The position numbers were made by a program, and so were the translations under genes. Shown here piece by piece: positions 1 to 64,000 of a DNA stretch of 64,000 nucleotides (positions are counted from its first letter, which is position 1; every line of letters begins with the position of its first letter). Location: NCBI GenBank assembly GCA_034521495.1, contig JAXHMK010000010.1, positions 372,001 to 436,000 on the forward strand, given 5' to 3'. The DNA comes from Balneolaceae bacterium. Its GTDB lineage: Bacteria > Bacteroidota > Rhodothermia > Balneolales > Balneolaceae. Under the pieces are notes generated by a model. That model was not told where the DNA came from, did not search any database, and was given only the letters and a program-made list of their open reading frames with translations.

Positions 1-515
1 GCTTTGGATGATTTTGGGTTCTCTCGCTCATTGTTCTCGTCCATCTTTTGAGCGAGCAGCTGTTGGTCGAGCGAACCCCAATTCACACCAATGCGCACCG
101 GTTTATCATACTTGATAGCTTGCTCAACAATCGTACAGAAATTTTTATCCCGGGTTTTGGTGCCCGTATTTCCCGGATTGATACGGAACTTGGCCAACGA
201 CTTTGCCATCTCGGGATATTTCGTCAACAGAAGATGCCCGTTATAATGGAAATCGCCAATCACAGGAACAGTTACCCCCCGATTGAGTAATTTCTCTTTG
301 ATATGGGGAACAGCTTTAGCCGCGTCATCATTATTCACTGTAATTCGTACAAGTTCAGAACCGGCTTGATTCAGATGATCAATTTGATCAACCGTTTCAT
401 CAATATCAGCAGTATCCGTGTTCGTCATACTCTGAACAACAATCGGGTTTCCTCCGCCTACAGGTACATCACCTACATGAACAACAATCGATTTTCTTCT
501 TTCTATTGGATTCAT
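1..515 (-). CDS. ispG: 4-hydroxy-3-methylbut-2-en-1-yl diphosphate synthase (flavodoxin/ferredoxin), partial
   Basis: This is the N-terminal 171 residues of IspG (GcpE), the iron-sulfur enzyme that makes HMBPP from MEcPP in the non-mevalonate isoprenoid pathway in the cytoplasm. The ATG at 515 gives [20 protein letters not shown], then the family signatures [13 protein letters not shown] and [10 protein letters not shown], and further on the stretch [11 protein letters not shown] and [10 protein letters not shown], all typical of the TIM-barrel half. The gene leaves the window at its 3' side, so the C-terminal cysteines that bind the 4Fe-4S cluster are not visible. It is last in a minus-strand series and is separated from the upstream rhomboid gene by 68 bases holding an inverted repeat. 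Confidence 0.96.
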
Positions 516-534
516 AAATCAGTTGACAATTTGC

Positions 535-576
535 AGTTGACAGTAGACAATTTTTTTCAACTGCCTACTGTCAACT
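535..576. repeat. Intergenic inverted repeat between rhomboid gene and ispG
   Basis: Perfect 12-base arms, AGTTGACAGTAG (535-546) and CTACTGTCAACT (565-576), are separated by an 18-base loop containing a T run. A further half copy of the left arm begins at 522. It may be a weak transcription terminator or a dispersed palindromic repeat; the two cannot be told apart here. Confidence 0.6.
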
Positions 577-583
577 TTCATAT

Positions 584-1450
584 TTAGTTCTTTTTACTTA
601 ATTCAAACAACTTTTTCTTCTCTTCTTTCGTCAGGCCGTCGTATCCTTTTTTGGAGATTTTCTCAAGAATCTCATCAAGTTCAGATTGATCTGTTTCATC
701 AACAATTTCAACGTCACTCACCGAATACATATTTTTATTTCGTTTCCGTTTTGGTTTTTTAGGGGTCTGTTTCCATAAACGTTCTATAGGACGTATATAG
801 GCCGATAGATCTTTACCACTATAGTGTGCTTTTATTAGCAGATATCCAACTCCGGCACCACCAAGGTGGACCAACCTGGCTACATTATCACCTGAACCAA
901 TAAACAATACATCCAGCGCAATCAATCCCGCCACAACAAATCTTGCTTCAATGGGGGGAAGAAAAATCAGCATAATCGGAACTCGCGGAAACATATATGC
1001 AAAAGCCACCATCACTCCAAAAACAGCACCCGATGCTCCAATCACATAACTTGTACCATATAGAGATGAGAGTGCAATATGGAAGAAAGCTCCGCCAATT
1101 CCCGAGCCGAGGAAAAGAACAGTAAACGAACGAGGCCCGATGGTTTCTTCAACGGAGCGTCCCATCCACCAAAGCCATAACATGTTGAATATCAGGTGAA
1201 ACCCGCCGCCATGCAGGAAAATATACGTGATAAATCTCCAGGGCTGAGTGAGGGCCGTAAACAAGTTTGGATCGAACGCAAGATAATCAACGATATACCG
1301 ATTGAGGGATACATTGCCAACCTGAATCGGACCAACCACAGCCTGGATGATAAATACAACCACACTAATGGCTATTATCGTACGGATGACTGTAGGGATT
1401 CGCATGAATCCGCGTTTAAAAGCCTCAAAAAATGATTCTTGCTGATACAT
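584..1450 (-). CDS. Rhomboid family intramembrane serine protease with C-terminal DUF6576-like tail
   Basis: A 288-residue polytopic membrane protein of the rhomboid family, which cleaves transmembrane segments inside the bilayer. The HxxxN motif is His85-Asn89 (HLIFN), the catalytic serine is Ser140 in GASGAVFG and the catalytic histidine is His195 in VHLGGAG. About six hydrophobic segments lie between residues 20 and 205. After residue 210 comes a basic linker (PKKPKRKRNK) and an acidic cytoplasmic tail ending in a helical motif (LDEILEKISKKGYDGLTKEE) that is found at the end of many Bacteroidota rhomboids. It starts 13 bases after the stop of a second rhomboid gene, so the pair is probably co-transcribed. 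The substrate is unknown. Confidence 0.95.
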   Translation of the reverse strand: MYQQESFFEAFKRGFMRIPTVIRTIIAISVVVFIIQAVVGPIQVGNVSLNRYIVDYLAFDPNLFTALTQPWRFITYIFLHGGGFHLIFNMLWLWWMGRSVEETIGPRSFTVLFLGSGIGGAFFHIALSSLYGTSYVIGASGAVFGVMVAFAYMFPRVPIMLIFLPPIEARFVVAGLIALDVLFIGSGDNVARLVHLGGAGVGYLLIKAHYSGKDLSAYIRPIERLWKQTPKKPKRKRNKNMYSVSDVEIVDETDQSELDEILEKISKKGYDGLTKEEKKKLFELSKKN

Positions 1451-1463
1451 TTTAAATCTGTTT

Positions 1464-2087
1464 TTAATAACTCCCTTCGCCCTTCAAGCCCCAGTACTTA
1501 ATCAGGATAAATCCTACAATCATTCCGCCTAAATGGGCAAAATGGGCAATGCCGCTATCGGGTCTCATTAAACCAGAAAAAAGTTCAATCGCCCCAAATA
1601 TCGCAACAAAATATTTGGCCTTTATGGGAACCGGTGGTATAAGTAGCATGATGTAACGATCGGGAAACATCATACCGAATGCTAACAATATTCCATAAAC
1701 AGCTCCGGAAGCACCCACTGTTGGAGCACCTGAACCGCCGATCCACATGTGGAGGAGTGCAGCTCCAATTCCGGTTAAAAAATAGTAGATGGTAAATCGT
1801 TTTGTACCCCAGAAGTTCTCAATGCCCTGGCCAAAAATCCAAAGAGCGAACAGATTGAACAGAACATGGCTAAAGCTGCCATGCAGAAACATGTACGTAA
1901 CCAACTGCCATGGGGCAAATAAGCCTGATCCGATAGGCCACAAAGCACCAAATCGCATCAGGAAGTTTTGCAGCATCGGGTTTACTAATGCTACAAAAAC
2001 CAAAAGGTTAATAATCAGCAGATGTTTAACTGCCGGTGGAAAAATTGAGAATTGAGTATTGGGAGAATAATTATCCTGGTAATTCAA
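1464..2087 (-). CDS. Rhomboid family intramembrane serine protease
   Basis: A 207-residue six-segment rhomboid without extra domains. His74-Asn78 forms the HxxxN motif (HVLFN), Ser127 is the nucleophile in GASGAVYG and His185 lies in AHLGGM, so the catalytic dyad is complete. Its first 17 bases overlap the end of the upstream FAD oxidoreductase gene, which points to translational coupling. The protein is a paralogue of the next gene downstream; this one lacks the charged C-terminal tail, so the two may differ in substrate or partner. Confidence 0.95.
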   Translation of the reverse strand: MNYQDNYSPNTQFSIFPPAVKHLLIINLLVFVALVNPMLQNFLMRFGALWPIGSGLFAPWQLVTYMFLHGSFSHVLFNLFALWIFGQGIENFWGTKRFTIYYFLTGIGAALLHMWIGGSGAPTVGASGAVYGILLAFGMMFPDRYIMLLIPPVPIKAKYFVAIFGAIELFSGLMRPDSGIAHFAHLGGMIVGFILIKYWGLKGEGSY

Positions 2088-3588
2088 AGAATTTTCTGTT
2101 ATTAAATGTTTTAATGATTCTTAAATATACATTGATCCCGCTTAAAGTAACGCCCGGAATTCCCTGCCCCGGAAAAACAGTATCACCACAAAGGAATAAA
2201 CCATCAAATGGTGTTTGAGCAGGTGTCCAGTCCGTTAAAGACCTTAACATACTTTGGGGAATTCCACCTACTCTTCCTTTCTTTCGGTGCACCCATTTCT
2301 GCCACGTTACGGGTGATGCAGAAAATACCAATTTTACGTCTGCTTTTGAAAAACCAGGGAGTTTCTCTTTCAAAATATCTACAACCCTATCCTGAACATG
2401 TTTCTTTCTTGCATCATAATCTCCGTTCAGATTAAACCAATAAGAGGGTGTTGTGTGGGCTGATACGTTTAAAACCCGTTCACCGGATGGTGCCCGTTCC
2501 AAATCTTCCCTTTCTGATAGTGAAACGAATATAGAACCAGACTCCAATCCCCGAATAGGCTCTTCTTTATCCACATGTATTTGATGGTGAAGAGACATCT
2601 CTTCAGGGTATGGATCATCAGTCACGACTCCAAGTGTAAAAGCACCCCAGGCATTTTGGTATTTAGCCGATTCATCCCGAAAATACTCAGCCATTTTTCC
2701 GGTTGTAATTTCTGGCATATTCCAGACAGGCAGATTCGAAATAACCGATTTAGCACGATAAAGCTTACTTTTTGAAGTTCTTACTATAAAATCAGTACCC
2801 GATTTTTCAATACTCTGTACTTTTTCCATGGTATGAATTTCACTGCCTTTTTCTTCTATATACTCCTGCAAAGCCTCCACCATTTTAATCAATCCACCCG
2901 GTACATAAAAATTGGTATAGTTCGTATAGGTGATGGCGGGTGCTCCAAAAAGGAACGGAGTATCGGAAGATGTTGACTGAGCTGAAATCATTAACTGCTC
3001 ATCTAAAAAGCGATAAAATTGAGGATTTGATATTCCCACATTCAATGCTGTCTCTTTTACAGATTTTATTGCATAGGGCAGCACCCACAAATCACGAATG
3101 TCATTTTTTAATAGCTGTATGCCTTCAGCAAAATTTAATGGAGGAAAGAAATTATTTTTACCCGAAACTTTCCAAATGATATCTGAAATTTTAAAAGCTA
3201 ACTTCCAAAACTCTTCCTGTTCTGTCTCTTCGCCAAAATGCTCTTTTGATTCCGTAATCCACTTTTCCCGATCATACCAACGCGTAATCTTTTTATCATC
3301 CTGATATACAGTCATGGATGGATCGATCGGTTTTTTGGGTAATCTCAAACCCAATCTGTTTTCTAAAATTTTGAGAGGCTGATTATCGTCAAACCCAATT
3401 AAGGTTGTGGCACCCGATTCAAAAATATAGCCCTTTCTTTTATAGGAGGAACTGCATCCCCCGGGAACATGTGCTGCTTCAAGCACAAGTACGGAATATC
3501 CGTCATTGGCTAACAGACTGGCTGCTGTCAATCCTCCCATACCGGCTCCGACTACGATAACATCAAACTGATCTTGAGTTCTATTCAT
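2071..3588 (-). CDS. FAD-dependent oxidoreductase of the phytoene desaturase / carotenoid isomerase family
   Basis: A 505-residue flavoprotein. The N-terminus carries the dinucleotide-binding fold VVGAGMGGLTAASLLAN (GxGxxG at residues 14-19) followed by the second family signature LEAAHVPGGCSSSYKRKGY. The C-terminus has the FAD-closing motif GLFLCGDTVFPGQGIPGVTLSG. This arrangement is that of CrtI/CrtISO-type enzymes, which desaturate, isomerise or saturate polyprenoids. The family is broad (retinol saturases and CrtN-like enzymes also match), so the substrate is left open. It is the first gene of an overlapping group with the two rhomboids; no other carotenoid gene is in the window. Confidence 0.88.
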   Translation of the reverse strand: MNRTQDQFDVIVVGAGMGGLTAASLLANDGYSVLVLEAAHVPGGCSSSYKRKGYIFESGATTLIGFDDNQPLKILENRLGLRLPKKPIDPSMTVYQDDKKITRWYDREKWITESKEHFGEETEQEEFWKLAFKISDIIWKVSGKNNFFPPLNFAEGIQLLKNDIRDLWVLPYAIKSVKETALNVGISNPQFYRFLDEQLMISAQSTSSDTPFLFGAPAITYTNYTNFYVPGGLIKMVEALQEYIEEKGSEIHTMEKVQSIEKSGTDFIVRTSKSKLYRAKSVISNLPVWNMPEITTGKMAEYFRDESAKYQNAWGAFTLGVVTDDPYPEEMSLHHQIHVDKEEPIRGLESGSIFVSLSEREDLERAPSGERVLNVSAHTTPSYWFNLNGDYDARKKHVQDRVVDILKEKLPGFSKADVKLVFSASPVTWQKWVHRKKGRVGGIPQSMLRSLTDWTPAQTPFDGLFLCGDTVFPGQGIPGVTLSGINVYLRIIKTFNNRKFFELPG

Positions 3589-3655
3589 ATTCCGCTTAAC
3601 AAAACGGATGGGTTGTTGGGTTCCGGTAATTACATATTAGATAAGGAATAATAAA

Positions 3656-4384
3656 CTATGCTTCCTGATAGATATCTGCATTAGCAAGTGTAGGATTCTC
3701 TACTTTTTGATCCGACTCAATTTTACCGTCCCTAAGCCTGATGATTCTTCGGGCGTGATCGGCAATTTCATTCTCATGAGTTACAACAATAATGGTATTT
3801 CCGGCACGGTAAAGCTCTTCAAAAAGCAACATAATCTCATGACCTGTCTTTGTATCGAGATTTCCAGTTGGTTCATCAGCCAGTAAAATTGATGGATCGT
3901 TTACAAGTGCCCGTGCAATGGCAACACGCTGTCTTTGGCCGCCGGAAAGTTCATTGGGTTTGTGATCCAGACGATCACCAAGGCCCACTTTAGTCAGCGT
4001 ACTTGTAGCTTTTTCTTTTCTGGATGAACTTTTCATTCCTGAGTATATGAGAGGCAGTTCTACATTACTCAGGCAATCCGTACGGGGCAAAAGATTAAAT
4101 GTTTGAAATACGAATCCTATTTCCCGGTTTCTAATTTGAGCAAGTTCCGCATCATTGAGTTCACTTACTCGCTGTCCGTTTAATACATATTCGCCTTCAG
4201 TGGGTGTATCGAGGCATCCAATAAGGTTCATTAGGGTAGATTTACCTGATCCGGATGGCCCCATAATGGCAATGTATTCATTCTCTTCAATGTTAAAAGT
4301 AACACCATCCAGGGCTCTCACAAGTGTTTGTCCCATGTGATAGTGTTTACTCAACTCTTCAATTACTATTACTTTTTTTGCCAT
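3656..4384 (-). CDS. ABC transporter ATP-binding protein (MacB/LolD type)
   Basis: The energy-coupling subunit of an ABC exporter of the MacB/LolD class. It shows Walker A (GPSGSGKST), the Q-loop ([11 protein letters not shown]), the signature [15 protein letters not shown], Walker B ([12 protein letters not shown]) and the switch histidine (VVTHE), all intact. The ATG at 4384 is preferred to a TTG six bases upstream because [15 protein letters not shown] is the usual N-terminus. It follows the membrane-fusion gene by 21 bases. The matching permeases are not adjacent but lie 4-7 kb upstream on the same strand, so the likely product is a MacAB-TolC-like exporter. Cargo cannot be read from the sequence; macrolides, peptides or lipoproteins are known for the family. 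Confidence 0.95.
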
Positions 4385-4405
4385 TTCCAATCCGGGATTA
4401 ATTCG

Positions 4406-5746
4406 TTAATTATTATCTACGTTAATTTTATCTCCATCAGCAAGTTCACGAGAAAGGACTCTGTAACTGCCTGTTACGATCTCCTGTCCACCCTTTAAGC
4501 CACTCATGACCTGTATATAGGCATTGTCACTGATTCCGGTTTCAACTTCTACCCTTTCTGCTGTACCATTGTTATTCACAAATACAACCTTTCTGAAGTC
4601 TTCACGGCTACCCATAGGGTTTGGAGAGCTATTGACTGAAGTTGTTGAATCGGACCGGGCAGTTGTATCAGAGGCAAAATCGCGGACTGTCACTGATTGG
4701 ATCGGTACAGAAATTACATCGTAAACGGTGTTCGTTTTTATATCAACCGTAGCAGACATTCCCGGTTTAAAATTGGGTATAAAATCTTCTGCTGGATTTT
4801 CGCTCACATTCATTGCTACAAAATCAGCCGGTGACTGGTCGAGGTTGTGAGGTGTTGTAATTCTTATTTTCACCTTATAATTAGTAATCTGTTCTGCCGA
4901 TCCTTGTCCGGAAACTTCGGCAGAGTTCGCAATTTCGGTAACCACACCTTCAAATGATCGGTTCGGGTAAGCATCCACTTCCAAACTTGCCGTATCAGCT
5001 AAACTTACATTTACAATATCATTCTCATTCACATCTACTTCTATCTCCATCTGTTCCAGGCGGGCAACTCGCATCATCTCGGTACCAGACATTTGAGCCT
5101 GTCCCAAAACTCGTTCTCCCTGTTCAACAGTAAGTTGTGTAATTGTTCCAGCCTGGGGTGCGCGTACCACTGTTTGCTCAAGTTCTTCTTCTGCCTGTCT
5201 TAACTGCGCACGAGCACTTTCAATTTGATACTCAGCAGCTTTAAAGTTTGCTTTCTGAGCTTCATAATTATTCAGGGACTGTTTGTACTCTAAGTCTGAT
5301 ACTAAATCCTGTTCGTAAAGTCGTTGATTCTTTTCAAATTCAACTTCGGCTTGAAGCATATTTGCCCTGGCCTGTTCCATTCGGGATTGTTGGGTAAGCA
5401 GTGCGGCGTTCAGATTATCAATCTGTGCCTGGTAGATATCTGGTTTGATACGTACCAACAGATCCCCTTCTCTTACAAAATCACCCTCATTAACTGCTAA
5501 CTCTATTATCTCTCCCGATACATCCGGGCGTATAATCACCTCTGTTTCGGGTTGAATCCGGCCCGATGCAGATACGATTTGAGTGATTGTTCTTCGTTCA
5601 ACGGTCTCCGTCTCAACTGTTTTCTCCGCCGGCCCGCGATCTAACCAACCGGCCGTTTTTGCTACTACTCCCAGCACGACTATCACAAGAAGAAGAATGC
5701 CGAGAATTTTTAACAAACTCTTTGTTGATGAACTCTTTTTTGCCAT
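4406..5746 (-). CDS. Efflux transporter periplasmic adaptor subunit (HlyD/MacA family)
   Basis: A 446-residue membrane-fusion protein bridging an inner-membrane ABC transporter and TolC. It has an N-terminal transmembrane anchor (residues 11-30, LLKILGILLLVIVVLGVV), a split lipoyl domain (VSGEIIELAVNEGDFVREGD and VRAPQAGTITQLTVEQGE), a long central alpha-helical hairpin rich in Q, A and E (about residues 105-190) and C-terminal beta-barrel and membrane-proximal domains. A serine/threonine-rich insert (TARSDSTTSVNSS, about residues 355-368) lies in the membrane-proximal region. It lies 35 bases downstream of the TolC gene and 21 bases upstream of the ATPase, in the typical order of a MacA-type operon. 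Confidence 0.95.
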   Translation of the reverse strand: MAKKSSSTKSLLKILGILLLVIVVLGVVAKTAGWLDRGPAEKTVETETVERRTITQIVSASGRIQPETEVIIRPDVSGEIIELAVNEGDFVREGDLLVRIKPDIYQAQIDNLNAALLTQQSRMEQARANMLQAEVEFEKNQRLYEQDLVSDLEYKQSLNNYEAQKANFKAAEYQIESARAQLRQAEEELEQTVVRAPQAGTITQLTVEQGERVLGQAQMSGTEMMRVARLEQMEIEVDVNENDIVNVSLADTASLEVDAYPNRSFEGVVTEIANSAEVSGQGSAEQITNYKVKIRITTPHNLDQSPADFVAMNVSENPAEDFIPNFKPGMSATVDIKTNTVYDVISVPIQSVTVRDFASDTTARSDSTTSVNSSPNPMGSREDFRKVVFVNNNGTAERVEVETGISDNAYIQVMSGLKGGQEIVTGSYRVLSRELADGDKINVDNN

Positions 5747-5781
5747 GATATTTACTCGTTTAATTACAACAATTGTTGGCT

Positions 5782-7152
5782 TTAAAATTCTACATCTTCA
5801 CCGGTAAATTGCCCCAGATAGTAGTTAAGCAATTTCTCCTGAAAAATTAGATTATATCTTGCTTGTGTGTAATTCGATTGTGCTTCCACGAAGTTTGCTT
5901 GTGCCTGACTGAGCTCAATCAGAGTACTTGCTCCAACATTATATCTCTCTTGTTGAGTCTCAAATGCTTTTTCGCTTGCAGTTAAAGATTTTTCTGCTGC
6001 ATTAAACTCCTGAACGTACGATGAATAATCATTATAGGCTTGAGTAACTTCCTGGATTACCTGAAGTTTTGTGTTATCCAGCGATAATTCTGCATTCTTC
6101 AATTGCACCTGGGCTGACTGAATATTATTCATCCGATTCCAGTTATTGAAAATCGGAATACTTACCGACAGGCCAAGCGAACGGTTTACTTGTTGATCAA
6201 AAAACTGATCTTCAAAAGGCACCTCCTCTCCTGCTAATGAATACTGATCACTATATCGTGATGAAAAACCGGCACTTGCCGAAATAGTAGGATATAAATT
6301 CCCTCTGGCTATTTTCAGTTGGTAACGAAGATTGTTTATATCAGCAACTTCACTCTTTATATCAGAGCGCTTCATCAGTGCCTGATCTACTAACTCATTT
6401 AAATCGAAACTGCTTAGCATCTCCGGGTTTTCATTTTCAGAAATATCTGGGACAACAAATTCATAATCCCCCTGCGGTTCAATCTGTAGCTGACGAACCA
6501 GAAATAACTTACTCATATTCAGTGAGTTCCGGCGCTGTGTAACGCTAAGTTCATCATTAGCAACCTGTGCTTGCTGGTTATAAAGATCCACAGTTGGAAG
6601 CGAGCCTACTTCTACTTTAGCTTCTATCTGTTCCAATTGCCGTTGAGAGGTTACCAGATTTTCTTCTGCTATTTCTAAGAGTTGCATATCCAACAATATC
6701 TGCAAATATCTGGAGGCGGTATTAAAAATTACATTTTCTCTTGCTCTTTTGAGGCTTTCCTCGCTCGAAATTTTCGACTGTTGACTTGCTCTCAATGATC
6801 GAATATTATTAAATCCGTCAAAAATTGTGATATCTGCTCCAACCCTTCCACTAATAGATTGAGAAGTAACATTTACAAAAGGATCAAGACCTTCACTAAA
6901 TCGATCAAAAATAAATTGCTGTCCTGCAGTTCTTGAGCTACTTAAATTCCCCGAAACAGATGGAAGAAAGTCCGCATATTCACTTTTTATGCTACTCTCT
7001 GCTAAACCCAGGTTATTTTCGGCCTGCTTGAGCTGGTAATTATTTTCGAGTGCTATATCAATAGCTTCTTGAAGGGTAATCTGTTTAGCTTGAGAAAAAG
7101 TAACCAACGGTATAATCAGAAAACACGTAAGTAGAAAGAATATTCTTTTCAT
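5782..7152 (-). CDS. TolC family outer membrane protein
   Basis: A 456-residue outer-membrane efflux channel. A Sec signal peptide (MKRIFFLLTCFLIIPLVTFS-Q) is followed by two OEP repeats, each with long heptad-rich helices (ITLQEAIDIALENNYQLKQAENNL near the start; the second repeat begins around ELVDQALMKRSDIKSE) and short beta strands. The C-terminal conserved section includes QERYNVGASTLIELSQAQANFVEAQSNYTQARYNLIFQEKLLNYYLG. It heads the minus-strand TolC-adaptor-ATPase group. About 100 bases upstream lies a 7-base inverted repeat (GTTTCAC 7250-7256 / GTGAAAC 7267-7273) that could be a regulator site, but this is speculative. Confidence 0.95.
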   Translation of the reverse strand: MKRIFFLLTCFLIIPLVTFSQAKQITLQEAIDIALENNYQLKQAENNLGLAESSIKSEYADFLPSVSGNLSSSRTAGQQFIFDRFSEGLDPFVNVTSQSISGRVGADITIFDGFNNIRSLRASQQSKISSEESLKRARENVIFNTASRYLQILLDMQLLEIAEENLVTSQRQLEQIEAKVEVGSLPTVDLYNQQAQVANDELSVTQRRNSLNMSKLFLVRQLQIEPQGDYEFVVPDISENENPEMLSSFDLNELVDQALMKRSDIKSEVADINNLRYQLKIARGNLYPTISASAGFSSRYSDQYSLAGEEVPFEDQFFDQQVNRSLGLSVSIPIFNNWNRMNNIQSAQVQLKNAELSLDNTKLQVIQEVTQAYNDYSSYVQEFNAAEKSLTASEKAFETQQERYNVGASTLIELSQAQANFVEAQSNYTQARYNLIFQEKLLNYYLGQFTGEDVEF

Positions 7153-7321
7153 AGATTATCTATAGATTTTTATTGCTTGTAACATCTCTTTAGACGTAAC
7201 CAAGTTAAGTTCGTTTGGTTTTGATTTTAGACGAATAAGATTAAACAGAGTTTCACTAAATAGTTGGTGAAACACCAAATAAATACGTTTTTTTACATTT
7301 TAGATGAGAAGGAAAAAACGA

Positions 7322-7678
7322 CTACTCTCTTTCACGGTTTGAAATCTTTTCGTCAATAAAATCCGATAGATATGTTGCGGCTTTTCTCGCAGCTACTCTC
7401 TTAACTTCCGTAAACAGCAGATCAAACAATTTTTCTTTCTGGCTATCATCAACTGACGTACTTTCTGTTGCAGATTTTCCTTTGCCCATTAACCCGATGG
7501 CCACACCTACCAATATAGATGTTCCAACAGATTTGAAAGGATTCTTTTTGATTAGCTCAATTGGTTGCAGGGGGCCAAAAACTTTTTTCTGTGCACTGGA
7601 AATACGCTTTTCAAAGTCTCCTTCCAGCAACTCTAAATCATCCTCAAGTTTCTTTTTTCTTTTTCTAATATCAGCCAT
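7322..7678 (-). CDS. Small conserved protein of a yqjDE-like membrane cluster (YqjK-like position)
   Basis: A 118-residue protein that I do not recognise by family. The ATG at 7678 (MADIRKRKKKLEDDLELLEG) lies 10 bases after the stop of the preceding gene and is preferred to a longer reading that would overlap it. Visible parts are a basic coiled-coil start, a short hydrophobic glycine-rich segment (SVGTSILVGVAIGLMGKGK, about residues 52-70) and an amphipathic, charged end (EKLFDLLFTEVKRVAARKAATYLSDFIDEKI). It is third in a cluster with a DUF883-like and a holin-like protein, like E. coli yqjD-yqjE-yqjK, and probably acts at the inner membrane in stationary phase or stress. That role is inferred from position only. 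Confidence 0.6.
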   Translation of the reverse strand: MADIRKRKKKLEDDLELLEGDFEKRISSAQKKVFGPLQPIELIKKNPFKSVGTSILVGVAIGLMGKGKSATESTSVDDSQKEKLFDLLFTEVKRVAARKAATYLSDFIDEKISNRERE

Positions 7679-7688
7679 CGATATGTTT

Positions 7689-8099
7689 TTATTTTTGCTC
7701 AACGGTTTCCCCTTCAATTTTTTCAGGTTCTTCCTCGTTGCTAATATCATCAATTACTTTACTGATAAGCTGTGATTGAACTTTTTCTGTAATTCTTTTT
7801 GAGCGCGCATTCATTAATACATATCCAATTAGAAAAAGTGGCAAAGCCGATATTGCAAATCCTGCACTTAAATTTCCAATCATTTCTCCAACCCAAAAAC
7901 CTATGGCAAACCAAAAGAAGAACAGTGCAAAACTTAGAATAAACAATCCAAGAACTTGTTGAAATGATTCGGCAAGAATTCGTGAAACTTGCTCAGCAAT
8001 TGTTAATGATAACAATTCCATGCGCTTTTCAACGTACTGACGCACCTCATCCTTAATTCGCCGTTTAGTTTTTTTAAAATTTTGTTCTTCTTCTGCCAT
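7689..8099 (-). CDS. Phage holin family protein (YqjE-like, Phage_holin_3_6)
   Basis: A 136-residue protein with a charged N-terminal helix (residues 1-45), two close transmembrane segments (LGLFILSFALFFFWFAIGFWVG and AGFAISALPLFLIGYVLMN) and an acidic tail. This is the layout of the YqjE/Phage_holin_3_6 family, which despite its name is mostly a chromosomal housekeeping membrane protein. The gene sits between a DUF883-like gene and a small charged protein with spacings of 8 and 10 bases, so the three are an operon. No phage genes are nearby. Confidence 0.75.
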   Translation of the reverse strand: MAEEEQNFKKTKRRIKDEVRQYVEKRMELLSLTIAEQVSRILAESFQQVLGLFILSFALFFFWFAIGFWVGEMIGNLSAGFAISALPLFLIGYVLMNARSKRITEKVQSQLISKVIDDISNEEEPEKIEGETVEQK

Positions 8100-8107
8100 C
8101 TGGCTGT

Positions 8108-8311
8108 CTATTTCAAAAGTTTGGCCAAAATAAATCCTACAGCAGCTCCAGCCAAAACACTTGTAATGGGATGTTTTCTGATTATAAGTTCTGCTTCAGT
8201 TTTTAACTCTTCAATCTTTTCTTCTAATTCAGCATCATTAAGAAGTGAATTACCTTCTTTGATAACACTTTCAAGCTCTTCATTCAGATCGTTGATAATA
8301 TTTTCATCCAT
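8108..8311 (-). CDS. DUF883/ElaB-YqjD-like membrane-anchored protein
   Basis: A 67-residue protein: an acidic amphipathic helix (MDENIINDLNEELESVIKEG, then further charged residues) followed by one C-terminal glycine/alanine-rich membrane anchor (HPITSVLAGAAVGFILAKLLK). This matches the ElaB/YgaM/YqjD family, in which the E. coli members are stationary-phase inner-membrane proteins that bind ribosomes through the soluble part. The ATG at 8311 has a GAAGG element about nine bases upstream and is preferred to an upstream TTG. It is first in the three-gene cluster; the ribosome link is family knowledge and is not visible here. Confidence 0.7.
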   Translation of the reverse strand: MDENIINDLNEELESVIKEGNSLLNDAELEEKIEELKTEAELIIRKHPITSVLAGAAVGFILAKLLK

Positions 8312-8380
8312 AACAGCCTTCAATTAAGGTTCGGTTAATAAATCACATCTATTACATTACTGAATATAGAGGGAAATGAA

Positions 8381-8443
8381 GTGAAAAGGCAAAAGACAGA
8401 AGAGAAACGGGAGACAGACAACGTTTCCCGTCTCACTTTTCAC
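8381..8443 (-). terminator. Possible terminator hairpin after the MacB-type permease
   Basis: Arms GTGAAAAG (8381-8388) and CTTTTCAC (8436-8443) enclose a second near-palindrome around CGTTTCCCGTCTC. It lies 15 bases beyond the stop codon of the permease at 8459, reading on the minus strand, and before the next operon. The trailing T run is weak, so a repeat element is an alternative. Confidence 0.35.
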
Positions 8444-8458
8444 GTCTGCATTTTTTTA

Positions 8459-9685
8459 CTATTCATACCGTAAACTTTCTATCGGGTCTAATTGAGCCGC
8501 TTTATAAGCTGGATAAACTCCAAATACAATACCCACAATAGTCATTCCAATAACACCTCCGGCAGCAGCACTCCAGGGAATAACAACACTCGCCTCAAGC
8601 CAAACAGCGGCTGCATTTCCTAAACCGACTCCAATTAGAATACCAATGGCCCCTCCTATCTGGCAAATGGCAATCGACTCCATCAAAAATTGAGAGATAA
8701 TCGCTTTTTTGGTAGCACCAACTGCTTTTCTTACACCGATCTCACGGGTTCTTTCCGTAACGGAAACAAGCATAATATTCATCACACCGATACCGGCACC
8801 CAGTAACACAATTCCACCGATTACAAATCCTACCATGTATAATATTCCTGTAAACTGATCGAATACACCGCCAAGTGACTCGTTAGTTGAAATCTCAAAA
8901 TCATTTTCTGCTCCCGGTTCAACTTTTCTGATGGCTCTTAATATGCCGGTCAGATCATCGATAACTTCCTCAACTTTACCTATGGAACCGGCTCGTACCT
9001 GTATTCCTATATTCTGATTTCTGCCATATAAACCCGCCATTAATGTATATGGAATCACAACAAACCGATCGAGTGTATTACCAAAAACATTTCCTTTTGC
9101 TTCTGTTACCCCAACAACGGTATAAGGGCGTCCTTCAACCCGAATTGTTTTTCCAATCGGTTCTACTTGTTCAAAAAGAGCTGTTACAACATCGGCCCCG
9201 ATAATTGCCACGGGCCGCAGATAATCAATATCTGCTTGTGTAAAGTTTCGGCCACTCTCAATATCGTATGCATTATTGGCCAGGTATTCCTCGTTCCCGC
9301 CGCGAATGTTAATATTGGGTTCTGTTTGTTCCTCTTCGTAAGAAACTCGTGTTGTAGTGTAGGAACGGTTGGGACCTACACCTGAGGCAGATTCAGCCAT
9401 TTCCCGGAGCGTTTCCATCTGTTCGATAGTAATATCCTGCCGGTTTCTGTATTCATCCCAATCAGTCGGTCCCATTCTGATGGATGGATATTTTGAAATG
9501 GAAATTACGTCTCCCCCCATCAGGCTAAGAGTATCTTTAAAATATGTATCCAATACCAAAACAGCTGTATTTGCACTAATGATTGCAAATACTCCCACAG
9601 AGATAGCCAATAATGTGAGAGACGAGCGAAGTTTATTGGCTCGTATAGAATCAAATGCCTGCTTTAAAACTTCAATAATGTTCAT
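8459..9685 (-). CDS. ABC transporter permease, MacB/FtsX family (second of two)
   Basis: A 408-residue MacB-like permease. The N-terminal membrane helix (SSLTLLAISVGVFAIISANTAV) is followed by a large periplasmic MacB_PCD domain (about residues 45-270, including NINIRGGNEEYLANNAYDIESGR and the PVAIIGADVVTALF core) and a C-terminal FtsX domain with three helices and the coupling motif VTERTREIGVRKAVGATKK. The terminal stretch YPAYKAAQLDPIESLRYE is the usual family ending. It is a paralogue of the permease immediately upstream and shares its architecture throughout, so the exporter may be a heterodimer. The ATPase and adaptor lie further downstream on the same strand. Confidence 0.94.
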   Translation of the reverse strand: MNIIEVLKQAFDSIRANKLRSSLTLLAISVGVFAIISANTAVLVLDTYFKDTLSLMGGDVISISKYPSIRMGPTDWDEYRNRQDITIEQMETLREMAESASGVGPNRSYTTTRVSYEEEQTEPNINIRGGNEEYLANNAYDIESGRNFTQADIDYLRPVAIIGADVVTALFEQVEPIGKTIRVEGRPYTVVGVTEAKGNVFGNTLDRFVVIPYTLMAGLYGRNQNIGIQVRAGSIGKVEEVIDDLTGILRAIRKVEPGAENDFEISTNESLGGVFDQFTGILYMVGFVIGGIVLLGAGIGVMNIMLVSVTERTREIGVRKAVGATKKAIISQFLMESIAICQIGGAIGILIGVGLGNAAAVWLEASVVIPWSAAAGGVIGMTIVGIVFGVYPAYKAAQLDPIESLRYE

Positions 9686-9801
9686 GTGAAACTGTTTGAT
9701 ATTTTTTGTTCAAAACGAGGATGGTGCAAGTGTCTCGCTTGAGCCATCTAAACCTGAATTTACATTGACAACAAATTAACTTACCAAAAGAACAACCGCG
9801 T

Positions 9802-9820
9802 GCCGGACAAGCTGTCCGGC
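9802..9820. repeat. Hairpin between the two permease genes
   Basis: A compact perfect inverted repeat, GCCGGACA (9802-9809) and TGTCCGGC (9813-9820), with a three-base loop. It stands four bases beyond the stop of the first permease and about 115 bases before the start of the second. There is no clear U-tract on the transcript side, so it may stabilise the mRNA end or attenuate rather than terminate. Confidence 0.5.
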
Positions 9821-9823
9821 GTA

Positions 9824-11059
9824 CTACTCATACCTCAGGGATTCTATTGGATCTGATTTAGCAGCTTTTCTTGAGGGTATATACCCAAATAAAATACCTA
9901 CAAACGCACAGATCAAAATTGCATTCAGAACAGTTGTCCAGTTCAGATATGCAATAAAAAATTGGTTAATCAATTCAGTTACACCGATTGACAATAATAC
10001 TCCAATAACTCCGCCAACAAAACAGATCACTATTGCTTCCATTAAGAATTGTAACAGAATTTCCCACGATTTTGCCCCGACAGCTTTCCGTATTCCGATC
10101 TCTTTTGTGCGTTCTTTTACAGAAACAAACATAATATTCATCACACCGATACCGCCAACAAAAAGAGCCAGGCCTGTAAGGAAAATTCCAATACCATAAA
10201 TAGCAATCTTCATACTTTGAAATTCCTGCTCAAACAGAGCTGCCTTGTTAATTGCAAAATCATTGTCTTCAAGAGGATCTAACCGGCGGATTTGTCGCAT
10301 AGCTCCAATCACTTCATACTCACCCTCTTCCATCATTTCTTCGCTGGAAAATTGAACCGCTAACTGAATTCCATTGCGGAGACTGTAAAGTGTACCAAAA
10401 GCTGTAATTGGTATGATCATTTGGTTGTCAACATCCTCAAGTCCCAGGAAACTACCCCGGCTTTCAAGAACTCCAATAACAGTAAACCGTTGTCCGTTAA
10501 TTCTCACATTTTTTCCCAGAGGATCTTCGTTGTTAAGAAATAGAACATCAACAACACTACTGCCGAGAACAACTACCCGAGAAGCACGGTCTACTTCGGC
10601 CTCACTAAATGCACGTCCATCAGCGATATCCAAACCTGCTGTCTGAAAATGACTCTGAGTTACCCCACTTAACTCTACATTTTCGGCGATTTTGTCATCA
10701 TATCTTATAGAGGTGTTCCTGTTGCTTGAGGCTGAAACATTTGATGCCGAGGTCGCCAATTGCCGTAAATCTTCAACGTAAGATAACCGCATCTCCCGGC
10801 GGTTTCTATACTCCCACCACTTATATTCACCCCCAAATCCCCAGGGCCATTTATCTACATATACAACATTTCTTCCCAGTATATCCATGCTCTCTTCAAA
10901 AGATCGGTCAATACCATCGGAGATGGTATTCATAGCGGTCACAGATACAATACCGATCACAATACAGGTTGTGGTAAGAATTGCCCGGGTTTTGTTTGTC
11001 CAAATAGCAGATATCGCTATTTTAGATCCCTCAATGAAACTGATTAGAATTCGGTTCAT
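9824..11059 (-). CDS. ABC transporter permease, MacB/FtsX family (first of two)
   Basis: A 411-residue MacB-type permease with the same order of parts as the next gene: N-terminal helix (RAILTTTCIVIGIVSVTAMNTI), periplasmic MacB_PCD domain (about residues 50-280, core RVVVLGSSVVDVLF) and C-terminal FtsX domain (VKERTKEIGIRKAVGAKSWEI, ending SRKAAKSDPIESLRYE). The start ATG at 11,059 begins the whole minus-strand exporter region; the opposite-strand gene bshB1 starts 128 bases away, so the promoters are divergent. Two different permeases with one ATPase suggest a heteromeric complex, which is an inference. Confidence 0.94.
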   Translation of the reverse strand: MNRILISFIEGSKIAISAIWTNKTRAILTTTCIVIGIVSVTAMNTISDGIDRSFEESMDILGRNVVYVDKWPWGFGGEYKWWEYRNRREMRLSYVEDLRQLATSASNVSASSNRNTSIRYDDKIAENVELSGVTQSHFQTAGLDIADGRAFSEAEVDRASRVVVLGSSVVDVLFLNNEDPLGKNVRINGQRFTVIGVLESRGSFLGLEDVDNQMIIPITAFGTLYSLRNGIQLAVQFSSEEMMEEGEYEVIGAMRQIRRLDPLEDNDFAINKAALFEQEFQSMKIAIYGIGIFLTGLALFVGGIGVMNIMFVSVKERTKEIGIRKAVGAKSWEILLQFLMEAIVICFVGGVIGVLLSIGVTELINQFFIAYLNWTTVLNAILICAFVGILFGYIPSRKAAKSDPIESLRYE

Positions 11060-11186
11060 AATTGATTCTCAAACTATAGATCTTTAGAAGTAAATGAGTT
11101 CTTTAGTTTTCAACAAAGATAATCTACGATTTAGAACTCAATTCGTTTCAGTATATTAAACAAATTTTACAAAATAGGATCGACAA

Positions 11187-11930
11187 ATGGATATTGATGT
11201 TCTGGCTTTTGGTGCCCACCCCGATGATACTGAATTAAGCTGTTCAGGTACACTTGCTGCACTCATAAAAAACGGCCGGAAAGTAGCCGTAGTTGACTTA
11301 ACCAGGGGTGAAATGGGGTCGCGCGGAACGCCTGAACTCAGAAAGAAAGAAGCTCAAAAAGCCGCTGAAATACTTGGCCTCCATGCCCGCGAAAATATTG
11401 GTCTCCCTGATACCGAACTTGCCAACAACAGGAAACATCAAAAGGCCATTATCCAAAAAATCCGGCAGTTTCGTCCTCATATCTGCCTGATTCCGACTCC
11501 AAAAGACCGTCATCCCGATCACGAAAATGCCACAGCTCTTTTAACTGATGCCATATTTTATAGCGGGCTTGCAAAAATTGAAACAACAGGGGCGGATGGA
11601 AAAATGCAGAAGCATTTCAGACCCTCCCATGTTTTGCACTTTATGCAACATGATCATATTGATCCCGATTTCGTTTATGATATCACCGATACCATTGAGA
11701 TAAAAGAAAAGGCAATTATGGCATTCTCTTCCCAATTCAATGTAGAAGATCCTGGTGATGAACCGGAAACTTATATTTCCGATCCCGCTTTTTTTGATGC
11801 CCTCCGAGCAAAAGCAGCCTATTTTGGCCAGATGGCGGGATACAAATTCGGAGAAGGGTTTCTGTATGCCCGGAAACCCTTTCCTCTCCAAAACTTTAAC
11901 TTTTTGTTTGATACATCGCCGAAACGATAG
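11187..11930 (+). CDS. bshB1: Bacillithiol biosynthesis deacetylase BshB1
   Basis: A 247-residue zinc-dependent LmbE/PIG-L family deacetylase. The metal-binding AHPDD motif is at residues 10-14 (His11, Asp14) and the third ligand is His112 in RHPDHENA. The GlcNAc-malate deacetylases of bacillithiol synthesis share MDIDVLAFGAHPDDTELSCSGTLA at the start and the features LTRGEMGSRGTPELR and FSSQF near the end. It removes the acetyl group from GlcNAc-malate in the pathway to bacillithiol, the low-molecular-weight thiol of this bacterial group. It stands alone, divergent from the exporter genes; bshA and bshC are not in the window. Confidence 0.93.
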   Translation: MDIDVLAFGAHPDDTELSCSGTLAALIKNGRKVAVVDLTRGEMGSRGTPELRKKEAQKAAEILGLHARENIGLPDTELANNRKHQKAIIQKIRQFRPHICLIPTPKDRHPDHENATALLTDAIFYSGLAKIETTGADGKMQKHFRPSHVLHFMQHDHIDPDFVYDITDTIEIKEKAIMAFSSQFNVEDPGDEPETYISDPAFFDALRAKAAYFGQMAGYKFGEGFLYARKPFPLQNFNFLFDTSPKR

Positions 11931-11949
11931 CTTTTGTAAAACAGATCTA

Positions 11950-12125
11950 AGTCATTCGGCTGGCGATTGGGTTTTTCGCCTGCCGAATCCCACGACTTCT
12001 ACCCTACGAATTCCAACCCTACAAATTCGCCCTTCGCCTGCCGATTGGGTTTCTCGGTTCATCCATGTCTACAGCTCCACAAATTCGGCAGCCAAGGTGG
12101 ACTTTGCAGCCGAAGATTTTCGCCA
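11950..12125. repeat. Dispersed intergenic repeat, copy 1
   Basis: The space between bshB1 and the EF-G paralogue carries repeated CGCCTGCCGATTGGGTTT-like blocks and the segment ATTCGGCAGCCAAGGTGGAC (12,083-12,102), followed by GCAGCCGA. The same pieces, in the same order and with slight changes, occur at 22,890-23,060. Both copies sit at the 3' ends of genes. No coding sense was found. Confidence 0.6.
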
Positions 12126-12131
12126 ATTTAG

Positions 12132-14252
12132 CTACACTTCCGCCGCCAGTGTCTCTTCAATCACCTGTTTTTGAATTTCGTGCGGAACCTGTCCATAGCT
12201 GTGAAATTTGCGAGAGTAGGATGCACTGCCCTGTGTCATCGATTTGAGACGGGTTGTGTATTGACTCAACTCCTGTAATGGAACAATCGCCTTAATTTTT
12301 TGGATCGATCCTTCCGCATCCATCCCCTGAATCTGGCCTCTTCTTGAACTCAGGTCACTCATTACATCTCCCATATAATCGGCGGGCAGTGTAACTTCTA
12401 TTTCATAAAGCGGTTCCAGTAACTGAGGGGAAGCTTTCAAAAAACCATCTTTAAATGCCATAAGTGCAGCTGTTTTAAAGGCTGCTTCGTTTGAGTCAAC
12501 CGAATGCATGGAACCATCATATACAGAAACCCGGATATCCCTGGCCCGACAGCCGCTCATAGGCCCATTCGCCATTTTTTCCATAATACCTTTCAGAATA
12601 GCAGGCATAAACCGGTTATCAATCACACCGCCAACAATACAATTCTGGAATACAAGCTTTCCGCCCCATTCAAGATCTATCTCCTGAACGTCTCGAACTT
12701 TAATATCTGTTCTTTCAGGCATCCCTTCATACCAGGGTTCTATCGACAAATAAACCTCGGCAAACTGACCTGCCCCGCCACTTTGTTTCTTGTGTTTGTA
12801 ATAGGCATCCACTTTTTTTGTAATCGTTTCCCGATAAGGAATTTTAGGTTTCTCAAACTCAACATCCAGGTTGTATTGATCTTTGAGCTGATGCAGAATA
12901 ACATTCAGATGCTCTTCACCCAGCCCGTGTAAAATTGTCTGTTGTAATTCCTGACTGTGTTCAACTACAAGCGAAGGATCCTCTTTTTGGATCTGATTAA
13001 GAGCATTTCCAAGCTTATCTTCATCTCCCTCAATTTTCAATTTTATAGCATTTCGAATAGTCGTATCAGGGTACTGAATATGAGCAAATTCAATACCACT
13101 ATCTTTAGGGGCTATAGTGTCACTTGTATTTAGATCTTTCAGTTTTACAGCTACAGTTAAGTCTCCTGCATGTACTTCAGGAACTTCTGTTCTATTATGT
13201 CCCTGGTTGATAAACAATGCCCCAATCCGAACACTATTGCCAGTTCGCTGATTTATCAGGTCCATTCCCTGCGAAAGAGTTCCGCCGGTAACTTTCAAAT
13301 AGGCTAAGTCACCCACATGCATTTCAGAAGATGACCTGAATACAAATCCACTCGGTTCTGAATCAAGTGAAATAGCAAAAGAATCCCCATTCTTCAGTTT
13401 CATTTCTGATTCCAGCGGAGATGGAGCAACATTTCCAAGAAAACCCAAAATACGACCGGTTCCCATATTTCTGGATGCACAAGCACAAAAAAGCGGGAAA
13501 ATATCCCTGTTTTGGAGGCTCATCTGAAGTCCGTCCCGCATCTGGTATTCGTCTAATTCACCATTTTCAAAATATAGATCCAGTAATGTTTCATCATTTT
13601 CTGCGACAGCCTCAACCAATTCATTGTGAAGCAATTCTGCCTGGGCTTTTTGTGATTCCGGTATAGGCAACTTATCAGGCCGGCCTCCATCCTCGGGAAA
13701 TTCGTACATAGTCATTTTCAACACATCAATAATGGCGTGAAAATCCTCTCCTTCGCTATAAGGATATTGAACAACTACCACACCACGGCCAAAATGTTCT
13801 TTGGCCATATCTACTGCTTTTTGAAAGTTGGATTTATCGCTGTCCAGTTTATTTACAACCAAAATAGAGGGCAAAGATCTTTTCTCAGCAGTTCTCCAGA
13901 ATGCATCGGTTCCCACTTCCACGCCTGCATCCGAATTTAAAACAAAGATGGCAGAATCTGCCACATGAAGTGATTCAGATACTTGACCCCAAAAATCATT
14001 CGATCCAGGAGTGTCCATTACATTTATTTTTGTTCCCCTCCAATCCAGATGAAGCAGTGAACCATAAATTGACTTCTCTTTATCCTTCTCTATATCATGA
14101 TAATCTGAAAGTGTATTTTTCTCCTGGATGCTGCCCCTTTTTCTGGATGTTCCAGATTCATAAATCATCGTTTCAGCGAGTGTTGTTTTTCCTGATCCCG
14201 AGTGCCCCAAAAGAGCAACATTTCTTATATTTTTTGGCTCGTATACTTTCAT
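12132..14252 (-). CDS. Elongation factor G paralogue (EF-G2-like translational GTPase)
   Basis: A 706-residue protein with all five EF-G domains: GTP-binding domain I (P-loop GHSGSGKTT at 16-24, DTPG at 80-83, NKLD at 134-137), domain II around residues 290-370, and domains III-V ending near LSSRRGQIQGMDAEG. Three points differ from canonical EF-G: the P-loop reads GHSGSGKT instead of GHVDAGKT, switch I lacks the RGIT threonine (DKEKSIYG), and the histidine after DTPG, needed for GTP hydrolysis, is serine (DTPGSNDF). The Bacteroides EF-G2 is known to support translation without GTP hydrolysis, so this may be a starvation-type EF-G. It stands alone, not in a str operon. Confidence 0.88.
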   Translation of the reverse strand: MKVYEPKNIRNVALLGHSGSGKTTLAETMIYESGTSRKRGSIQEKNTLSDYHDIEKDKEKSIYGSLLHLDWRGTKINVMDTPGSNDFWGQVSESLHVADSAIFVLNSDAGVEVGTDAFWRTAEKRSLPSILVVNKLDSDKSNFQKAVDMAKEHFGRGVVVVQYPYSEGEDFHAIIDVLKMTMYEFPEDGGRPDKLPIPESQKAQAELLHNELVEAVAENDETLLDLYFENGELDEYQMRDGLQMSLQNRDIFPLFCACASRNMGTGRILGFLGNVAPSPLESEMKLKNGDSFAISLDSEPSGFVFRSSSEMHVGDLAYLKVTGGTLSQGMDLINQRTGNSVRIGALFINQGHNRTEVPEVHAGDLTVAVKLKDLNTSDTIAPKDSGIEFAHIQYPDTTIRNAIKLKIEGDEDKLGNALNQIQKEDPSLVVEHSQELQQTILHGLGEEHLNVILHQLKDQYNLDVEFEKPKIPYRETITKKVDAYYKHKKQSGGAGQFAEVYLSIEPWYEGMPERTDIKVRDVQEIDLEWGGKLVFQNCIVGGVIDNRFMPAILKGIMEKMANGPMSGCRARDIRVSVYDGSMHSVDSNEAAFKTAALMAFKDGFLKASPQLLEPLYEIEVTLPADYMGDVMSDLSSRRGQIQGMDAEGSIQKIKAIVPLQELSQYTTRLKSMTQGSASYSRKFHSYGQVPHEIQKQVIEETLAAEV

Positions 14253-14426
14253 TATAACTCCAATTTTTCTTTTAATAACTGCTTGATAGCTCTTTGTCTT
14301 AACACCATCTTTAATGGATGAAAAAGAGTTCTCTTTTCAATATCTGTTCTTATAAAATTATACTTTATTTCAAACAGTGAATCAAAACGGTTTCTATAAT
14401 TTAGCAGGCTTGATGATCAAATCAAC

Positions 14427-15539
14427 ATGAAAAAAATTCTACTTCTTCAAACAGGCGGCACCATTGCCATGCATTTCGACCAAAACGGGAACGAACTGGA
14501 CCCTGATAAGTGGACTGATGTACTATATGGAGAGATGCCCGAACTCTCAAAAATTGCCGAAATCGATATTAAAAACATTTTTTTTGAAGACAGTTCCGAT
14601 ATCAACCGGTACCATTGGCAAACATTGTGCGAGGTGATTCATAAAAACTTTGATGATTACGACGGATTTGTGATTCTGCACGGAACCGATACGATGGCTT
14701 ACACCGCATCTGCCCTCTCATTTGCACTACAGAATATTACAAAACCTGTAATCTTAACCGGAAGCCAGGTGCCTATGAGTAATATTCGAAGTGATGCACG
14801 CAGAAATCTTATTAATTCTATTGAACTCGCCACCTTAGGGATTCATGAAGTAGCCATCTGTTTCAACGATCACCTCTATCGTGGAAACCGGAGTACAAAG
14901 ATGAGCATTGGTGATTTTGATGCATTTGCTTCTCCCAACTATCCACCGCTGGCCGAAATTGGAATTCGAATTGAGTTATCCGAAGGTTTGCTTGAAAATC
15001 ATCCAAAACAGCGTCAATTTTTTCCCGCTTTTGATGATTCCGTCCAGGTACTAAAAATTTATCCAAACTTAAACCCTGCATATTTAAATGCACTCGATCT
15101 GAACTCCACAAAAGCCATTATCCTGGAAGCTTTTGGCAGTGGAAATATTCCGGGCAAAGGAGACTACAATTTGATCCCCTTTGTTGATAATTGTATCAAA
15201 CAAAACTGCTATGTACTCATCAATTCGCAGGCTCCCTATGATTCTGTAGATTTAACACATTATGCCAGCGGAAAAGCACTTAAAAAAATAGGTGCAATGA
15301 GTTCGGGAGAGATGACGATGGAAGCCACACTAACGAAAACCATGAATCTGCTGGCGCGTAATCTTTCTGATTCCGAATTTATTGATACATTCCAACAATC
15401 AATCGCCGGTGAAAGGTTAAGAGTGACCTTGAAGCGTTCCCGATGCTTCGGGTTCCTTCAAGCGTCACGATCATTCTTAGTAAAGAACGCTTCAAGGACC
15501 TTCGGACGCTTGAAGGTTCAAAATTTTAAAACAATTTAG
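14427..15539 (+). CDS. Type I (cytoplasmic) asparaginase with repeat-derived C-terminal tail
   Basis: A 370-residue L-asparaginase that hydrolyses asparagine to aspartate and ammonia. The two catalytic threonine motifs are intact: TGGTIAM at residues 9-15 and HGTDTMAYTAS at 85-95; LTGSQVPM follows. No signal peptide is present, which fits the type I cytoplasmic enzymes of about 330-350 residues. From about residue 332 (RVTLKRSRCFGFLQASRS...) to the end, the sequence no longer looks like asparaginase: it is encoded by interlocking inverted repeats (15,427-15,516), so the tail probably comes from a repeat element inserted near the original stop. The exonuclease gene follows after five bases. 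Confidence 0.92.
   Translation: MKKILLLQTGGTIAMHFDQNGNELDPDKWTDVLYGEMPELSKIAEIDIKNIFFEDSSDINRYHWQTLCEVIHKNFDDYDGFVILHGTDTMAYTASALSFALQNITKPVILTGSQVPMSNIRSDARRNLINSIELATLGIHEVAICFNDHLYRGNRSTKMSIGDFDAFASPNYPPLAEIGIRIELSEGLLENHPKQRQFFPAFDDSVQVLKIYPNLNPAYLNALDLNSTKAIILEAFGSGNIPGKGDYNLIPFVDNCIKQNCYVLINSQAPYDSVDLTHYASGKALKKIGAMSSGEMTMEATLTKTMNLLARNLSDSEFIDTFQQSIAGERLRVTLKRSRCFGFLQASRSFLVKNASRTFGRLKVQNFKTI
15427..15516. repeat. Interlocking inverted repeats within the 3' end of the asparaginase gene
   Basis: Two pairs of arms alternate: CCTTGAAGCGTTC (15,427-15,439) pairs with GAACGCTTCAAGG (15,485-15,497), and CCTTCAAGCGTC (15,455-15,466) pairs with GACGCTTGAAGG (15,505-15,516). A small CCCGA/TCGGG hairpin lies between them. 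The order A-B-A'-B' could fold into alternative hairpins or a pseudoknot. Confidence 0.7.
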
Positions 15540-15544
15540 AACAC

Positions 15545-16258
15545 ATGTTTTTTGTATTTGATGTTGAAACGGTACCAGATTTTCCATTTATCAGATCCAT
15601 CGTAAACGAACCAGATCTCGCAGAAGACGATCTTTTGATTCTTGCCAGTGAGGAGCTGGCGCGAAACGCTTCTGGTTTTTTACCGCCCATGTATCACAGA
15701 ATGATATCCTGGGTGGGCCTTTGGGTTGAAAATGGCGGCAAGCCTGTACAAAAAATCGGCTGGCATGGAGATGATGAGAAAGAGGGACTAAACAAACTGT
15801 TTGATGCACTTCATACCTATAAAGATTTCGGTTTGATACATCATAATGGCCGCGGCTTCGATCTGCCATTAATCACTTACCGGGCAATGAAACATAATCT
15901 CCAGATGCCGGTCCGCCTGAATCACTACGATATTCGATATCGATTCAGCAAAGTAAATATTGATTTGATGGACGAATTCAGTAATTACGGTGCCAGTTCC
16001 TATCCCAAGCTCAAGCATCTCGGGCAACTGATAGGTGTGCCGTTCAAACAAACTGCCGAGGGAAATGAAGTTCTGAAGATGTACCGGGAAAACAAGCTCG
16101 AAGAGATTGAACACTACTGTTACGAAGATGTAATGGCTACCTATGTAGTTTGGCTTCAAATGAAATTTACAACCGGGGATATTTCCAAGGATGTATTTGA
16201 TAATTTGAATGAAAGGGCTATCGGAAAATTAAAAGAGATACAGGGTAGGGATGAATAA
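15545..16258 (+). CDS. 3'-5' exonuclease of the PolB-like DEDDy family
   Basis: A 237-residue protein of the family described as predicted 3'-5' exonuclease related to the exonuclease domain of DNA polymerase B (DNA_pol_B_exo2). Exo I is FDVETVP (Asp6, Glu8), Exo II is HHNGRGFDLPLI (Asp106) and Exo III is YCYEDVMATYVVW (Tyr191, Asp195), so all four acidic residues and the tyrosine are present. It starts five bases after the asparaginase stop and is probably co-transcribed with it. No polymerase domain is attached. The cellular substrate is not known for the family. Confidence 0.88.
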   Translation: MFFVFDVETVPDFPFIRSIVNEPDLAEDDLLILASEELARNASGFLPPMYHRMISWVGLWVENGGKPVQKIGWHGDDEKEGLNKLFDALHTYKDFGLIHHNGRGFDLPLITYRAMKHNLQMPVRLNHYDIRYRFSKVNIDLMDEFSNYGASSYPKLKHLGQLIGVPFKQTAEGNEVLKMYRENKLEEIEHYCYEDVMATYVVWLQMKFTTGDISKDVFDNLNERAIGKLKEIQGRDE

Positions 16259-16418
16259 CCATTTAAAAAATTTTGCAATACGATTTTGTCCGGTTGTTTA
16301 ATACGTACCGCTTGTAATCTCTTTCGGACGATTAGAGTGGATAACACGGTATTGAGAGTCTACTGAAAAACAACTGTCTGATGGATTCCTTAAAGTCCTC
16401 ATTTACAATTTCATCATT

Positions 16419-17556
16419 TTGAATTATTTGAAAAACATCACTCAATACTCTGATAATAATTATTATGCAATATTTTGGATAATTATTGCGATAGCTTTTC
16501 TGTTGCGATTATCGATCAGTTTCTTCTCCGGCCTTCCCTGGTACTCCGTTGATTCCTACACCTATCTTGAGATGGCAAATGCTATTATAAATGGTGAACC
16601 AATTTTCCCGTTTTCCAAATGGTTTCCCGCTCCTTCTTGCAGGTTTAAAAACTTTGTTACCGGATCTTTGGATTCCAACTTCAGCAATATTAACAAATAT
16701 ATTTGCATCCACAGCTGTAGTTGGTTTGTGTATGGGTATTTCAAAAAGAATCACAAAAAATTCATTAGCAGTAATTTTTGTGGGATTGATAGTGGCTTTT
16801 TACCCAAATCAGCTTAATTATGTCAGGCAAATTTTAACGGAGCCGGTCACAACTTTCTTTCTTGTATTACACGCCTATCTTTTATTTAACAATAAATACT
16901 TTTCTTCAGCCATTTTTTTAGTAATTGCGGCACTGTTTCGGTCAACCCTCTTACCTTTGATACCGATCATGCTGATAATTCTATTTATAACTGAACGTAC
17001 CTGGAATCCAAAAAGTCCTGCCTTTAAATTTTTTGGAGGAACAGCTTCAATAGGTCTGATTTATCTTCTTTTAGTTCTGTTCGATGTAGTGAAACCATCC
17101 AATAATCTTGGTGCAAATCTTCTAATTTCAATCAGTTCATACGGTGGGAATGTTGATTATACTCTGTCAGGGTTCACTTCCGAAGAGATGAAAGAACCCA
17201 TTAAAACGTATCTGTCATTTGCAATCGATCATCCAGTTGAGTATCTCAAACAACGCTTATTGTCCTTGAATGAACTTTGGGGCTGGCCTTCAATGGGAGA
17301 ACCCCCGAGAGGTATCGCAAGAAAACTATTGATCGCAATACGAATTCCATTCTTAATCGGTTCGGTTACTGCTTTATATCTGAATTTCAAAAAAACAGAG
17401 ATATGGATGCTCTTCTCTCCAATTTTGGTTATCACTGTGATTCATGTTTTGTTTTTCTCAACAACCAGGTTTACACATGTGGTTGAACCATTTGCAGTAG
17501 TTTTGACTATGATATCTCTAAATAGCATCTACAATCGTTGGTTTAAAAAGTATTAA
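16419..17556 (+). pseudogene. GT-C glycosyltransferase (ArnT/PMT, GT39-like), interrupted by one frameshift
   Basis: A polytopic membrane glycosyltransferase using a polyprenyl-phosphate sugar. The first part (TTG at 16,419) reads FWIIIAIAFLLRLSISFFSGLPWYSVDSYTYLEMANAIINGEPI, with the acidic loop after the first helix typical of GT-C enzymes. The frame then changes at about 16,603-16,625 and continues as SRFPNGFPLLLAGLKTLLP to the stop at 17,556, with eight or so further helices. Removing one T from the TTTT run near 16,610 would restore the frame. It converges with, and overlaps by four bases, the DprE2-like gene, so it may use the lipid-linked sugar made by that operon. Whether the shift is real or a consensus error is open; the start codon is also uncertain. 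Confidence 0.75.
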
Positions 17557-18290
17557 AGATCTAACCGCTTAAAAATCGGTTCCGGAATCAACCTGATTAC
17601 AAGCATGATGAGTCGCCAAACGGGGTAGACATAGATTACATTTTTCTGTTTAATCACTCCCTTATAAATTGCTTTTCCTACTTGTTCAGGACTTGCGGTT
17701 AATATGTTTGGCAGATCTCTGCCAAAAGTCATTTTGGTCTTTACAAAGCCCGGTTTTATTGTAAGAACGTGTATATTTTTTTTGAAAAGTCGTTGCCTTA
17801 AACCTGATAAGTATGCTGTGAACCCCGCTTTGGCAGATCCATAAATATAATTTTCCTGCCTTCCCCTCTCTCCTGCTACCGAACTAATCCCAGCAATAAA
17901 TCCTTCACCACGTTCAGTAAAATCATCTGCAACAATTTCTAAAATACTCACTGCACCATTGTAGTTCACATCCAGGCTCTTTTTAGCTTCTTCGAAATCA
18001 TTCTGTGCCGTTTCCTGATCTCCCAGGTAGCCGAATGCCAGAACCACACCATTGGGTTTGTAAGTCAGTTTTTGGTAAAACGTTTTATGATTATCAAATG
18101 CGGCTGCATCAAACTCAAACGTTTTTACACGTACATTGTGCTTAATTTTAATATCTGATGCCATCTTATTCAGGTTCGATAAATTCCTGGAGGCAAGCAT
18201 TAAGTTCCAATTGTTCGAAGCAAATTGATGAGCCGTTCCCACCGCGATATCACTATTTGCACCCAAAATTAATAGCCAACGATCGTTCAT
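17553..18290 (-). CDS. SDR family oxidoreductase, DprE2-like (decaprenylphosphoryl-2-keto-ribose reductase)
   Basis: A 245-residue short-chain dehydrogenase. The cofactor motif is LILGANSDIAVGTAHQFA (GxxxxxG variant), the catalytic part is SSVAGERGRQENYIYGSAKAG (Ser, Tyr, Lys present), and the C-terminal hydrophobic stretch (WRLIMLVIRLIPEPIF) would sit at the membrane as in DprE2. In mycobacteria DprE2 reduces the 2-keto intermediate made by DprE1 to decaprenylphosphoryl-arabinose. Its ATG overlaps the stop of the DprE1-like gene by four bases, which makes the pairing strong. The lipid chain length and the sugar made here are unknown. Confidence 0.85.
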   Translation of the reverse strand: MNDRWLLILGANSDIAVGTAHQFASNNWNLMLASRNLSNLNKMASDIKIKHNVRVKTFEFDAAAFDNHKTFYQKLTYKPNGVVLAFGYLGDQETAQNDFEEAKKSLDVNYNGAVSILEIVADDFTERGEGFIAGISSVAGERGRQENYIYGSAKAGFTAYLSGLRQRLFKKNIHVLTIKPGFVKTKMTFGRDLPNILTASPEQVGKAIYKGVIKQKNVIYVYPVWRLIMLVIRLIPEPIFKRLDL

Positions 18291-19585
18291 AAATTCAATC
18301 GGTTTGATTGGAGTGAGTTAAAAATTTTATTCATGCCATATTGATCCCTTATTGAACGGAATTCCTTAGCTTTTGAATACCCGGTATTAAAGATTTCCAC
18401 ACTCATTCTGGCATCTTTTGCAAGGTAAATGCGTCCACCTAAACCAGAAATTATTTTATCGAGGTCGTCCAGGATCTGGAATATTTTATCATCCACTTTA
18501 AAATCGAGCGCCAGCGTATATCCTTCCATTGGAAACGACAACAGGTTTTTATTTTCTTTTCCGAATAACTTTAAAACCCCGAGTGAAGAATACATATTTT
18601 TTTTCTGCAAATAATTGAGAACTTCTTTAATACCATCAAAACTGGTCTTCTTGGGAAGAACAAACTGGTACTGCAGGGGACCCTCTTCACCATATAGCCG
18701 GTTCCAGTTCTTCAAAATATCCAACGGATAAAAAAATGAATCTACAGTCGTCTCACTTCGGTTCTCACTCTTTAAATTTTTTTGATAATAAAGCTGATTA
18801 AACAGTTTTATACTCCATTTATTTAGTAGAAAACCAGGCAACTTGAGGGGCATATTCAATTTCCCGGGGGCTTTATACTCAAACTTATGATCCTCCTTAA
18901 AATGACCTACATTTAAGAGTCCTCTCCCCAATGAGCTGCCGGTCGCCGTACAATCAATCCAGGCAACGGAGTATGGTTCATTATAATATTCTTCAAACGC
19001 CTGAAAAATCTCCTTCAAACAGGCGGTCTTTATTGTTTGTTGGACAATTGTATTTGACTGAACGGATTGCAGGCTGATTGTGGCTTTCAGGATGATGCCT
19101 GTCAGCCCCATTCCACCACAAGTGGCATAAAACAGATCTTTGTTTTTAGTCCTGGAACAAGCTTTAATGGATCCATTCGGCATCATCAATGAAAATTCCG
19201 ATACGTATTCACTGAAAGCACCGTACTGGTGATGATTTTTCCCATGAACATCACTGGCAATGGCACCACCAATCGTAATATATTTAGTACCGGGAGTCAC
19301 TTTCAAAAACCAACCCCGGGGAAGGAATGTTTCCAGAATTTCAGATAGCAAAACACCGGCTTCGCAAGTCAGTAATCCATTTTCAGGATCAAAATGAAGC
19401 ATTCTTTTTGCCGGCCTCATTTTCAGTATTGTGTCAGAGAGCGCACTATCTCCATAACTTCGACCAAATCCATATGGAATAACCGGATTGCGCCCGTCAA
19501 TGTTTTCAAAAAGAGAGTCGTCTGAATTGTAGCGGACAACTTCAGAATCTATAACCGGATAACGTCCCCAACCAGATGTTTTCAT
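18287..19585 (-). CDS. FAD-binding oxidoreductase, DprE1-like (decaprenylphosphoryl-ribose 2-oxidase)
   Basis: A 432-residue VAO-family flavoenzyme. Visible signatures are SGWGRYP, the FAD-binding GFGRSYGDSAL and TPGTKYITIGGAIASDVHGKNHH, and the C-terminal catalytic lysine in GGRIYLAKDARMS (Lys390 from this start). The stretch LSFPMEGYTLALDF aligns with the mycobacterial region holding Cys387, the target of benzothiazinone drugs; here the residue is alanine (Ala359). The ATG at 19,585 is chosen because it overlaps the upstream stop as ATGA; an in-frame TTG upstream lies inside the previous gene. It oxidises the 2-hydroxyl of a polyprenyl-phospho-ribose in the model system. Confidence 0.9.
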   Translation of the reverse strand: MKTSGWGRYPVIDSEVVRYNSDDSLFENIDGRNPVIPYGFGRSYGDSALSDTILKMRPAKRMLHFDPENGLLTCEAGVLLSEILETFLPRGWFLKVTPGTKYITIGGAIASDVHGKNHHQYGAFSEYVSEFSLMMPNGSIKACSRTKNKDLFYATCGGMGLTGIILKATISLQSVQSNTIVQQTIKTACLKEIFQAFEEYYNEPYSVAWIDCTATGSSLGRGLLNVGHFKEDHKFEYKAPGKLNMPLKLPGFLLNKWSIKLFNQLYYQKNLKSENRSETTVDSFFYPLDILKNWNRLYGEEGPLQYQFVLPKKTSFDGIKEVLNYLQKKNMYSSLGVLKLFGKENKNLLSFPMEGYTLALDFKVDDKIFQILDDLDKIISGLGGRIYLAKDARMSVEIFNTGYSKAKEFRSIRDQYGMNKIFNSLQSNRLNL

Positions 19586-20445
19586 AGCAGAAAATAAAAA
19601 ATAAGAAAACTTATCAACCAACTGATTATTGTAAGTTGTAAAAAGAGATCTTTTATTACCAGGTAGGTTGGATTTCCACTTCGATTTTCTACAAAAGTGA
19701 TCTGCATATACCGTAAAATTCCAATGACTACAAATGCGGAAGTCATGTAAATATTTTCAGAATCCAGTCTGGCTATGACATCTTCGGAAAGTGTATACAT
19801 AATATATGCCACAGTTGTAACCCCCGCCATAAAAACCATACCGGCGTTAATCATTTCCAGGTTATAACCATCTGCATTTGTACGGGTTCTGATCCCCTTA
19901 TCTCCAAGTAAAACATCATCTCTTCGTTTAGCAAGTGCCAGGAATAATGCCAGGAGAAATGTTACCAAAACAATCCAATGGGTTGGTGTTACATCAATAA
20001 GTTCGGCTCCTGCGTAAATCCTTAAAACAAACCCGATAGCTATCAGGCTGATATCCAAAATGGATATATGTTTCAGCTTCAATGAGTATGCGAAATTCAT
20101 AAGCACATACAAAGCCAAAACTGTAAGAAAACCCGTATTGAGAAGCGCCCCCCCACCCAGTGATACAATTAACAGTAGAATTGTAAAGATAATTGCGGAG
20201 CGATGAGTTATTTGACCTGATGCAATCGGGCGATCTTTCTTCACCGGGTGCAGTTGATCTTCTTCACGATCTAATACATCATTCAGAGAATAGAGCGCAC
20301 TGGAAGCAAGAGAGAAGAGAATAAATCCTCCAAAAACAGAAGCAATTTTCTCCAGCGAGTATTCAAAACTAAAAAAGAGAGGAGCGAACAAAAACAGATT
20401 CTTAATCCACTGCTGTGGACGCATAAGTTTTAAAAAATGAATCAT
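19582..20445 (-). CDS. Decaprenyl-phosphate phosphoribosyltransferase-like UbiA family prenyltransferase
   Basis: A 287-residue membrane enzyme of the UbiA superfamily. The first aspartate-rich motif is NDVLDREED (residues 55-63), followed by HPVKKDRPIASGQI, a combination characteristic of the Rv3806c branch that transfers 5-phosphoribose from PRPP to polyprenyl phosphate. The second motif region is ALFLALAKRRDDVLL. About nine hydrophobic segments are seen. It starts the UbiA-DprE1-DprE2 operon with four-base overlaps between all three genes. In mycobacteria a separate phosphatase acts after this step; none is encoded next to it here. Confidence 0.9.
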   Translation of the reverse strand: MIHFLKLMRPQQWIKNLFLFAPLFFSFEYSLEKIASVFGGFILFSLASSALYSLNDVLDREEDQLHPVKKDRPIASGQITHRSAIIFTILLLIVSLGGGALLNTGFLTVLALYVLMNFAYSLKLKHISILDISLIAIGFVLRIYAGAELIDVTPTHWIVLVTFLLALFLALAKRRDDVLLGDKGIRTRTNADGYNLEMINAGMVFMAGVTTVAYIMYTLSEDVIARLDSENIYMTSAFVVIGILRYMQITFVENRSGNPTYLVIKDLFLQLTIISWLISFLIFYFLL

Positions 20446-20495
20446 GTTCGTTGCTTTAACTTATCGTCTGATTTCAAGCACAAGCTCCAAATTAT

Positions 20496-20768
20496 TTATC
20501 TTTTACCAGTCAGAAGCCCCACAACAACCACAAAAAGAACTGAACCAATAATCGACCAGATAATTGGAAAGTCTCGCCCGCCAACTTCAACACTAAAAAT
20601 TTCGGGCCAGCCCATTTGTACGCTTAGCCAGGATCCTAACAATGCACCAATAAACCCAACAACAATGGATACGATGCATCCACCCCGGGAGTAACCGGCA
20701 ATTGCCTGTCCAATAGATCCACAAATTCCGGCAATACAAAGTAACAGTAACAGTTCAATAAGTCCCAT
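20496..20768 (-). CDS. GlsB/YeaQ/YmgE family stress-response membrane protein
   Basis: A 90-residue very hydrophobic, glycine-rich protein with three transmembrane segments (IELLLLLCIAGICGSIGQAIAG, GCIVSIVVGFIGALLGSWLS and PIIWSIIGSVLFVVVVGLLTG). This is the transglycosylase-associated/GlsB family, whose members respond to general stress but have no established activity. It lies between the UbiA operon and the gamma-glutamyltransferase gene; a large imperfect palindrome occupies its upstream space. It is slightly longer than the common 80-85 residues because of an extra loop (PEIFSVEVGGRDF). Confidence 0.85.
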   Translation of the reverse strand: MGLIELLLLLCIAGICGSIGQAIAGYSRGGCIVSIVVGFIGALLGSWLSVQMGWPEIFSVEVGGRDFPIIWSIIGSVLFVVVVGLLTGKR

Positions 20769-20821
20769 ATTAAATTATCTCCTCTTTTAATTAGTATTTG
20801 TAAGAAAACTGATTGAGTCCG

Positions 20822-20926
20822 AAGAAAACGTTAAGATCAAGGCGCGCGAAGTCCCAAAAAGCGCAGTGTACTACGTGTACATGAGCATTTTTGGGACAAG
20901 TGGAACGCAGAGATTGACGTTTTCTT
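20822..20926. repeat. Large imperfect palindrome (about 105 bp)
   Basis: Outer arms AAGAAAACGT (20,822-20,831) and ACGTTTTCTT (20,917-20,926) enclose inner arms GTCCCAAAAA (20,851-20,860) and TTTTTGGGAC (20,888-20,897), with a small TGTAC/GTACA centre. The whole could form one long stem or a cruciform. It lies between ggt and glsB, both on the minus strand. It is non-coding. Confidence 0.7.
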
Positions 20927-20951
20927 AGAGACACTAATTAAAATTAACAGA

Positions 20952-22784
20952 TTATTCGCCCATCACAATTCCTTCTCGTCGAGGGTCAGCCCCGCCAAAG
21001 TAACCTGTTTCGGTTTTTTGAATGGCCTGGATACCACTCGTCATGGGGCGAATGATAATTTCATGTCCCAACGCTTCCAATTTATTGATAAAATCTTCAG
21101 GATATCTGTCTTCCTCTAATACGGAAGGACCATTATAGTTTCCAAAATTGGGCAGATCAATCGCATCTTGTGCATTGAGATTCCAATCGTACATTCCAAT
21201 AATTGCTTTTGCTGTATAATGGATAATCGACGTTCCGCCCGGGGACCCAACAGCAGCAATAAACTCCCCCGTCTCCTTGTCAAAGACTAACGACGGAGAC
21301 ATACTCGAGCGAGGTCTTTTGCCGGGTTCTACGCGATTTGCAATGGGATTTCCATCCTCATCAACCGGACTGAGAGAAAAATCTGTGAGCTCATTATTCA
21401 GCATAAATCCGCCGGGCAGGCCGGTTCCGCCATCACTCATAATTCGGCTTCCAAAGCCGCTCTCAATGGTTGTAGTCATGGAAACGGCATTTCCTTCCCG
21501 ATCTACAATACTTATGTGACTCGTTCCAAACTCAGGCTGTGTTTTTTGGACACCGTACACGCTTTGCATGTCTCCCGGTGTTCCTGGCTTGGCTTTTTCC
21601 ATACTTGAATTACTCTGAATAAGATCTGCGCGTTGAGCAAGATAGGTAGAATCCAGCATTGACTGCCAGCTTTCTCCGGGGGGTTCTACAAAACGTTCAT
21701 CGGCTACATATTGATTGCGATCAGCAAAGGCTAATTTAGCCGCCTCAAGATATTGGTGCATCCATTGGGTTGATGGAATAGAATCTTGCAAGCTTACTTC
21801 AGGTTCTTCGAGATTCTCCATTACCCCAAGAATTTGCATGATGGCTAAGTGGCCTGATGCCGGTGGTGGAAATCCACAAATTGTATACGCTTTCCAATCG
21901 TTACACATCTCTTCAGTTTCAAGATCCAGATTTGGATATCCGGCGAGATCTTCCGGAGTCATAGAACCCGGACGTTCATGAGCTTGAATTCTTTCTGAGA
22001 TATCCTGCGCAACTTCACCCTCATAAAATGCCGAAATCCCATCTTTGGAAACTTCTCTCAAAATCTCTGCTAATGCAGGATTCTTAAGCAAATAACCAAC
22101 GGGATGTGGGTTTCCCTGCCCATCGTAATAAAATGATCGTGCCAGCTCGTTGTTTCTCAAGCTTTCATCTTCTTCCAGAATTCCATGAAGTCGCGGTGTG
22201 ATGTTAAACCCCTCTTCGGCGAGTGTAATCGCGGGCTCCAAAACCTGCGGCCACGGCAAGCTTCCAAATCGTTTATGAATCGCATCCATAAGTGCTAACG
22301 TTCCGGGTACACCTACTGACTTCCCACTTCTCACGGCATCCGCAAATGGCAGCGGCTCTCCGTTTTCATCCAGGAATAGCTCCTCTGAAGCACCTGATGG
22401 GGCAATTTCTCGTCCATTTAAAGCATGAATTTCTTCTCCATCCCACAACAAAAAGAAAGCGCCGCCTCCAATTCCGCTCGATTGAGGCTCAACCAAAGCT
22501 AAGACCATCTGAACCGCAACTGCGGCATCCACAGCATTCCCACCGGCTTGTATAATCTGATAACCGGCATCTGTTGAAAGTGGATTGGCAGACGCAACCG
22601 CAAACTCCGAAGTAGCCCAACCCGGCTTGGGTTGATAACCGGTTGAAATTTCAGGCGGTTCCGGAATCTGGTACGAAAGGTCTGTTTGTTTTCCCTGGTT
22701 ATCACAGCTCAAAAAGAGAAATGGAAATACTAAAAAGAGAAGTATATATACTTTTTTTAATATACTTAAAGTACTATATATCAT
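20952..22784 (-). CDS. ggt: Gamma-glutamyltransferase, lipoprotein type
   Basis: A 610-residue gamma-glutamyltransferase that cleaves glutathione-like gamma-glutamyl bonds in the periplasm. A lipoprotein signal is present (FPFLFLSC, acylated Cys27), so the enzyme is membrane-anchored. The core has SGIGGGAFFLLWDG, the autoprocessing site EFGTSHISIVDREGNAVSMTTTIE with nucleophile Thr421, and late motifs GKRPRSSMSPSLVFD and GSPGGTSIIHY. Length and order match a full-length proenzyme that splits into large and small subunits. It may act on bacillithiol-type or peptide substrates rather than glutathione in this group; that is inference. Confidence 0.95.
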   Translation of the reverse strand: MIYSTLSILKKVYILLFLVFPFLFLSCDNQGKQTDLSYQIPEPPEISTGYQPKPGWATSEFAVASANPLSTDAGYQIIQAGGNAVDAAVAVQMVLALVEPQSSGIGGGAFFLLWDGEEIHALNGREIAPSGASEELFLDENGEPLPFADAVRSGKSVGVPGTLALMDAIHKRFGSLPWPQVLEPAITLAEEGFNITPRLHGILEEDESLRNNELARSFYYDGQGNPHPVGYLLKNPALAEILREVSKDGISAFYEGEVAQDISERIQAHERPGSMTPEDLAGYPNLDLETEEMCNDWKAYTICGFPPPASGHLAIMQILGVMENLEEPEVSLQDSIPSTQWMHQYLEAAKLAFADRNQYVADERFVEPPGESWQSMLDSTYLAQRADLIQSNSSMEKAKPGTPGDMQSVYGVQKTQPEFGTSHISIVDREGNAVSMTTTIESGFGSRIMSDGGTGLPGGFMLNNELTDFSLSPVDEDGNPIANRVEPGKRPRSSMSPSLVFDKETGEFIAAVGSPGGTSIIHYTAKAIIGMYDWNLNAQDAIDLPNFGNYNGPSVLEEDRYPEDFINKLEALGHEIIIRPMTSGIQAIQKTETGYFGGADPRREGIVMGE

Positions 22785-23064
22785 ATGATTAAGAGATTTA
22801 TATCAACTATCTATTAAGCCAAAGCTTGCTGTATTTTTTTAGAAATGAAATATGACAACTCCCTCGTCCATTTACAAAAAGGTTTTTACTAACCCTCGCC
22901 TGCCGATTGTCCGCCTACGCACAAGGCTTCGGAGGACAGGGCTTTTTCGGCTGGCGTATTTAACGCTACAGTCATGTAAGTTCAAAGCAATTAGGTTGCC
23001 AAATTCAAACGATCCAGTCCTATACATTCGGCAGCCGAGGTGGACTCGACAGCCGATAGTTCTT
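22785..23064. repeat. Intergenic space with dispersed repeat, copy 2
   Basis: No gene is seen. The segment 22,890-23,060 repeats parts of 11,950-12,125: CGCCTGCCGATTG near 22,898 and ATTCGGCAGCCGAGGTGGAC followed by GACAGCCGA at 23,026-23,055. Both copies lie at gene 3' ends. Confidence 0.6.
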
Positions 23065-24543
23065 CTAAACAATCCTATTTGGATCACTATAATCCGGAAT
23101 CTCTCCCCTGTATCTGAAAATCCGTTGAATCCATTTCACAAGTGTCTCCGATTGGTTTTTGATGTACCACTGGTCAGCTGCACGGCGGGCGCCTAATCCA
23201 TAACTTGGGTAGGGATGAATCGTATCAGCGAAATCACGAAGCGAAACTCCATTTTTCATAGCAAGAGCATACTGCGAAATCATCTCTCCGGCATGCGCTC
23301 CCACAATGGATGCCCCCAGGATTTTTCCGCTCCATTTTTTAGCAAATACCTTGATCAGCCCTGTTGTATTCCCATCGGTAATCGCTCTGTCTATCTTGTT
23401 GAATGGAAATCTGTACACTTCAAATGTCTCTCCCTTCTCTTTCAGTTCCTTTTCAGATGAACCGATCTGACCCAATTCCGGATCTGTGTATGTTACCCAC
23501 GGCACATGTTTTCTGTCGATCTTCATCGGTATTTTAATCAATGCATTGGATGTTGCCACTTTGGCCATATGCTCACTCATGTGCGTGAACTGATATTCGC
23601 CCGTTACATCTCCGATTGCATAGATATGACGCTGATTTGTTCTGCATTTTTCGTTGACAGAGATGCCTTTTTTAGTAGTTTGAACTCCGGCATTTTCAAG
23701 ATCTAATGATTCCATATTTGCACGCCTGCCGGTAGCTAACAAAATAGCGTCTCCTTCGATCTTTAATGATTCTTCGTTCAACGAGTAGGTTACGGAAACA
23801 CCCGATTTCGTTTTCTTTAATTCATCAACAGAAACCCCCAAATAATAGCTAACCCCCTCTTTCTTTAGCTTATTTTTGAGGATTTCGGTCAACTCAGGAT
23901 CATCATTCATCAAAATTCCGTGAGCCATATCCAACACATGAACATCCGTTCCAAGCCGCTGAAAACTTTGTGCCATCTCCGTTCCTATTGGCCCCGCACC
24001 GACGATGATTAGCTTATTGGGCAGATTATCGATTTCAAAGAGAGATTCATTCGTCAAATAGTCGATTTCTTCAACTCCGTTGATAGGCGGAACAAACGCT
24101 TTTGCACCGGTACAGATAAAAAAGTATTTAGAGGTAATGGTCTTCTCACTCCCATCCTTTTGGACGATTTTTAGCGTATGATCATCCACAAAAGAAGCCT
24201 CTCCAAACTCCACGTTAATGCCCATCTCTTCAAAAATATCAGGCTTATCGGCATCTTCATAAACCTCCCGCCTGATATCATCTACATGTTTCATCACCTG
24301 TTTGGTATCAACGGAATTCAAATCGAATTTCAGCCCAAACTTTTCAGATTCTTTTGCAGAGTGCACTATAGAGGCTGTTTTAATCAAAGTTTTACTGGGC
24401 ACACATCCGGTCCATGTACAATCGCCACCGAGCCTCTCCTTTTCAATCATAATGGTTTTTGCCCCAAAGTTAGCAGATATTCCGGCGGCGGTGAGTCCTG
24501 CTGCACCTCCACCAATTACTGCAGAGTCATACATATATTTCAT
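23065..24543 (-). CDS. Dihydrolipoamide dehydrogenase-like FAD/NAD(P) disulfide oxidoreductase
   Basis: A 492-residue class I pyridine-nucleotide disulfide oxidoreductase. FAD motif [13 protein letters not shown] (residues 9-21), redox-active pair [13 protein letters not shown] (Cys42, Cys47), NAD motif [16 protein letters not shown], second FAD motif [16 protein letters not shown] and C-terminal active-site base region [12 protein letters not shown]. The GGDCTW.GCVPSK form and HPYPS ending are those of the mercuric-reductase-like branch, but there is no heavy-metal domain and no C-terminal Cys-Cys pair, so mercury reduction is unlikely. It overlaps the upstream small membrane protein by four bases. 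The substrate is unknown. Confidence 0.9.
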
Positions 24544-24875
24544 TCTAAATTCTCTTCTTTAACTTGCGATTTTACTTTTTTGAATGTGGACCATGCACCG
24601 TAAATCAACAAACCTATAACAATTAGATAGACCCATGAAGGTACATTTTCTCCTGCGATCATCAGGTACAAATAAGCTGATACAAAGCAGAAAGAAGCCG
24701 ACATTACCGGCAGTACGATAGATGTTCCGCGCTTGTAATTTCTTACAATCCAGGCTACAGATATTGTGAAAAAAGGAATTGCACCGATATATATTCCTCC
24801 GAAAATAAATGGATTCACACCATAGTTCTCACTCAGGCTGAAAAACCAGTCGCTAAATGCTTGATACCATTCCAT
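24540..24875 (-). CDS. Small four-helix membrane protein of unknown function
   Basis: A 111-residue protein I cannot assign to a named family. It has hydrophobic segments [42 protein letters not shown] and [17 protein letters not shown], and a charged cytoplasmic tail ([13 protein letters not shown]). The stop overlaps the ATG of the disulfide oxidoreductase (four bases), so the two are translated together and the protein may anchor or feed electrons to its partner; that is inference. It is divergent from the metal-associated locus at 25,043. Confidence 0.75.
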
Positions 24876-24977
24876 AGATTATTTTTTTGTTTTAAAGCTA
24901 TACAAGTGAAAAAATAAAACCATCACACAACGTTCACATTTTAGGCTGAATAATGAATCAACTTTTGATAAATGAAA

Positions 24978-24991
24978 CTATATCGATATAG
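24978..24991. promoter_or_regulatory. Palindromic candidate operator in a divergent promoter region
   Basis: CTATATCGATATAG is a perfect 14-base palindrome, 52 bases upstream of the TTG at 25,043 and 103 bases from the ATG at 24,875. Its position between divergent genes suits a dimeric regulator, possibly a metal sensor for the downstream locus. No regulator gene is adjacent. Confidence 0.4.
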
Positions 24992-25042
24992 AATAGATTA
25001 TAAAACATTACGTTCATATATTCTCGCATCACAAAAACCCCT

Positions 25043-25351
25043 TTGATACAGTTCAGAAATAAAATATCGATTTTTATTCTTGCAGTCGCAGCATTGGGGC
25101 TACTGTCCTCATTGATGCACTATCACAGCTACACGCTCGACTGCCTTGAACACGCCGGTGAATCTCACTACACTGAGTATGAGTTGGTGTGTCCTGTCTG
25201 TGCTTTACATGTTCATTTAGATTCTGATGATTCAAGGACTTTTTACACAGATTTAGAGTTTAAAGAGTACATCGTCAACACAGATGATATTCTGCTCCTC
25301 CAAGAAAACTACGACTCTCCTCTTGGCAGATCGCCTCCCCATATTGCTTGA
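25043..25351 (+). CDS. Small secreted His/Cys-containing protein, first gene of a TonB-receptor locus
   Basis: A 102-residue protein starting at TTG 25,043 (no ATG is available in frame). A signal peptide or anchor (RNKISIFILAVAALGLLSSLM) is followed by a short domain rich in potential metal ligands: HYHSYTLDCLEHAGESHYTEYE, CPVC and HVHLDSDD. It stands 70 bases before an acidic lipoprotein and about 600 bases before a TonB receptor on the same strand. The family is not recognised; a role in binding zinc or another transition metal is suggested by composition and neighbours only. Confidence 0.6.
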   Translation: MIQFRNKISIFILAVAALGLLSSLMHYHSYTLDCLEHAGESHYTEYELVCPVCALHVHLDSDDSRTFYTDLEFKEYIVNTDDILLLQENYDSPLGRSPPHIA

Positions 25352-25368
25352 AAACTACTCATTTCTAC

Positions 25369-25384
25369 TCTCGCATCTGCGAGA
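25369..25384. promoter_or_regulatory. Inverted repeat before the acidic lipoprotein gene
   Basis: TCTCGCA and TGCGAGA form 7-base arms with a two-base spacer. The left half plus TC (TCTCGCATC) also occurs at 25,022-25,030, just before the first gene of this locus. The element could be an operator or a short mRNA hairpin. Confidence 0.35.
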
Positions 25385-25420
25385 TAAATCTTATCAAATC
25401 ATTTTAAAATTTTTCAAGCT

Positions 25421-25915
25421 ATGAAGAAGTATACCTTATTTTCTGCGGCTAAGTCCGTAATTGCCATTATCGCCTTATCTTTACTTGCAATCTCTTGTTC
25501 TAATTCTACATCCTCTGAAGATGACGACCATGAACACGAAGATGCAGCTGGATTTCGACTCATGCTCAACGGAACAACAGTCGTTGAACAACTGCCCGGA
25601 GAAAGTCTTACCGGTGAATTTGAATTAGCCCCCGGTGAAGAAACAGACCTCATTACCATCTTTTTTCTGGCAGATGATGGAGATGAATTCCAGCCAGACG
25701 ATGAAGAATTTAGTCTGGGTTACGAATTCGACGATGAAGGAATCGCCGAGTTTGAACAACATGAAGAAGATGGTAAGTGGAGTTTCCATTTACATGCAGA
25801 GTCTGAGGGTATAACGGATATGCGTTTAATGTTGATGCATGGCGAACACTCCGATTTTACCATCTCAACCGTTTATCGTTCATGTACACGATTAGAACGG
25901 CCGGAAGAAGATTAA
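25421..25915 (+). CDS. Acidic His/Asp/Glu-rich lipoprotein, probable metal-binding
   Basis: A 164-residue lipoprotein: signal peptide ending LSLLAISC with acylated Cys27, then a SSEDDDHEHED tract and a compact beta-rich domain (FRLMLNGTTVVEQLPGE, ELAPGEETDLITIFFLADDGDEFQPDDEEFSLGYE) that ends with SFHLHAESEGITDMRLMLMHGEHSDF. The H-E-H, HLHAE and HGEH groups are likely metal ligands. Proteins of this appearance accompany TonB receptors thought to import zinc or similar ions in related bacteria. The function is inferred; no enzymatic motif is seen. Confidence 0.7.
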   Translation: MKKYTLFSAAKSVIAIIALSLLAISCSNSTSSEDDDHEHEDAAGFRLMLNGTTVVEQLPGESLTGEFELAPGEETDLITIFFLADDGDEFQPDDEEFSLGYEFDDEGIAEFEQHEEDGKWSFHLHAESEGITDMRLMLMHGEHSDFTISTVYRSCTRLERPEED

Positions 25916-25949
25916 GTGAAAATTACTCTACAATTATACTAGTAATCTC

Positions 25950-28183
25950 ATGGCGGAAGTTTCAACTCTCATTTCTGGGCGCAGTCACTCTCGTCGTAAG
26001 AACAAGCTTCGTGTTGCTCAAACGAGTGAACCGTTGTTGATGCTCAGACCAAAGAACCTGTTCCTTTTGCATACGTTCATTTAGAAGAGATTAACAGGGC
26101 CATTACCGCCGATCGTAATGGTGAATTTCAATTCCAAAATGTACCCTCCGGAACATACACTCTATCTGTTCATCGTATCGGGTTCAGAGACTTTACCAGA
26201 GAAATTGATCTAAATGAATCCAGTAAATCGATTACAATTGAATTACAACCTCTTACAGTACAGGAAGATGAAATCACCATTACAGGTGAAGCTGAAGAGA
26301 CAGTTGGCTCAAGGCTGGAGCATGCTTCCACAAAAATTTTAGGTGAGGAACTGAGAAGAAATCTTGGAACGACACTCTCAGAAACACTTCAAAATAAAGC
26401 AGGTTTTAATGAGCGATCGTCAGGTCCGGCTCCCGGCAGACCTGTTATACGCGGCCTGGGAGATGAACGTGTTTTAATTCTCCAGGATGGCGAACGAACG
26501 GGAGATGTCTCGGCTCAATCAGCCGACCATGCCGTTAGTATTGACCCGATGGGAGCTGAAGAGATTGAGATTGCCCGAGGGCCGGCTGCACTGTCTTATG
26601 GTGCAAATGCAATTGGTGGAGTTATCAATGTCGTCAGAAATCAGATTCCAACATCTGTGCCAAGTTCAGTTACAGGATCGGTTTCCATCCAGGGAAAATC
26701 GGTGAATAATGAAGGATCAGCTGCGCTGGAATCTTCCATTCCAATAGGCAAATTGGCCATGAATCTCGATGTGAACGGCCGAACATCATCTGATTTTACA
26801 ACACCCGAAGGTACTGTAGAGAATTCATCCATCCGAAATACACACAACACAGCGGGAATCAGTTACATTGGTAAGCGTGGATATATCGGGGGATCGGCCT
26901 CTTATTACTATTCGGAATATGGTATTCCTCCCGATCCGCTTGGCGGTCATCCCAGTGGAGTGGATATTGAAATGAGTAAATTTCAATTTGATCTGCGGGG
27001 AGAGCGTACGTTTAATGACTCATTCTTCCGGTTAGCCGAGGCAAGATATTCTTTTGTTAACTATAATCATGTTGAACTTGAGTCGAACGGAGCAGTTGGA
27101 ACTGAATTCGGTAATCTCACCGCAAATAGTTCTTTTAAAATTCATAACGGAGAATGGGGAGTATTTGATGGCGGTTCTGCTGGCATTTGGGCTGAATGGC
27201 AGGATTATGCGGTTTTTGGAGCACGAACCCCCGACTCCAATCAATACAGCGCAGCGGCTTATCTTATCCAGGAAGGAGATGCAGGAGCGTTACACTACGA
27301 ATTAGGTACAAGATTTGAGTATGTGTTATCGAAACCTAAAGAGGAGCGCATCTCCAACCGAATCGGGGCTATTGAAGAACGGTCATTTTCTGCATTGGCT
27401 ACTTCAGCATCGGCTATTTATGGATTCACAAATAAATTCTTTGTGGGTTCCACGTATATGCATTCATTTCGTGCTCCAACATTAGAGGAACTCTACTCAG
27501 AAGGTCCTCATCTTGCAGCGTACAGTTATGAAATTGGAAATCCAGAGCTTGATTCTGAACGAGGAATCGGACTTGAACTGTTTTTTCGATATCGCTCGAA
27601 CCGGTTTACGGCTGAACTCGCCGGGTATAGAAATGATTTTCAAAACTATCTCTATGCCAGGGATACCGGCGAACAAAGTGTATCTGATCCGTCACTGAAT
27701 AATTACCAGTTTGTGGGTGAGTCCGCCCTGTTTTATGGAACCGAGTTTTCCGCCAATGCACAAATAAGCGATCAGTTTTCAGTTGGCGGTACACTTTCTT
27801 ACACCCTGGCTGAACGAGATGTAAGTGAAGAAGAACAGGAAGTTACAGGATATGACGGAGATACACGGCCCCTCCCTATGATTCCGCCTCTGCAAGGTTC
27901 AATCTATGGGCGATTTTCAAAAAACAATTTTACAGCTACTGTACGCTATAAACTGTCTGACAAACAAACCCGCCTTGGAGAATTTGAAACAAAAACAGAA
28001 GGGTATGGACTATTAAGCGCTACAGTTCAATACCGATTTTCCACATCAGGGATCCTTCATACGGTTTCACTTAGCGGATCAAACCTGCTGGATAATACCT
28101 ACCGCGATCACCTTTCCAGGATTAAAGAAGTTTTCCCGGCACCGGGCAGGAATATCAACCTGTTGTATCGTCTATATTTTTGA
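25950..28183 (+). CDS. TonB-dependent receptor with carboxypeptidase-like N-terminal domain, 5' end frameshifted
   Basis: The frame is open from 26,030 to 28,183. It encodes a regulatory-like domain (DAQTKEPVPFAYVHLEE...LSVHRIGFRDF), the plug (LSETLQNKAGFNERSSG, RPVIRGLGDERVLILQDGER, EEIEIARGPAALSYGANAIGG) and a beta-barrel ending in an aromatic residue (LLYRLYF). The signal peptide is visible only across frames: MRKFQLSFLGAVTLVV-type coding from 25,950, then VAQTSE, then TVVDAQT. One extra G near the ATG and two missing bases near 26,013 and 26,028 would give one uninterrupted protein. As written there is no start codon in the main frame until 26,549. It is probably the outer-membrane importer of the locus; a metal or metallophore substrate is suspected. 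Confidence 0.85.
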
Positions 28184-28836
28184 CCACATCTGTCCAAAAC
28201 GTTTCTCACTGATCAGCGAATGCGCAGTACTTATTTAGTGCGAAAAGACGCTCGGTTCAAAGACCATTCATCGTTTCGCCCTCTCCCCCAACCCCTCTCC
28301 GCGGAGAGGGCGAAGGGCGACCACCGGTTTTACCAGTGGTTCGATTTTTATCTACAGATCGCCAAACAGATACAATGCTGATCAATATGATTAGGTGTTA
28401 GAAAACCTCAATTCAGGGGTTTGGTTTTGTTATCTTATAAATACCTTCTCTCAGAGATAAAAAAGACAGATTTCTTCTCATTTTTTAAATGTCTTGGACA
28501 GCTATGATTTTTGACGTTTAGAAAAGCTAAACACGTAAGTAACTTTTTAACTAATACAATAGTATGATTGCGCGTTTGCCCTCTGAATTAAGCTGGTAGT
28601 GAATAATAGAACGATTATTTTGTCCTTTTAAGATTGAAGAAGTACAGTTACTACAACAATTTATACAACCAGACATGAACGTAAATCATTAATGAATTCG
28701 GGATAATTTCGACTGATTATCCTTTGATCAATGGGATGGGATTGCTTCGCAAATCAGTTTACGTTATACGTAAATTAATTTTTATCTCCGCCAATTTTCA
28801 AGGAGTTGTCGCACTCTCGAAGGTGGCTCTAATTCA
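28184..28836. other. Gene-free stretch with a terminator-like palindrome
   Basis: No credible gene. A perfect 18-base palindrome CCCTCTCCGCGGAGAGGG lies at 28,293-28,310 within a longer CCCTCTCCCCCAACCCCTCT context, a widely dispersed bacterial repeat type, and may end transcription of the TonB receptor. The rest (28,340-28,780) is A+T-rich and without an evident pattern. Confidence 0.5.
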
Positions 28837-29256
28837 TCACTTCCCAACAACCTGAACCACAATATGCCTCTTTCGTGATTGATTGTCATGATCGAGCACA
28901 ACAATCTGCTGCCAGGTTCCCAGAATACATTTTCCATCACGAATCGGTACTGTAATTCCCGGCCCCATGAATGTGGCACGAATATGTGAAAATCCGTTAT
29001 CATCGCCCCAGGTCTCAGAGTGATGAGATTTCATATTCTGAGAGGCAAAATCCTCCAGCTTCTCTTTGATATCTTTTACCAGTGCAGGCTCAAACTCCAT
29101 CGTTGAAATGGAAGCGGTTGAACCGACTGCATGAATGTGGCAAAACCCATCATTAAATCCAGTCTCTTTTACAATCGCGTCCACTTTTGGTGTGAGATTA
29201 TGGATGTCTGAAAATCCATTTGTATTGAGGTGAAGATCTTTTGTGATGATGTCCAT
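28837..29256 (-). CDS. Secondary thiamine-phosphate synthase enzyme family protein (YjbQ/UPF0047)
   Basis: A 139-residue single-domain protein of the YjbQ family. Typical elements are DIITKDLHLNTNGFSDIHNLT, the histidine-bearing GFCHIHAVGSTASISTMEFEP, HHSETWGDDNGFSHIRATFMGPGITVPIRDGK and LGTWQQIVVLDHDNQSRKRHIVVQVVG. Members show weak thiamine-phosphate synthase activity in complementation tests, yet their main role is unsettled. The gene stands alone with a clear ATG at 29,256. Confidence 0.92.
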   Translation of the reverse strand: MDIITKDLHLNTNGFSDIHNLTPKVDAIVKETGFNDGFCHIHAVGSTASISTMEFEPALVKDIKEKLEDFASQNMKSHHSETWGDDNGFSHIRATFMGPGITVPIRDGKCILGTWQQIVVLDHDNQSRKRHIVVQVVGK

Positions 29257-29384
29257 AGTTGATAATGTTTAAGTGTTATTAACTATCCATTGTAATTAAA
29301 TTATATATGCGACTTACCTAATGATTCAGCATTCATGTACCATTTTCATCACTATCATAAAACAGATCTAATACATTGAAAAAA

Positions 29385-30146
29385 TCAAGAATTCGCCATT
29401 ATCCCGCCATCAATGGTATACGCACTTCCGGTTATCCACGATGATTCTTCACTTGCCAGGAACAGCGCAAGTTGAGCGATATCTTTTGGTTTCCCTAATC
29501 GTTTCATCAATGTCGCTTTTTCTGCTTCATTCACAGCTGTTTCGGGATTTGGAAAAGCAATAGCCGAATCATGCAAAAGAGGCGTATCTACAGGTCCAGG
29601 ACAAATCGCATTGACCCGGATTTCAGGCCCGTAATCAACAGCGGCCTGTTTTGCTAAAGCCAATAGTCCAGCTTTTGATGCACAGTACGCCGCATGGTTT
29701 GGAAAGGATTTATAAGCAGCTATTGAACTGTTGATTACAGCTACTCCCTTCCCGTTTTTCTGCATTTCAGGAATGGCATATTTCAGCAAGTAATAAACCG
29801 AATCAAGATTGGTTTGAAATGTTCTGTGCCAAAGTTCAGTTTTCAAGTCGGTAATTTTTCCCAATCCGAGCATTCCGGCATTCGTTACAATGCCATCCAG
29901 TTTTCCAAAGCTTTCAATGGCTTTTTGAACCAGCTTTTGATTCGTTGATTCTTTTCCTACATCACCGGCCAGGAACTCTACCCTTCCATTCTTTGATCTG
30001 ATCTCATCAACAACAGACTCTCCCCTTTTTTGATCTCTTCCGTTCAGGATCAAAGACGCTCCTTCATCCGCAAATTTCAGGGCAATCCCCTTCCCCATTC
30101 CACTCGTGGCTCCGGTAATGATGAATACTTTGTCTTTTAATTTCAT
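29385..30146 (-). CDS. SDR family NAD(P)-dependent oxidoreductase
   Basis: A classical 253-residue short-chain dehydrogenase: cofactor motif IITGATSGMGKGIA, NAG motif (IVTNAGMLG), catalytic SSIAAY...YCASKAG (Ser, Tyr, Lys) and the PGPVDTPLL loop, ending ITGSAYTIDGGIMANS. The ATG at 30,146 gives the usual MKLKDKVFIITG start; another in-frame ATG lies seven codons upstream at 30,167. Its substrate is not predictable. It is a monocistronic-looking gene beside YjbQ. Confidence 0.93.
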   Translation of the reverse strand: MKLKDKVFIITGATSGMGKGIALKFADEGASLILNGRDQKRGESVVDEIRSKNGRVEFLAGDVGKESTNQKLVQKAIESFGKLDGIVTNAGMLGLGKITDLKTELWHRTFQTNLDSVYYLLKYAIPEMQKNGKGVAVINSSIAAYKSFPNHAAYCASKAGLLALAKQAAVDYGPEIRVNAICPGPVDTPLLHDSAIAFPNPETAVNEAEKATLMKRLGKPKDIAQLALFLASEESSWITGSAYTIDGGIMANS

Positions 30147-30178
30147 AATGGATGGGTTTTTATGCATTTAATTATTTC

Positions 30179-30260
30179 GCCACGAAATCACTAAAACACT
30201 AAATAAATATGACATGAAACAGAAGGTATAAAAACTTTTGTGCTTTCGTGTTTTTGTGGC
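30179..30260. repeat. Short MITE-like repeat with inverted ends
   Basis: The element starts GCCACGAAATCACTAAAACA and ends with the near-complement TTTCGTGTTTTTGTGGC. A 25-base core at 30,236-30,260 recurs without change at 45,544-45,568. It lies between the SDR and DUF5916 genes and does not code. Confidence 0.6.
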
Positions 30261-30271
30261 AGCCCTTTTTA

Positions 30272-32464
30272 TCAAATATTCCACCAATAGGTAAACTTCA
30301 ACAGCAATGCTCTGTTTTTAACATCAAATGAGCCGGGCAGATAATTATCAGTATAGACAATAAAGAGATCTGATGCCGGCTGAAAACGCCATTGCAGTCG
30401 TGTATTGATGTTTACATTATCAAACTGCTCATTGTATTGGGTGAAACTGGTCAGGTACAAGTTTTTGGTAAATGTAATATCCAGCCGCGATCCAATCAGC
30501 CAAAACTCTTGGTCACCCCATGGTTGCGGCAAACCAAGATCGTTATAGCTTGTACTCATCGATACATTCACATAGGGTTGAAAACGGTATCCCAGCTCCG
30601 TAGATAAGCTCAGCAGTGTACCGTCTGCATAAAATCCGCCATATTGAGCTTCAAATCCATACGTGAAAGCGCTCTGAGCTTTTGAGGAAAATTCCATACC
30701 AAAACGTTTGGCCGAATGTGTCGTGCCGGGGTCAAGGAAAAATCCGCTAACCGCCGTGGGATCAAAAGGTTCAAGGAGTTCTACATAAAAGTCAGATACC
30801 CATACATTAAAACTGCTGCCGCTTCTAAAATTCAGAATGTATTCAAGACGGTTCTCGTAATCTGTTGTATTCAATTGCTCATCAAAATAGAAGGAAAGAT
30901 CTGCGGCAGGCCCATGACTCAACACAATTCCGTCTCTTTCAGGGTAAAAAAGATAGCCGATCCCGGGACTTGAGCGAATATACCCTCTTCTTGGTACGAA
31001 ACCCACGCGCGCTGTATAGTCCTGACCAACATATTCATGAGCCCATTCAGCCTGCCAGTTGCCATCGGAATAGAGTAAATTTGCAGTGTGGCTTAGGCTT
31101 CTATCGTCATCATTTGGTGAGAATGACTTCAGCACCATAAATTTTCCGGTCCACAAATTGTTGGAAGTAGCCAGATTGTATTCAACACCCACATTTCTAT
31201 CAAACTCCGGGGCCATATTACCGGCATCACTGTTATCAAATCCATCTCCGGTTGATTCCATATTAACAAACAGAAATCCAATATTGGACCGTGAAGAGAC
31301 TCTTCGCTTTAAAGAGACCACAGAAAAATTTTGAGCCGGTTTTTGAAGATTATCCACAGAACCGGTTTGCATATTCATTACACCCAAACGCCAGTTTCTG
31401 TTCAGCTGACCACTAAGGCGACCGCCGGCATGTATAGGTGCATCCAGGCCAATTCGTCTTGAAAAGAACGGTCGGATATTGCGGTTCCCAAAGCTGGCAA
31501 ACAGATCTTCATTCTCAAGAAAAAACTGTCGTTTTTCAGGGAAGAAAAGTTCAAAACGTTCCAGGTCAACAATCTGCTCATCAACCTCCACTTGGGAGAA
31601 ATCGGGATTTACTGTAAGATCCAGCGTCATAGATGAACTCAGGCCAATTTTTGCATTCAAGCCTGCGTCACGCTCATAGGATCTGGAATCCTCCTGCTGG
31701 AAATCATGGTTAATGCCACCCAAAACATGAGGAATAATCGAGATATTTGACCCGGCCGGTGGTGGAGGTTCATCCCAAACCAACACACCTGTGTATGCCA
31801 GGGATACGGATGGAAACTGACGCGGAACCGGCGCCCAACTCGACTTCTCAAATGCTGTAAGGTCGTACCGGCTGAAATTGATTCCCCATTCGGTAATCTC
31901 ATCATCATACCGGATGGACTTAAATGGAATGGCCGCTTCAAACACCCATTTATCTTTATAATTGGCCACGGTTGAAACCCACTTGTTATCCCAGCTCAGG
32001 TTCATACTTCCGCCGTTATACATCATTCCGTCCCATTCCGCTCCGGCGGCATTGGCTCCAAATGAAAAGCCATTGGTTTGATCGTTAAACGTATCCATGG
32101 CGAGCAAAAAGTTGTCATTCCGGGGAAAGTTGAAATCTCTTCGTAGTGATTCTACTACATTTTCAGAGCCATCTTCAGGCCGGAAGTTTTCAACCAAGAG
32201 ATAGAGATATTCTTCATCATACGTCATCCGAACATCCGTACGAAGATCAGCATAGCTGGTATCCATTGGTGTGATCATGAAAAAATCAGTGGCTCTTTCA
32301 GCTTCTTGCCAAGCCTTTTCATCGATTACTCCATCAATTTGAATATCGGATGAAGCTTTTTTGATATGGAGCCGATAGTCCTCGTTAATTTTTTGGGCGT
32401 TGATTAACCCGGTTAGAAGAAAAGAAAGTAAAAATGTGGTAAGAACTGATTTTAATAATTTCAC
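30272..32464 (-). CDS. DUF5916 domain-containing outer membrane protein with CBM9-like domain
   Basis: A 730-residue secreted protein. After a signal peptide (LLKSVLTTFLLSFLLTGLINAQ) comes a carbohydrate-binding family 9-like domain (IQIDGVIDEKAWQEAERATDFFMITP, about residues 40-220) and then a DUF5916 beta-barrel-like region with FFPEKRQFFLENEDLFASFGNR, SRRIGLDAPI and repeated amphipathic strands ending YTDNYLPGSFDVKNRALLLKFTYWWNI. The family is frequent in Bacteroidota and its relatives; no member has a firm function, though the layout suggests an outer-membrane barrel with a periplasmic binding domain. It is monocistronic, with the DacB-like gene upstream on the same strand. Confidence 0.9.
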   Translation of the reverse strand: MKLLKSVLTTFLLSFLLTGLINAQKINEDYRLHIKKASSDIQIDGVIDEKAWQEAERATDFFMITPMDTSYADLRTDVRMTYDEEYLYLLVENFRPEDGSENVVESLRRDFNFPRNDNFLLAMDTFNDQTNGFSFGANAAGAEWDGMMYNGGSMNLSWDNKWVSTVANYKDKWVFEAAIPFKSIRYDDEITEWGINFSRYDLTAFEKSSWAPVPRQFPSVSLAYTGVLVWDEPPPPAGSNISIIPHVLGGINHDFQQEDSRSYERDAGLNAKIGLSSSMTLDLTVNPDFSQVEVDEQIVDLERFELFFPEKRQFFLENEDLFASFGNRNIRPFFSRRIGLDAPIHAGGRLSGQLNRNWRLGVMNMQTGSVDNLQKPAQNFSVVSLKRRVSSRSNIGFLFVNMESTGDGFDNSDAGNMAPEFDRNVGVEYNLATSNNLWTGKFMVLKSFSPNDDDRSLSHTANLLYSDGNWQAEWAHEYVGQDYTARVGFVPRRGYIRSSPGIGYLFYPERDGIVLSHGPAADLSFYFDEQLNTTDYENRLEYILNFRSGSSFNVWVSDFYVELLEPFDPTAVSGFFLDPGTTHSAKRFGMEFSSKAQSAFTYGFEAQYGGFYADGTLLSLSTELGYRFQPYVNVSMSTSYNDLGLPQPWGDQEFWLIGSRLDITFTKNLYLTSFTQYNEQFDNVNINTRLQWRFQPASDLFIVYTDNYLPGSFDVKNRALLLKFTYWWNI

Positions 32465-32575
32465 CCGGCAGACGATATTCTATATTACTTCTATTACTAA
32501 TGTTTGAGCTTATTCTCTTGCAAGTAAGTTACACCTGTATAATGTTGAAGTCCAATAGGATTCAGAAATTTTCAA

Positions 32576-33961
32576 TCAGAAAGATGAATAGATATGCCAC
32601 AAAACCTTTTCCATCTCTTCCTTAACAACAGCTGATGGTGTGACATAATGATTATTCATAAAGCTAAACAGCAGTTTACGTCCGCTTTTTGTAATGATAA
32701 AACCCGACAAACAATGATTATTCATGAGCGTCCCGGTTTTGGCATAAACATACGGGGCACCTCCCTCGCGATGGGCATACCAACTCTCTATCGTTCCCGT
32801 TTCACCTCCGGCCGGAAACAGCTCAAACATCTTTTCATCACTGTCGAACTCTTCATCAATTTTTTCAAGTAATTGGACAATGGTCCTTGGAGTAAACATG
32901 TTATATCGCGAAAGGCCGGAGCCATCTGCCCATTGAGGCTGATCCGGTAGGTCACTTAAATAATTGTCTATAATATATTCGATTATTTTCTCTGTATTCA
33001 TCGGCTCACCGCGTTCAGATGCAATCATCAACAGAAGTTGCTCTGCTATAAAATTATCACTGGGTTGAAGCATTCGCTTGTAGGCCGTATCTGCAGGAAT
33101 ACTGTATAAAACCCTGGTATCTGATGGTTTTTCCATTTTGATATTTTTTACCGTTCTCCCCAACGTATCAGCAAGCAGATCAGTGACCAGTTCAGATGTA
33201 TAGTGAAATGGTTTAAGAACCTCGTACGTAGTTGTATCCGCCACCGGGCGATATTCAAACTGATTTCCGGTTCGATCCCTCAGCAATAGTTCACCATCAG
33301 TTCCGGCTTTCTCCTCTAAATTTTGGGTAAACTGTTTTGGGGTAATCATAAATTCTCCACGGTTCTTTTTGATTCGGTTGATCTCAATATGCTCAACCGT
33401 AAATTCAACCATATTTCCGTAGATCGGGAAGGGAGATTTTTCTGCTGAATAGTATGAGTTGTAATCATCCCACGACCACCCGGCACCAAGAGGTTTATCT
33501 TGAAAATGTGAATCGGAATAATAGAGATCCTCAGGCCGATTCTTCAGGAATTCATAAACCGTATCAGAACCATATTCCCTGTGTAGAAATGATGGATCCG
33601 CAGTACCCCAGAAAATGAGAGAATCTCCTTGAACCACATATTCGAGCGCCCTGAGAGTATCAGGAAGAGTTTTTAACCCCGCATAAAAAGTAAAGAGTTT
33701 TGTATTGGAAGCAGGTGTAAAATATTTATTTCCGTTTAGGGAATAGAGTGTAGAATCCGTTTTCGGATCATATAAAACAAAGCCTGTAATATTCGCTGAA
33801 AACAGTTCAGATTTCTCAACCATTTTCACCAATGATGGAGAACCTTTTTTCTCTTCTTTTACTGGCTGGGAATCAGCAATTTTACTTGTTGTCTGACAAC
33901 CAAAAAAGAGAGCCAGAAACAGGTAATATGATATCAATAGGTGGAGGGTTCGGAAGTTCAT
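32576..33961 (-). CDS. dacB: D-alanyl-D-alanine carboxypeptidase/endopeptidase, PBP4 (peptidase S13) lipoprotein
   Basis: A 461-residue penicillin-binding protein of class C (S13). Lipoprotein signal ending LFLALFFGC (Cys22), active-site SxxK as PASNTKLF (Ser85, Lys88), SxN in DGSGLSRYN and the KTG triad as YAKTGTLMNNH. It trims or cuts cross-links in peptidoglycan. The ATG at 33,961 is preferred: the longer in-frame reading to 34,024 would start inside a MITE-like repeat and would place the lipoprotein signal internally. Acylation means it is probably membrane-bound, unlike soluble E. coli PBP4. Confidence 0.92.
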   Translation of the reverse strand: MNFRTLHLLISYYLFLALFFGCQTTSKIADSQPVKEEKKGSPSLVKMVEKSELFSANITGFVLYDPKTDSTLYSLNGNKYFTPASNTKLFTFYAGLKTLPDTLRALEYVVQGDSLIFWGTADPSFLHREYGSDTVYEFLKNRPEDLYYSDSHFQDKPLGAGWSWDDYNSYYSAEKSPFPIYGNMVEFTVEHIEINRIKKNRGEFMITPKQFTQNLEEKAGTDGELLLRDRTGNQFEYRPVADTTTYEVLKPFHYTSELVTDLLADTLGRTVKNIKMEKPSDTRVLYSIPADTAYKRMLQPSDNFIAEQLLLMIASERGEPMNTEKIIEYIIDNYLSDLPDQPQWADGSGLSRYNMFTPRTIVQLLEKIDEEFDSDEKMFELFPAGGETGTIESWYAHREGGAPYVYAKTGTLMNNHCLSGFIITKSGRKLLFSFMNNHYVTPSAVVKEEMEKVLWHIYSSF

Positions 33962-33998
33962 CAGATAAAATCGGTGATTAATCGGTTTGATTACTATA

Positions 33999-34124
33999 AG
34001 GCTTTGCAAAACTCTGACCGTCATCCTGAACTTGATTCAGGATCTCCAGATACTGGCTATAAAGACGAATGGAGAATCTGAATCGAGTTCAGATTGACCA
34101 GTAACCGCGGTTTTGCAAAGCCCT
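33999..34124. repeat. MITE-like element, copy 1
   Basis: A 126-bp non-coding element with terminal inverted repeats AGGCTTTGCAAAAC and GGTTTTGCAAAGCCCT. Its interior contains CGTCATCCTGAAC, GATTCAGGATCTCCAGAT and CTGGCTATAAAGACGAATGG. A second, longer copy in the same orientation lies at 42,861-43,008. This copy lies 37 bases upstream of the DacB start and may carry its promoter. Confidence 0.75.
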
Positions 34125-34139
34125 CTACTACAGTTCAAT

Positions 34140-34587
34140 AATTTTCTAAGAGATAACAAATTGGTGATGATTTTAAAACTTTTCTTTTCCATTTAATCGG
34201 GCCGATTTCTCTTTTGAAATCTGCAATTTTTGTTACTTTAAAACTATAGGACTTTTAACCAAGCTACAGTATCTCATTAATTTCTGTCTAATAAATACAT
34301 TTACGAATGAATCACCTCGGGGCAGAGCCCACGAGGTATCAACTTATAATCCATAAATTTTTAAAAAGTATGAGCTTTTTGGTGAGTGTCCCCCTTCGAA
34401 GGGGGCAATGGGGGATGAACCCTTGTGCCTCAGAACCAAGATTTGGTCAATACAAAACTTAGAAAGTCATCCCCCTGCTCACTCCGCTCGCTTTCCCCCT
34501 TCGAAGGGGGACTTTTATCTTTTTTCCGACCCAGAGTGTCGGGTAATTAAACCACATTAGATTAAAGATCTAAATTACAGGAACGTT
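34140..34587. other. Gene-free stretch with a palindromic repeat pair (34,389-34,514)
   Basis: No gene. CCCCCTTCGAAGGGGG occurs at about 34,390 and again at about 34,495; next to them, in inverted order, stand GGGGGATGA and TCATCCCCC. Together they form an element of about 125 bp with large inverted ends, a type often seen dispersed in Bacteroidota genomes. The remaining sequence upstream of the GH31 gene presumably holds its promoter. Confidence 0.55.
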
Positions 34588-36975
34588 ATGATCAATAAAT
34601 ATTCACTACTTATCGGAGTGTTGGCTGCTTTCTTGTTTGTGAACAAAGTGTCTGCACAGTTACAGGGAACAGGTATTCTAAATGAACCCACGGATATCTC
34701 CCCGGACTTTACAAATTTTCAAAACACATACTACCTGGCGGATGAACTAATATCGTTTGATCCGGAAACAGCATCAGGCACACTTAAATATAATCGATAT
34801 GAATACGGTACTCGTATGGCATTCAACAATTTACTTGCCACATTGAGCCCTGTTGAAGCGAATGAATTTCCGGGAACGGAGTATGCGGCAAGTCCCGAAC
34901 TTCCATTTTCCATCCAGTTTGTGTCATCCAGAACGGTTCGTCTTAAAGTCTCTTCGGGGCCGCAATTTGTGGACAGAGAATCGCTTATGCTGGTTAATGG
35001 AACTGCTCCCGATGCCCGCGACGAATGGAAGTATGCCAAAGTTGAAGAGGGGCATCAATATACAAGCGAACACGGCAAAGTATTAATTACGGTAAACCCC
35101 TGGCATGTATATATTTATGATGAAGAAGACAAACTTCTTACGAGTACAGTTCACATGTCTGATGTCACCAATACCTTTACACCTGTACTGCCATTCTCTT
35201 ATGTCCGCAGGGCGAGCGACTATTCAAGAAGTTACTCCGCAGTAATGTCCCTCCAGCCCGGCGAAAAGATCTACGGATTTGGGGAGTCGTTCACACAGTT
35301 TGATAAGCGCGGTGAAAAAGTAGTTCTCTGGGTGGATGATGCAAACGGTACACAGAATGAAACAATGTACAAGCCGGTTCCATTTTATATGAGCAATCGC
35401 GGGTACGGCGTGTTTATGCATCACTCCAGCCCCATTTCTGTTGATATTGGCAAATACTTCAACGCCGTGAACTCCATGATGATTGGCGATGATGAAGCCG
35501 ACCTCTTTTTCTTTCTCGGTGAGCCAAAGGATATCCTGGATGAGTACACCGAACTGACCGGTAAAGCCTCCATGCCGCCACTCTGGTCATTTGGATTCTG
35601 GATGAGCCGTATCACCTACTTTTCTGAAGAAGATGGCCGGCAGGTTATCAATCAACTTCGGGACTTCGAAATTCCTGCCGATGTACTTCATTTTGATACC
35701 GGTTGGTTTGGCGTTGACTGGAGAGCCGATTACGAATTTCCTGAAGAGCGTTTTCCTAATCCTGAACAGATGATTCAGGATTTTAAAGATCAGGGATTTC
35801 ATATCTCTCTCTGGCAGCTACCTTACATGACTCCAAAAAATGAATTGTACAATGAACTGGTTGAGAATGATCTCGCCATCAAAGACCGAAAAGGGAATAT
35901 TCCTGTTGAGGATGCCATCATCGATTTCTCCAACCCCGAAGCGGTTGATTGGTATCAAAACAAGCTCGAACCTTTGCTTGAAATGGGCGTTGGAGCTATC
36001 AAGGTAGATTTTGGGGAAGCGGCTCCAGAAAATGGGCTCTATCACTCAGGACGAACCGGTTGGTACGAACACAACCTCTACCCTCTTCGATATAACAAGG
36101 CAGCTGCAGAAATCACTGAACAGGTTAGCGGTTATCCCTTTATTTGGGCCCGCAGCACATGGGCCGGTAGTCAGCGCTATCCCGTTCACTGGGGTGGTGA
36201 TCCGGCAACCACAAGTTCAGCAATGTCAGCCACACTTCGGGCAGGACTCTCGATAGGCTTAACCGGATTTACATTCTGGAGTCACGATATTGGTGGATTT
36301 ACAGCGGCAGCACCTGAAGATGTCTACCGGCGGTGGACACCATTTGGCATGCTAACCTCTCACGTTCGATCGCACGGAAACCCACCTACAGAACCGTGGG
36401 AGTACAGTGACGAATTCCTGGAAGGATTTCGTAAGGCAGACAACATGCGCTACAGGTTGATGCCTTATATCTACTCGCAAGGAAAATACAGTGCAGAACG
36501 AGGTCTTCCAATGCTTAGAGCATTGTTTGTTGAATACCCGGATGATCCCGGTTCATGGCTGATTGATGATCAATACCTGTTTGGATCGGACATGCTGGTT
36601 GCTCCTCTTTTTGAAAATGTTGAAGAACGTGATGTCTATCTGCCGCCCGGAACGTGGATTGACTATCAAACCGGGGAAACCTACGAAGGCGGGTGGCATA
36701 CCATCGAGGCGGGTGAAATTCCCATTGTTGTTCTTGTGAAAAGCGGAACGGTGATACCGCACATCGAACTGGCTCAATCCACCAAAGATATGGATTGGTC
36801 GAACCTGGAACTGAGAGTGTTTTCTGCTAATGGAGAATCAGCCAGCGGAAAAATCTATCTGCCGGATGGTGATGAAGTTGAAACTGTTACCGTGTCACAA
36901 CAAAACGGTGAATTCACACTTGATGATGATCCGTTTGATGACCGTGTAAACTGGGAAATTACCAGTTTCGAATAA
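34588..36975 (+). CDS. Glycoside hydrolase family 31 (alpha-glucosidase/alpha-xylosidase type), secreted
   Basis: A 795-residue GH31 enzyme with a signal peptide (LLIGVLAAFLFVNKVSAQ). Order: N-terminal galactose-mutarotase-like domain, catalytic barrel from about residue 330 (PPLWSFGFWMSRITYFSEEDG), nucleophile Asp474 in GAIKVDFGE, acid/base Asp538 in HWGGDPATTSSAMSATLRAGLS, then GFTFWSHDIGGF and C-terminal beta domains. The KxDFGE nucleophile context and GWFGVDWRADYEFPEERFPNP fit alpha-xylosidase-like (YicI-type) members better than starch alpha-glucosidases, but substrate cannot be settled. It is a lone gene preceded by repeats, with no SusC/D partners. Confidence 0.93.
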   Translation: MINKYSLLIGVLAAFLFVNKVSAQLQGTGILNEPTDISPDFTNFQNTYYLADELISFDPETASGTLKYNRYEYGTRMAFNNLLATLSPVEANEFPGTEYAASPELPFSIQFVSSRTVRLKVSSGPQFVDRESLMLVNGTAPDARDEWKYAKVEEGHQYTSEHGKVLITVNPWHVYIYDEEDKLLTSTVHMSDVTNTFTPVLPFSYVRRASDYSRSYSAVMSLQPGEKIYGFGESFTQFDKRGEKVVLWVDDANGTQNETMYKPVPFYMSNRGYGVFMHHSSPISVDIGKYFNAVNSMMIGDDEADLFFFLGEPKDILDEYTELTGKASMPPLWSFGFWMSRITYFSEEDGRQVINQLRDFEIPADVLHFDTGWFGVDWRADYEFPEERFPNPEQMIQDFKDQGFHISLWQLPYMTPKNELYNELVENDLAIKDRKGNIPVEDAIIDFSNPEAVDWYQNKLEPLLEMGVGAIKVDFGEAAPENGLYHSGRTGWYEHNLYPLRYNKAAAEITEQVSGYPFIWARSTWAGSQRYPVHWGGDPATTSSAMSATLRAGLSIGLTGFTFWSHDIGGFTAAAPEDVYRRWTPFGMLTSHVRSHGNPPTEPWEYSDEFLEGFRKADNMRYRLMPYIYSQGKYSAERGLPMLRALFVEYPDDPGSWLIDDQYLFGSDMLVAPLFENVEERDVYLPPGTWIDYQTGETYEGGWHTIEAGEIPIVVLVKSGTVIPHIELAQSTKDMDWSNLELRVFSANGESASGKIYLPDGDEVETVTVSQQNGEFTLDDDPFDDRVNWEITSFE

Positions 36976-37736
36976 GTTGATTGATTTCTCAGCCAAACCC
37001 ATTTTTAAATTTTTACTGCGAGAATGTGAAGCGATCCCCAACCCTGTGATTGCTTCACTTCATCGGAGAAGTTACCCCGAAATTTTTACTTATTGAACTG
37101 TAAGTTTAATAAAATCAGAAGGATTCTTTTTTAAACAAGTGGAAATGCTCTTTGTTTGAAAGAAGACTGCATAATAAGCCCCGAAGGGGCGTCATCAATA
37201 GCATGGGGTGAAACCCTATGAAAAATAACGCATTTCATTCGATCAGCCCTGAAAGGGCGTAAGCCCAAGAGATTGTCAGAGGAAAGCTTGCGCCCTTTCA
37301 GGGCTACACAATTCCTATGATTCCCAATACATAGGACTCCGTCCTATGCTATTGATGACGCCCCTTCGGGGCTTTTGATCGAAAAAACTCCTTGGTCCCG
37401 ACGGTTCGGGACGTTTCAAAAACCGAGACAAATTTCATCGCCATTGCTAATTATTTGCTTAAAAAAATGGGGTAACTCCTCACTTCATCGCAATTGATTT
37501 TCATACTTTGGCGGTTCAACTTTCTTTCCTCTTTTATTCTTAAAATTATTCAGGCACCATTCTGTAAGTTCAGTTACAGCTGAATCAATTTTTAAAACTT
37601 TATTACAGTTCGGTTTGGCAATAAGTATTACACTAATATTGTTTTATATTGATTTTTTATGAATGATATCGACCCATATCAGATTAATTTTTTGTCTTCA
37701 ATGCGTTTACAATTAGCTGACTAACGGATCAACTTC
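36976..37736. other. Gene-free stretch containing a 195-bp nested palindrome (37,178-37,372)
   Basis: No gene. The left end GCCCCGAAGGGGCGTCATCA, then ATAGCAT, is mirrored by the right end TGATGACGCCCCTTCGGGGC. Inside, CCCTGAAAGGGCG (about 37,247) mirrors CGCCCTTTCAGGG (about 37,290). A further small hairpin, GTCCCGA/TCGGGAC, is at 37,395-37,412. The left part after the GH31 stop may include its terminator. Confidence 0.6.
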
Positions 37737-38755
37737 TTGGCTGACACTGAACTCTCAGAACATACTGTACACAATCCCGGAAAAGAACTCTCACATCACG
37801 GACTTCTCCTTCTTTTTACATTTTTTGGGGAGCCAATTTTATCCTGGCAGAAATTGCTCTCCGTGAAATGGCTCCTATCTCTTTCAGCGTTTCAAGATTT
37901 GCGATGGGCGGTATTGCCATGTTGGCCGTCCTCTATGCGCAGGTCTATGTGGATGCCAAACGCTCAGGAACCACATTTCAATTCTTTCCCCGCATCGAGA
38001 AGAAAGACTGGATGCGGCTTTTGTGGGTTTCCGTTTTAGGCGCAACCCTTGCCCCGTGGCTGGGAATTGAAGGGCTTGGATTAACACATGGTGCGCGTGC
38101 TTCGATCTGGCTGGCCCTGGGGCCTGCTGTAAGCACAGGTCTTGGTTACGTTCTCAGCACTGAAAAAATGGGTAAGATTGGATATGCAGGCGTGATATTA
38201 GCCGGGCTCGGTACTTTAACTCTTGCTTACGATGGCCTCTTCGTAGAACAGGGATATTGGTCGGGTGATCTTTTATTATTTATTGCATTGGTGTTGACAG
38301 TCATTGAGCTACACCTGATTAAACCTCTTGCCCGGAAATATGGCTCCGTAAGTATGGTAGCGATGAGAACCGTTATTGGCGGAACGCTCTATCTTTTAAT
38401 TGCCTCCCCTTCCCTGGTGCAGGAAGACTGGCTGAATCTTGGAATGTGGACATGGATTGCTATACTTGCCGGTGGAGCAGTCGGTGTTGGCGTGGGTCAG
38501 TGGGTAAAAGTCCGTGCATTGAGATTATTAGGCCCCACACGGGTTGTTATTTACGGTAACCTCGTTCCTATTGCTGCACTTTTGATTGCATGGCTTTCCA
38601 TTGGACAAAATCCATCTCTTTATGAAATTTTAGCCGGATTGTTGGTTATTGCCGGTGCTATCTGCATTCAGGTGATTGACACATCCCGGAAACCAAACGA
38701 ACACTCCGTCCAGGATGATGAACTTTCGGTAGTATCAAGCGCAAAGCAGGATTGA
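37737..38755 (+). pseudogene. EamA/DMT family transporter, one frameshift near the N-terminus
   Basis: A ten-helix drug/metabolite-type permease. The first helix reads HHGLLLLFTFFG in the frame starting at TTG 37,737; the rest (GANFILAEIALREMAPISFSVSRFAMGG...) is in another frame to 38,755. Joining them as TFFWGANFILAE requires one additional T in the T6 run at about 37,825, exactly the consensus of EamA proteins. The C-terminal half has the second EamA repeat (DLLLFIALVLTVIELHLIKPLARKYG...PTRVVIYGNLVPIAALLIAWL). If the shift is real, translation could only start internally at ATG 37,868, without helix 1. The substrate is unknown. Confidence 0.85.
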
Positions 38756-38770
38756 TTTCAGAAAATTTTG

Positions 38771-39268
38771 CTAATCTTTCCCTTCTACCCATTTATCGAC
38801 ACCGGCAAGGCTGTCAATCGCTTCCTCAAGTTCATACAATTCACCCTCATACTGAAACCCCTTGCACCCCAGGTAATGTGAAACACTATTTCGCTCATCT
38901 TCCAATTTGACTGTTAAAAACACACTTGAGTGATCTGTATATCGTGATTCACATTCTGGACTTGAAGGAACATCCATAAAATGAGATTCCCGGATCCTTT
39001 GAATCAGTACATCTAAATTTTTCTGAGACATCTGGCCTGTTGCTATTCCTTTATGATCTACAAATTCTCTTCCGTTAAAGGTTACTTTTCCATCCTTTAA
39101 AATGGATAGTGTATATGCAGGACAGGTGCCAAAACAGACCGTTCGTTCCATTTGAACGAGAGTATCAGCTGTTGAAAATTCAGATAATCCCTGCGGAATA
39201 ACGGGATTGTAAAATGTACCGGCAGCTGTGAAGATAATTAACAGTATCAGTATAGGTAGCTTCTTCAT
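38771..39268 (-). CDS. DUF6438 domain-containing exported protein
   Basis: A 165-residue protein with an N-terminal signal or anchor (MKKLPILILLIIFTAAGTFY) and a single DUF6438 domain marked by VQMERTVCFGTCPAYTLSILKDGKVTFNG and a second cysteine region (SPECESRYTDHSSVFLTVKLE). The CFGTCPxY signature is characteristic. The ATG at 39,268 is chosen over a longer version starting upstream because it directly opens the signal peptide. The function of the family is unknown; four cysteines may form disulfides in the periplasm. Confidence 0.85.
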   Translation of the reverse strand: MKKLPILILLIIFTAAGTFYNPVIPQGLSEFSTADTLVQMERTVCFGTCPAYTLSILKDGKVTFNGREFVDHKGIATGQMSQKNLDVLIQRIRESHFMDVPSSPECESRYTDHSSVFLTVKLEDERNSVSHYLGCKGFQYEGELYELEEAIDSLAGVDKWVEGKD

Positions 39269-39391
39269 AGTGGTAAAAATATTTAGTCTAATAAAAATAA
39301 ATGGTAAAATACTCTTTAAGAGACATTTAATGGAACTCAAGAAAGATGTCTGACATTCAACGTAACAAAGGTCAATTAAATATCTATTTAA

Positions 39392-41842
39392 GTGAGAAAA
39401 TTAGACAGTAAATCACTGCGAAAAGCCTGCGAAACAGAACTATTTGATTTTGAATCAACAAAAGAGATTGAAGATCTAATCACCATTTTAGGCCAGGAAC
39501 GATTGACTTCATCCCTGGACTTTGGGACTAAAATGGACCAGAAAGGTTATAATATTTTTGCTCTTGGTCCGGATGAGACAGATAAACAGAGTTATATCCG
39601 GGAATATCTCGAGAATGAATCAAAAAATCAGGAAGTGCCTGAAGATCTTTGCTACATCAATAATTTTGATGACAAATATAAGCCTTCATCAATGTTGCTG
39701 CCAAGTGGCAGAGGTAAAGATCTGAAACAAAAAATGGACAAGTTGATCGAGGATCTTACTCCTACACTCACGGCTGCATTTGAATCAGAAGAGTATGAAA
39801 ACCGCCGCCAGGCATTGCAGGATGAAGTTCAGAATCAGCAAGATAAATCTCTTGAGGATATTCAGAATAAAGCAAGGGAAAAGGGATTATCACTTTTACG
39901 AACTCCTGCCGGGTTTACTTTTGCTCCTATTAAAGAGGAAGGGGATCAGGACTTGATGTCTGAAGATGATGTTCGGAATCTTTCCAAAGAAAAAAGAGAA
40001 GAGCTGGAAAAGAAAACGAAGGAACTTCAGTCAGAGTTGCAGGAATTTGTTCGAAAAATGCCCGCTACCAAGCGTCAGATGCGTAAACAAAAAAAAGAAT
40101 TAGATAAAGAGATCGCTTCATACGCCATAAAAGATCTTTTTGAAGAGGTTCGTGAGGAGTTTTCAGAATTGGAAAACATACAAAACTTCCTGGAAAGCGT
40201 AGAGAAGGATGTTGTTGAGAACGTACAAGCTATTATGAGTAATCAGGGAGGCCCTCAGCAAAATCAACTCGCCCAGATGATGGGCGGCGGGCAACAGCCA
40301 CAGATGGCAGGAATGTCGGGTGGTTCAGGCAATCCGATACTGGATCGATATCGGGTAAATGTTGTGGTTGATAACAGCGAGACAGAAGGCGCTCCTGTTA
40401 TATATGAGGATAATCCCAGTTATAAAAACTTGATTGGCCGGATTGAATACAAATCAAAAATGGGTGCACTCACAACAAATTTCAATCTGATCAAGCCGGG
40501 TGCACTTCATAAAGCCAATGGCGGTTATTTAATTCTGGATGCCCGTCAGCTTTTGCTTGAACCGTTTGCCTGGGAAGGTTTAAAGCGGGTATTAAAATCG
40601 GAAAAGTTGAAGATTGAATCACTCGGGGAATCCTACAGTATGATCAGTACCGTTTCCCTTGAGCCGGATCCGATCGATATTGATGTTAAAATTGTGCTCA
40701 TGGGGCACCGTTTGCTCTATTACCTGCTATGTAGATATGATCCCGATTTTCAAAAACTATTTAAAGTTGAAGCCGATTTTGAGGATGAAATTGAACGCTC
40801 GGATGAAAACCAGGTAAACTACTCCAAATTTATTGCAGGATTGGTAAATGAAAATGAGCTTCGTCCTTTTTCCCGTGAAGCGGTTGCCAAAGTCATTGAA
40901 CAGAGCTCGAGATTGGTCAGCGACAGAGAAAAGTTATCTATCAAAACTGATGAAATTCAGGATTTGCTGATGGAATCCAATCATTGGGCAAGCGAGAACG
41001 AACACGACCTGGTACAATATGAGGATGTTGAAAAGGCAGTTGAACAAAAAATTTATCGCTCAGCCCGAATCCGTGACAAAATTCAGGAGTCTATAGACCG
41101 CGATACCATTTTTATTGACACTGAAGGCAAGGCAGTTGGACAAATAAATGGTTTGTCCGTTGCAAAAATAGGTAACCTGATGTTTGGCCGGCCAAATCGG
41201 ATTACGGCTCGAGTGCAAATCGGAAAAGGTGAAATTATTAATATTGAACGAGAAGTAGAGATGAGCGGTCCTATTCACTCTAAAGGTGTCCTGATTCTAA
41301 AAGGATTCCTTGGGGAACGATATGCAAAAAACAGCCCCCTTTCGATGAATGCAAGCCTTGTTTTCGAGCAATCGTATTCGAATATTGATGGTGACAGTGC
41401 TTCTGCAGCCGAACTTTTTGCCCTGTTATCAGCCATTGGAGATGTTCCGCTGAAGCAGTCGTTTAGCGTCACCGGCTCAATCAACCAACACGGTCAAATT
41501 CAGCCTATTGGCGGAGTGAATGAGAAAATTGAGGGCTTTTTTGATGTTTGCAAGAAGCGCGGACTCACAGGCGATCAGGGCGTTCTCATTCCCAAAGCCA
41601 ACGAGAAAAACCTGATGCTTCGCAGTGACATTCTTGAAGCTGTTGAAGATGATAAATTTCATATCTACTCCATTGGGCATGTTGATGAAGGACTTAAATT
41701 CCTGACCGATATGGAGATTGGTGAAGAACAGGAAGACGGGACGTATCCCGAACAAACATTGAACCACAAAGTAACGTCGAATCTAAGTCAGCTGGCCGAT
41801 AAACGGAAAGCATTTACAGCACCAGAAAACGGCAGAAAATAG
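39392..41842 (+). CDS. Lon-like protease (AAA_32 family, LonC-like with degenerate Walker motifs)
   Basis: An 816-residue Lon-family protein starting at GTG 39,392. N-terminal AAA_32 region, long charged coiled-coil insertion (about residues 110-280), a Gln/Gly/Met-rich linker (PQQNQLAQMMGGGQQPQMAGMSGG), second half of the ATPase-like fold (LHKANGGYLILDARQLLLEP) and a C-terminal S16 protease domain with catalytic Ser669 (DGDSAS) and Lys712 (GGVNEKIEG). The P-loop position reads ALGPDETDKQ and Walker B ends LILDA, without the usual GK[ST] and DE, as in LonC proteases that work without ATP hydrolysis. A universal stress protein gene follows after two bases. Confidence 0.92.
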   Translation: MRKLDSKSLRKACETELFDFESTKEIEDLITILGQERLTSSLDFGTKMDQKGYNIFALGPDETDKQSYIREYLENESKNQEVPEDLCYINNFDDKYKPSSMLLPSGRGKDLKQKMDKLIEDLTPTLTAAFESEEYENRRQALQDEVQNQQDKSLEDIQNKAREKGLSLLRTPAGFTFAPIKEEGDQDLMSEDDVRNLSKEKREELEKKTKELQSELQEFVRKMPATKRQMRKQKKELDKEIASYAIKDLFEEVREEFSELENIQNFLESVEKDVVENVQAIMSNQGGPQQNQLAQMMGGGQQPQMAGMSGGSGNPILDRYRVNVVVDNSETEGAPVIYEDNPSYKNLIGRIEYKSKMGALTTNFNLIKPGALHKANGGYLILDARQLLLEPFAWEGLKRVLKSEKLKIESLGESYSMISTVSLEPDPIDIDVKIVLMGHRLLYYLLCRYDPDFQKLFKVEADFEDEIERSDENQVNYSKFIAGLVNENELRPFSREAVAKVIEQSSRLVSDREKLSIKTDEIQDLLMESNHWASENEHDLVQYEDVEKAVEQKIYRSARIRDKIQESIDRDTIFIDTEGKAVGQINGLSVAKIGNLMFGRPNRITARVQIGKGEIINIEREVEMSGPIHSKGVLILKGFLGERYAKNSPLSMNASLVFEQSYSNIDGDSASAAELFALLSAIGDVPLKQSFSVTGSINQHGQIQPIGGVNEKIEGFFDVCKKRGLTGDQGVLIPKANEKNLMLRSDILEAVEDDKFHIYSIGHVDEGLKFLTDMEIGEEQEDGTYPEQTLNHKVTSNLSQLADKRKAFTAPENGRK

Positions 41843-41844
41843 AT

Positions 41845-42675
41845 ATGGTTGAAGAAAACGAGAAAACGATACTGGTTCGCGAAATTCTCGTAGCTGTAGA
41901 CACTTCCAAACACAGCCAGGCTGCACTCGAAGCTGCCGCTCTATTGGCTCGGATCCTGGAGGCAAAAATACAGGGTTTCTTTGTTTATGATGAGATTTGG
42001 AATCGTGTATCGAGGCTTCCGTCCATCTCTGTGGTGAACTCGCTCACGGGTCAGATTTCCCCGTTTGAAGATCAAACAATGGAAAACCAGGTCAGTGTAC
42101 TTGAAAACAGGCTCAGAAAAAAACTTGAGAATATCAGCCGGCGGCATAAGATTACATATTCATGGAACTCAACCCGGGGGAAAGTTGAAGAAGAGATTTT
42201 AGAAGCGGCCAAAAATTCTGACCTCATTACAATCGGACTCAAAGGAGCTTCAGCGAGAAGAAAAGTGCTGGGATCTTCGGCCAGGAGAATCATCCAACAA
42301 GCCGACAAACCAATATTAATCCTGAAAGAGGGGCTACATCTTGGCAGGAAAATTACCGCTGTTTATGATGGATCTGAAGAAAGTTATCGCGCGGTTCAAG
42401 CAGCTTTAAATATTGCCGAACGCAACGAGAGTACGATTACTATTTTAATGGTTAATAATAATTCGGAATTACATAGTGAGCGAAACAAAGAGATAGAAAA
42501 ATTACTGCGAAATTCACCTGTTTATGCAAAAGTTGAGCTGTTGGATCAGCCAAATGCCAGCCGGTTTCTAAACTCTGTAAATCAGCAGAAATCAGGATTG
42601 TTAATCCTATCTAAAGACCAGCCACTTTTAAGGAGATCTCTTCAGGTGATTTCAAAATCAACTGTCCGGTTTTGA
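41845..42675 (+). CDS. Universal stress protein (two tandem UspA-like domains)
   Basis: A 276-residue protein. The first domain begins VREILVAVDTSKHSQAALEAAALLARIL and ends with LITIGLKGASARRKVLGSSARRIIQQADKPILILKE, which carries a variant of the nucleotide-binding GxxG-S motif. The second domain (KITAVYDGSEESYRAVQAALNIAE to LLILSKDQPLLRRSLQVI) lacks that motif and is shorter, so it may not bind ATP. It starts two bases after the Lon-like gene and is surely co-transcribed, linking stress sensing and proteolysis by position. Confidence 0.82.
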   Translation: MVEENEKTILVREILVAVDTSKHSQAALEAAALLARILEAKIQGFFVYDEIWNRVSRLPSISVVNSLTGQISPFEDQTMENQVSVLENRLRKKLENISRRHKITYSWNSTRGKVEEEILEAAKNSDLITIGLKGASARRKVLGSSARRIIQQADKPILILKEGLHLGRKITAVYDGSEESYRAVQAALNIAERNESTITILMVNNNSELHSERNKEIEKLLRNSPVYAKVELLDQPNASRFLNSVNQQKSGLLILSKDQPLLRRSLQVISKSTVRF

Positions 42676-42860
42676 TGATGAATTAATAAGGTTTGAAATA
42701 CCGATATTTACTTCGCTCGCTGCGCTCTAGGACGTCAGTTTGAGCGCAATGAGGAGTACGACGAATGAAGTCGAAAACAAATGTTTGGTTCTGAAAGCCC
42801 CTAATACATCTGATCCAATATTCACTATTTTGTTGTTTTAGGAGCATTTTTTTAGTTGAA

Positions 42861-43008
42861 AGGCTTTGCAAAACTATGACCGTCATCCTGAACTTTCCCA
42901 TCGGGATCCATCCGGGGGATTCAGGATCTCCAGATGCTGGCTATAAAGACGAATGGAGAATCTGAATCGAGTTCAGATTAACCAATAACCACGATTTTGC
43001 AAAGCCCT
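42861..43008. repeat. MITE-like element, copy 2
   Basis: A 148-bp copy of the element at 33,999-34,124, with the same ends (AGGCTTTGCAAAAC / GATTTTGCAAAGCCCT) and the same interior (CTGGCTATAAAGACGAATGG, GAATCGAGTTCAGATT). It differs by an insertion of about 22 bp after CCTGAACTT. It lies between the convergent universal-stress and SLC12-like genes. Confidence 0.75.
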
Positions 43009-43028
43009 CAGTTGGATGAATAACGTTT

Positions 43029-45287
43029 TTATTCATCTTCTTCATTAGCAGACTGCAGAAGTACCGGAAAATTATCGTCAAGCGAGTTGTTTTGGACAAA
43101 TACGCATACTTTTCCAACGTTTGAGAGCTGATCGATTTTTCGGGCGTGCTCTTCCATCTCCTCCTCTCCGGCATATTTCAGCCCAAGCATCACAATATCG
43201 GAATCGGAACTATACTCTCTGAGAATTTCCGGGAACCCGCGCTGCTGTTTGATGATCACCTCCGCATTGGCTTCAATTCTGGCCTCCTTCAGTGAACGTG
43301 TAATGGCTTCGCTGATCGTTGACTTTTGCCCGGGGTGGTCAATAACCTCCCGGATATTTATTTTCGCATGCTGCCATTCAGGGTTCAGGGTAAGCATGTA
43401 GGCCAGGATCATCATCAGGTCACCGTTATTGTCGGCGCCGCTCCACCACACATCGATATTTTCGTGATTACTGACTTTCCAGTTTTCATGATCGTTAAAT
43501 TTAGCCGCTACTATATTTTTTCCCATATGCGAAAGTGATCGAATTATTCGAAGCTGGTTGACATTGTCACTCAATGAGTCAGACCAGCCAAACATAATAG
43601 TGTTTGTTTTCAAGCCGGCAATGCCATGACCTTTGGACACATTAAGAATTCCGCTGTTCAGGTCTTCCACCTCGTTTACTTCGCAGAATGTTTCTAATCC
43701 AAAGCTGTTCACCTCCCGGATCATCTCTTCCTTCATCCTTTTTCGCTCTTTTCGGTCAGGTCTGTCGGATCTAAACACAAGTTTTGAGATGGATAAAATT
43801 CCGCGATTCTGCCCAAATGCAGCTGCAAGCTTTACAAGTTCAATTCTGTCTCTGATGTTTTTCGCAAAAAGAAGAATAATCGGCCGCCAGTTACGCTTTC
43901 GCACATGAAGTTTGTTCATTCTTAACAGCGAAAACCGTGCGATCTTCATCCAGATACCGGCATTAACATCTCCCCACTGCTGCTCCAGTGCTTTTTTCTT
44001 GAAGTAGAGATAGAAGCCTCCTTCCAGCAAAAACGCAAGAATCAGAGCCGGAAGACTGATCAGATACATCACAAAAAGGGAACCCAATGCACCCATAAAA
44101 GAGACATACCACGGAATGTTAACGCTCGGGCGGTAGGACGGTTCCGCTACAATATTTTCAATGGTTGCAACGAGGTTGATAATTACATATAACGTGAGGA
44201 ACAATACTGTTACAAATTTGGCTACTGTGTTCAAATCCCCCAAAGCAACCGCCGCAAGTGCAATTCCGCCTGTTATCCAGGTAGCGATAGTTGGCTGACC
44301 TGTTTTAGAAACTTTTGAGAGAAATTTAGGAGCCAGTCCATCAATTGATAGAGACTGTAAAACCCGCGGGCCGCTTAATACACTTCCGATTGCCGAGGAA
44401 AGGATAGCACCGCATGCCGCAGGATAGATAAAGAGGCCACCAAGGAATGCTATATCAATCCAGGCCTGAAGGCCGTATGTTTCATCCGCCATATTCTCGA
44501 ATGATACCGCCGCTGAAATGGATAGAAGTAATGGAATAAGCAGATATACAGCAAGCCCGGTAAAAACCGAGTAAATGGTTCCCTGTTTGATAGAATTACC
44601 CGGAGTTTTCAGGTCACCACTCATGGCGATTCCGGCTAAAAATCCTGTTACGCCCGGAAAAAATACGGCGAATACGATCCAGAGACCTCCATCGGGACTC
44701 ACAGTTCTGTATGCGGGTGAGTATTCCGGCATCCTGAGTTCATTCATAAATACTCCAGCTGTAAGTGCCAGAATTGAAAGTACCACAAGAATAAGCATTG
44801 GAATCTGAAATTTAAGAACCAGATTCGCGCTTTTTCCCGATGCTAACGTGATCAGAATAATGATGATGGCCGTTAACAGCGGTATTGTGTATCCGGGCAT
44901 TGTGCCCCACAGTTCCACAGGCCAAAAAAGGAGAATGAGTTCTGAAAGACCAAACGCGTAGAACGTAATACTAAGTGTGCGGCTGATAAAAAATGCCACC
45001 CCAATTGCCCCGCCCGTCTCCAGACCGAGACTGCGGGAAATAAGGTAGTAAACCCCGCCAATACCTACTTTTATATTTGTGGCGATAGCTGCTGCACTGA
45101 GTCCCGTAATAAATGTAATGACATTCGCCAGAATGACAATAAAAATGGTGAGGTTAAGGCCCAGATTTCCCACCACCCAGCCGAATCGCAGATACATGAT
45201 GAGCCCCAGCACTGTAAGCGTACTTGGCAAATAGACCCCGAGAAAGGTACCAAACTTCTTTTTTGGAGTTTGTTTATTTGCTGTCAC
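43029..45287 (-). CDS. APC-superfamily cation-chloride cotransporter-like (SLC12) permease
   Basis: A 752-residue transporter: twelve transmembrane segments in the first 440 residues beginning KFGTFLGVYLPSTLTVLGLIMYLRFGWVVG, with IGGVYYLISRSLGLETGGAIGV and FFPGVTGFLAGIAMSGDLKTPGNSI, all hallmarks of the SLC12 (Na-K-Cl) branch. A C-terminal cytosolic domain of about 300 residues follows, resembling the SLC12 regulatory domain (MFGWSDSLSDNVNQLRIIRSL, DSDIVMLGLKYA). Bacterial members are thought to move K+ or chloride with amino-acid-permease folds; direction and ions are not determined by sequence. Monocistronic. Confidence 0.88.
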   Translation of the reverse strand: MTANKQTPKKKFGTFLGVYLPSTLTVLGLIMYLRFGWVVGNLGLNLTIFIVILANVITFITGLSAAAIATNIKVGIGGVYYLISRSLGLETGGAIGVAFFISRTLSITFYAFGLSELILLFWPVELWGTMPGYTIPLLTAIIIILITLASGKSANLVLKFQIPMLILVVLSILALTAGVFMNELRMPEYSPAYRTVSPDGGLWIVFAVFFPGVTGFLAGIAMSGDLKTPGNSIKQGTIYSVFTGLAVYLLIPLLLSISAAVSFENMADETYGLQAWIDIAFLGGLFIYPAACGAILSSAIGSVLSGPRVLQSLSIDGLAPKFLSKVSKTGQPTIATWITGGIALAAVALGDLNTVAKFVTVLFLTLYVIINLVATIENIVAEPSYRPSVNIPWYVSFMGALGSLFVMYLISLPALILAFLLEGGFYLYFKKKALEQQWGDVNAGIWMKIARFSLLRMNKLHVRKRNWRPIILLFAKNIRDRIELVKLAAAFGQNRGILSISKLVFRSDRPDRKERKRMKEEMIREVNSFGLETFCEVNEVEDLNSGILNVSKGHGIAGLKTNTIMFGWSDSLSDNVNQLRIIRSLSHMGKNIVAAKFNDHENWKVSNHENIDVWWSGADNNGDLMMILAYMLTLNPEWQHAKINIREVIDHPGQKSTISEAITRSLKEARIEANAEVIIKQQRGFPEILREYSSDSDIVMLGLKYAGEEEMEEHARKIDQLSNVGKVCVFVQNNSLDDNFPVLLQSANEEDE

Positions 45288-46094
45288 TGTTATATATGAT
45301 CTGGGTTTATTTCATTTGTTATTATGAGGTAACACACACTTACACTATCTGGATTATTACCTAATCTTCATCTCTTACAGGGAGTTTCAAACATTTTTCA
45401 ATTCATTGCGTCCTATTGCCAATTTAAAGCTTATCTGATTTTGGCTAGTGTAGCAACCAATAAATTAATATAGTGTCAGGATCAATAAATCAATTCAATG
45501 GTCAACTTAAAAAGAGTCTACAAAAGTAGAAAAACACAAATAATTTTGTGCTTTCGTGTTTTTGTGGCTACCTAATTGACTATACTTTTTTATAGATTGT
45601 AACACTAATGTAACCCGAAATTTAAGCACCACGATTACATCATTGATAACGAGGTCAGTTCTTCGAGATCATTTTTTTCGAATGGGACTTTGAAAGAGAA
45701 GAGTATTACGACTTATCCGTACCGTATACGTTTACCGGAGAGATCTATAAAAGAGAAGCGGTGGGACTTATTCTTTTCTATCTATTATTTTTACTGTGGA
45801 TGGGATTAGAAAATTTTGGAATTATTGATTCCATACCTTCACTCCCGGCATGATACATTTAAAACAAGGTTCTACGGGCATCTTTGTGGGTAATAATTTA
45901 AAACATATAATCATCGTGAATCTGTTTGTTCATCCCGATACTTCTGTTAGACTTCAACATTGAGAAAGGTAGTTAACTTCTGCTTTTTATAATACCAGCC
46001 GATCGGAGACAGACTAACCGATTCTCCCGAGATTAAACTCGAAGTCACGAATCAGTCCCTCCGCTCGCGGTATTATCCAAACCTAAATAGCATT
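45288..46094. other. Mostly non-coding stretch with a CaCA-like gene remnant (45,650-45,853)
   Basis: No intact gene. A 25-base core shared with 30,236-30,260 occurs at 45,544-45,568. On the plus strand, 45,650-45,853 is open without a start codon and reads GQFFEIIFFEWDFEREEYYD...GEIYKREAVGLILFYLLFLLW, resembling the last helix and loop of sodium/calcium exchanger-like (CaCA) membrane proteins. It is best seen as a gene end left after deletion; the assignment is tentative. Confidence 0.35.
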
Positions 46095-46194
46095 CCAGTT
46101 TAAAACTATCACTGTAGGTCGGTTGTGGTTTACTACCTTTATTTTTCATCAGCTGACTCCATAAATTGTGTTAAGCTATTTCAGAAAAAGACCA
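46095..46194 (-). mobile_element. IS3-type insertion sequence terminus, remnant copy
   Basis: About 100 bp nearly identical to 49,115-49,215: the upstream end of an IS with the first codons of its orfA (ATG at 46,149, reading MKNKGSKPQPTYSDSFKL on the minus strand). The reading frame then leaves orfA sequence. Only this end remains. Together with the second copy, in the same orientation, it flanks a 3-kb cargo. Confidence 0.75.
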
Positions 46195-46376
46195 TTCTTT
46201 AATCGAACTCAGGTAATGAAGGCTAAAATGCAATAACAAATCCGTATATAGAGAAAAAGGGCATTGCAATTCATTTTACCCAATTTAAACTACTCAAAAT
46301 ACTGATATTTGTGAAGATTGGGTGGATTCTCCACATAGATACTGCTCCACCCCACTCCTGGCAAACGCAGTGTTTC

Positions 46377-48027
46377 TCATTCTGAAGAGCAAACAGTGTC
46401 CAGCTCCTGAATTGATTCAGCCTGAAGAAACTCGCTTATCAGCCTATCTACGCATTCGTTTTCGGGACTGTGACCTGCTCCGGGAACGATGATGTGACGG
46501 CTGTTTGTAAGGTTGCGCATAGTGGCTTCCGCCAGGCTTGGTGGTGTTATCGGGTCCATTTCACCCGAAATCAACAATGTCGGCACATCGGAGGAAACAG
46601 ACTTATGGAAAGATTCAGATACGCTGCCTCGAGGCCATTTGGTGCAGATACGCGCATGGCTGTCCAAGACTGTGCGCCCGAGAAATGTTTTTTTGGTGTT
46701 GCTTGCGATCATAGCATCATCCATCTGCCAGACTAACGGAGCATCTTCGGTACAGGTGACGGAGTAGAACAGGGCCTAAGCTTATAGAGCGCGGAAGCAT
46801 CTCCGCCATTGGGGTGGCGACTTGGATGAAAGGCGCAAAATTGTTTGAAGCAGCTTCATGGATCATTTCCGGCAGTAGCTTCGCTAAAAAAGGTGTGTAA
46901 AGAGCAAATTGGATGCCCCCCGCAAAGATCTCGCGGTTGATCGACACCGCAGATGTATCACCGGATGCGGGATCTACGTATCTGGCTTGTGCGGGTTCTT
47001 CGGAGAGGCGTGTGAGCACCTCATCAAGGTTTTTCGCAAGGGAGGGGAATTGGGTACGGCACTCCTCCTCAGCTGCACACTCTGCAAAACGGCTCTCAAG
47101 GGCTGCCTGCCCGTGACGCGCAGGTAAGAGTGGAATCGGTACACCCGGAGGAGCAACTGACCGAAGTACGAGAGAGCGAACCCGATCGGGATGACGCCGC
47201 GCATAAACAAGTGCCGCACGTGTGCCGTAAGATGTGCCATAGAGATTTATCTGGTCATAGCCAAGCTTAGCTCGCACCTCGTTCAGGTCGTCCATCAGAA
47301 TCGGTGTGGTATAGAGTGCGGGGTCGGCATTAAATTTTTGGAGACATTCCGTAACCAATGAATCCGACAGGCTCCAGGAAAGAAAATTCAGTTTTGCCTG
47401 AGGTGTATCCGGCTCGCAGCGCAGTGCGTTTGACTTTCCTGTACCGCGCAAATCCACAAGAACAATATCTCTATGCTTACGTACGTCTGCAAGATCGCGG
47501 GCTATACCCCGCGCTTCGTTTATTACTGATTGACCTGGACCGCCCGCCAATATGAATAAGGGGTCATGTGCGTTGTTTTCGCTCATTGCAGGTAGAATAG
47601 CAAGGTGGAGTGAAATCATGCGGCCAATCTTCGCCGTCCGATCCTCAAAGACATCGAGAGTGCCGCACCGGAGCATTCCTTCCACACCTTCGATCTCACA
47701 GGGTTCCAGGTTCAGAAGAGGTGCTTCGTTCAGGTGCAGGTCTCCGTTGACCGCCTGCAAGTCCTCAGTGAGTGCCTGTGCAAGTTCGGAAAGTGTTGTG
47801 GTTTTTTGATAGGCACCCGATCGCGCCTGCATCCGTATATGCTCGGCGATTATGCGACCTGCGTCGGGCATCACATAGTGGTACTCGACGAGTGCGGCGA
47901 CGCTGTCTACGGCTGCGATCCGGACTCCCGGATCCATGGCAGAAGTGCTCTCCTGTGCGGCAAGCGGACTGGAAAGAGTTAACAGTACAGATATACCTCT
48001 TAATGTTTTTATCGAATCATTCATCAC
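46377..48027 (-). pseudogene. Alpha/beta hydrolase (TAP/proline iminopeptidase-like) with S41-N-terminal-like domain, one frameshift
   Basis: A secreted hydrolase of about 550 residues: signal peptide (LRGISVLLTLSSPLAAQ), an N-terminal helical domain like that preceding S41/IRBP repeats (VDSVAALVEYHYVMPDAGRI...LTEDLQAVNGDLHL), then the alpha/beta hydrolase core with DPLFILAGGPGQS, nucleophile elbow YGTSYGTRAALVYA, and in the shifted frame LLISGEMDPITPP (acid) and GAGHSPENECV (histidine). The shift lies at about 46,773: removing one C from the CCC run restores SLGLFYSVTCTEDAPLVWQMDD. The gene is visibly richer in G+C than its surroundings and lies between IS ends, so it was probably acquired. 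Confidence 0.82.
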
Positions 48028-48372
48028 ACAGATTTACTTTACTTACAAATAACGTTTAAACACGTTTGATATTGTCAGATCAAAGCACGTGGTGCCGGGA
48101 ATTATCATCATTCAACTCATCTCTTTACGCCGAGTGTTTCAAATTGTTACTTGATGAGTTTCAGTGTAAGCGATTTGGCAATGGAATGACTGTTTTGCCA
48201 AATCGCGGCATCGGTTATAGCAACGGAGAAAGGAAACAAATGAAAGAGCTACAGTGCCACTGGTTCTCTCCAAACGGCTTTTGAATGATCTAAAACAGAA
48301 AGCTCAACTTCTTAAAGATATTCGCGATTCAGTTCAATGATTATTTCATCACTGATGTCAACAACCCACTCA
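48028..48372. other. Gene-free stretch with one strong hairpin
   Basis: No convincing gene. Perfect 11-base arms GCGATTTGGCA (48,170-48,180) and TGCCAAATCGC (48,196-48,206) have a 15-base loop. The end near 48,300-48,372 reads on the minus strand as a short stretch SDEWVVDISDEIIIELNREYL, perhaps the end of a lost gene. Nothing else is seen. Confidence 0.4.
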
Positions 48373-48660
48373 TCAGATAATAAAGCCGTTTTTTAGTTCT
48401 TCCTTTTTGGCGAATGGACTATCTAGCAGAACCTGGAAATTGAGCAGATATAGAGGCGGGCAAATACATACATCGAACTGCTCCATCCGCCCGGCATCTT
48501 CGAATCGGCCCTGATCCAGTCCCTCGGCGATTTTGGCCGTGGTGCGACGGTACACATATGCAAAAATCCCGAGCGGACTATCCTCCTCTACGGTCAATTC
48601 AATAATGGCACCCAGTTCGGCAAGGACATCATCAATTGTGGCAAGTTCAAGTTCCGACAC
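48373..48660 (-). pseudogene. DUF5995 family protein, N-terminal fragment
   Basis: A 95-codon frame: TIDDVLAELGAIIELTVEEDSPLGIFAYVYRRTTAKIAEGLDQGRFEDAGRMEQFDV matches the beginning of DUF5995 proteins (usually above 200 residues), which then should continue with a longer helical region. After FDV the frame changes (CICPPLYLLNFQ) and stops. It lies directly beyond the broken end of the IS, so it was probably cut by that insertion or by deletion. No function is known. Confidence 0.55.
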
Positions 48661-48664
48661 GATA

Positions 48665-49215
48665 GGTCTGTTTCGTTTTTAATAAGTGTAGGCGCAACGC
48701 CGGTAACAGGCAGATCGCTTTTATGATTTATAGACCGCTGCCCTGCTTACACCAATCCATCAGCAATCAGGTTCATAGGAACCCGATAGCTGCGACGTGT
48801 TAATGGGATGGATTGGTGCCGGAATTTTTTCGAATGGGGTACCCGGCTCACGTTCAGCCACATCAATCATTGTCCGGTAAAACTCCGAACGGATGCGTAC
48901 GTTATGAAGCTGTTTTTCTAACTGACGGACCTTCTTTTTTAAGTTGCTGGGGTCCGGTTTTTCCTGAGGTTTTGCCATAGCATGCTGGATGAGTGGATCA
49001 CTGCAATATCCATATTTTCCCATCCATTCCAGAATTGAACTTTTACCTCCAATGCCAAACTCAATACGGGCTTGGTCTTTGGTTAATTCTCCATTAACCA
49101 CGCGCCTGACAACTCCAAGTTTAAAACTATCACTGTAGGTCGGTTGTGGTTTACAACCTTTATTTTTCATCGGTTGACTCCTTAAATTGTGTCAACCTAT
49201 TTCAGTATAAGACCA
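48665..49215 (-). mobile_element. Truncated IS3-type insertion sequence
   Basis: It includes the upstream terminus (about 49,205-49,215, start TGAAATAGGTTGACA on the minus strand), orfA and the first codons of orfB, and ends against the DUF5995 fragment. The right-hand 100 bp are shared with 46,095-46,194. The exact inverted repeats and target duplications cannot be fixed because the other end is missing. Confidence 0.65.
48760..49170 (-). CDS. IS3 family transposase OrfA (frameshifted at the end)
   Basis: A 136-codon OrfA: helix-turn-helix region YSDSFKLGVVRRVVNGELTKDQARIEFGIGGKSSILEWMGKYGY, then a leucine-zipper segment (LKKKVRQLEKQLHNVRIRSEFYRTMIDVAERE). The usual OrfA end, IRKNSGTNPSH-stop, is present in another frame at about 48,810-48,840, so one C is missing in the CCCC run there. 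An SD-like AAGGAG lies before the ATG. OrfB is reduced to a few codons (GVSRAAVYKS) before the unrelated DUF5995 fragment, so the element cannot transpose on its own. Confidence 0.82.
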   Translation of the reverse strand: MKNKGCKPQPTYSDSFKLGVVRRVVNGELTKDQARIEFGIGGKSSILEWMGKYGYCSDPLIQHAMAKPQEKPDPSNLKKKVRQLEKQLHNVRIRSEFYRTMIDVAEREPGTPFEKIPAPIHPINTSQLSGSYEPDC

Positions 49216-49219
49216 AATT

Positions 49220-49443
49220 AAGGCTGTGAAGTAATTGATGGCGGTCGCAGAATCTCTGCTACCTTTCATCAATGGTCCACCACGACCAAAGCCTGTAATA
49301 TAGATTCTGGCCGGTATGATAAAAGGTATGCGCAGATCTTCCAGCTTCCTCAATCCGTCAAAACCGTCAAGGCCAATAGTTTCCTTGAAAGCATAAATTT
49401 GGTTGTATCCAAGACATGCCTGCGGCGTGGGCAAAGCGTCCAT
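49220..49443 (-). pseudogene. Unidentified gene fragment upstream of the IS
   Basis: The minus strand reads MDALPTPQACLGYNQIYAFKETIGLDGFDGLRKLEDLRIPFI and then loses protein-like character as it runs into the IS end. The LRKLEDLRIPF part resembles the strand before the acid residue of alpha/beta hydrolases, but it is too short to assign. It is treated as debris of the IS insertion. Confidence 0.25.
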
Positions 49444-49457
49444 AAAATGGTGGCGGG

Positions 49458-49612
49458 AGATTGTCCAAAAAGTGAATTAACACAGAAACAAGCTTAGATA
49501 ATTTAGACTTTATATCCCTCTCTATTAGTTTAGAGAGGGATATAGGGTGAGTCTGAAGAAGAAAATTAATTATTTAAGCGCTATTCGAACTAATGTCTCT
49601 TTTTGGACAGCC
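49458..49612. mobile_element. MITE-like element with TGTCCAAAAAG-type ends
   Basis: A 155-bp non-coding segment bounded by GATTGTCCAAAAAG and CTTTTTGGACAGCC, ends typical of IS5/IS1182-type elements. The middle holds a perfect 12-base inverted repeat, ATATCCCTCTCT (49,512-49,523) and AGAGAGGGATAT (49,532-49,543). No transposase is present, so it would need one in trans. Confidence 0.6.
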
Positions 49613-49776
49613 TCAGTAAACCATTTTAAAGACAACGAAGCCCTCGGGTAAAATTCGAAGCGTGTGTCAAACCGTTAAATAAAACGTTAATCTTTACCTG
49701 CGGTAAATCAATAAATCCAGAAAGATAATCTTCAATAACTATCTTTTGTGAATAATGCAGGTATAAATCATAAAAC

Positions 49777-50528
49777 ATGCTATATACCATTGTTTTTTTC
49801 ATTATTGCCATTGCTTCTTTTGTATTTGCCATGCTGGGGTTAGGCGGTGGCATGGTATATGTGCCGGTACTTAACTGGGCAGGTTTTGACATGGTTAAAG
49901 TAGCCATCCCTCTGGGTTTGTTACTGAACGGGTTGAATACAGCCCTGGTGCTGATTCCTTTTGCCCGAAAAAAATGGTTGACTGGAAAGGCGGAGCCGTG
50001 ATGGCCGTTACCGCTCTTATTGCAGCGCCATTGGGGGCAATGACCAGCGGATACGTACCCGTACAAACTCTGAAAATTTTGTTTGCGGCAATGGTTCTTG
50101 CTGCTGCTTTACGGACACTGTGGGCTTCAAGATTACCTGAGCCTCAAAAAATGATGTCTTTGAAGAAACGAAGTATGATTGGTTTTTTCGTAGGGTCATT
50201 TGCCGGCTTTACGGGCGGAATGTTAGGTCTTGGCGGCGGTTTTATCGTGGCGCCAATTCTGATGATGATGGGCTATAAAACCAAGGAAGCCGCAGCCACC
50301 ACAGCCATGGTAGTCACATTTTCCTCGGCATCGGGCTATCTGGGCCACACAGCCAGTGGTGAAATGAATTGGGAGCTGACTGTAATTGTGGTTATTGCCG
50401 TTGTTATAGGATCGCAACTGGGAGGGCGGTATATGACCCAAAAAGCTAAATCAAAACATGTGAAAGTAGCTTATGCCGTTGTATTACTGCTGATTGCCTT
50501 CAAAATGATACACGAAGTCACTGCATAA
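49777..50528 (+). pseudogene. Sulfite exporter TauE/SafE family protein, one frameshift (copy 1)
   Basis: A TauE/SafE permease of about 250 residues. The first part, [38 protein letters not shown]...LIPFARKK, and the second, [29 protein letters not shown]...GLGGGFIVAPILMMMGYKTKEAAATTAMVV, lie in different frames. One more A in the A7 run at about 49,968-49,974 would join them as [12 protein letters not shown]. The two GLGGG repeats and eight helices are otherwise complete. Its 3' 420 bases are duplicated at 58,563-58,985 with about 95 percent identity by eye. Organosulfur or sulfite export is the family role. Confidence 0.88.
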
Positions 50529-50876
50529 TAGTAACTTGAATTCTGCACATATTTATCGAAATATGAGATTGAGCATCATGAAAAATTCACATATAAACAG
50601 TGCTTAAACGGAATTAAGTTGAAATTTTTCAAAGACTCATTATGCCCTATGACCTGAAAACGTCATTAAAAAATAAACCGGTAGTGGAAATTGGATATTC
50701 CGGTGATACTGCCCCCAACCCGGTGTGAACATCCGGTATTCCAGAATTTAGCTTACTGTTTCACTAATGATTTGCCTGAGCTGTGATTCAGACAGTAAAG
50801 GTGTGCACACTGGATAGAAACTCTACAGGAGTATAAGATTCACATCAGTATGGATGGCAAAGACCACTTAAGATCT
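50529..50876. other. Gene-free stretch with a possible metallo-hydrolase scrap
   Basis: The first 20 bases still match the copy after 58,972. At about 50,642-50,728 a short plus-strand frame reads MPYDLKTSLKNKPVVEIGYSGDTAPNPV, reminiscent of the strand-turn of MBL-fold hydrolases, and then stops. No gene is called. Confidence 0.3.
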
Positions 50877-51701
50877 TTATTCGGGATTCAGCTTGCTACC
50901 ACAATACTTACAATATTCTGCATCGGCATCATGCCCTTCTTTTGAACAGTAGGGACAGACCTCGGTCGTCTGTTTCCCCTTCTTAACGCGACTCAGTTCA
51001 GCAGTAAAAATACCTGTGGGTACCGCTATAATGCCATATCCCATAATCATAATCATTGCTGAAACCATCTGTCCCAAACTTGTCTGCGGGGAAATATCAC
51101 CATAGCCTACTGTAGTTAACGTAACAATAGCCCAATATATACCTTTTGGGATGCTGGTAAATCCATTTTCGGGACCTTCAATGACGTACATAAGTGAGCC
51201 GACGATTACGGTTATTGTCACGACAGTGTAAATAAAAATTATAATTTTTTGGCGGGATGAGACTAATGCCTCTTGAAGCTGATCGGCCTCGATAATGTAT
51301 TTAGTAAATTTAAGTACCCGAAAGATCCGTAAAATTCTGAGGAAACGAATTACCAGAAAGAATTGACTGCCGGGAATTAATAAAATAAAATAGGTAGGTA
51401 AAAATGAGAGCAAGTCTACGATCCCGTAAAAACTAAAAATGTACCCCTTTGCCCTCTCTACCGTTATTATCCGAAGTACATATTCGATGGTAAATAGTAT
51501 TGTAAAAATCCATTCAATTCTATAGAACCAATCGCCGTATATTTCATGAAAGCTTGAGACGCTGTCGAGCATCACCACAAATACGCTGATAATAATGCTG
51601 AGGATAAGAATTACGTCAAACGCTTTGCCACTCCGTGTATCAGCCTCAAAAATGATTTCGTGCAGTCGGTGCTTCAAGGTCAATTGATTATTAGTCTCCA
51701 T
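50877..51701 (-). CDS. Voltage-gated potassium channel-like ion transporter with C-terminal zinc ribbon
   Basis: A 274-residue six-helix cation channel. S4-like segment FLVIRFLRILRIFRVLKFTKY (residues 115-135) has arginines at every third position; the selectivity filter TTVGYGD is at 196-202, after pore helix IPKGIYWAIVTL. After S6 (GYGIIAVPTGIFTAELSRVKK) comes a zinc-ribbon-like tail with CPYC (249-252) and CKYC (264-267). The Kv-type layout predicts a homotetrameric K+ channel in the inner membrane. The four-cysteine tail, instead of an RCK domain, may bind zinc and act in assembly or sensing. It is monocistronic. Confidence 0.92.
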   Translation of the reverse strand: METNNQLTLKHRLHEIIFEADTRSGKAFDVILILSIIISVFVVMLDSVSSFHEIYGDWFYRIEWIFTILFTIEYVLRIITVERAKGYIFSFYGIVDLLSFLPTYFILLIPGSQFFLVIRFLRILRIFRVLKFTKYIIEADQLQEALVSSRQKIIIFIYTVVTITVIVGSLMYVIEGPENGFTSIPKGIYWAIVTLTTVGYGDISPQTSLGQMVSAMIMIMGYGIIAVPTGIFTAELSRVKKGKQTTEVCPYCSKEGHDADAEYCKYCGSKLNPE

Positions 51702-52010
51702 AAGTAAACAGATTTAAAATAACATGAGATAATGTTAGCATATTAAAATAATAATTACCGGCAGAGAACTTGCAGTTTATTTGCATTACATGAACGACTG
51801 AGCAAAAAAGAATTTGTTAAGAATAAGACAGCCGAAAGTATCTATTTGTAAATAGTATTATACTGTAAATATCACTATTTATGCTTGAGAAATAAAAACA
51901 AGTAGAAAGGATATATGGTGTCATTCACAAAACCCGATTCTTTTTTTTACAGTCTGTAAGAAGCGAGTTTTTCACAGGTTAGAAAGTTTCTTTTTAAACA
52001 AGGTTCTTAT
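51702..52010. other. A+T-rich intergenic stretch
   Basis: No gene seen. It should include the promoter of the K+ channel gene (minus strand) and of the formate/nitrite-transporter remnant (plus strand). Short direct repeats around TTTGTAAATAGTATTATACTG near 51,845 have no assigned meaning. Confidence 0.4.
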
Positions 52011-52436
52011 ATGGATATGAAGCCTACGCCAGAAGTCTTAAAATCAGTTATTAAGAAAGGTAAGAACGAGCTTAACCGGGATAATTTAGGCCTGTTGATG
52101 TCCAGTTTTTCTGCCGGGCTGGATATTGGTTTCGGCCCGTTACTGTTGGGGTGTTCCTGACTCTGTCGGCAAGTGGCTTCGGAGATTTAACTTCAGAAAT
52201 TCTGCTTGCAAACGCGTATTCTGTTGGTTTTATCTTAGTTATATTGGGTCATTCCGAGCTTTTTACTGAGCATACGACTCTTGCAGTAATGCCGGTAATT
52301 GACGGTCAGGCGTCTGTTAAAACAGCTATTAAAGCTCTGGGGCATTGTATACGTCGGAAAGTTCTTTTACAAACAAAATAACTCCTTTAATTTGACGGCA
52401 TTTGCGGCAGTTTGTCTTTTGATCTACAACCCGGCA
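52011..52436 (+). pseudogene. Formate/nitrite transporter family protein, decayed
   Basis: The ATG at 52,011 opens MDMKPTPEVLKSVIKKGKNELNRDNLGLLMSSFSAGLDIGFGPLLLG, then a shift at the GGGG run near 52,150 (one G missing), then VFLTLSASGFGDLTSEILLANAYSVGFILVILGHSELFTEHTTLAVMPVIDG, then a second shift near 52,340 after which WGIVYVGKF is read. The protein breaks off about half-way through the usual 270 residues. SAGLDIGFG and LGxSELFTEHT are clear FNT signatures. It is very unlikely to work. Confidence 0.85.
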
Positions 52437-53027
52437 TAACTGTTTGAAATCGGATTTCAGCTTCCATTTTCAGTTGTTCTAAACTCTAATCATTTTGTTG
52501 ATCCTGCAGGTAATTCATAAAACACCCCGATATTGGCTTCAAATTGACCGGTATGGAAAGCCGTTAATAGTAACCGGCAATAGACATGCCATGCTTTCTA
52601 TCCATACTCAACTCACTCGTCAGCCCGCGGATGCAGCGTGCAGACGAGTCTCTATGTAGCTCGGGTCGCCTGACCCGAGAGGATGATGAGCTGGTTGACG
52701 AACAGAAACAGAAATAGGTACGCCGTTAGTTGAAATAGAGAAAACAGTCTGAACTTCAGAAATGATACAGGAAATGACTCACCCGCGGGTCAGCGCCGCC
52801 GTGGTACGGATTCCGCTGGTCGAGGAAGGGACCATTGATGTGAAAAGAGGGTGTGTTTGCGTTCGAGTTTACCCAACAAAACTACGGAGCCATAGGTGCT
52901 ATCCCCTTAGGCAGAAAAATCAACGGATACGTCTGTATTTCTTCGACTAAAAGCAGTATAATTGATATTTATGTTAGAAGTAATTTTAGCACAGTATTTT
53001 GGACGTATACTTTAAGCTAATCAAATC
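52437..53027. other. Gene-poor stretch before the cbb3 operon
   Basis: No intact gene. A hairpin CTCGGGTC-GCCT-GACCCGAG lies at 52,660-52,679. At about 52,855-52,960 a plus-strand frame without start reads FAFEFTQQNYGAIGAIPLGRKINGYVC, a scrap of an unidentified protein. The last 60 bases should hold the promoter of the oxidase operon. Confidence 0.4.
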
Positions 53028-53243
53028 ATGGATTTTGGTTCAGGAACGGTAACTGTTTTTTCTATATCAGTGCTCATGGTAACTGTTGCAGTGGCTATAC
53101 TGATATTTACAATCAAAAAAGGATTTATAAAAGAGCTCAAGAAAGATGCTATGATCCCTTTTGAAGAAGATGAGCCGGTTGGGGAACCCACTGATCAGAT
53201 GTTTGATGATAAAACTGAAGAATCCGACAAAGAGGATACATGA
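53028..53243 (+). CDS. Small membrane protein, probably CcoS-like cbb3 oxidase maturation factor
   Basis: A 71-residue protein with one N-terminal membrane segment (VFSISVLMVTVAVAILIFTIK) and an acidic tail (KKGFIKELKKDAMIPFEEDEP...). The pattern G-F-x-x-L-x-x-x-A, then a hydrophobic pair and an acidic cluster after one helix, is that of CcoS, which helps copper or heme insertion into cbb3 oxidase; sequence identity to classical CcoS is low. It overlaps the start of ccoN by four bases, which ties it to the oxidase. Confidence 0.6.
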   Translation: MDFGSGTVTVFSISVLMVTVAVAILIFTIKKGFIKELKKDAMIPFEEDEPVGEPTDQMFDDKTEESDKEDT

Positions 53244-54649
53244 AAAAAAAGAACTTTAAGAGCGCTGCTGAATGGCGAAATTATGTAGACCGGGATTCAA
53301 GTAAAGTGCTGCTATCTTTTTTTACCTCTGGAGTGATTTGGTTATTGGTGGGCTCAACACTAGCCATTTTAGCATCTTTTAAAATGCATATGCCAAATTT
53401 TTTAGGGGATATATCGTGGCTAACTTTTGGCAGAGTGCGCCCACTTCACCTTAATACGATGGTATATGGGTGGGCCTCTATGACAGGAGCCGGTGTAGCG
53501 CTATGGTTACTTACGAGAACACTTCGTGTAGTTATTCCCCAAAAATGGGTTATTCTTACCGGTTTAGCTCTTTGGAATATTGGCCTTACGATTGGGTCTT
53601 TTCAAATTTTAGGAGGTTATTCAAGAGGCTTGGAATGGCTGGAGATCCCTTTTTCTTCAGCTATGCTTATAGTCGCTGGCTTATTGCCTTTATTTGCTGC
53701 TACTTTGACGATGCTTGTATGCAGAGCCACAAAAAAACTTTATATATCAGTCTATTATATCATTGCAGGGTTTATATGGATTTTAGCTCTGCTTATTATC
53801 GCTTACATACCCGAGTATGATACGACTGTACAAGGCGGTATGAATTGGTGGTATGCACACAATGCGCTTGGGCTTTGGTTTACACCAATTTGTCTTGCGG
53901 CAGCGTATTATCTAATACCAAAAGTTACCGGCAGGCCAATATATAGCTACTCATTAAGTTTGTTGGGATTTTGGACACTGGCCCTGTTTTACAACTGGAA
54001 TGGGTTTCACCATCTTATTGGCGGACCTGTGCCAACGTGGGCAACAACTATTTCAATTGCCGCAAGTGCCATGATGATCATTCCCGTTGTAACAGTTGCA
54101 GTAAACCATCACTTGACGGTGGTGGGGGTTTTTAAGCGTGTTGTAAATTCTCCCACACTCCGCTTTGTCGTATTTGGAGCCATGAGCTATACGTTTGTGA
54201 GTCTTCAGGGAAGTCTTCAAGCTTTGCGAAATGTCAATGAGGTCATTCATTTCACTCATTATGTGATAGCACATGCTCATATAGGTATGTACGCATTTGT
54301 GACGATGGTGCTTTTTGGTTCTATGTACTATATCATGCCAAGAATCACAGGAAACGAGTGGGTGTCTACAAGCCGGATTAAATGGCATTTTTGGCTTAGC
54401 GCAATTGGAATTATACTCTATATAGTAGCTTTACAGATTGGTGGGATATGGCAGGGATTTTTGATGAACAATCCGGATATACCTTTTTTGGATATAGTCG
54501 AAAAAATGAAGCCCTTTCTGCAATCACGCTCTATCGCTGCCATATTGTTGACAACAGGGCACCTTGTATTTGCATACTCTTACTTCAAAATACTGAAGAA
54601 AGAGACTAAAGGAAGCTCTAAAAATTTAACCACAGACCTAAGCGACTGA
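53240..54649 (+). CDS. ccoN: cbb3-type cytochrome c oxidase subunit I
   Basis: A 469-residue catalytic subunit of the high-affinity terminal oxidase. Heme and copper ligands are visible: His70 (PLHLNTMVYGW), His207 (WWYAHNALGLW), His257-His258 (NGFHHLIGGP), and His345 and His347 (HYVIAHAHIGMY). Twelve transmembrane helices fit the family. It is the second gene of an operon CcoS-like, ccoN, ccoO, ccoP, ATPase, SafE-like, with spacings of -4, 4, 4 and 4 bases. The enzyme reduces O2 to water in the inner membrane under low oxygen. Confidence 0.95.
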   Translation: MKKKNFKSAAEWRNYVDRDSSKVLLSFFTSGVIWLLVGSTLAILASFKMHMPNFLGDISWLTFGRVRPLHLNTMVYGWASMTGAGVALWLLTRTLRVVIPQKWVILTGLALWNIGLTIGSFQILGGYSRGLEWLEIPFSSAMLIVAGLLPLFAATLTMLVCRATKKLYISVYYIIAGFIWILALLIIAYIPEYDTTVQGGMNWWYAHNALGLWFTPICLAAAYYLIPKVTGRPIYSYSLSLLGFWTLALFYNWNGFHHLIGGPVPTWATTISIAASAMMIIPVVTVAVNHHLTVVGVFKRVVNSPTLRFVVFGAMSYTFVSLQGSLQALRNVNEVIHFTHYVIAHAHIGMYAFVTMVLFGSMYYIMPRITGNEWVSTSRIKWHFWLSAIGIILYIVALQIGGIWQGFLMNNPDIPFLDIVEKMKPFLQSRSIAAILLTTGHLVFAYSYFKILKKETKGSSKNLTTDLSD

Positions 54650-54653
54650 TATT

Positions 54654-55223
54654 ATGAGAGACAATTTACTACTGGTTTTTGGAGCTGCTGCACTAGTTAT
54701 TTCGTCTATGCTGGGTCTGGTGTTTATACCAAAAATGCTGGCAGAAAAAGAAATTACTGCTGAACAATATGTTAGACCTAACATTAAAAACGGACACAGT
54801 ATTTACGTCAGAGAAGGATGCGTATATTGCCATACACAGCAGGTGAGGCCGAAAGGATTTGGCGCAGACTTTGAACGTGGCTGGGGAAATGCTTCACTTC
54901 CGGAAGACTATGACGGACTTACCCCTCATGTGTTAGGTACAATGAGAACCGGCCCGGATCTTGCAAACATTGGAAAAAGACAGCCCAGCAGAGACTGGCA
55001 TTATTCTCATTTATATGCACCGGAATCGGTGTCACCGGGTTCAATAATGCCGCCTTTTACATGGCTTTTTGAAGTAATTGACGAAAATAAAAGCACGAAC
55101 AAACGAGTGGTAAATTTGCCCGGTGATTTTGCTATTGAAGGTAAAAAGGTTGTGCCAACAGAAGAGGCCGAGCACCTTGTAGATTATCTTCTTTCATTAG
55201 ATCAGGAGAGAACAGAAGAGTAA
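54654..55223 (+). CDS. ccoO: cbb3-type cytochrome c oxidase subunit II
   Basis: A 189-residue membrane-anchored monoheme cytochrome c. An N-terminal helix (LLLVFGAAALVISSMLGLVFIP) is followed by the heme site EGCVYCHTQQVRPKGFGAD and the distal RTGPDLANIGKRQPSRDWHYSHLYAPESVSPGSIMPPF, whose methionine is the likely axial ligand. All are hallmarks of CcoO. It starts four bases after ccoN. It passes electrons from the CcoP-type cytochrome to CcoN. Confidence 0.96.
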   Translation: MRDNLLLVFGAAALVISSMLGLVFIPKMLAEKEITAEQYVRPNIKNGHSIYVREGCVYCHTQQVRPKGFGADFERGWGNASLPEDYDGLTPHVLGTMRTGPDLANIGKRQPSRDWHYSHLYAPESVSPGSIMPPFTWLFEVIDENKSTNKRVVNLPGDFAIEGKKVVPTEEAEHLVDYLLSLDQERTEE

Positions 55224-55227
55224 TATT

Positions 55228-55893
55228 ATGGCGAAAGAGGAAAAAGATAGCAGAGAAGGATTCGATGATAGAGAACAAAATAATCCTGATGACATTTTTG
55301 ATATCCATCAGGCTGTACTACGGGAAAGAGCGCTGCCTGAAGAGGGGAATGAATCAGGTCCCTGGTGGTTATATGCAATAATATTGGTGACTTTTGCTTT
55401 TGGGTTTTTCTACATCGGATTCTACTTTGGAGAGTTTAGCTACCAGCCGCACCAGTTATTTATTTCGCAGGCGGAAGATGATGTTCAGGCTGAGCCGGTG
55501 GAGTTGACTCAAATGGAGCTTGGAGAAAATATTTATGGAAGAGTATGCTCAACCTGCCATCAGTCGAATGGTGAGGGTGTTGAAGGCGTTTTTCCGACAC
55601 TTGCCGGCACGGATTACGTGAACGGAAGTGTAAGCCGTTTAACCGGACTTATTGTTCATGGTTTATATGGGGAAATAGAAATAAATGGGGTCGCTTATAA
55701 TGGCAACATGCCGGCCTGGGGTGAGCAAATTTCAGATGAAGAAATAGCTGCAGTAATGACATATGTAAGAAATTCATTTGGTAATAACAGCTCTGATGTT
55801 CCGGTAGACAGTATCAAAAGCTACCGCGAATCATATGGAGAAAGATCATCTCAGTGGGAAGTCAGTGAGCTAAACGATACATTTCTAAATTAG
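55228..55893 (+). CDS. ccoP: cbb3 oxidase cytochrome c subunit (CcoP-like, single heme)
   Basis: A 221-residue protein: N-terminal soluble part with DDREQNNPDDIFDIHQAVLRERALPEEG, one transmembrane helix (PWWLYAIILVTFAFGFFYIGFYFG) and one cytochrome c domain with VCSTCHQSNGEG and the methionine ligand in GNMPAWGEQISDEEIAAVMTYVRN. Classical CcoP has two CxxCH sites; only one is present, so this is a shortened, monoheme form. It ends with a 30-residue unique tail. The P-type ATPase start follows after four bases. Confidence 0.9.
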   Translation: MAKEEKDSREGFDDREQNNPDDIFDIHQAVLRERALPEEGNESGPWWLYAIILVTFAFGFFYIGFYFGEFSYQPHQLFISQAEDDVQAEPVELTQMELGENIYGRVCSTCHQSNGEGVEGVFPTLAGTDYVNGSVSRLTGLIVHGLYGEIEINGVAYNGNMPAWGEQISDEEIAAVMTYVRNSFGNNSSDVPVDSIKSYRESYGERSSQWEVSELNDTFLN

Positions 55894-55897
55894 TGCC

Positions 55898-57940
55898 TTG
55901 GCTGATACAGCTTCAAAGATCACTCCATGTGACCATTGTGGATTACCTGCAAGACAATCACCTGAAAATAACGCACTGAATTTTTGCTGCCACGGTTGTT
56001 CAATGGCTCACCGGCTTCAGATCGGGGATGATAGCCAGTTTTACATACCGGAAGGATTGTTGATCAGATGGATAATAGCCGCCGTTCTTGGTATGCTGCT
56101 CCTGTTTGTGAGTTTAACACTCCACATAGACGCTGATACTCCTAAATTCTTTGTCTGGTTTTCTCTTGCCCTCAATTCGCTGATCTTAGTTTTACTTGGT
56201 AAAGAAGTGTTTTGGGTTACGGCTGACGAATTCAAATCTAAGCGCTTTAGTCTGGGATCGTTAATCTTCATCGGTGTTTTTTCATCCTACGTGCTTTCTA
56301 TTATTAACATCTTGCGAGGGACTCAGACAGCCACCTATTTCGAAACCTCCGGGATGATCCTCGTTTTCTACATTGGAAGCCTGTTGATCGATATCTACCT
56401 GAAGAATAAAATTGGAGCTTACAGCAAAAAATGGGAGCCTGGAACTCCAACTGTGATCTTTAAGAATAATGACGGTGTCTGGGAAAGAGTGAGTTCTGAA
56501 CAACTTGCGGAAGGTGATGAGATAAAAACCGAAGCAGAAAAGGTTATCCCTGCTGATGGAATTCTAAGATCTACCCATGGATATGTCAGAGAAGCTCATT
56601 TAACCGGTGAGCCTACGGCAATTCTAAAGAATAAAGGTGACAAAATTAAGGCCGGATCAATAGCATTGGATGGAAATTTAGAGATTGAACTCACCTCCTC
56701 ATTTTCAAGATCATCTCTATCACACTACCTTGAACAATTTGAGTGGGAGAAGAAGGAATTATCGACGTATGAAAATATCTCAAGCCGCGCGGCAAGCATC
56801 CTGCTGGGTACGGTGGTGATTCTTTCAGCAGCGACTTTGGCATATTATCTATGGACAGGAGAAACGGGGCCGGCAATTAACAACTTTTTATCCGTTTTAA
56901 TCATCGGTTGTCCGTGCGCTTTTGCCATAGCAACACCGGCGGCTATATGGATTACCCATAAAAGTCTGCACGATCAGGGTATACTTCTCAGAACAGGGTC
57001 GCATGCAATTGAGGAACTGGCCCGGGTTACGCATATTATCTTTGATAAAACCGGCACCGTAACAGGGGCTGCAAATGTACAGAATGTAGAGATTATTGAT
57101 AGATCACAGCACAGTGAAATCACGTTGTTAATGCTTTTGGCTGGGATTGAAGCTATTGACGAACATCCCATTGCTGAAGCGGTTAGAGAATATGGTAGAA
57201 GCAATAATATTGACCCGATGAGAATATCAAATCTCGAAAAAATTTCGGGGCTTGGCATCAAAGGGGTATGGTCAGATGAAAACAATCAAGACCATGAAAT
57301 AGCCCTTTTAAACCGGGCCCATCCCGAAGCTGATACTTTAGGTGAAAACACGTTTGGCTTGTTCGTAGACAAGGTGATGGTGTTAAAAGTGGATATCTAT
57401 CATCCTTTAAAAAATGACGCTAAAGTCCTGCTCCAGAATCTTTCAGAAAAAGGGTACGACGTATCTGTTATATCTGGTGATCCTGCGCCTCAGGATGAAA
57501 TCTTGTCTGATAAATGGACATATATTGGAAATATGAGTCCGCAAGAAAAAGCAGGGTATGTAGAGAAAAAGAAGAAAGGAAATGGCAGAGTGCTTTTTAT
57601 CGGTGACGGCTTGAATGACCTGTTGGCAATGGCGAAGGCTGACAGCACAATCGCGATGTTCGAAGGATCGGATAAAAATAAGGTAGAGGCAGATATGGTC
57701 TTTTATAATCCTGATATTAAGCAACTGGATGACATGATATATCAGGCAAAGCAGACTAAAAAGACCATTTATCAAAACTTTTTTTGGGCTTTGATATATA
57801 ATGTCGTTGGCTTACCACTGGCTGCTGTCGGTTTTTTATCTCCCTTGATCTCAATTGCGGCCATGATACTATCCTCAATTTTTGTGACAGCAAACTCTCT
57901 GCGATTGAAGCGATTTAATAAGGCGGTATATGATCATTGA
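55898..57940 (+). CDS. Heavy-metal P1B-type ATPase (CcoI/FixI-like copper transporter)
   Basis: A 680-residue ATPase starting at TTG 55,898 (no ATG in frame nearby). N-terminal cysteine clusters CDHCG (11-14) and FCCHGC (30-34) resemble FixI. Then come eight helices, the actuator TGEP (236-239), ion-binding CPC (338-340), phosphorylated Asp383 in DKTGTVTG, the HP motif in DEHPIAEA and GDGLND. This branch exports copper for assembly of cbb3 oxidase rather than for resistance, which fits its place between ccoP and a SafE-like gene. It overlaps the next gene by 11 bases. Confidence 0.92.
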   Translation: MADTASKITPCDHCGLPARQSPENNALNFCCHGCSMAHRLQIGDDSQFYIPEGLLIRWIIAAVLGMLLLFVSLTLHIDADTPKFFVWFSLALNSLILVLLGKEVFWVTADEFKSKRFSLGSLIFIGVFSSYVLSIINILRGTQTATYFETSGMILVFYIGSLLIDIYLKNKIGAYSKKWEPGTPTVIFKNNDGVWERVSSEQLAEGDEIKTEAEKVIPADGILRSTHGYVREAHLTGEPTAILKNKGDKIKAGSIALDGNLEIELTSSFSRSSLSHYLEQFEWEKKELSTYENISSRAASILLGTVVILSAATLAYYLWTGETGPAINNFLSVLIIGCPCAFAIATPAAIWITHKSLHDQGILLRTGSHAIEELARVTHIIFDKTGTVTGAANVQNVEIIDRSQHSEITLLMLLAGIEAIDEHPIAEAVREYGRSNNIDPMRISNLEKISGLGIKGVWSDENNQDHEIALLNRAHPEADTLGENTFGLFVDKVMVLKVDIYHPLKNDAKVLLQNLSEKGYDVSVISGDPAPQDEILSDKWTYIGNMSPQEKAGYVEKKKKGNGRVLFIGDGLNDLLAMAKADSTIAMFEGSDKNKVEADMVFYNPDIKQLDDMIYQAKQTKKTIYQNFFWALIYNVVGLPLAAVGFLSPLISIAAMILSSIFVTANSLRLKRFNKAVYDH

Positions 57941-58574
57941 ATGGCTGATCGGCGGACTGTTATTTGGCTTTTTGGGCAGTGTGCACTGCGTAGGCATGTG
58001 CGGTCCCATTGCACTTGCACTTCCTGTTAGTGCTGTGCAGGGATTGAAAAAATACGCGGGTATCTTTCTTTATAATTTGGGAAGAACTGTCGTCTATGTA
58101 CTGCTGGGAAGTGTAGTTGGCTTTTTTGGGAAACTGGCAGGGCTGGTCGGCTTTCAAAAATATTTGTCTGTGTTGACAGGCGTACTGATTATTGCTTCAG
58201 TAGTGATTCCAAAGGTCAGAAATAAGTTAAACAGCTGGCAGGCAATTCCCTCCAACCGTATGGGAGTCATTACCAAGCCCTTCAAAAAGTTTATGAAAAT
58301 GAATTCAATTTCAGCATTGTTTGCTGTTGGGTTGCTTAATGGCCTGCTACCATGCGGTTTTGTTTATATGGCAATTGCAGCCGCACTGAATACGGGCAGT
58401 ACCGTTTCCAGTATGATTTTTATGGCCGGTTTTGGGTTTGGGACCATGCCGGCAATGATAGCCGTTGCTATAAGTCCTGGTTTTCTAAGCCTGGAGGTGC
58501 GTAGAAGGATACAGAAATTTTTGCCATGGGCCACGCTGGCGCTTGGATTGATCCTCATCTTTCGTGGGCTTTAA
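57930..58574 (+). CDS. Sulfite exporter TauE/SafE-like protein of cbb3 operon (CcoH-associated, DsbD-like)
   Basis: A 214-residue six-helix membrane protein with two cysteine-containing motifs, GSVHCVGMCGPIALALP and GLLPCGFVYMAIAAALN, features of the SafE/DsbD-like transporters found in cbb3 assembly operons. It probably takes part in copper delivery or thiol transfer for the oxidase; that is inferred from position. Its start overlaps the ATPase gene, and its last codons (RGL-stop) mark the exact border where a duplicated TauE segment begins. Confidence 0.85.
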   Translation: MIIEWLIGGLLFGFLGSVHCVGMCGPIALALPVSAVQGLKKYAGIFLYNLGRTVVYVLLGSVVGFFGKLAGLVGFQKYLSVLTGVLIIASVVIPKVRNKLNSWQAIPSNRMGVITKPFKKFMKMNSISALFAVGLLNGLLPCGFVYMAIAAALNTGSTVSSMIFMAGFGFGTMPAMIAVAISPGFLSLEVRRRIQKFLPWATLALGLILIFRGL

Positions 58575-58972
58575 GATTACCTGAACCTCAAAAAATGATG
58601 TCTTTAAAGAAACGAAGTGTGATTGGTTTTTTCGTGGGGTCATTTGCCGGCTTTACGGGAGGAATGTTAGGTCTTGGCGGCGGTTTTATCGTGGCGCCAA
58701 TTCTGATGATGATGGGCTATAAAACCAAGGAAGCCGCAGCCACCACAGCCATGGTAGTCACATTTTCCTCGGCATCGGGCTATCTGGGCCACACAGCCAG
58801 TGGTGAAATGAATTGGGAGCTGACTGTAATTGTGGTTATTGCCGTAATTATTGGATCACAACTGGGAGGGCGGTATATGACCCAAAAAGCTAAATCAAAA
58901 CATGTGAAGGTAGCTTATGCGGTTGTATTACTGTTGATTGCTTCCAAAATGTTATACGAAGTAATTGCATAA
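58526..58972 (+). pseudogene. Sulfite exporter TauE/SafE family protein, 5'-truncated duplicate (copy 2)
   Basis: The C-terminal half of the TauE protein at 49,777-50,528. Similarity starts at 58,563 (GGGCTT-AAGATTACCTGA) and runs to about 58,985, giving LPEPQKMMSLKKRSVIGFFVGSFAGFTGG and the second GLGGG repeat. It lacks the first four helices and its frame, opened by an ATG inside the preceding gene, encodes 20 unrelated residues first. It is probably non-functional unless half-size proteins dimerise. Confidence 0.85.
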
Positions 58973-58985
58973 TGGTAACTTGAAT

Positions 58986-59322
58986 CCTGCAATCTTATCT
59001 CAACAAATGACATTGAGAAACCTCGGTATTTGATAAATAAAGAGTGCAGAAATATTTTTAATGTGAGTTAGTAAATCGGATTCTCGAAGGTAGCAACCAA
59101 TGCCATTTTTATTCGTCAGAGACTGTGGGCAATATGTGGACTGGCGCATTGTGACTCAGGGGTCAACATCATCAGACTGTGGGGGTAGTTTGAATCAGAA
59201 TGAGGGGTCAGTATCACCGGAATATCCATTATTTACAACTCCTTTCAATTTCTGTGACGAACAAACTAACTTGTTGGCAAATTCGCCAATTATTTCTATA
59301 TTTCGTCAAATAACGAAATGAT
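58986..59322. other. Intergenic stretch upstream of the arsR-type gene
   Basis: No credible gene. The first few bases are the end of the duplicated segment. The right end contains the promoter and operator of the ArsR gene. A plus-strand frame at 59,100-59,321 has no protein-like pattern. Confidence 0.45.
59300..59319. promoter_or_regulatory. ArsR-type operator, overlapping the arsR start region
   Basis: ATTTCG and CGAAAT separated by eight bases; arms extend to ATTTCGT (59,300-59,306) and ACGAAAT (59,313-59,319). It ends three bases before the ATG, where a bound repressor would block transcription. The same ATTTCG-N8-CGAAAT pattern recurs at 59,687-59,706. Confidence 0.7.
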
Positions 59323-59670
59323 ATGGATCGAAACCTGGAAAAATCTTTTAAAGCACTCGCGGATTCTAACCGTCTTCGCATTCTCAAAATATTACAACAG
59401 AAATCATTATGTGTCTGCGAAATGACTGAAATTTTAGGTCTTGCTACCTCTACTGTTTCTAAACATTTATCCATCCTGCGGGAAGCTGGTTTTATCACGA
59501 ATCATAAAGATGGCAGGTGGGTAAATTATAAGATTACCGAGGAGTCATCGAATTATTATTCCCGCCCACTTCTTGACATTCTAAAACCGTGGCTGACAGA
59601 AGATTCTAAGATTGATGTGAATATTGATGAAGTTGAAAAAGTTGATCGCGAGAAAATAACGCAGGGATGA
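59323..59670 (+). CDS. ArsR family metalloregulatory transcriptional repressor
   Basis: A 115-residue winged-helix protein: LEKSFKALADSNRLRILKILQQKSLCVCEMTEILGLATSTVSKHLSILREAGFITNHKDGRWVNYKI. The CVCE motif after helix 3 is the thiol site of many ArsR/SmtB sensors (Cys29-region in this numbering about residues 30-33). It typically represses its own operon until metal or metalloid binds. A palindromic operator overlaps its start, and an identical-format site precedes the downstream universal-stress/efflux genes, which marks those as its targets. Inducer unknown. Confidence 0.92.
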   Translation: MDRNLEKSFKALADSNRLRILKILQQKSLCVCEMTEILGLATSTVSKHLSILREAGFITNHKDGRWVNYKITEESSNYYSRPLLDILKPWLTEDSKIDVNIDEVEKVDREKITQG

Positions 59671-59686
59671 AAATATTTTAAATTAT

Positions 59687-59706
59687 ATTTCGATATTTAA
59701 CGAAAT
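59687..59706. promoter_or_regulatory. Second ArsR-type operator, upstream of the efflux operon
   Basis: ATTTCG (59,687-59,692), an eight-base spacer and CGAAAT (59,701-59,706), the same arms and spacing as the site before the arsR gene. It lies 112 bases before the ATG of the universal stress protein. The same repressor is therefore likely to act at both. Confidence 0.65.
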
Positions 59707-59806
59707 AACTAAATAATAAATGATTTAAGTGCATAAGCTGATCTTGTTGGCTTCAATACTTGTTAATCGGCAATTAGCATGAGGCTTACCAATTAGCAGT
59801 TTTTAA

Positions 59807-59812
59807 AAGGAG
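59807..59812 (+). promoter_or_regulatory. Strong Shine-Dalgarno site of the universal stress protein gene
   Basis: AAGGAG lies five bases before the ATG at 59,818. It is one of the clearest ribosome-binding sites in the window and fixes the start; most other genes here have weak or no such element. Confidence 0.6.
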
Positions 59813-59817
59813 AATAT

Positions 59818-60693
59818 ATGTTTAAGAAAATATTATTAGCCACCGACCTGTCGAAAGCATCGGATGCTGTATTAAGCAGCGTTAGTGGTTTAAGAGAATG
59901 GGGAGCTGATGAGTTTATTCTATTCTATGCATTAGGAGTGAGGCATATTGGATCGCTCAGGTCCACATTGAAAAATATGGCTGAACCGGAGCTGCAGAGG
60001 CAAAAAAAAATAATAGAAGATCAGGGAGCAGAGGTTAAATTGGAAATTGCCCCCGGTATTCCTTCCGAAGAAATCAATAATTATTCAGAAAACGAGGATA
60101 TTTCACTCATTGTAATGGGCACTCAGGGAGAGACAGCTGCTGATTATCAGTTATTTAAAATAGGGGGAGTGACTTCTGAAATTCTTCATTTTCACAAAAA
60201 ACCTCTGTTGGTGGTCAGAACTATAGCTACTGAAAAAAACGGGGAAAAATCTATTGAAGCGCCCTTTTTGGATCTGAGTGGTGAAATACTATTTGCAACC
60301 GATTTTTCAGACAACTCTTACAGAGCGTTTGATTTTTTGAAGGGAATTATCAGCGCAGGAAAAAACAAGGTTACTTTATTTCATGTTCAGGATAAAACGA
60401 AGATTGGCAAGCGTCTTAAAGATAAACTCGAGGAGTTTAATCGTATTGATAGCCAGAGATTGGACATGATGAAAAAAGATCTCAAAGAGAAGGGTTCTAA
60501 AGAAATAGATACTAAAATAGTTTATGGAATTCCGACGAAAGAAATTCTTGAAGAGGCAAAAAACAATTACGCATTAATTGTAATGGGGAGTCAGGGAAGA
60601 GGGTTCTTTAAAGAAATATTTCTGGGTAGCGTCAGCCACAATGTAGTGCGAAATGCACATATTTCCGTATTGCTTATTCCCGCATTGAGGTAA
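59818..60693 (+). CDS. Universal stress protein (tandem UspA domains)
   Basis: A 291-residue protein of two UspA domains. The first starts FKKILLATDLSKASDAVLSSVSGL and includes SLIVMGTQGETAADYQLFKIGGVTSEILHFHKKPLLVVR; the second starts GEILFATDFSDNSYRAFDFL and ends ALIVMGSQGRGFFKEIFLGSVSHNVVRNAHISVLLIP, containing the G-x2-G-x9-G-[ST] nucleotide site in full form. It follows the second ArsR operator and precedes TolC by four bases, so it belongs to the efflux operon and is presumably induced with it. Confidence 0.88.
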   Translation: MFKKILLATDLSKASDAVLSSVSGLREWGADEFILFYALGVRHIGSLRSTLKNMAEPELQRQKKIIEDQGAEVKLEIAPGIPSEEINNYSENEDISLIVMGTQGETAADYQLFKIGGVTSEILHFHKKPLLVVRTIATEKNGEKSIEAPFLDLSGEILFATDFSDNSYRAFDFLKGIISAGKNKVTLFHVQDKTKIGKRLKDKLEEFNRIDSQRLDMMKKDLKEKGSKEIDTKIVYGIPTKEILEEAKNNYALIVMGSQGRGFFKEIFLGSVSHNVVRNAHISVLLIPALR

Positions 60694-60697
60694 CTGA

Positions 60698-62035
60698 GTG
60701 AAGACTTTACAAGACCTGTTTAGAAATATGTACATTGAATTTCACCATAAATTCCTCTTATTAATTTCAATTTTAATCTTAAGTGGAAGTGCTGTATCAG
60801 CGCAAAATTTTTCGGCAGATACCCTTTGGATTTCACTTGATAATGCGATTGAACAAGCACTTACTAACAACGAAAAACTTCTTTCCGCAAAAAAGCAGAT
60901 AGAAAAAAGCAATTATGCAATTGATGAAGCTAAGTCAATTCAATACCCACAGGTAGATGCATTATTCAGTTATGACTATCTCGACATTGTGCCGGGTTTC
61001 CGGTCTGAATTACTCGGAAACCTTGAACATGATCTATTCCCGAGAGTAAATATTGAACAGGTTATTTATGCCGGTGGTAAAATTGACCAGAGCATTAAAC
61101 TGAAAAAAGAATTATTACACGGCAAAGAATTCGATTTGAAGGAGCAGGAGCAGCAGATAAAATTTATTCTTTCCTCTTATTACTTCCAGCTACAGTCCAT
61201 TAATAATCAAATCAGGATTCTGAGAAATAATAAAGAGCAATTTCAAACTCAAAAAAAGTTTACGCGTTTGTTAATAGATGCGGGAAAGTTATCGGAGCTT
61301 GAAATGGGAAGAGTGGATGTTGAGCTGGCATATATTGATGCAAACATATTAAAGCTGGAAAATGATTACAGTGCAGTTTCTCATAATATTGGTTTACTGA
61401 TGGGAGAAGATACTTTATCAACGATTATACCAACCGATTCTCTGCATATTACTCACCTGCAACTTTCATCTGAGGAGTTGATCAGAATGGCTATTGAGAT
61501 GAATCCGGCCATCAAAAATTATGAGAGCGTCATAAAGCAAAACGAAATTAATACGGAAATTCAAAAATCATCCCGGATGCCCCAGGTAAGTGCAAGTGCA
61601 TATTACGGGTATGAATTCGGATTCGAACAATTTTCATTTCCAAGGAACGACCGTTATTTCATCGGTTTGAATGCAAAATTTCCATTGTTTAACGGCGGTA
61701 ATATATCTGCAAAAATAAAACAGGCCGAGGTTGATATAACATCGGCCACTTATGAGATGAATTACTATGTAAAGCAATTATCACAGCTAATTGATCAGAC
61801 AAACAGAAAAATTCAAGAAATTAGCAAACAAGTAGACATTCAAAAGAAAGCATTACAGCAGCTAAAAGATACGTATCGCCTTGCGTTATTGGAATACCAG
61901 GCAGGCCGAAGGTCGAATACGGACTTGCTGGATATACAGAAAAATCTTTTGAATGCGGAAGTTGCTTTAAACGACTTACGTATTCAGCAAATTATTAAAC
62001 AAACTGAACTGAAATTTTACAGTGGTATTCTTTAA
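60698..62035 (+). CDS. TolC family outer membrane efflux protein
   Basis: A 445-residue TolC/OEP protein. Start GTG 60,698 has GAGG nine bases upstream; an in-frame ATG at 60,728 (MYIEFHHKFLLL) is an alternative. Signal peptide LLLISILILSGSAVSAQ, first OEP repeat with WISLDNAIEQALTNNEKLLSAKKQIEKS, second from about residue 255 (EELIRMAIEMNPAIKNYESV), and the conserved end EYQAGRRSNTDLLDIQKNLLNAEVALNDLRIQQIIKQTELKFYSG. It is the channel for the RND pump that follows. Confidence 0.94.
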   Translation: MKTLQDLFRNMYIEFHHKFLLLISILILSGSAVSAQNFSADTLWISLDNAIEQALTNNEKLLSAKKQIEKSNYAIDEAKSIQYPQVDALFSYDYLDIVPGFRSELLGNLEHDLFPRVNIEQVIYAGGKIDQSIKLKKELLHGKEFDLKEQEQQIKFILSSYYFQLQSINNQIRILRNNKEQFQTQKKFTRLLIDAGKLSELEMGRVDVELAYIDANILKLENDYSAVSHNIGLLMGEDTLSTIIPTDSLHITHLQLSSEELIRMAIEMNPAIKNYESVIKQNEINTEIQKSSRMPQVSASAYYGYEFGFEQFSFPRNDRYFIGLNAKFPLFNGGNISAKIKQAEVDITSATYEMNYYVKQLSQLIDQTNRKIQEISKQVDIQKKALQQLKDTYRLALLEYQAGRRSNTDLLDIQKNLLNAEVALNDLRIQQIIKQTELKFYSGIL

Positions 62036-62047
62036 GGAATTAGAAAC

Positions 62048-63127
62048 ATGAAGCATATAGGATTTAAAAATGAAAGAAATGTTTTGCTACGGAAAAAGAA
62101 AATATTAAGAAAAATATTCTTGGCCCCGATTATAATCATACTTACTGTCGGTTGCGGTGGAAATGCAGAACCCACCACACAGATAACAAAACAAGAACCA
62201 CCTAAACTTGTAAAAGTTGCTGAAGCGAAGATTAAAACCCTGCAGGAAGTTCTTGAAATTACCGGTACAATTGAACCTGAAAACACCACGAATATTAAAT
62301 CAACGGGTGAGGGTAAAGTTACAAGGCTGCATGTACGCGAAGGCGATCTTGTTCAAGAAGGGCAAGTAGTTGTTCGCCTTAGTCCCAGGCTTAGGGAAGA
62401 AGTTATTACCGCAGCAAAAATAAAAGTGGAATCACTTGAAGAAGAATTACAGACTACGCCTGATAATGAGTCATTAAATCAGCTATTAAAAGAAGCCAGA
62501 GAGAATTACAATTTTGCATTAGATCAATATAAAGAAATTTCAATTATTTCCCCTTCAAGCGGAATTATATCTAAACGTTTTATTGATGTGGGAGATATGA
62601 TTGAAGCTAATACACAAATACTGGAAGTAATAAGCGCTGGTAGCTTCAAAATTAATCTTTCCGTTGCTGAAACGGATTTGAGAAAATTAGAAACCGGCCA
62701 GGAAGCCAAGCTGAATCTGGATGCTTGTCCGGATCAACAATTTACCGGTACCATAACAAGAATTTATCCGGAAATTGATGAGCTTACCCGAAACGGTATT
62801 GTTGAGGCACATCTTAATAATCCTTGTCAGAATATAAAAAGCGGAATGTTTGTACGGGCATCTTTTATAGCAAGAATATTTAAAGATGTTTTAGCGATTC
62901 CTTCGCAAGCAATTATTTCCAATATAGATAAGAAAACCGTTTTTATAGTGGATGAAAATTTACAGGCTACATCGGTTGAGGTGAAAACAGGGTTTGAAAC
63001 GAAAGAGGATGTTGAAATTATAAGCGGATTAAAAGCCGGCAATAAGGTTATTGTGGATGGGTATCAGACATTAAAGAATGGAAGCCCGGTAAATATTATA
63101 CCGGATAAAGAGGATGGATTAGAATGA
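62048..63127 (+). CDS. RND efflux periplasmic adaptor subunit (lipoprotein)
   Basis: A 359-residue HlyD/AcrA-type adaptor. A basic N-terminus and lipoprotein signal (IFLAPIIIILTVGC, acylated Cys36) precede the lipoyl domain (TNIKSTGEGKVTRLHVREGDLVQEGQVVVRLSP), a short helical hairpin (about residues 110-150), IISPSSGIISKRFIDVGDMIE, and the beta-barrel and membrane-proximal domains (FTGTITRIYPEIDELTRNGIVEAHL, GLKAGNKVIVDGYQTL). The short hairpin suits RND rather than ABC systems. Its TGA overlaps the ATG of the pump gene (ATGA). Confidence 0.94.
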   Translation: MKHIGFKNERNVLLRKKKILRKIFLAPIIIILTVGCGGNAEPTTQITKQEPPKLVKVAEAKIKTLQEVLEITGTIEPENTTNIKSTGEGKVTRLHVREGDLVQEGQVVVRLSPRLREEVITAAKIKVESLEEELQTTPDNESLNQLLKEARENYNFALDQYKEISIISPSSGIISKRFIDVGDMIEANTQILEVISAGSFKINLSVAETDLRKLETGQEAKLNLDACPDQQFTGTITRIYPEIDELTRNGIVEAHLNNPCQNIKSGMFVRASFIARIFKDVLAIPSQAIISNIDKKTVFIVDENLQATSVEVKTGFETKEDVEIISGLKAGNKVIVDGYQTLKNGSPVNIIPDKEDGLE

Positions 63128-64000
63128 ATCTCACCAAAATTGCTATAAAAAAACCTGTTGCCACCATAGTTCTCACTCTTTCGGCTGTTGTGCTGGGCTT
63201 CTTCGGATATGTGAATTTACCAACCGATTTTCTGCCCGAAATAACCTATCCGATGGTGAAGGTTTATGTGTACTGGCCTGGTGCTACCCCTGAGGAAATT
63301 AACGACAATATCGCCGACCCGGTTGAGCGAGTGATGAGCACGGTTGATGATCTTGATTATCTGGAGTCATCGAGTATTGAAGGAATGTATCAGCTGCTGG
63401 TGAATTTTGAATATGGAACCGATGTGGATGTGGCATACCAGGATGTGGTAGCAAAAATGGGGTTGGCAACCCGGCAACTCCCCCGGGATATTGAACCGCC
63501 GGTAATGTTCAAAGCCGATCCTTCTCAGCTTCCGGTGGTGCAGTTGATAGTTGAATCGGACAGGCGTGATCTTGTTGATTTAAGACTGTGGATAGAAAAT
63601 ATTTTGCAAGATCAGTTTCTAACCATTAAAGGGGTGGCTGGAACCGAAATAGTGGGTGGTTTAAAAAGAGAAATCCAGATTCTTATAGATAAAGAAAGAC
63701 TTTCGGCTTATAACCTAACGCTTGAAGAAATTATCAAACGAGTTAAAGATGAAAACGTAGAGCGCCTTGCCGGAAGGGTTACTGATACCAATCGTGAGTT
63801 TTCGTTAAGAACCATCGCTGAATACCATACAATAGATGATATTGAAAACACCATTATAAAATATTCTAACAGCGGAGCGATAAAAGTAAAAGACTTTGCC
63901 AAAGTTAGTGATACCCATGAGGAACAGCGGGTGGTTACAAGATTCAATGGTCATCCCGCCATAAAATTAAACATATTAAAACAAGCTGATGCAAACACCG
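63124..64000 (+). CDS. Efflux RND transporter permease subunit, partial
   Basis: The first 292 residues of an AcrB/MdtB-family pump that continues beyond the window. It begins MNLTKIAIKKPVATIVLTLSAVVLGFFGYVNLPTDFLPEITYPMVKVYVYWPGATPEEINDNIADPVERVMS, the standard start with transmembrane helix 1 and the porter domain. DLDYLESSSIEGMYQLLVNFEYGTDVDVAYQDV, GVAGTEIVGGLKREIQI and FRTIAEY-like segments follow. The DFLPEITYP loop is of the HAE1/HME type; drug or metal substrate cannot be decided without the rest, although the ArsR-type regulator of this operon favours a metal. Confidence 0.95.
   Translation, partial: MNLTKIAIKKPVATIVLTLSAVVLGFFGYVNLPTDFLPEITYPMVKVYVYWPGATPEEINDNIADPVERVMSTVDDLDYLESSSIEGMYQLLVNFEYGTDVDVAYQDVVAKMGLATRQLPRDIEPPVMFKADPSQLPVVQLIVESDRRDLVDLRLWIENILQDQFLTIKGVAGTEIVGGLKREIQILIDKERLSAYNLTLEEIIKRVKDENVERLAGRVTDTNREFSLRTIAEYHTIDDIENTIIKYSNSGAIKVKDFAKVSDTHEEQRVVTRFNGHPAIKLNILKQADANT

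Follow-up and report, generated by a model that had tools for sequence, protein, structure and literature searches.

The locus examined here lies in a 64,000-nucleotide stretch of Balneolaceae DNA (the window), where three genes of the kind used for lipid-linked arabinose in mycobacteria meet a gene for a GT-C-type glycosyltransferase. We can ask: do these four genes form one pathway, and which sugar would it deliver? The mycobacterial decaprenyl-phospho-arabinose pathway comprises Rv3806c, Rv3807c, DprE1, DprE2, Rv3789 and the Emb/Aft transferases. Our direct observations concern gene identity, the substrate residues of the UbiA protein and the joint presence or absence of the four genes at one junction (Table 1). 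From these we infer the reactions, sugar, lipid and acceptor of what is probably a transferable pentofuranose cassette, making polyprenyl-phospho-D-arabinofuranose (D-Araf) with the GT-C enzyme as its user.

Table 1. The four-gene block and its borders (positions in the window)
Feature	Position	Strand	Basis
Conserved PolB-type exonuclease gene, left edge of insertion site	15545..16258	+	PF10108; in 25/28 genus genomes
Compact GT-C-type glycosyltransferase gene, convergent with the trio, frameshifted	16419..17556	+	tblastn with 383-aa sister-species protein; homologue L170 matches PF13231
DprE2-like SDR reductase, 245 aa	17553..18290	-	PF00106, NF005489, NF053786, PDB DprE2
DprE1-like FAD oxidase, 432 aa counted from ATG	18287..19585	-	PF01565, NF053785, PDB DprE1
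UbiA-superfamily polyprenyl-phosphate phosphoribosyltransferase (Rv3806c-like), 287 aa, operon gene 1	19582..20445	-	PF01040, NF008977, PDB 8j8j
Transgly_assoc membrane protein gene, right edge of insertion site	20496..20768	-	PF04226

The donor genes had been described as joined by four-base overlaps, and the ORF coordinates and sequence give ATGA at both joints, UbiA/DprE1 and DprE1/DprE2. The start of the DprE1-like gene was taken here as the ATG overlapping the UbiA stop; the automatic ORF list begins at an upstream TTG, 19621. The predicted homology of the products to Rv3806c, DprE1 and DprE2 was confirmed, their closest solved relatives in the PDB being exactly those three. The outcome that would have refuted the original prediction, closest characterised homologues of another kind, did not arise among the solved structures. 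All three proteins miss the mycobacterial equivalog cut-offs of NCBIfam, as do six of the seven Gram-negative controls with a score shown, the passing one being a UbiA; a second DprE2 control, for which the DprE2 model was absent at the threshold used, stands outside these seven.

The UbiA protein matches PF01040 above the cut-off in the Pfam scan (1.3e-24), and its best PDB chain is the decaprenyl-phosphate phosphoribosyltransferase 8j8j (1.4e-32). Against NF008977, the model for that enzyme, it scores 231.3 bits (1.5e-68) for a cut-off of 234; the UbiA of a Pseudomonas module also misses (216.5 bits) and that of another phylum member passes (239.3 bits). Excerpts of PMC10994848 name twelve residues of solved Rv3806c which bind PRPP or the lipid phosphate, and the 8j8j chain carries the Rv3806c residue at all twelve positions. 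The window UbiA is identical at nine (R22, K28, Y70, N73, K87, R90, Y138, K143 and K191) and differs at three, with N for Q135, F for Y157 and T for K208. It also keeps D77 and D81, the two Asp of the NDxxD..D motif; these are our addition to the published list and bring the set of kept residues to 11. All 11 are present in 90/90 UbiAs of the fetched loci, a set picked for resemblance to the window UbiA, while each of the four further UbiA paralogues of the window genome lacks at least one, on an alignment that is rough at such distance. One of these paralogues, L219, keeps K28 and K87. A role in heme O, menaquinone or other prenyl transfer was dropped on the substrate residues. The Ubi-297 protein of the ebo cluster of marine flavobacteria was also considered; excerpts of PMC9235831 set it apart from decaprenyl-phosphate phosphoribosyltransferases, of which they report none in the genomes examined there.

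The DprE1-like protein matches PF01565 (FAD_binding_4) in the Pfam scan, and its best PDB match is DprE1 (5.5e-76). Its score against NF053785 (3.9e-114, 382 bits) is below the cut-off of 500, which all four Gram-negative controls miss too (395-441 bits). By hand-counted positions, the HGKNHH stretch (the H132 motif) and the K418 equivalent (aligned AKD), both catalytic in DprE1, are retained. In contrast to mycobacterial DprE1, the C387 equivalent is Ala, so the cysteine attacked by benzothiazinones is absent. The DprE2-like protein matches PF00106 (SDR) in the Pfam scan and the general model NF005489 above its cut-off, with 330 bits. With the DprE2 model NF053786 it reaches 202 bits (9.9e-60; cut-off 250), against 212 for the Pseudomonas control, and its best PDB chain is DprE2 (21gq_C, 2.8e-29; runner-up chain 1e-16). 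The predicted synthesis of polyprenyl-phospho-D-arabinofuranose by the trio is well supported by these comparisons.

In the proposed route, UbiA would load a polyprenyl phosphate, probably the undecaprenyl one, with 5-phosphoribose taken from PRPP, and a phosphatase encoded elsewhere would strip the 5-phosphate. DprE1 would then oxidise C2 and DprE2 reduce it with inversion, giving polyprenyl-phospho-beta-D-arabinofuranose. A flippase from outside the block would turn this lipid over, and the GT-C enzyme could add D-Araf, at the periplasmic face, to a glycan or glycoprotein of the envelope.

Which enzymes fill the phosphatase and flippase steps is a concrete question, as the cassette has neither of the usual ones. 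No HAD phosphatase or GtrA flippase lies beside the four genes, the Pfam scan found no HAD domain in UbiA, no HAD phosphatase was seen by eye among the ORFs at 8-30 kb, and the module-type HAD has no match in the whole window genome. PAP2 and GtrA, the families of Rv3807c and Rv3789, were not found in this genome either; its assembly is 97%-complete, so that a gene could be missed, and the congeners G015 and G011 have one PAP2 each. The locus shares with the mycobacterial pathway homologues of UbiA, DprE1 and DprE2 whose substrate residues are conserved, and differs from it in lacking PAP2 and GtrA matches and in its compact transferase, which in the sister species has no Pfam match.

Gram-negative use of lipid-linked pentofuranose donors is already in print, as excerpts of PMC11127046 and PMC5080398 describe. 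The three-component pentofuranose systems in the former likewise unite a PRPP-type UbiA, epimerising enzymes and a GT-C in one locus; unlike them, the window locus has no fused or adjacent HAD phosphatase and no flippase. The rhizobial noeCNHOP genes for D-arabinosylated Nod factors (excerpts of PMC5080398) also combine donor genes with a dedicated transferase, the acceptor there being a soluble signal, unlike that of the proposed cassette. Loss of noeN, a candidate phosphatase, merely lowers Nod factor arabinosylation in that account, so the lack of a dedicated phosphatase need not be fatal. TfpW of Pseudomonas aeruginosa, a GT-C protein which adds D-Araf to group IV pilin according to excerpts of PMC11841053, is similar by description; its acceptor differs from that of the cassette, and no pilin gene was seen by eye among the neighbouring ORFs.

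The module itself is common. A DprE1-like gene occurs in 82 of 395 phylum genomes; separately, one scan found it at no fewer than 584 places, and UbiA, DprE1 and DprE2 lie within 7 kb of each other at 72 of 110 loci counted. Loci of the form UbiA-(GtrA)-DprE1-DprE2-(HAD) in Bacteroidota, Chlorobiota, Campylobacterota and Pseudomonadota have the same trio as the window, mostly in the same order, but often with HAD (56 of the 72 complete loci) or GtrA (29), whereas the window block has neither. The label "mycobacterial-type" given to the module is therefore misleading: Gram-negative phyla carry it widely, and the excerpts of PMC11127046, PMC5080398 and PMC11841053 describe its use in such bacteria. 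Lipid-linked arabinose synthesis appears to be a portable Gram-negative trait rather than a mycobacterial peculiarity.

Within the genus, the GT-C gene and the trio were found only in G000 and G015 (2/28 genomes); the other 26, several of them incomplete, gave no match to either. In both carriers they form one block at a variable junction, and in 5 of 20 congeners examined this junction is empty, the exonuclease gene lying directly beside the Transgly_assoc gene. This suggests that close species can differ in lipid-linked arabinose synthesis by one whole cassette. The block looks like a transplanted copy of the widespread bacterial module. No pair of flanking direct repeats was found over 15500-21200 among the 20 of 28 repeat families listed, no integrase was seen by eye among the ORFs at 8-30 kb, and the whole window has no tRNA gene. 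In quick trees (no bootstrap), DprE1 grouped with other Balneolales-order sequences (87), within a larger clade that also contains Campylobacterota and Thermodesulfobacteriota (98), UbiA grouped with a Sulfurospirillaceae sequence (99), and DprE2 in a set of three (95) whose third member by path distance is that of G039, another Balneolales-order genome. We name no single donor lineage because these trees disagree.

How sound is the transferase gene? It converges on the trio as expected, but its supposed single reading frame is split in the window. The intact protein of the sister species G015, used as tblastn query, gave two HSPs, in frame 3 from 16419 to about 16602 and in frame 1 from about 16603 to 17556, with a one-base shift near 16600-16615. 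Programmed frameshifting was set aside because G015 reads through in one frame, and for phase variation the T-run of 4 bases at the break is too short an argument. The last step of the route may be missing in the window strain because of this split. Decay of the cassette there, with a GT-C pseudogene and the donor genes as its remnant, is conceivable though doubtful. The shift lies past the first conserved Asp motif, and this gene is the only split one of 17 compared with G015; against decay, 314 of its codons run without another stop, and its divergence is biased to third positions both after the break (second 0.15, third 0.55) and before it (0.20 and 0.64). UbiA, DprE1 and DprE2 are intact with the same bias, and a single assembly error fits the break equally well. 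Synonymous sites were saturated or nearly so in all ten comparisons, so dN/dS was unusable.

The class of this enzyme was assigned from crude hydropathy, which counts 9 hydrophobic segments in the G015 protein, and from the PMT_2 (PF13231) match of its relative L170 (7.7e-10). Aligned homologues, 375-405 aa long in this compact family, share by eye a D-S/T-Y/F-x-Y acidic motif in the first loop. The G015 protein has no Pfam or NCBIfam match at the thresholds used, and the downstream piece in the window has one weak match, NF046093 (27 bits; cut-off 150). An AlphaFold model from two sequences, L170 and that piece, was unusable (mean pLDDT 38).

Does the transferase use the product of its neighbours? 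The trio could work as described while the GT-C enzyme is a fellow traveller which uses another polyprenyl-phosphate sugar, the true arabinosyltransferase being encoded elsewhere; we consider this rather unlikely. Three of the six phylum genomes with the GT-C family (G279, G343 and G426) have no DprE1 match, and the relative lies beside Wzx- and Wzy-type genes in G279 and beside a Wzx-type gene in G426. The GT-C family is thus not tied to arabinose, and for this reason polyprenyl-phospho-arabinose is a likely, not a proven, donor. Several other modules of the phylum encode bigger multi-pass proteins, about 480-560 aa long, which our GT-C profile does not match; three of these were tested and none had a Pfam match. 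On the other side, the GT-C gene and the trio come or go as one block within the genus, and relatives adjoin DprE2 in G064 and, in a Chitinophagales genome (L170), come third in line after UbiA-DprE1-DprE2-HAD. The link between the two, proposed originally from the window, therefore emerges stronger, with one block in two congeners and the same family by DprE1/DprE2 in two more lineages.

That the module makes a different pentofuranose, retained ribofuranose or another epimer, through an oxidase and an SDR of other specificity, seems improbable. Excerpts of PMC11127046 do describe systems for polyprenyl-phospho-ribofuranose and xylofuranose in which the UbiA enzyme is a related one, and the SDR prefers the general NCBIfam model to that of DprE2. 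However, the Pseudomonas SDR of a DprE1-linked locus ranks these models likewise, DprE1 and DprE2 relatives are both present with the solved DprE1-DprE2 entry as best match, and the same excerpts report DprE1/E2 homologues for the Araf-containing cases. An arabinofuranose cassette thus remains the preferred reading, and G015 offers a small, intact and unclassified GT-C enzyme whose donor is directly testable.

A more speculative extension is that this compact GT-C, which present family models scarcely recognise, is the founding member of a further family of polyprenyl-phosphate pentofuranosyltransferases and is carried on a movable envelope-modifying island with a minimal three-gene donor operon swapped at one junction, and that in G039 arabinosylation could be coupled to division. 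In that genome the division/cell-wall cluster ends with ftsZ followed, on the same strand and 7 to 82 bases on by the likelier starts, by a related trio with a different multi-pass protein.

The donor genes (UbiA, DprE1-like and DprE2-like) and a GT-C gene lie together in the junction, 16259-20495, between a PolB-type exonuclease gene and a Transgly_assoc gene. The four-base overlaps predicted within this trio were found, UbiA/DprE1 and DprE1/DprE2 each sharing ATGA. The GT-C gene, predicted to converge on the trio, indeed runs on the opposite strand and ends at the DprE2 end, but it is split over more than one frame.

Coordinates of the cassette genes and other features (in the window unless a locus is named)
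Feature	Position	Strand	Remark
UbiA	19582-20445	-	ORF listing
DprE1-like oxidase	18287-19585, counted from ATG (listed from an upstream TTG, 19621)	-	ORF listing
DprE2-like SDR	17553-18290	-	ORF listing
GT-C-type gene	16419-17556, two frames	+	3' end overlaps DprE2 end by four bases
GT-C, part in frame 3	16419-16667	+	matches intact G015 protein
GT-C, part in frame 1	16603-17550	+	matches intact G015 protein
PolB-type exonuclease gene	15545-16258	+	
Transgly_assoc gene	20496-20768	-	
Asparaginase ORF, longer part	15417-15539		370 vs 331 aa in sister species
Dispersed repeat	20785-20943		159 bases, hairpin-forming
Rfam RF01687 (Acido-Lenti-1 RNA) match	37330-37373		37.1 vs gathering score 37
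G+C-rich stretch	46001-48000		G+C 0.50 vs ~0.41 around
Alpha/beta-hydrolase-like ORF	46717-48027		by eye
Region with the module in G039 (L007)	8822-19817		
Region with UbiA and DprE1 in G055 (L008)	126-4701		4.7-kb contig
Transgly_assoc/gamma-glutamyltranspeptidase gap in G015 (L005)	15158-15203		46 bases

The trio belongs to the Pfam families UbiA, FAD_binding_4 and adh_short, and its closest solved relatives (best PDB chains) are decaprenyl-phosphate phosphoribosyltransferase (8j8j), DprE1 and DprE2, in agreement with the original assignment of the three genes. The corresponding NCBIfam models all matched below cut-off: UbiA at 1.5e-68 (231 bits, cut-off 234), DprE1-like at 3.9e-114 (382, cut-off 500) and DprE2-like at 9.9e-60 (202, cut-off 250), the last being outscored by the general model NF005489. 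All four Gram-negative DprE1 controls also fell under 500 (395-441 bits). One of two UbiA controls passed (239.3) and the other fell short (216.5); one of two DprE2 controls scored 212 against 250, and for the other the DprE2 model gave nothing at the 1e-60 threshold.

PMC10994848 names 12 residues of Rv3806c as holding PRPP or the lipid phosphate; in the 8j8j chain all 12 positions carry the Rv3806c letters, nine of which the window UbiA shares. The two Asp-motif residues D77 and D81, added to this set by us, are also common to both proteins. The resulting 11 residues are identical in 90/90 aligned module-type UbiAs, picked by similarity to the window protein. None of the four other UbiA paralogues of the window genome retains all 11, and none has the combination of K28 and Y70. 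The DprE1-like protein retains HGKNHH and Lys at 418 and has Ala in place of Cys387 (positions counted by hand); in DprE1 these sites have known roles. Judging from homology, the trio is likely to make the donor polyprenyl-phospho-D-arabinofuranose (D-Araf).

How is this cassette distributed within the genus? DprE1 and GT-C were found in 2/28 genomes, the window's own (G000) and the sister species' (G015). The 28 assemblies are estimated to be 57-100% complete, so that a few of the absences could reflect missing sequence. The exonuclease gene is found in 25/28, and its surroundings were compared in 20 of the 23 other carriers (L065-L084), where all four cassette genes were without a match. Here the junction is empty in five congeners (exonuclease and Transgly_assoc matches 22 to 132 bases apart) and filled in eight with 2.3-8.7 kb of other genes, including a beta-lactamase-family hydrolase (Pfam) and, by eye, further hydrolases, receptor-like and ABC-type transporter genes; in seven, Transgly_assoc lies off the compared stretch. 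Judged by this joint presence or absence, the four genes act as a single unit, at a junction whose contents vary. Cassette G+C (0.36-0.40) is slightly under that of the flanks (0.41-0.46). A quick DprE1 tree placed the G000/G015 pair with Balneolales-order and Campylobacterota-type rows, apart from the main Bacteroidota branch; the nearest rows differed in quick UbiA and DprE2 trees.

On a wider scale, DprE1-like proteins (E 1e-30 or better) occur in 4/58 near-relative and 82/395 phylum-group genomes, the window's own included. A scan of genome contigs gave at least 584 encoding places, of which the best 80 were kept; Pseudomonadota, Campylobacterota, Thermodesulfobacteriota, Bacteroidota, Chlorobiota and others are among the matches listed. 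These 80 and 40 loci from the 84 positives of the near-relative and phylum sets were examined, and 110 were counted after removal of L148 (same contig as L008) and nine loci without a DprE1 label from the ORF caller (L120, L141, L153, L154, L166, L168, L169, L173, L199). The complete trio lies inside 7 kb in 72/110. A HAD-type protein is fused to or near the trio in 56 of these 72, GtrA is present in 29, and nine, including L005, L007 and L096, have neither; a PAP2-like motif is nearby in 1/110. Thus the module in these phyla usually carries a HAD-type candidate phosphatase, where the mycobacterial pathway has Rv3807c.

In G039, which belongs to the same order, a murG-murC-ftsQ-ftsA-ftsZ cluster is followed, in the same orientation, by UbiA, a different multi-pass protein, DprE1 and DprE2; the gap after ftsZ is 7, 31 or 82 bases, depending on which start codon is taken. 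The Balneolales contig of G055 has two ORFs (185 and 75 aa) between UbiA and DprE1 and, by eye, a convergent sulfatase-like gene after DprE1; no DprE2 was seen on its 4.7 kb.

Unlike most other modules of these phyla, the window block lacks a HAD-type protein. The module-type HAD of locus L099 had no match in G000, where five PF12710 matches, one above cut-off, all lie on contigs other than the cassette's. Neither PAP2 nor GtrA was found genome-wide; with the assembly 97.4% complete, the lack of PAP2 could be a gap. One PAP2 is present in each of G015, G011 and G039; as G011 is without the cassette, PAP2 does not track it.

GT-C family members were found in 6/395 phylum genomes (G000, G015, G064, G279, G343, G426). 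In G064 the gene adjoins DprE2-DprE1, and in a seventh member, the Chitinophagales L170, which matches PMT_2 (Pfam), it is the third gene after UbiA-DprE1-DprE2-HAD. GT-C is the likely user of the donor, since it lies near the trio in three separate lineages and the two occur together in the genus. G279, G343 and G426 carry GT-C outside the DprE1-positive set (E 1e-30), with Wzx- and Wzy-type genes around it in G279 and a Wzx-type gene in G426, so this donor is likely, not proven. It is more probable than not that the G015 enzyme uses the trio's product.

The GT-C frame, intact in G015 (383 aa), is broken in the window, where DNA alignment places a single additional base near 16600-16610. GT-C is the only split gene among 17 sister-species genes matched. 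Divergence is biased to the third codon position in both halves, with no further stops over 314 codons, which argues for a recent break or an assembly error. For the window strain, the chances that the last step is active are about even.

PMC11127046 deals with three-component pentofuranose systems of Gram-negatives, in which the Araf cases have DprE1/E2 homologues, and PMC11841053 with TfpW, which is stated there to attach D-Araf polymers to pilins; a rhizobial operon of this kind is treated in PMC5080398. No title on the module in Balneolota was found among the open-licence papers listed, two of the listings giving the top 8 of 19 and the top 10 of 4,878. The cassette is a further case of a module already known in Gram-negatives, and its points of interest are the small unassigned GT-C and its minimal, apparently mobile form.

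The dispersed repeat, with an RNA fold of -47.5 kcal/mol (z -7.7), lies between the Transgly_assoc gene and the gene for gamma-glutamyltranspeptidase. It has 16 genome matches including its own copy, and 11 of these cover at least ~140 bases, with identities of 71-100%; the short gap in G015 indicates its absence there. The asparaginase ORF overruns the end of its sister-species match by ~40 codons, so its stop was lost or shifted. The G+C-rich stretch, spanning the alpha/beta-hydrolase-like ORF, is a possible recent acquisition.
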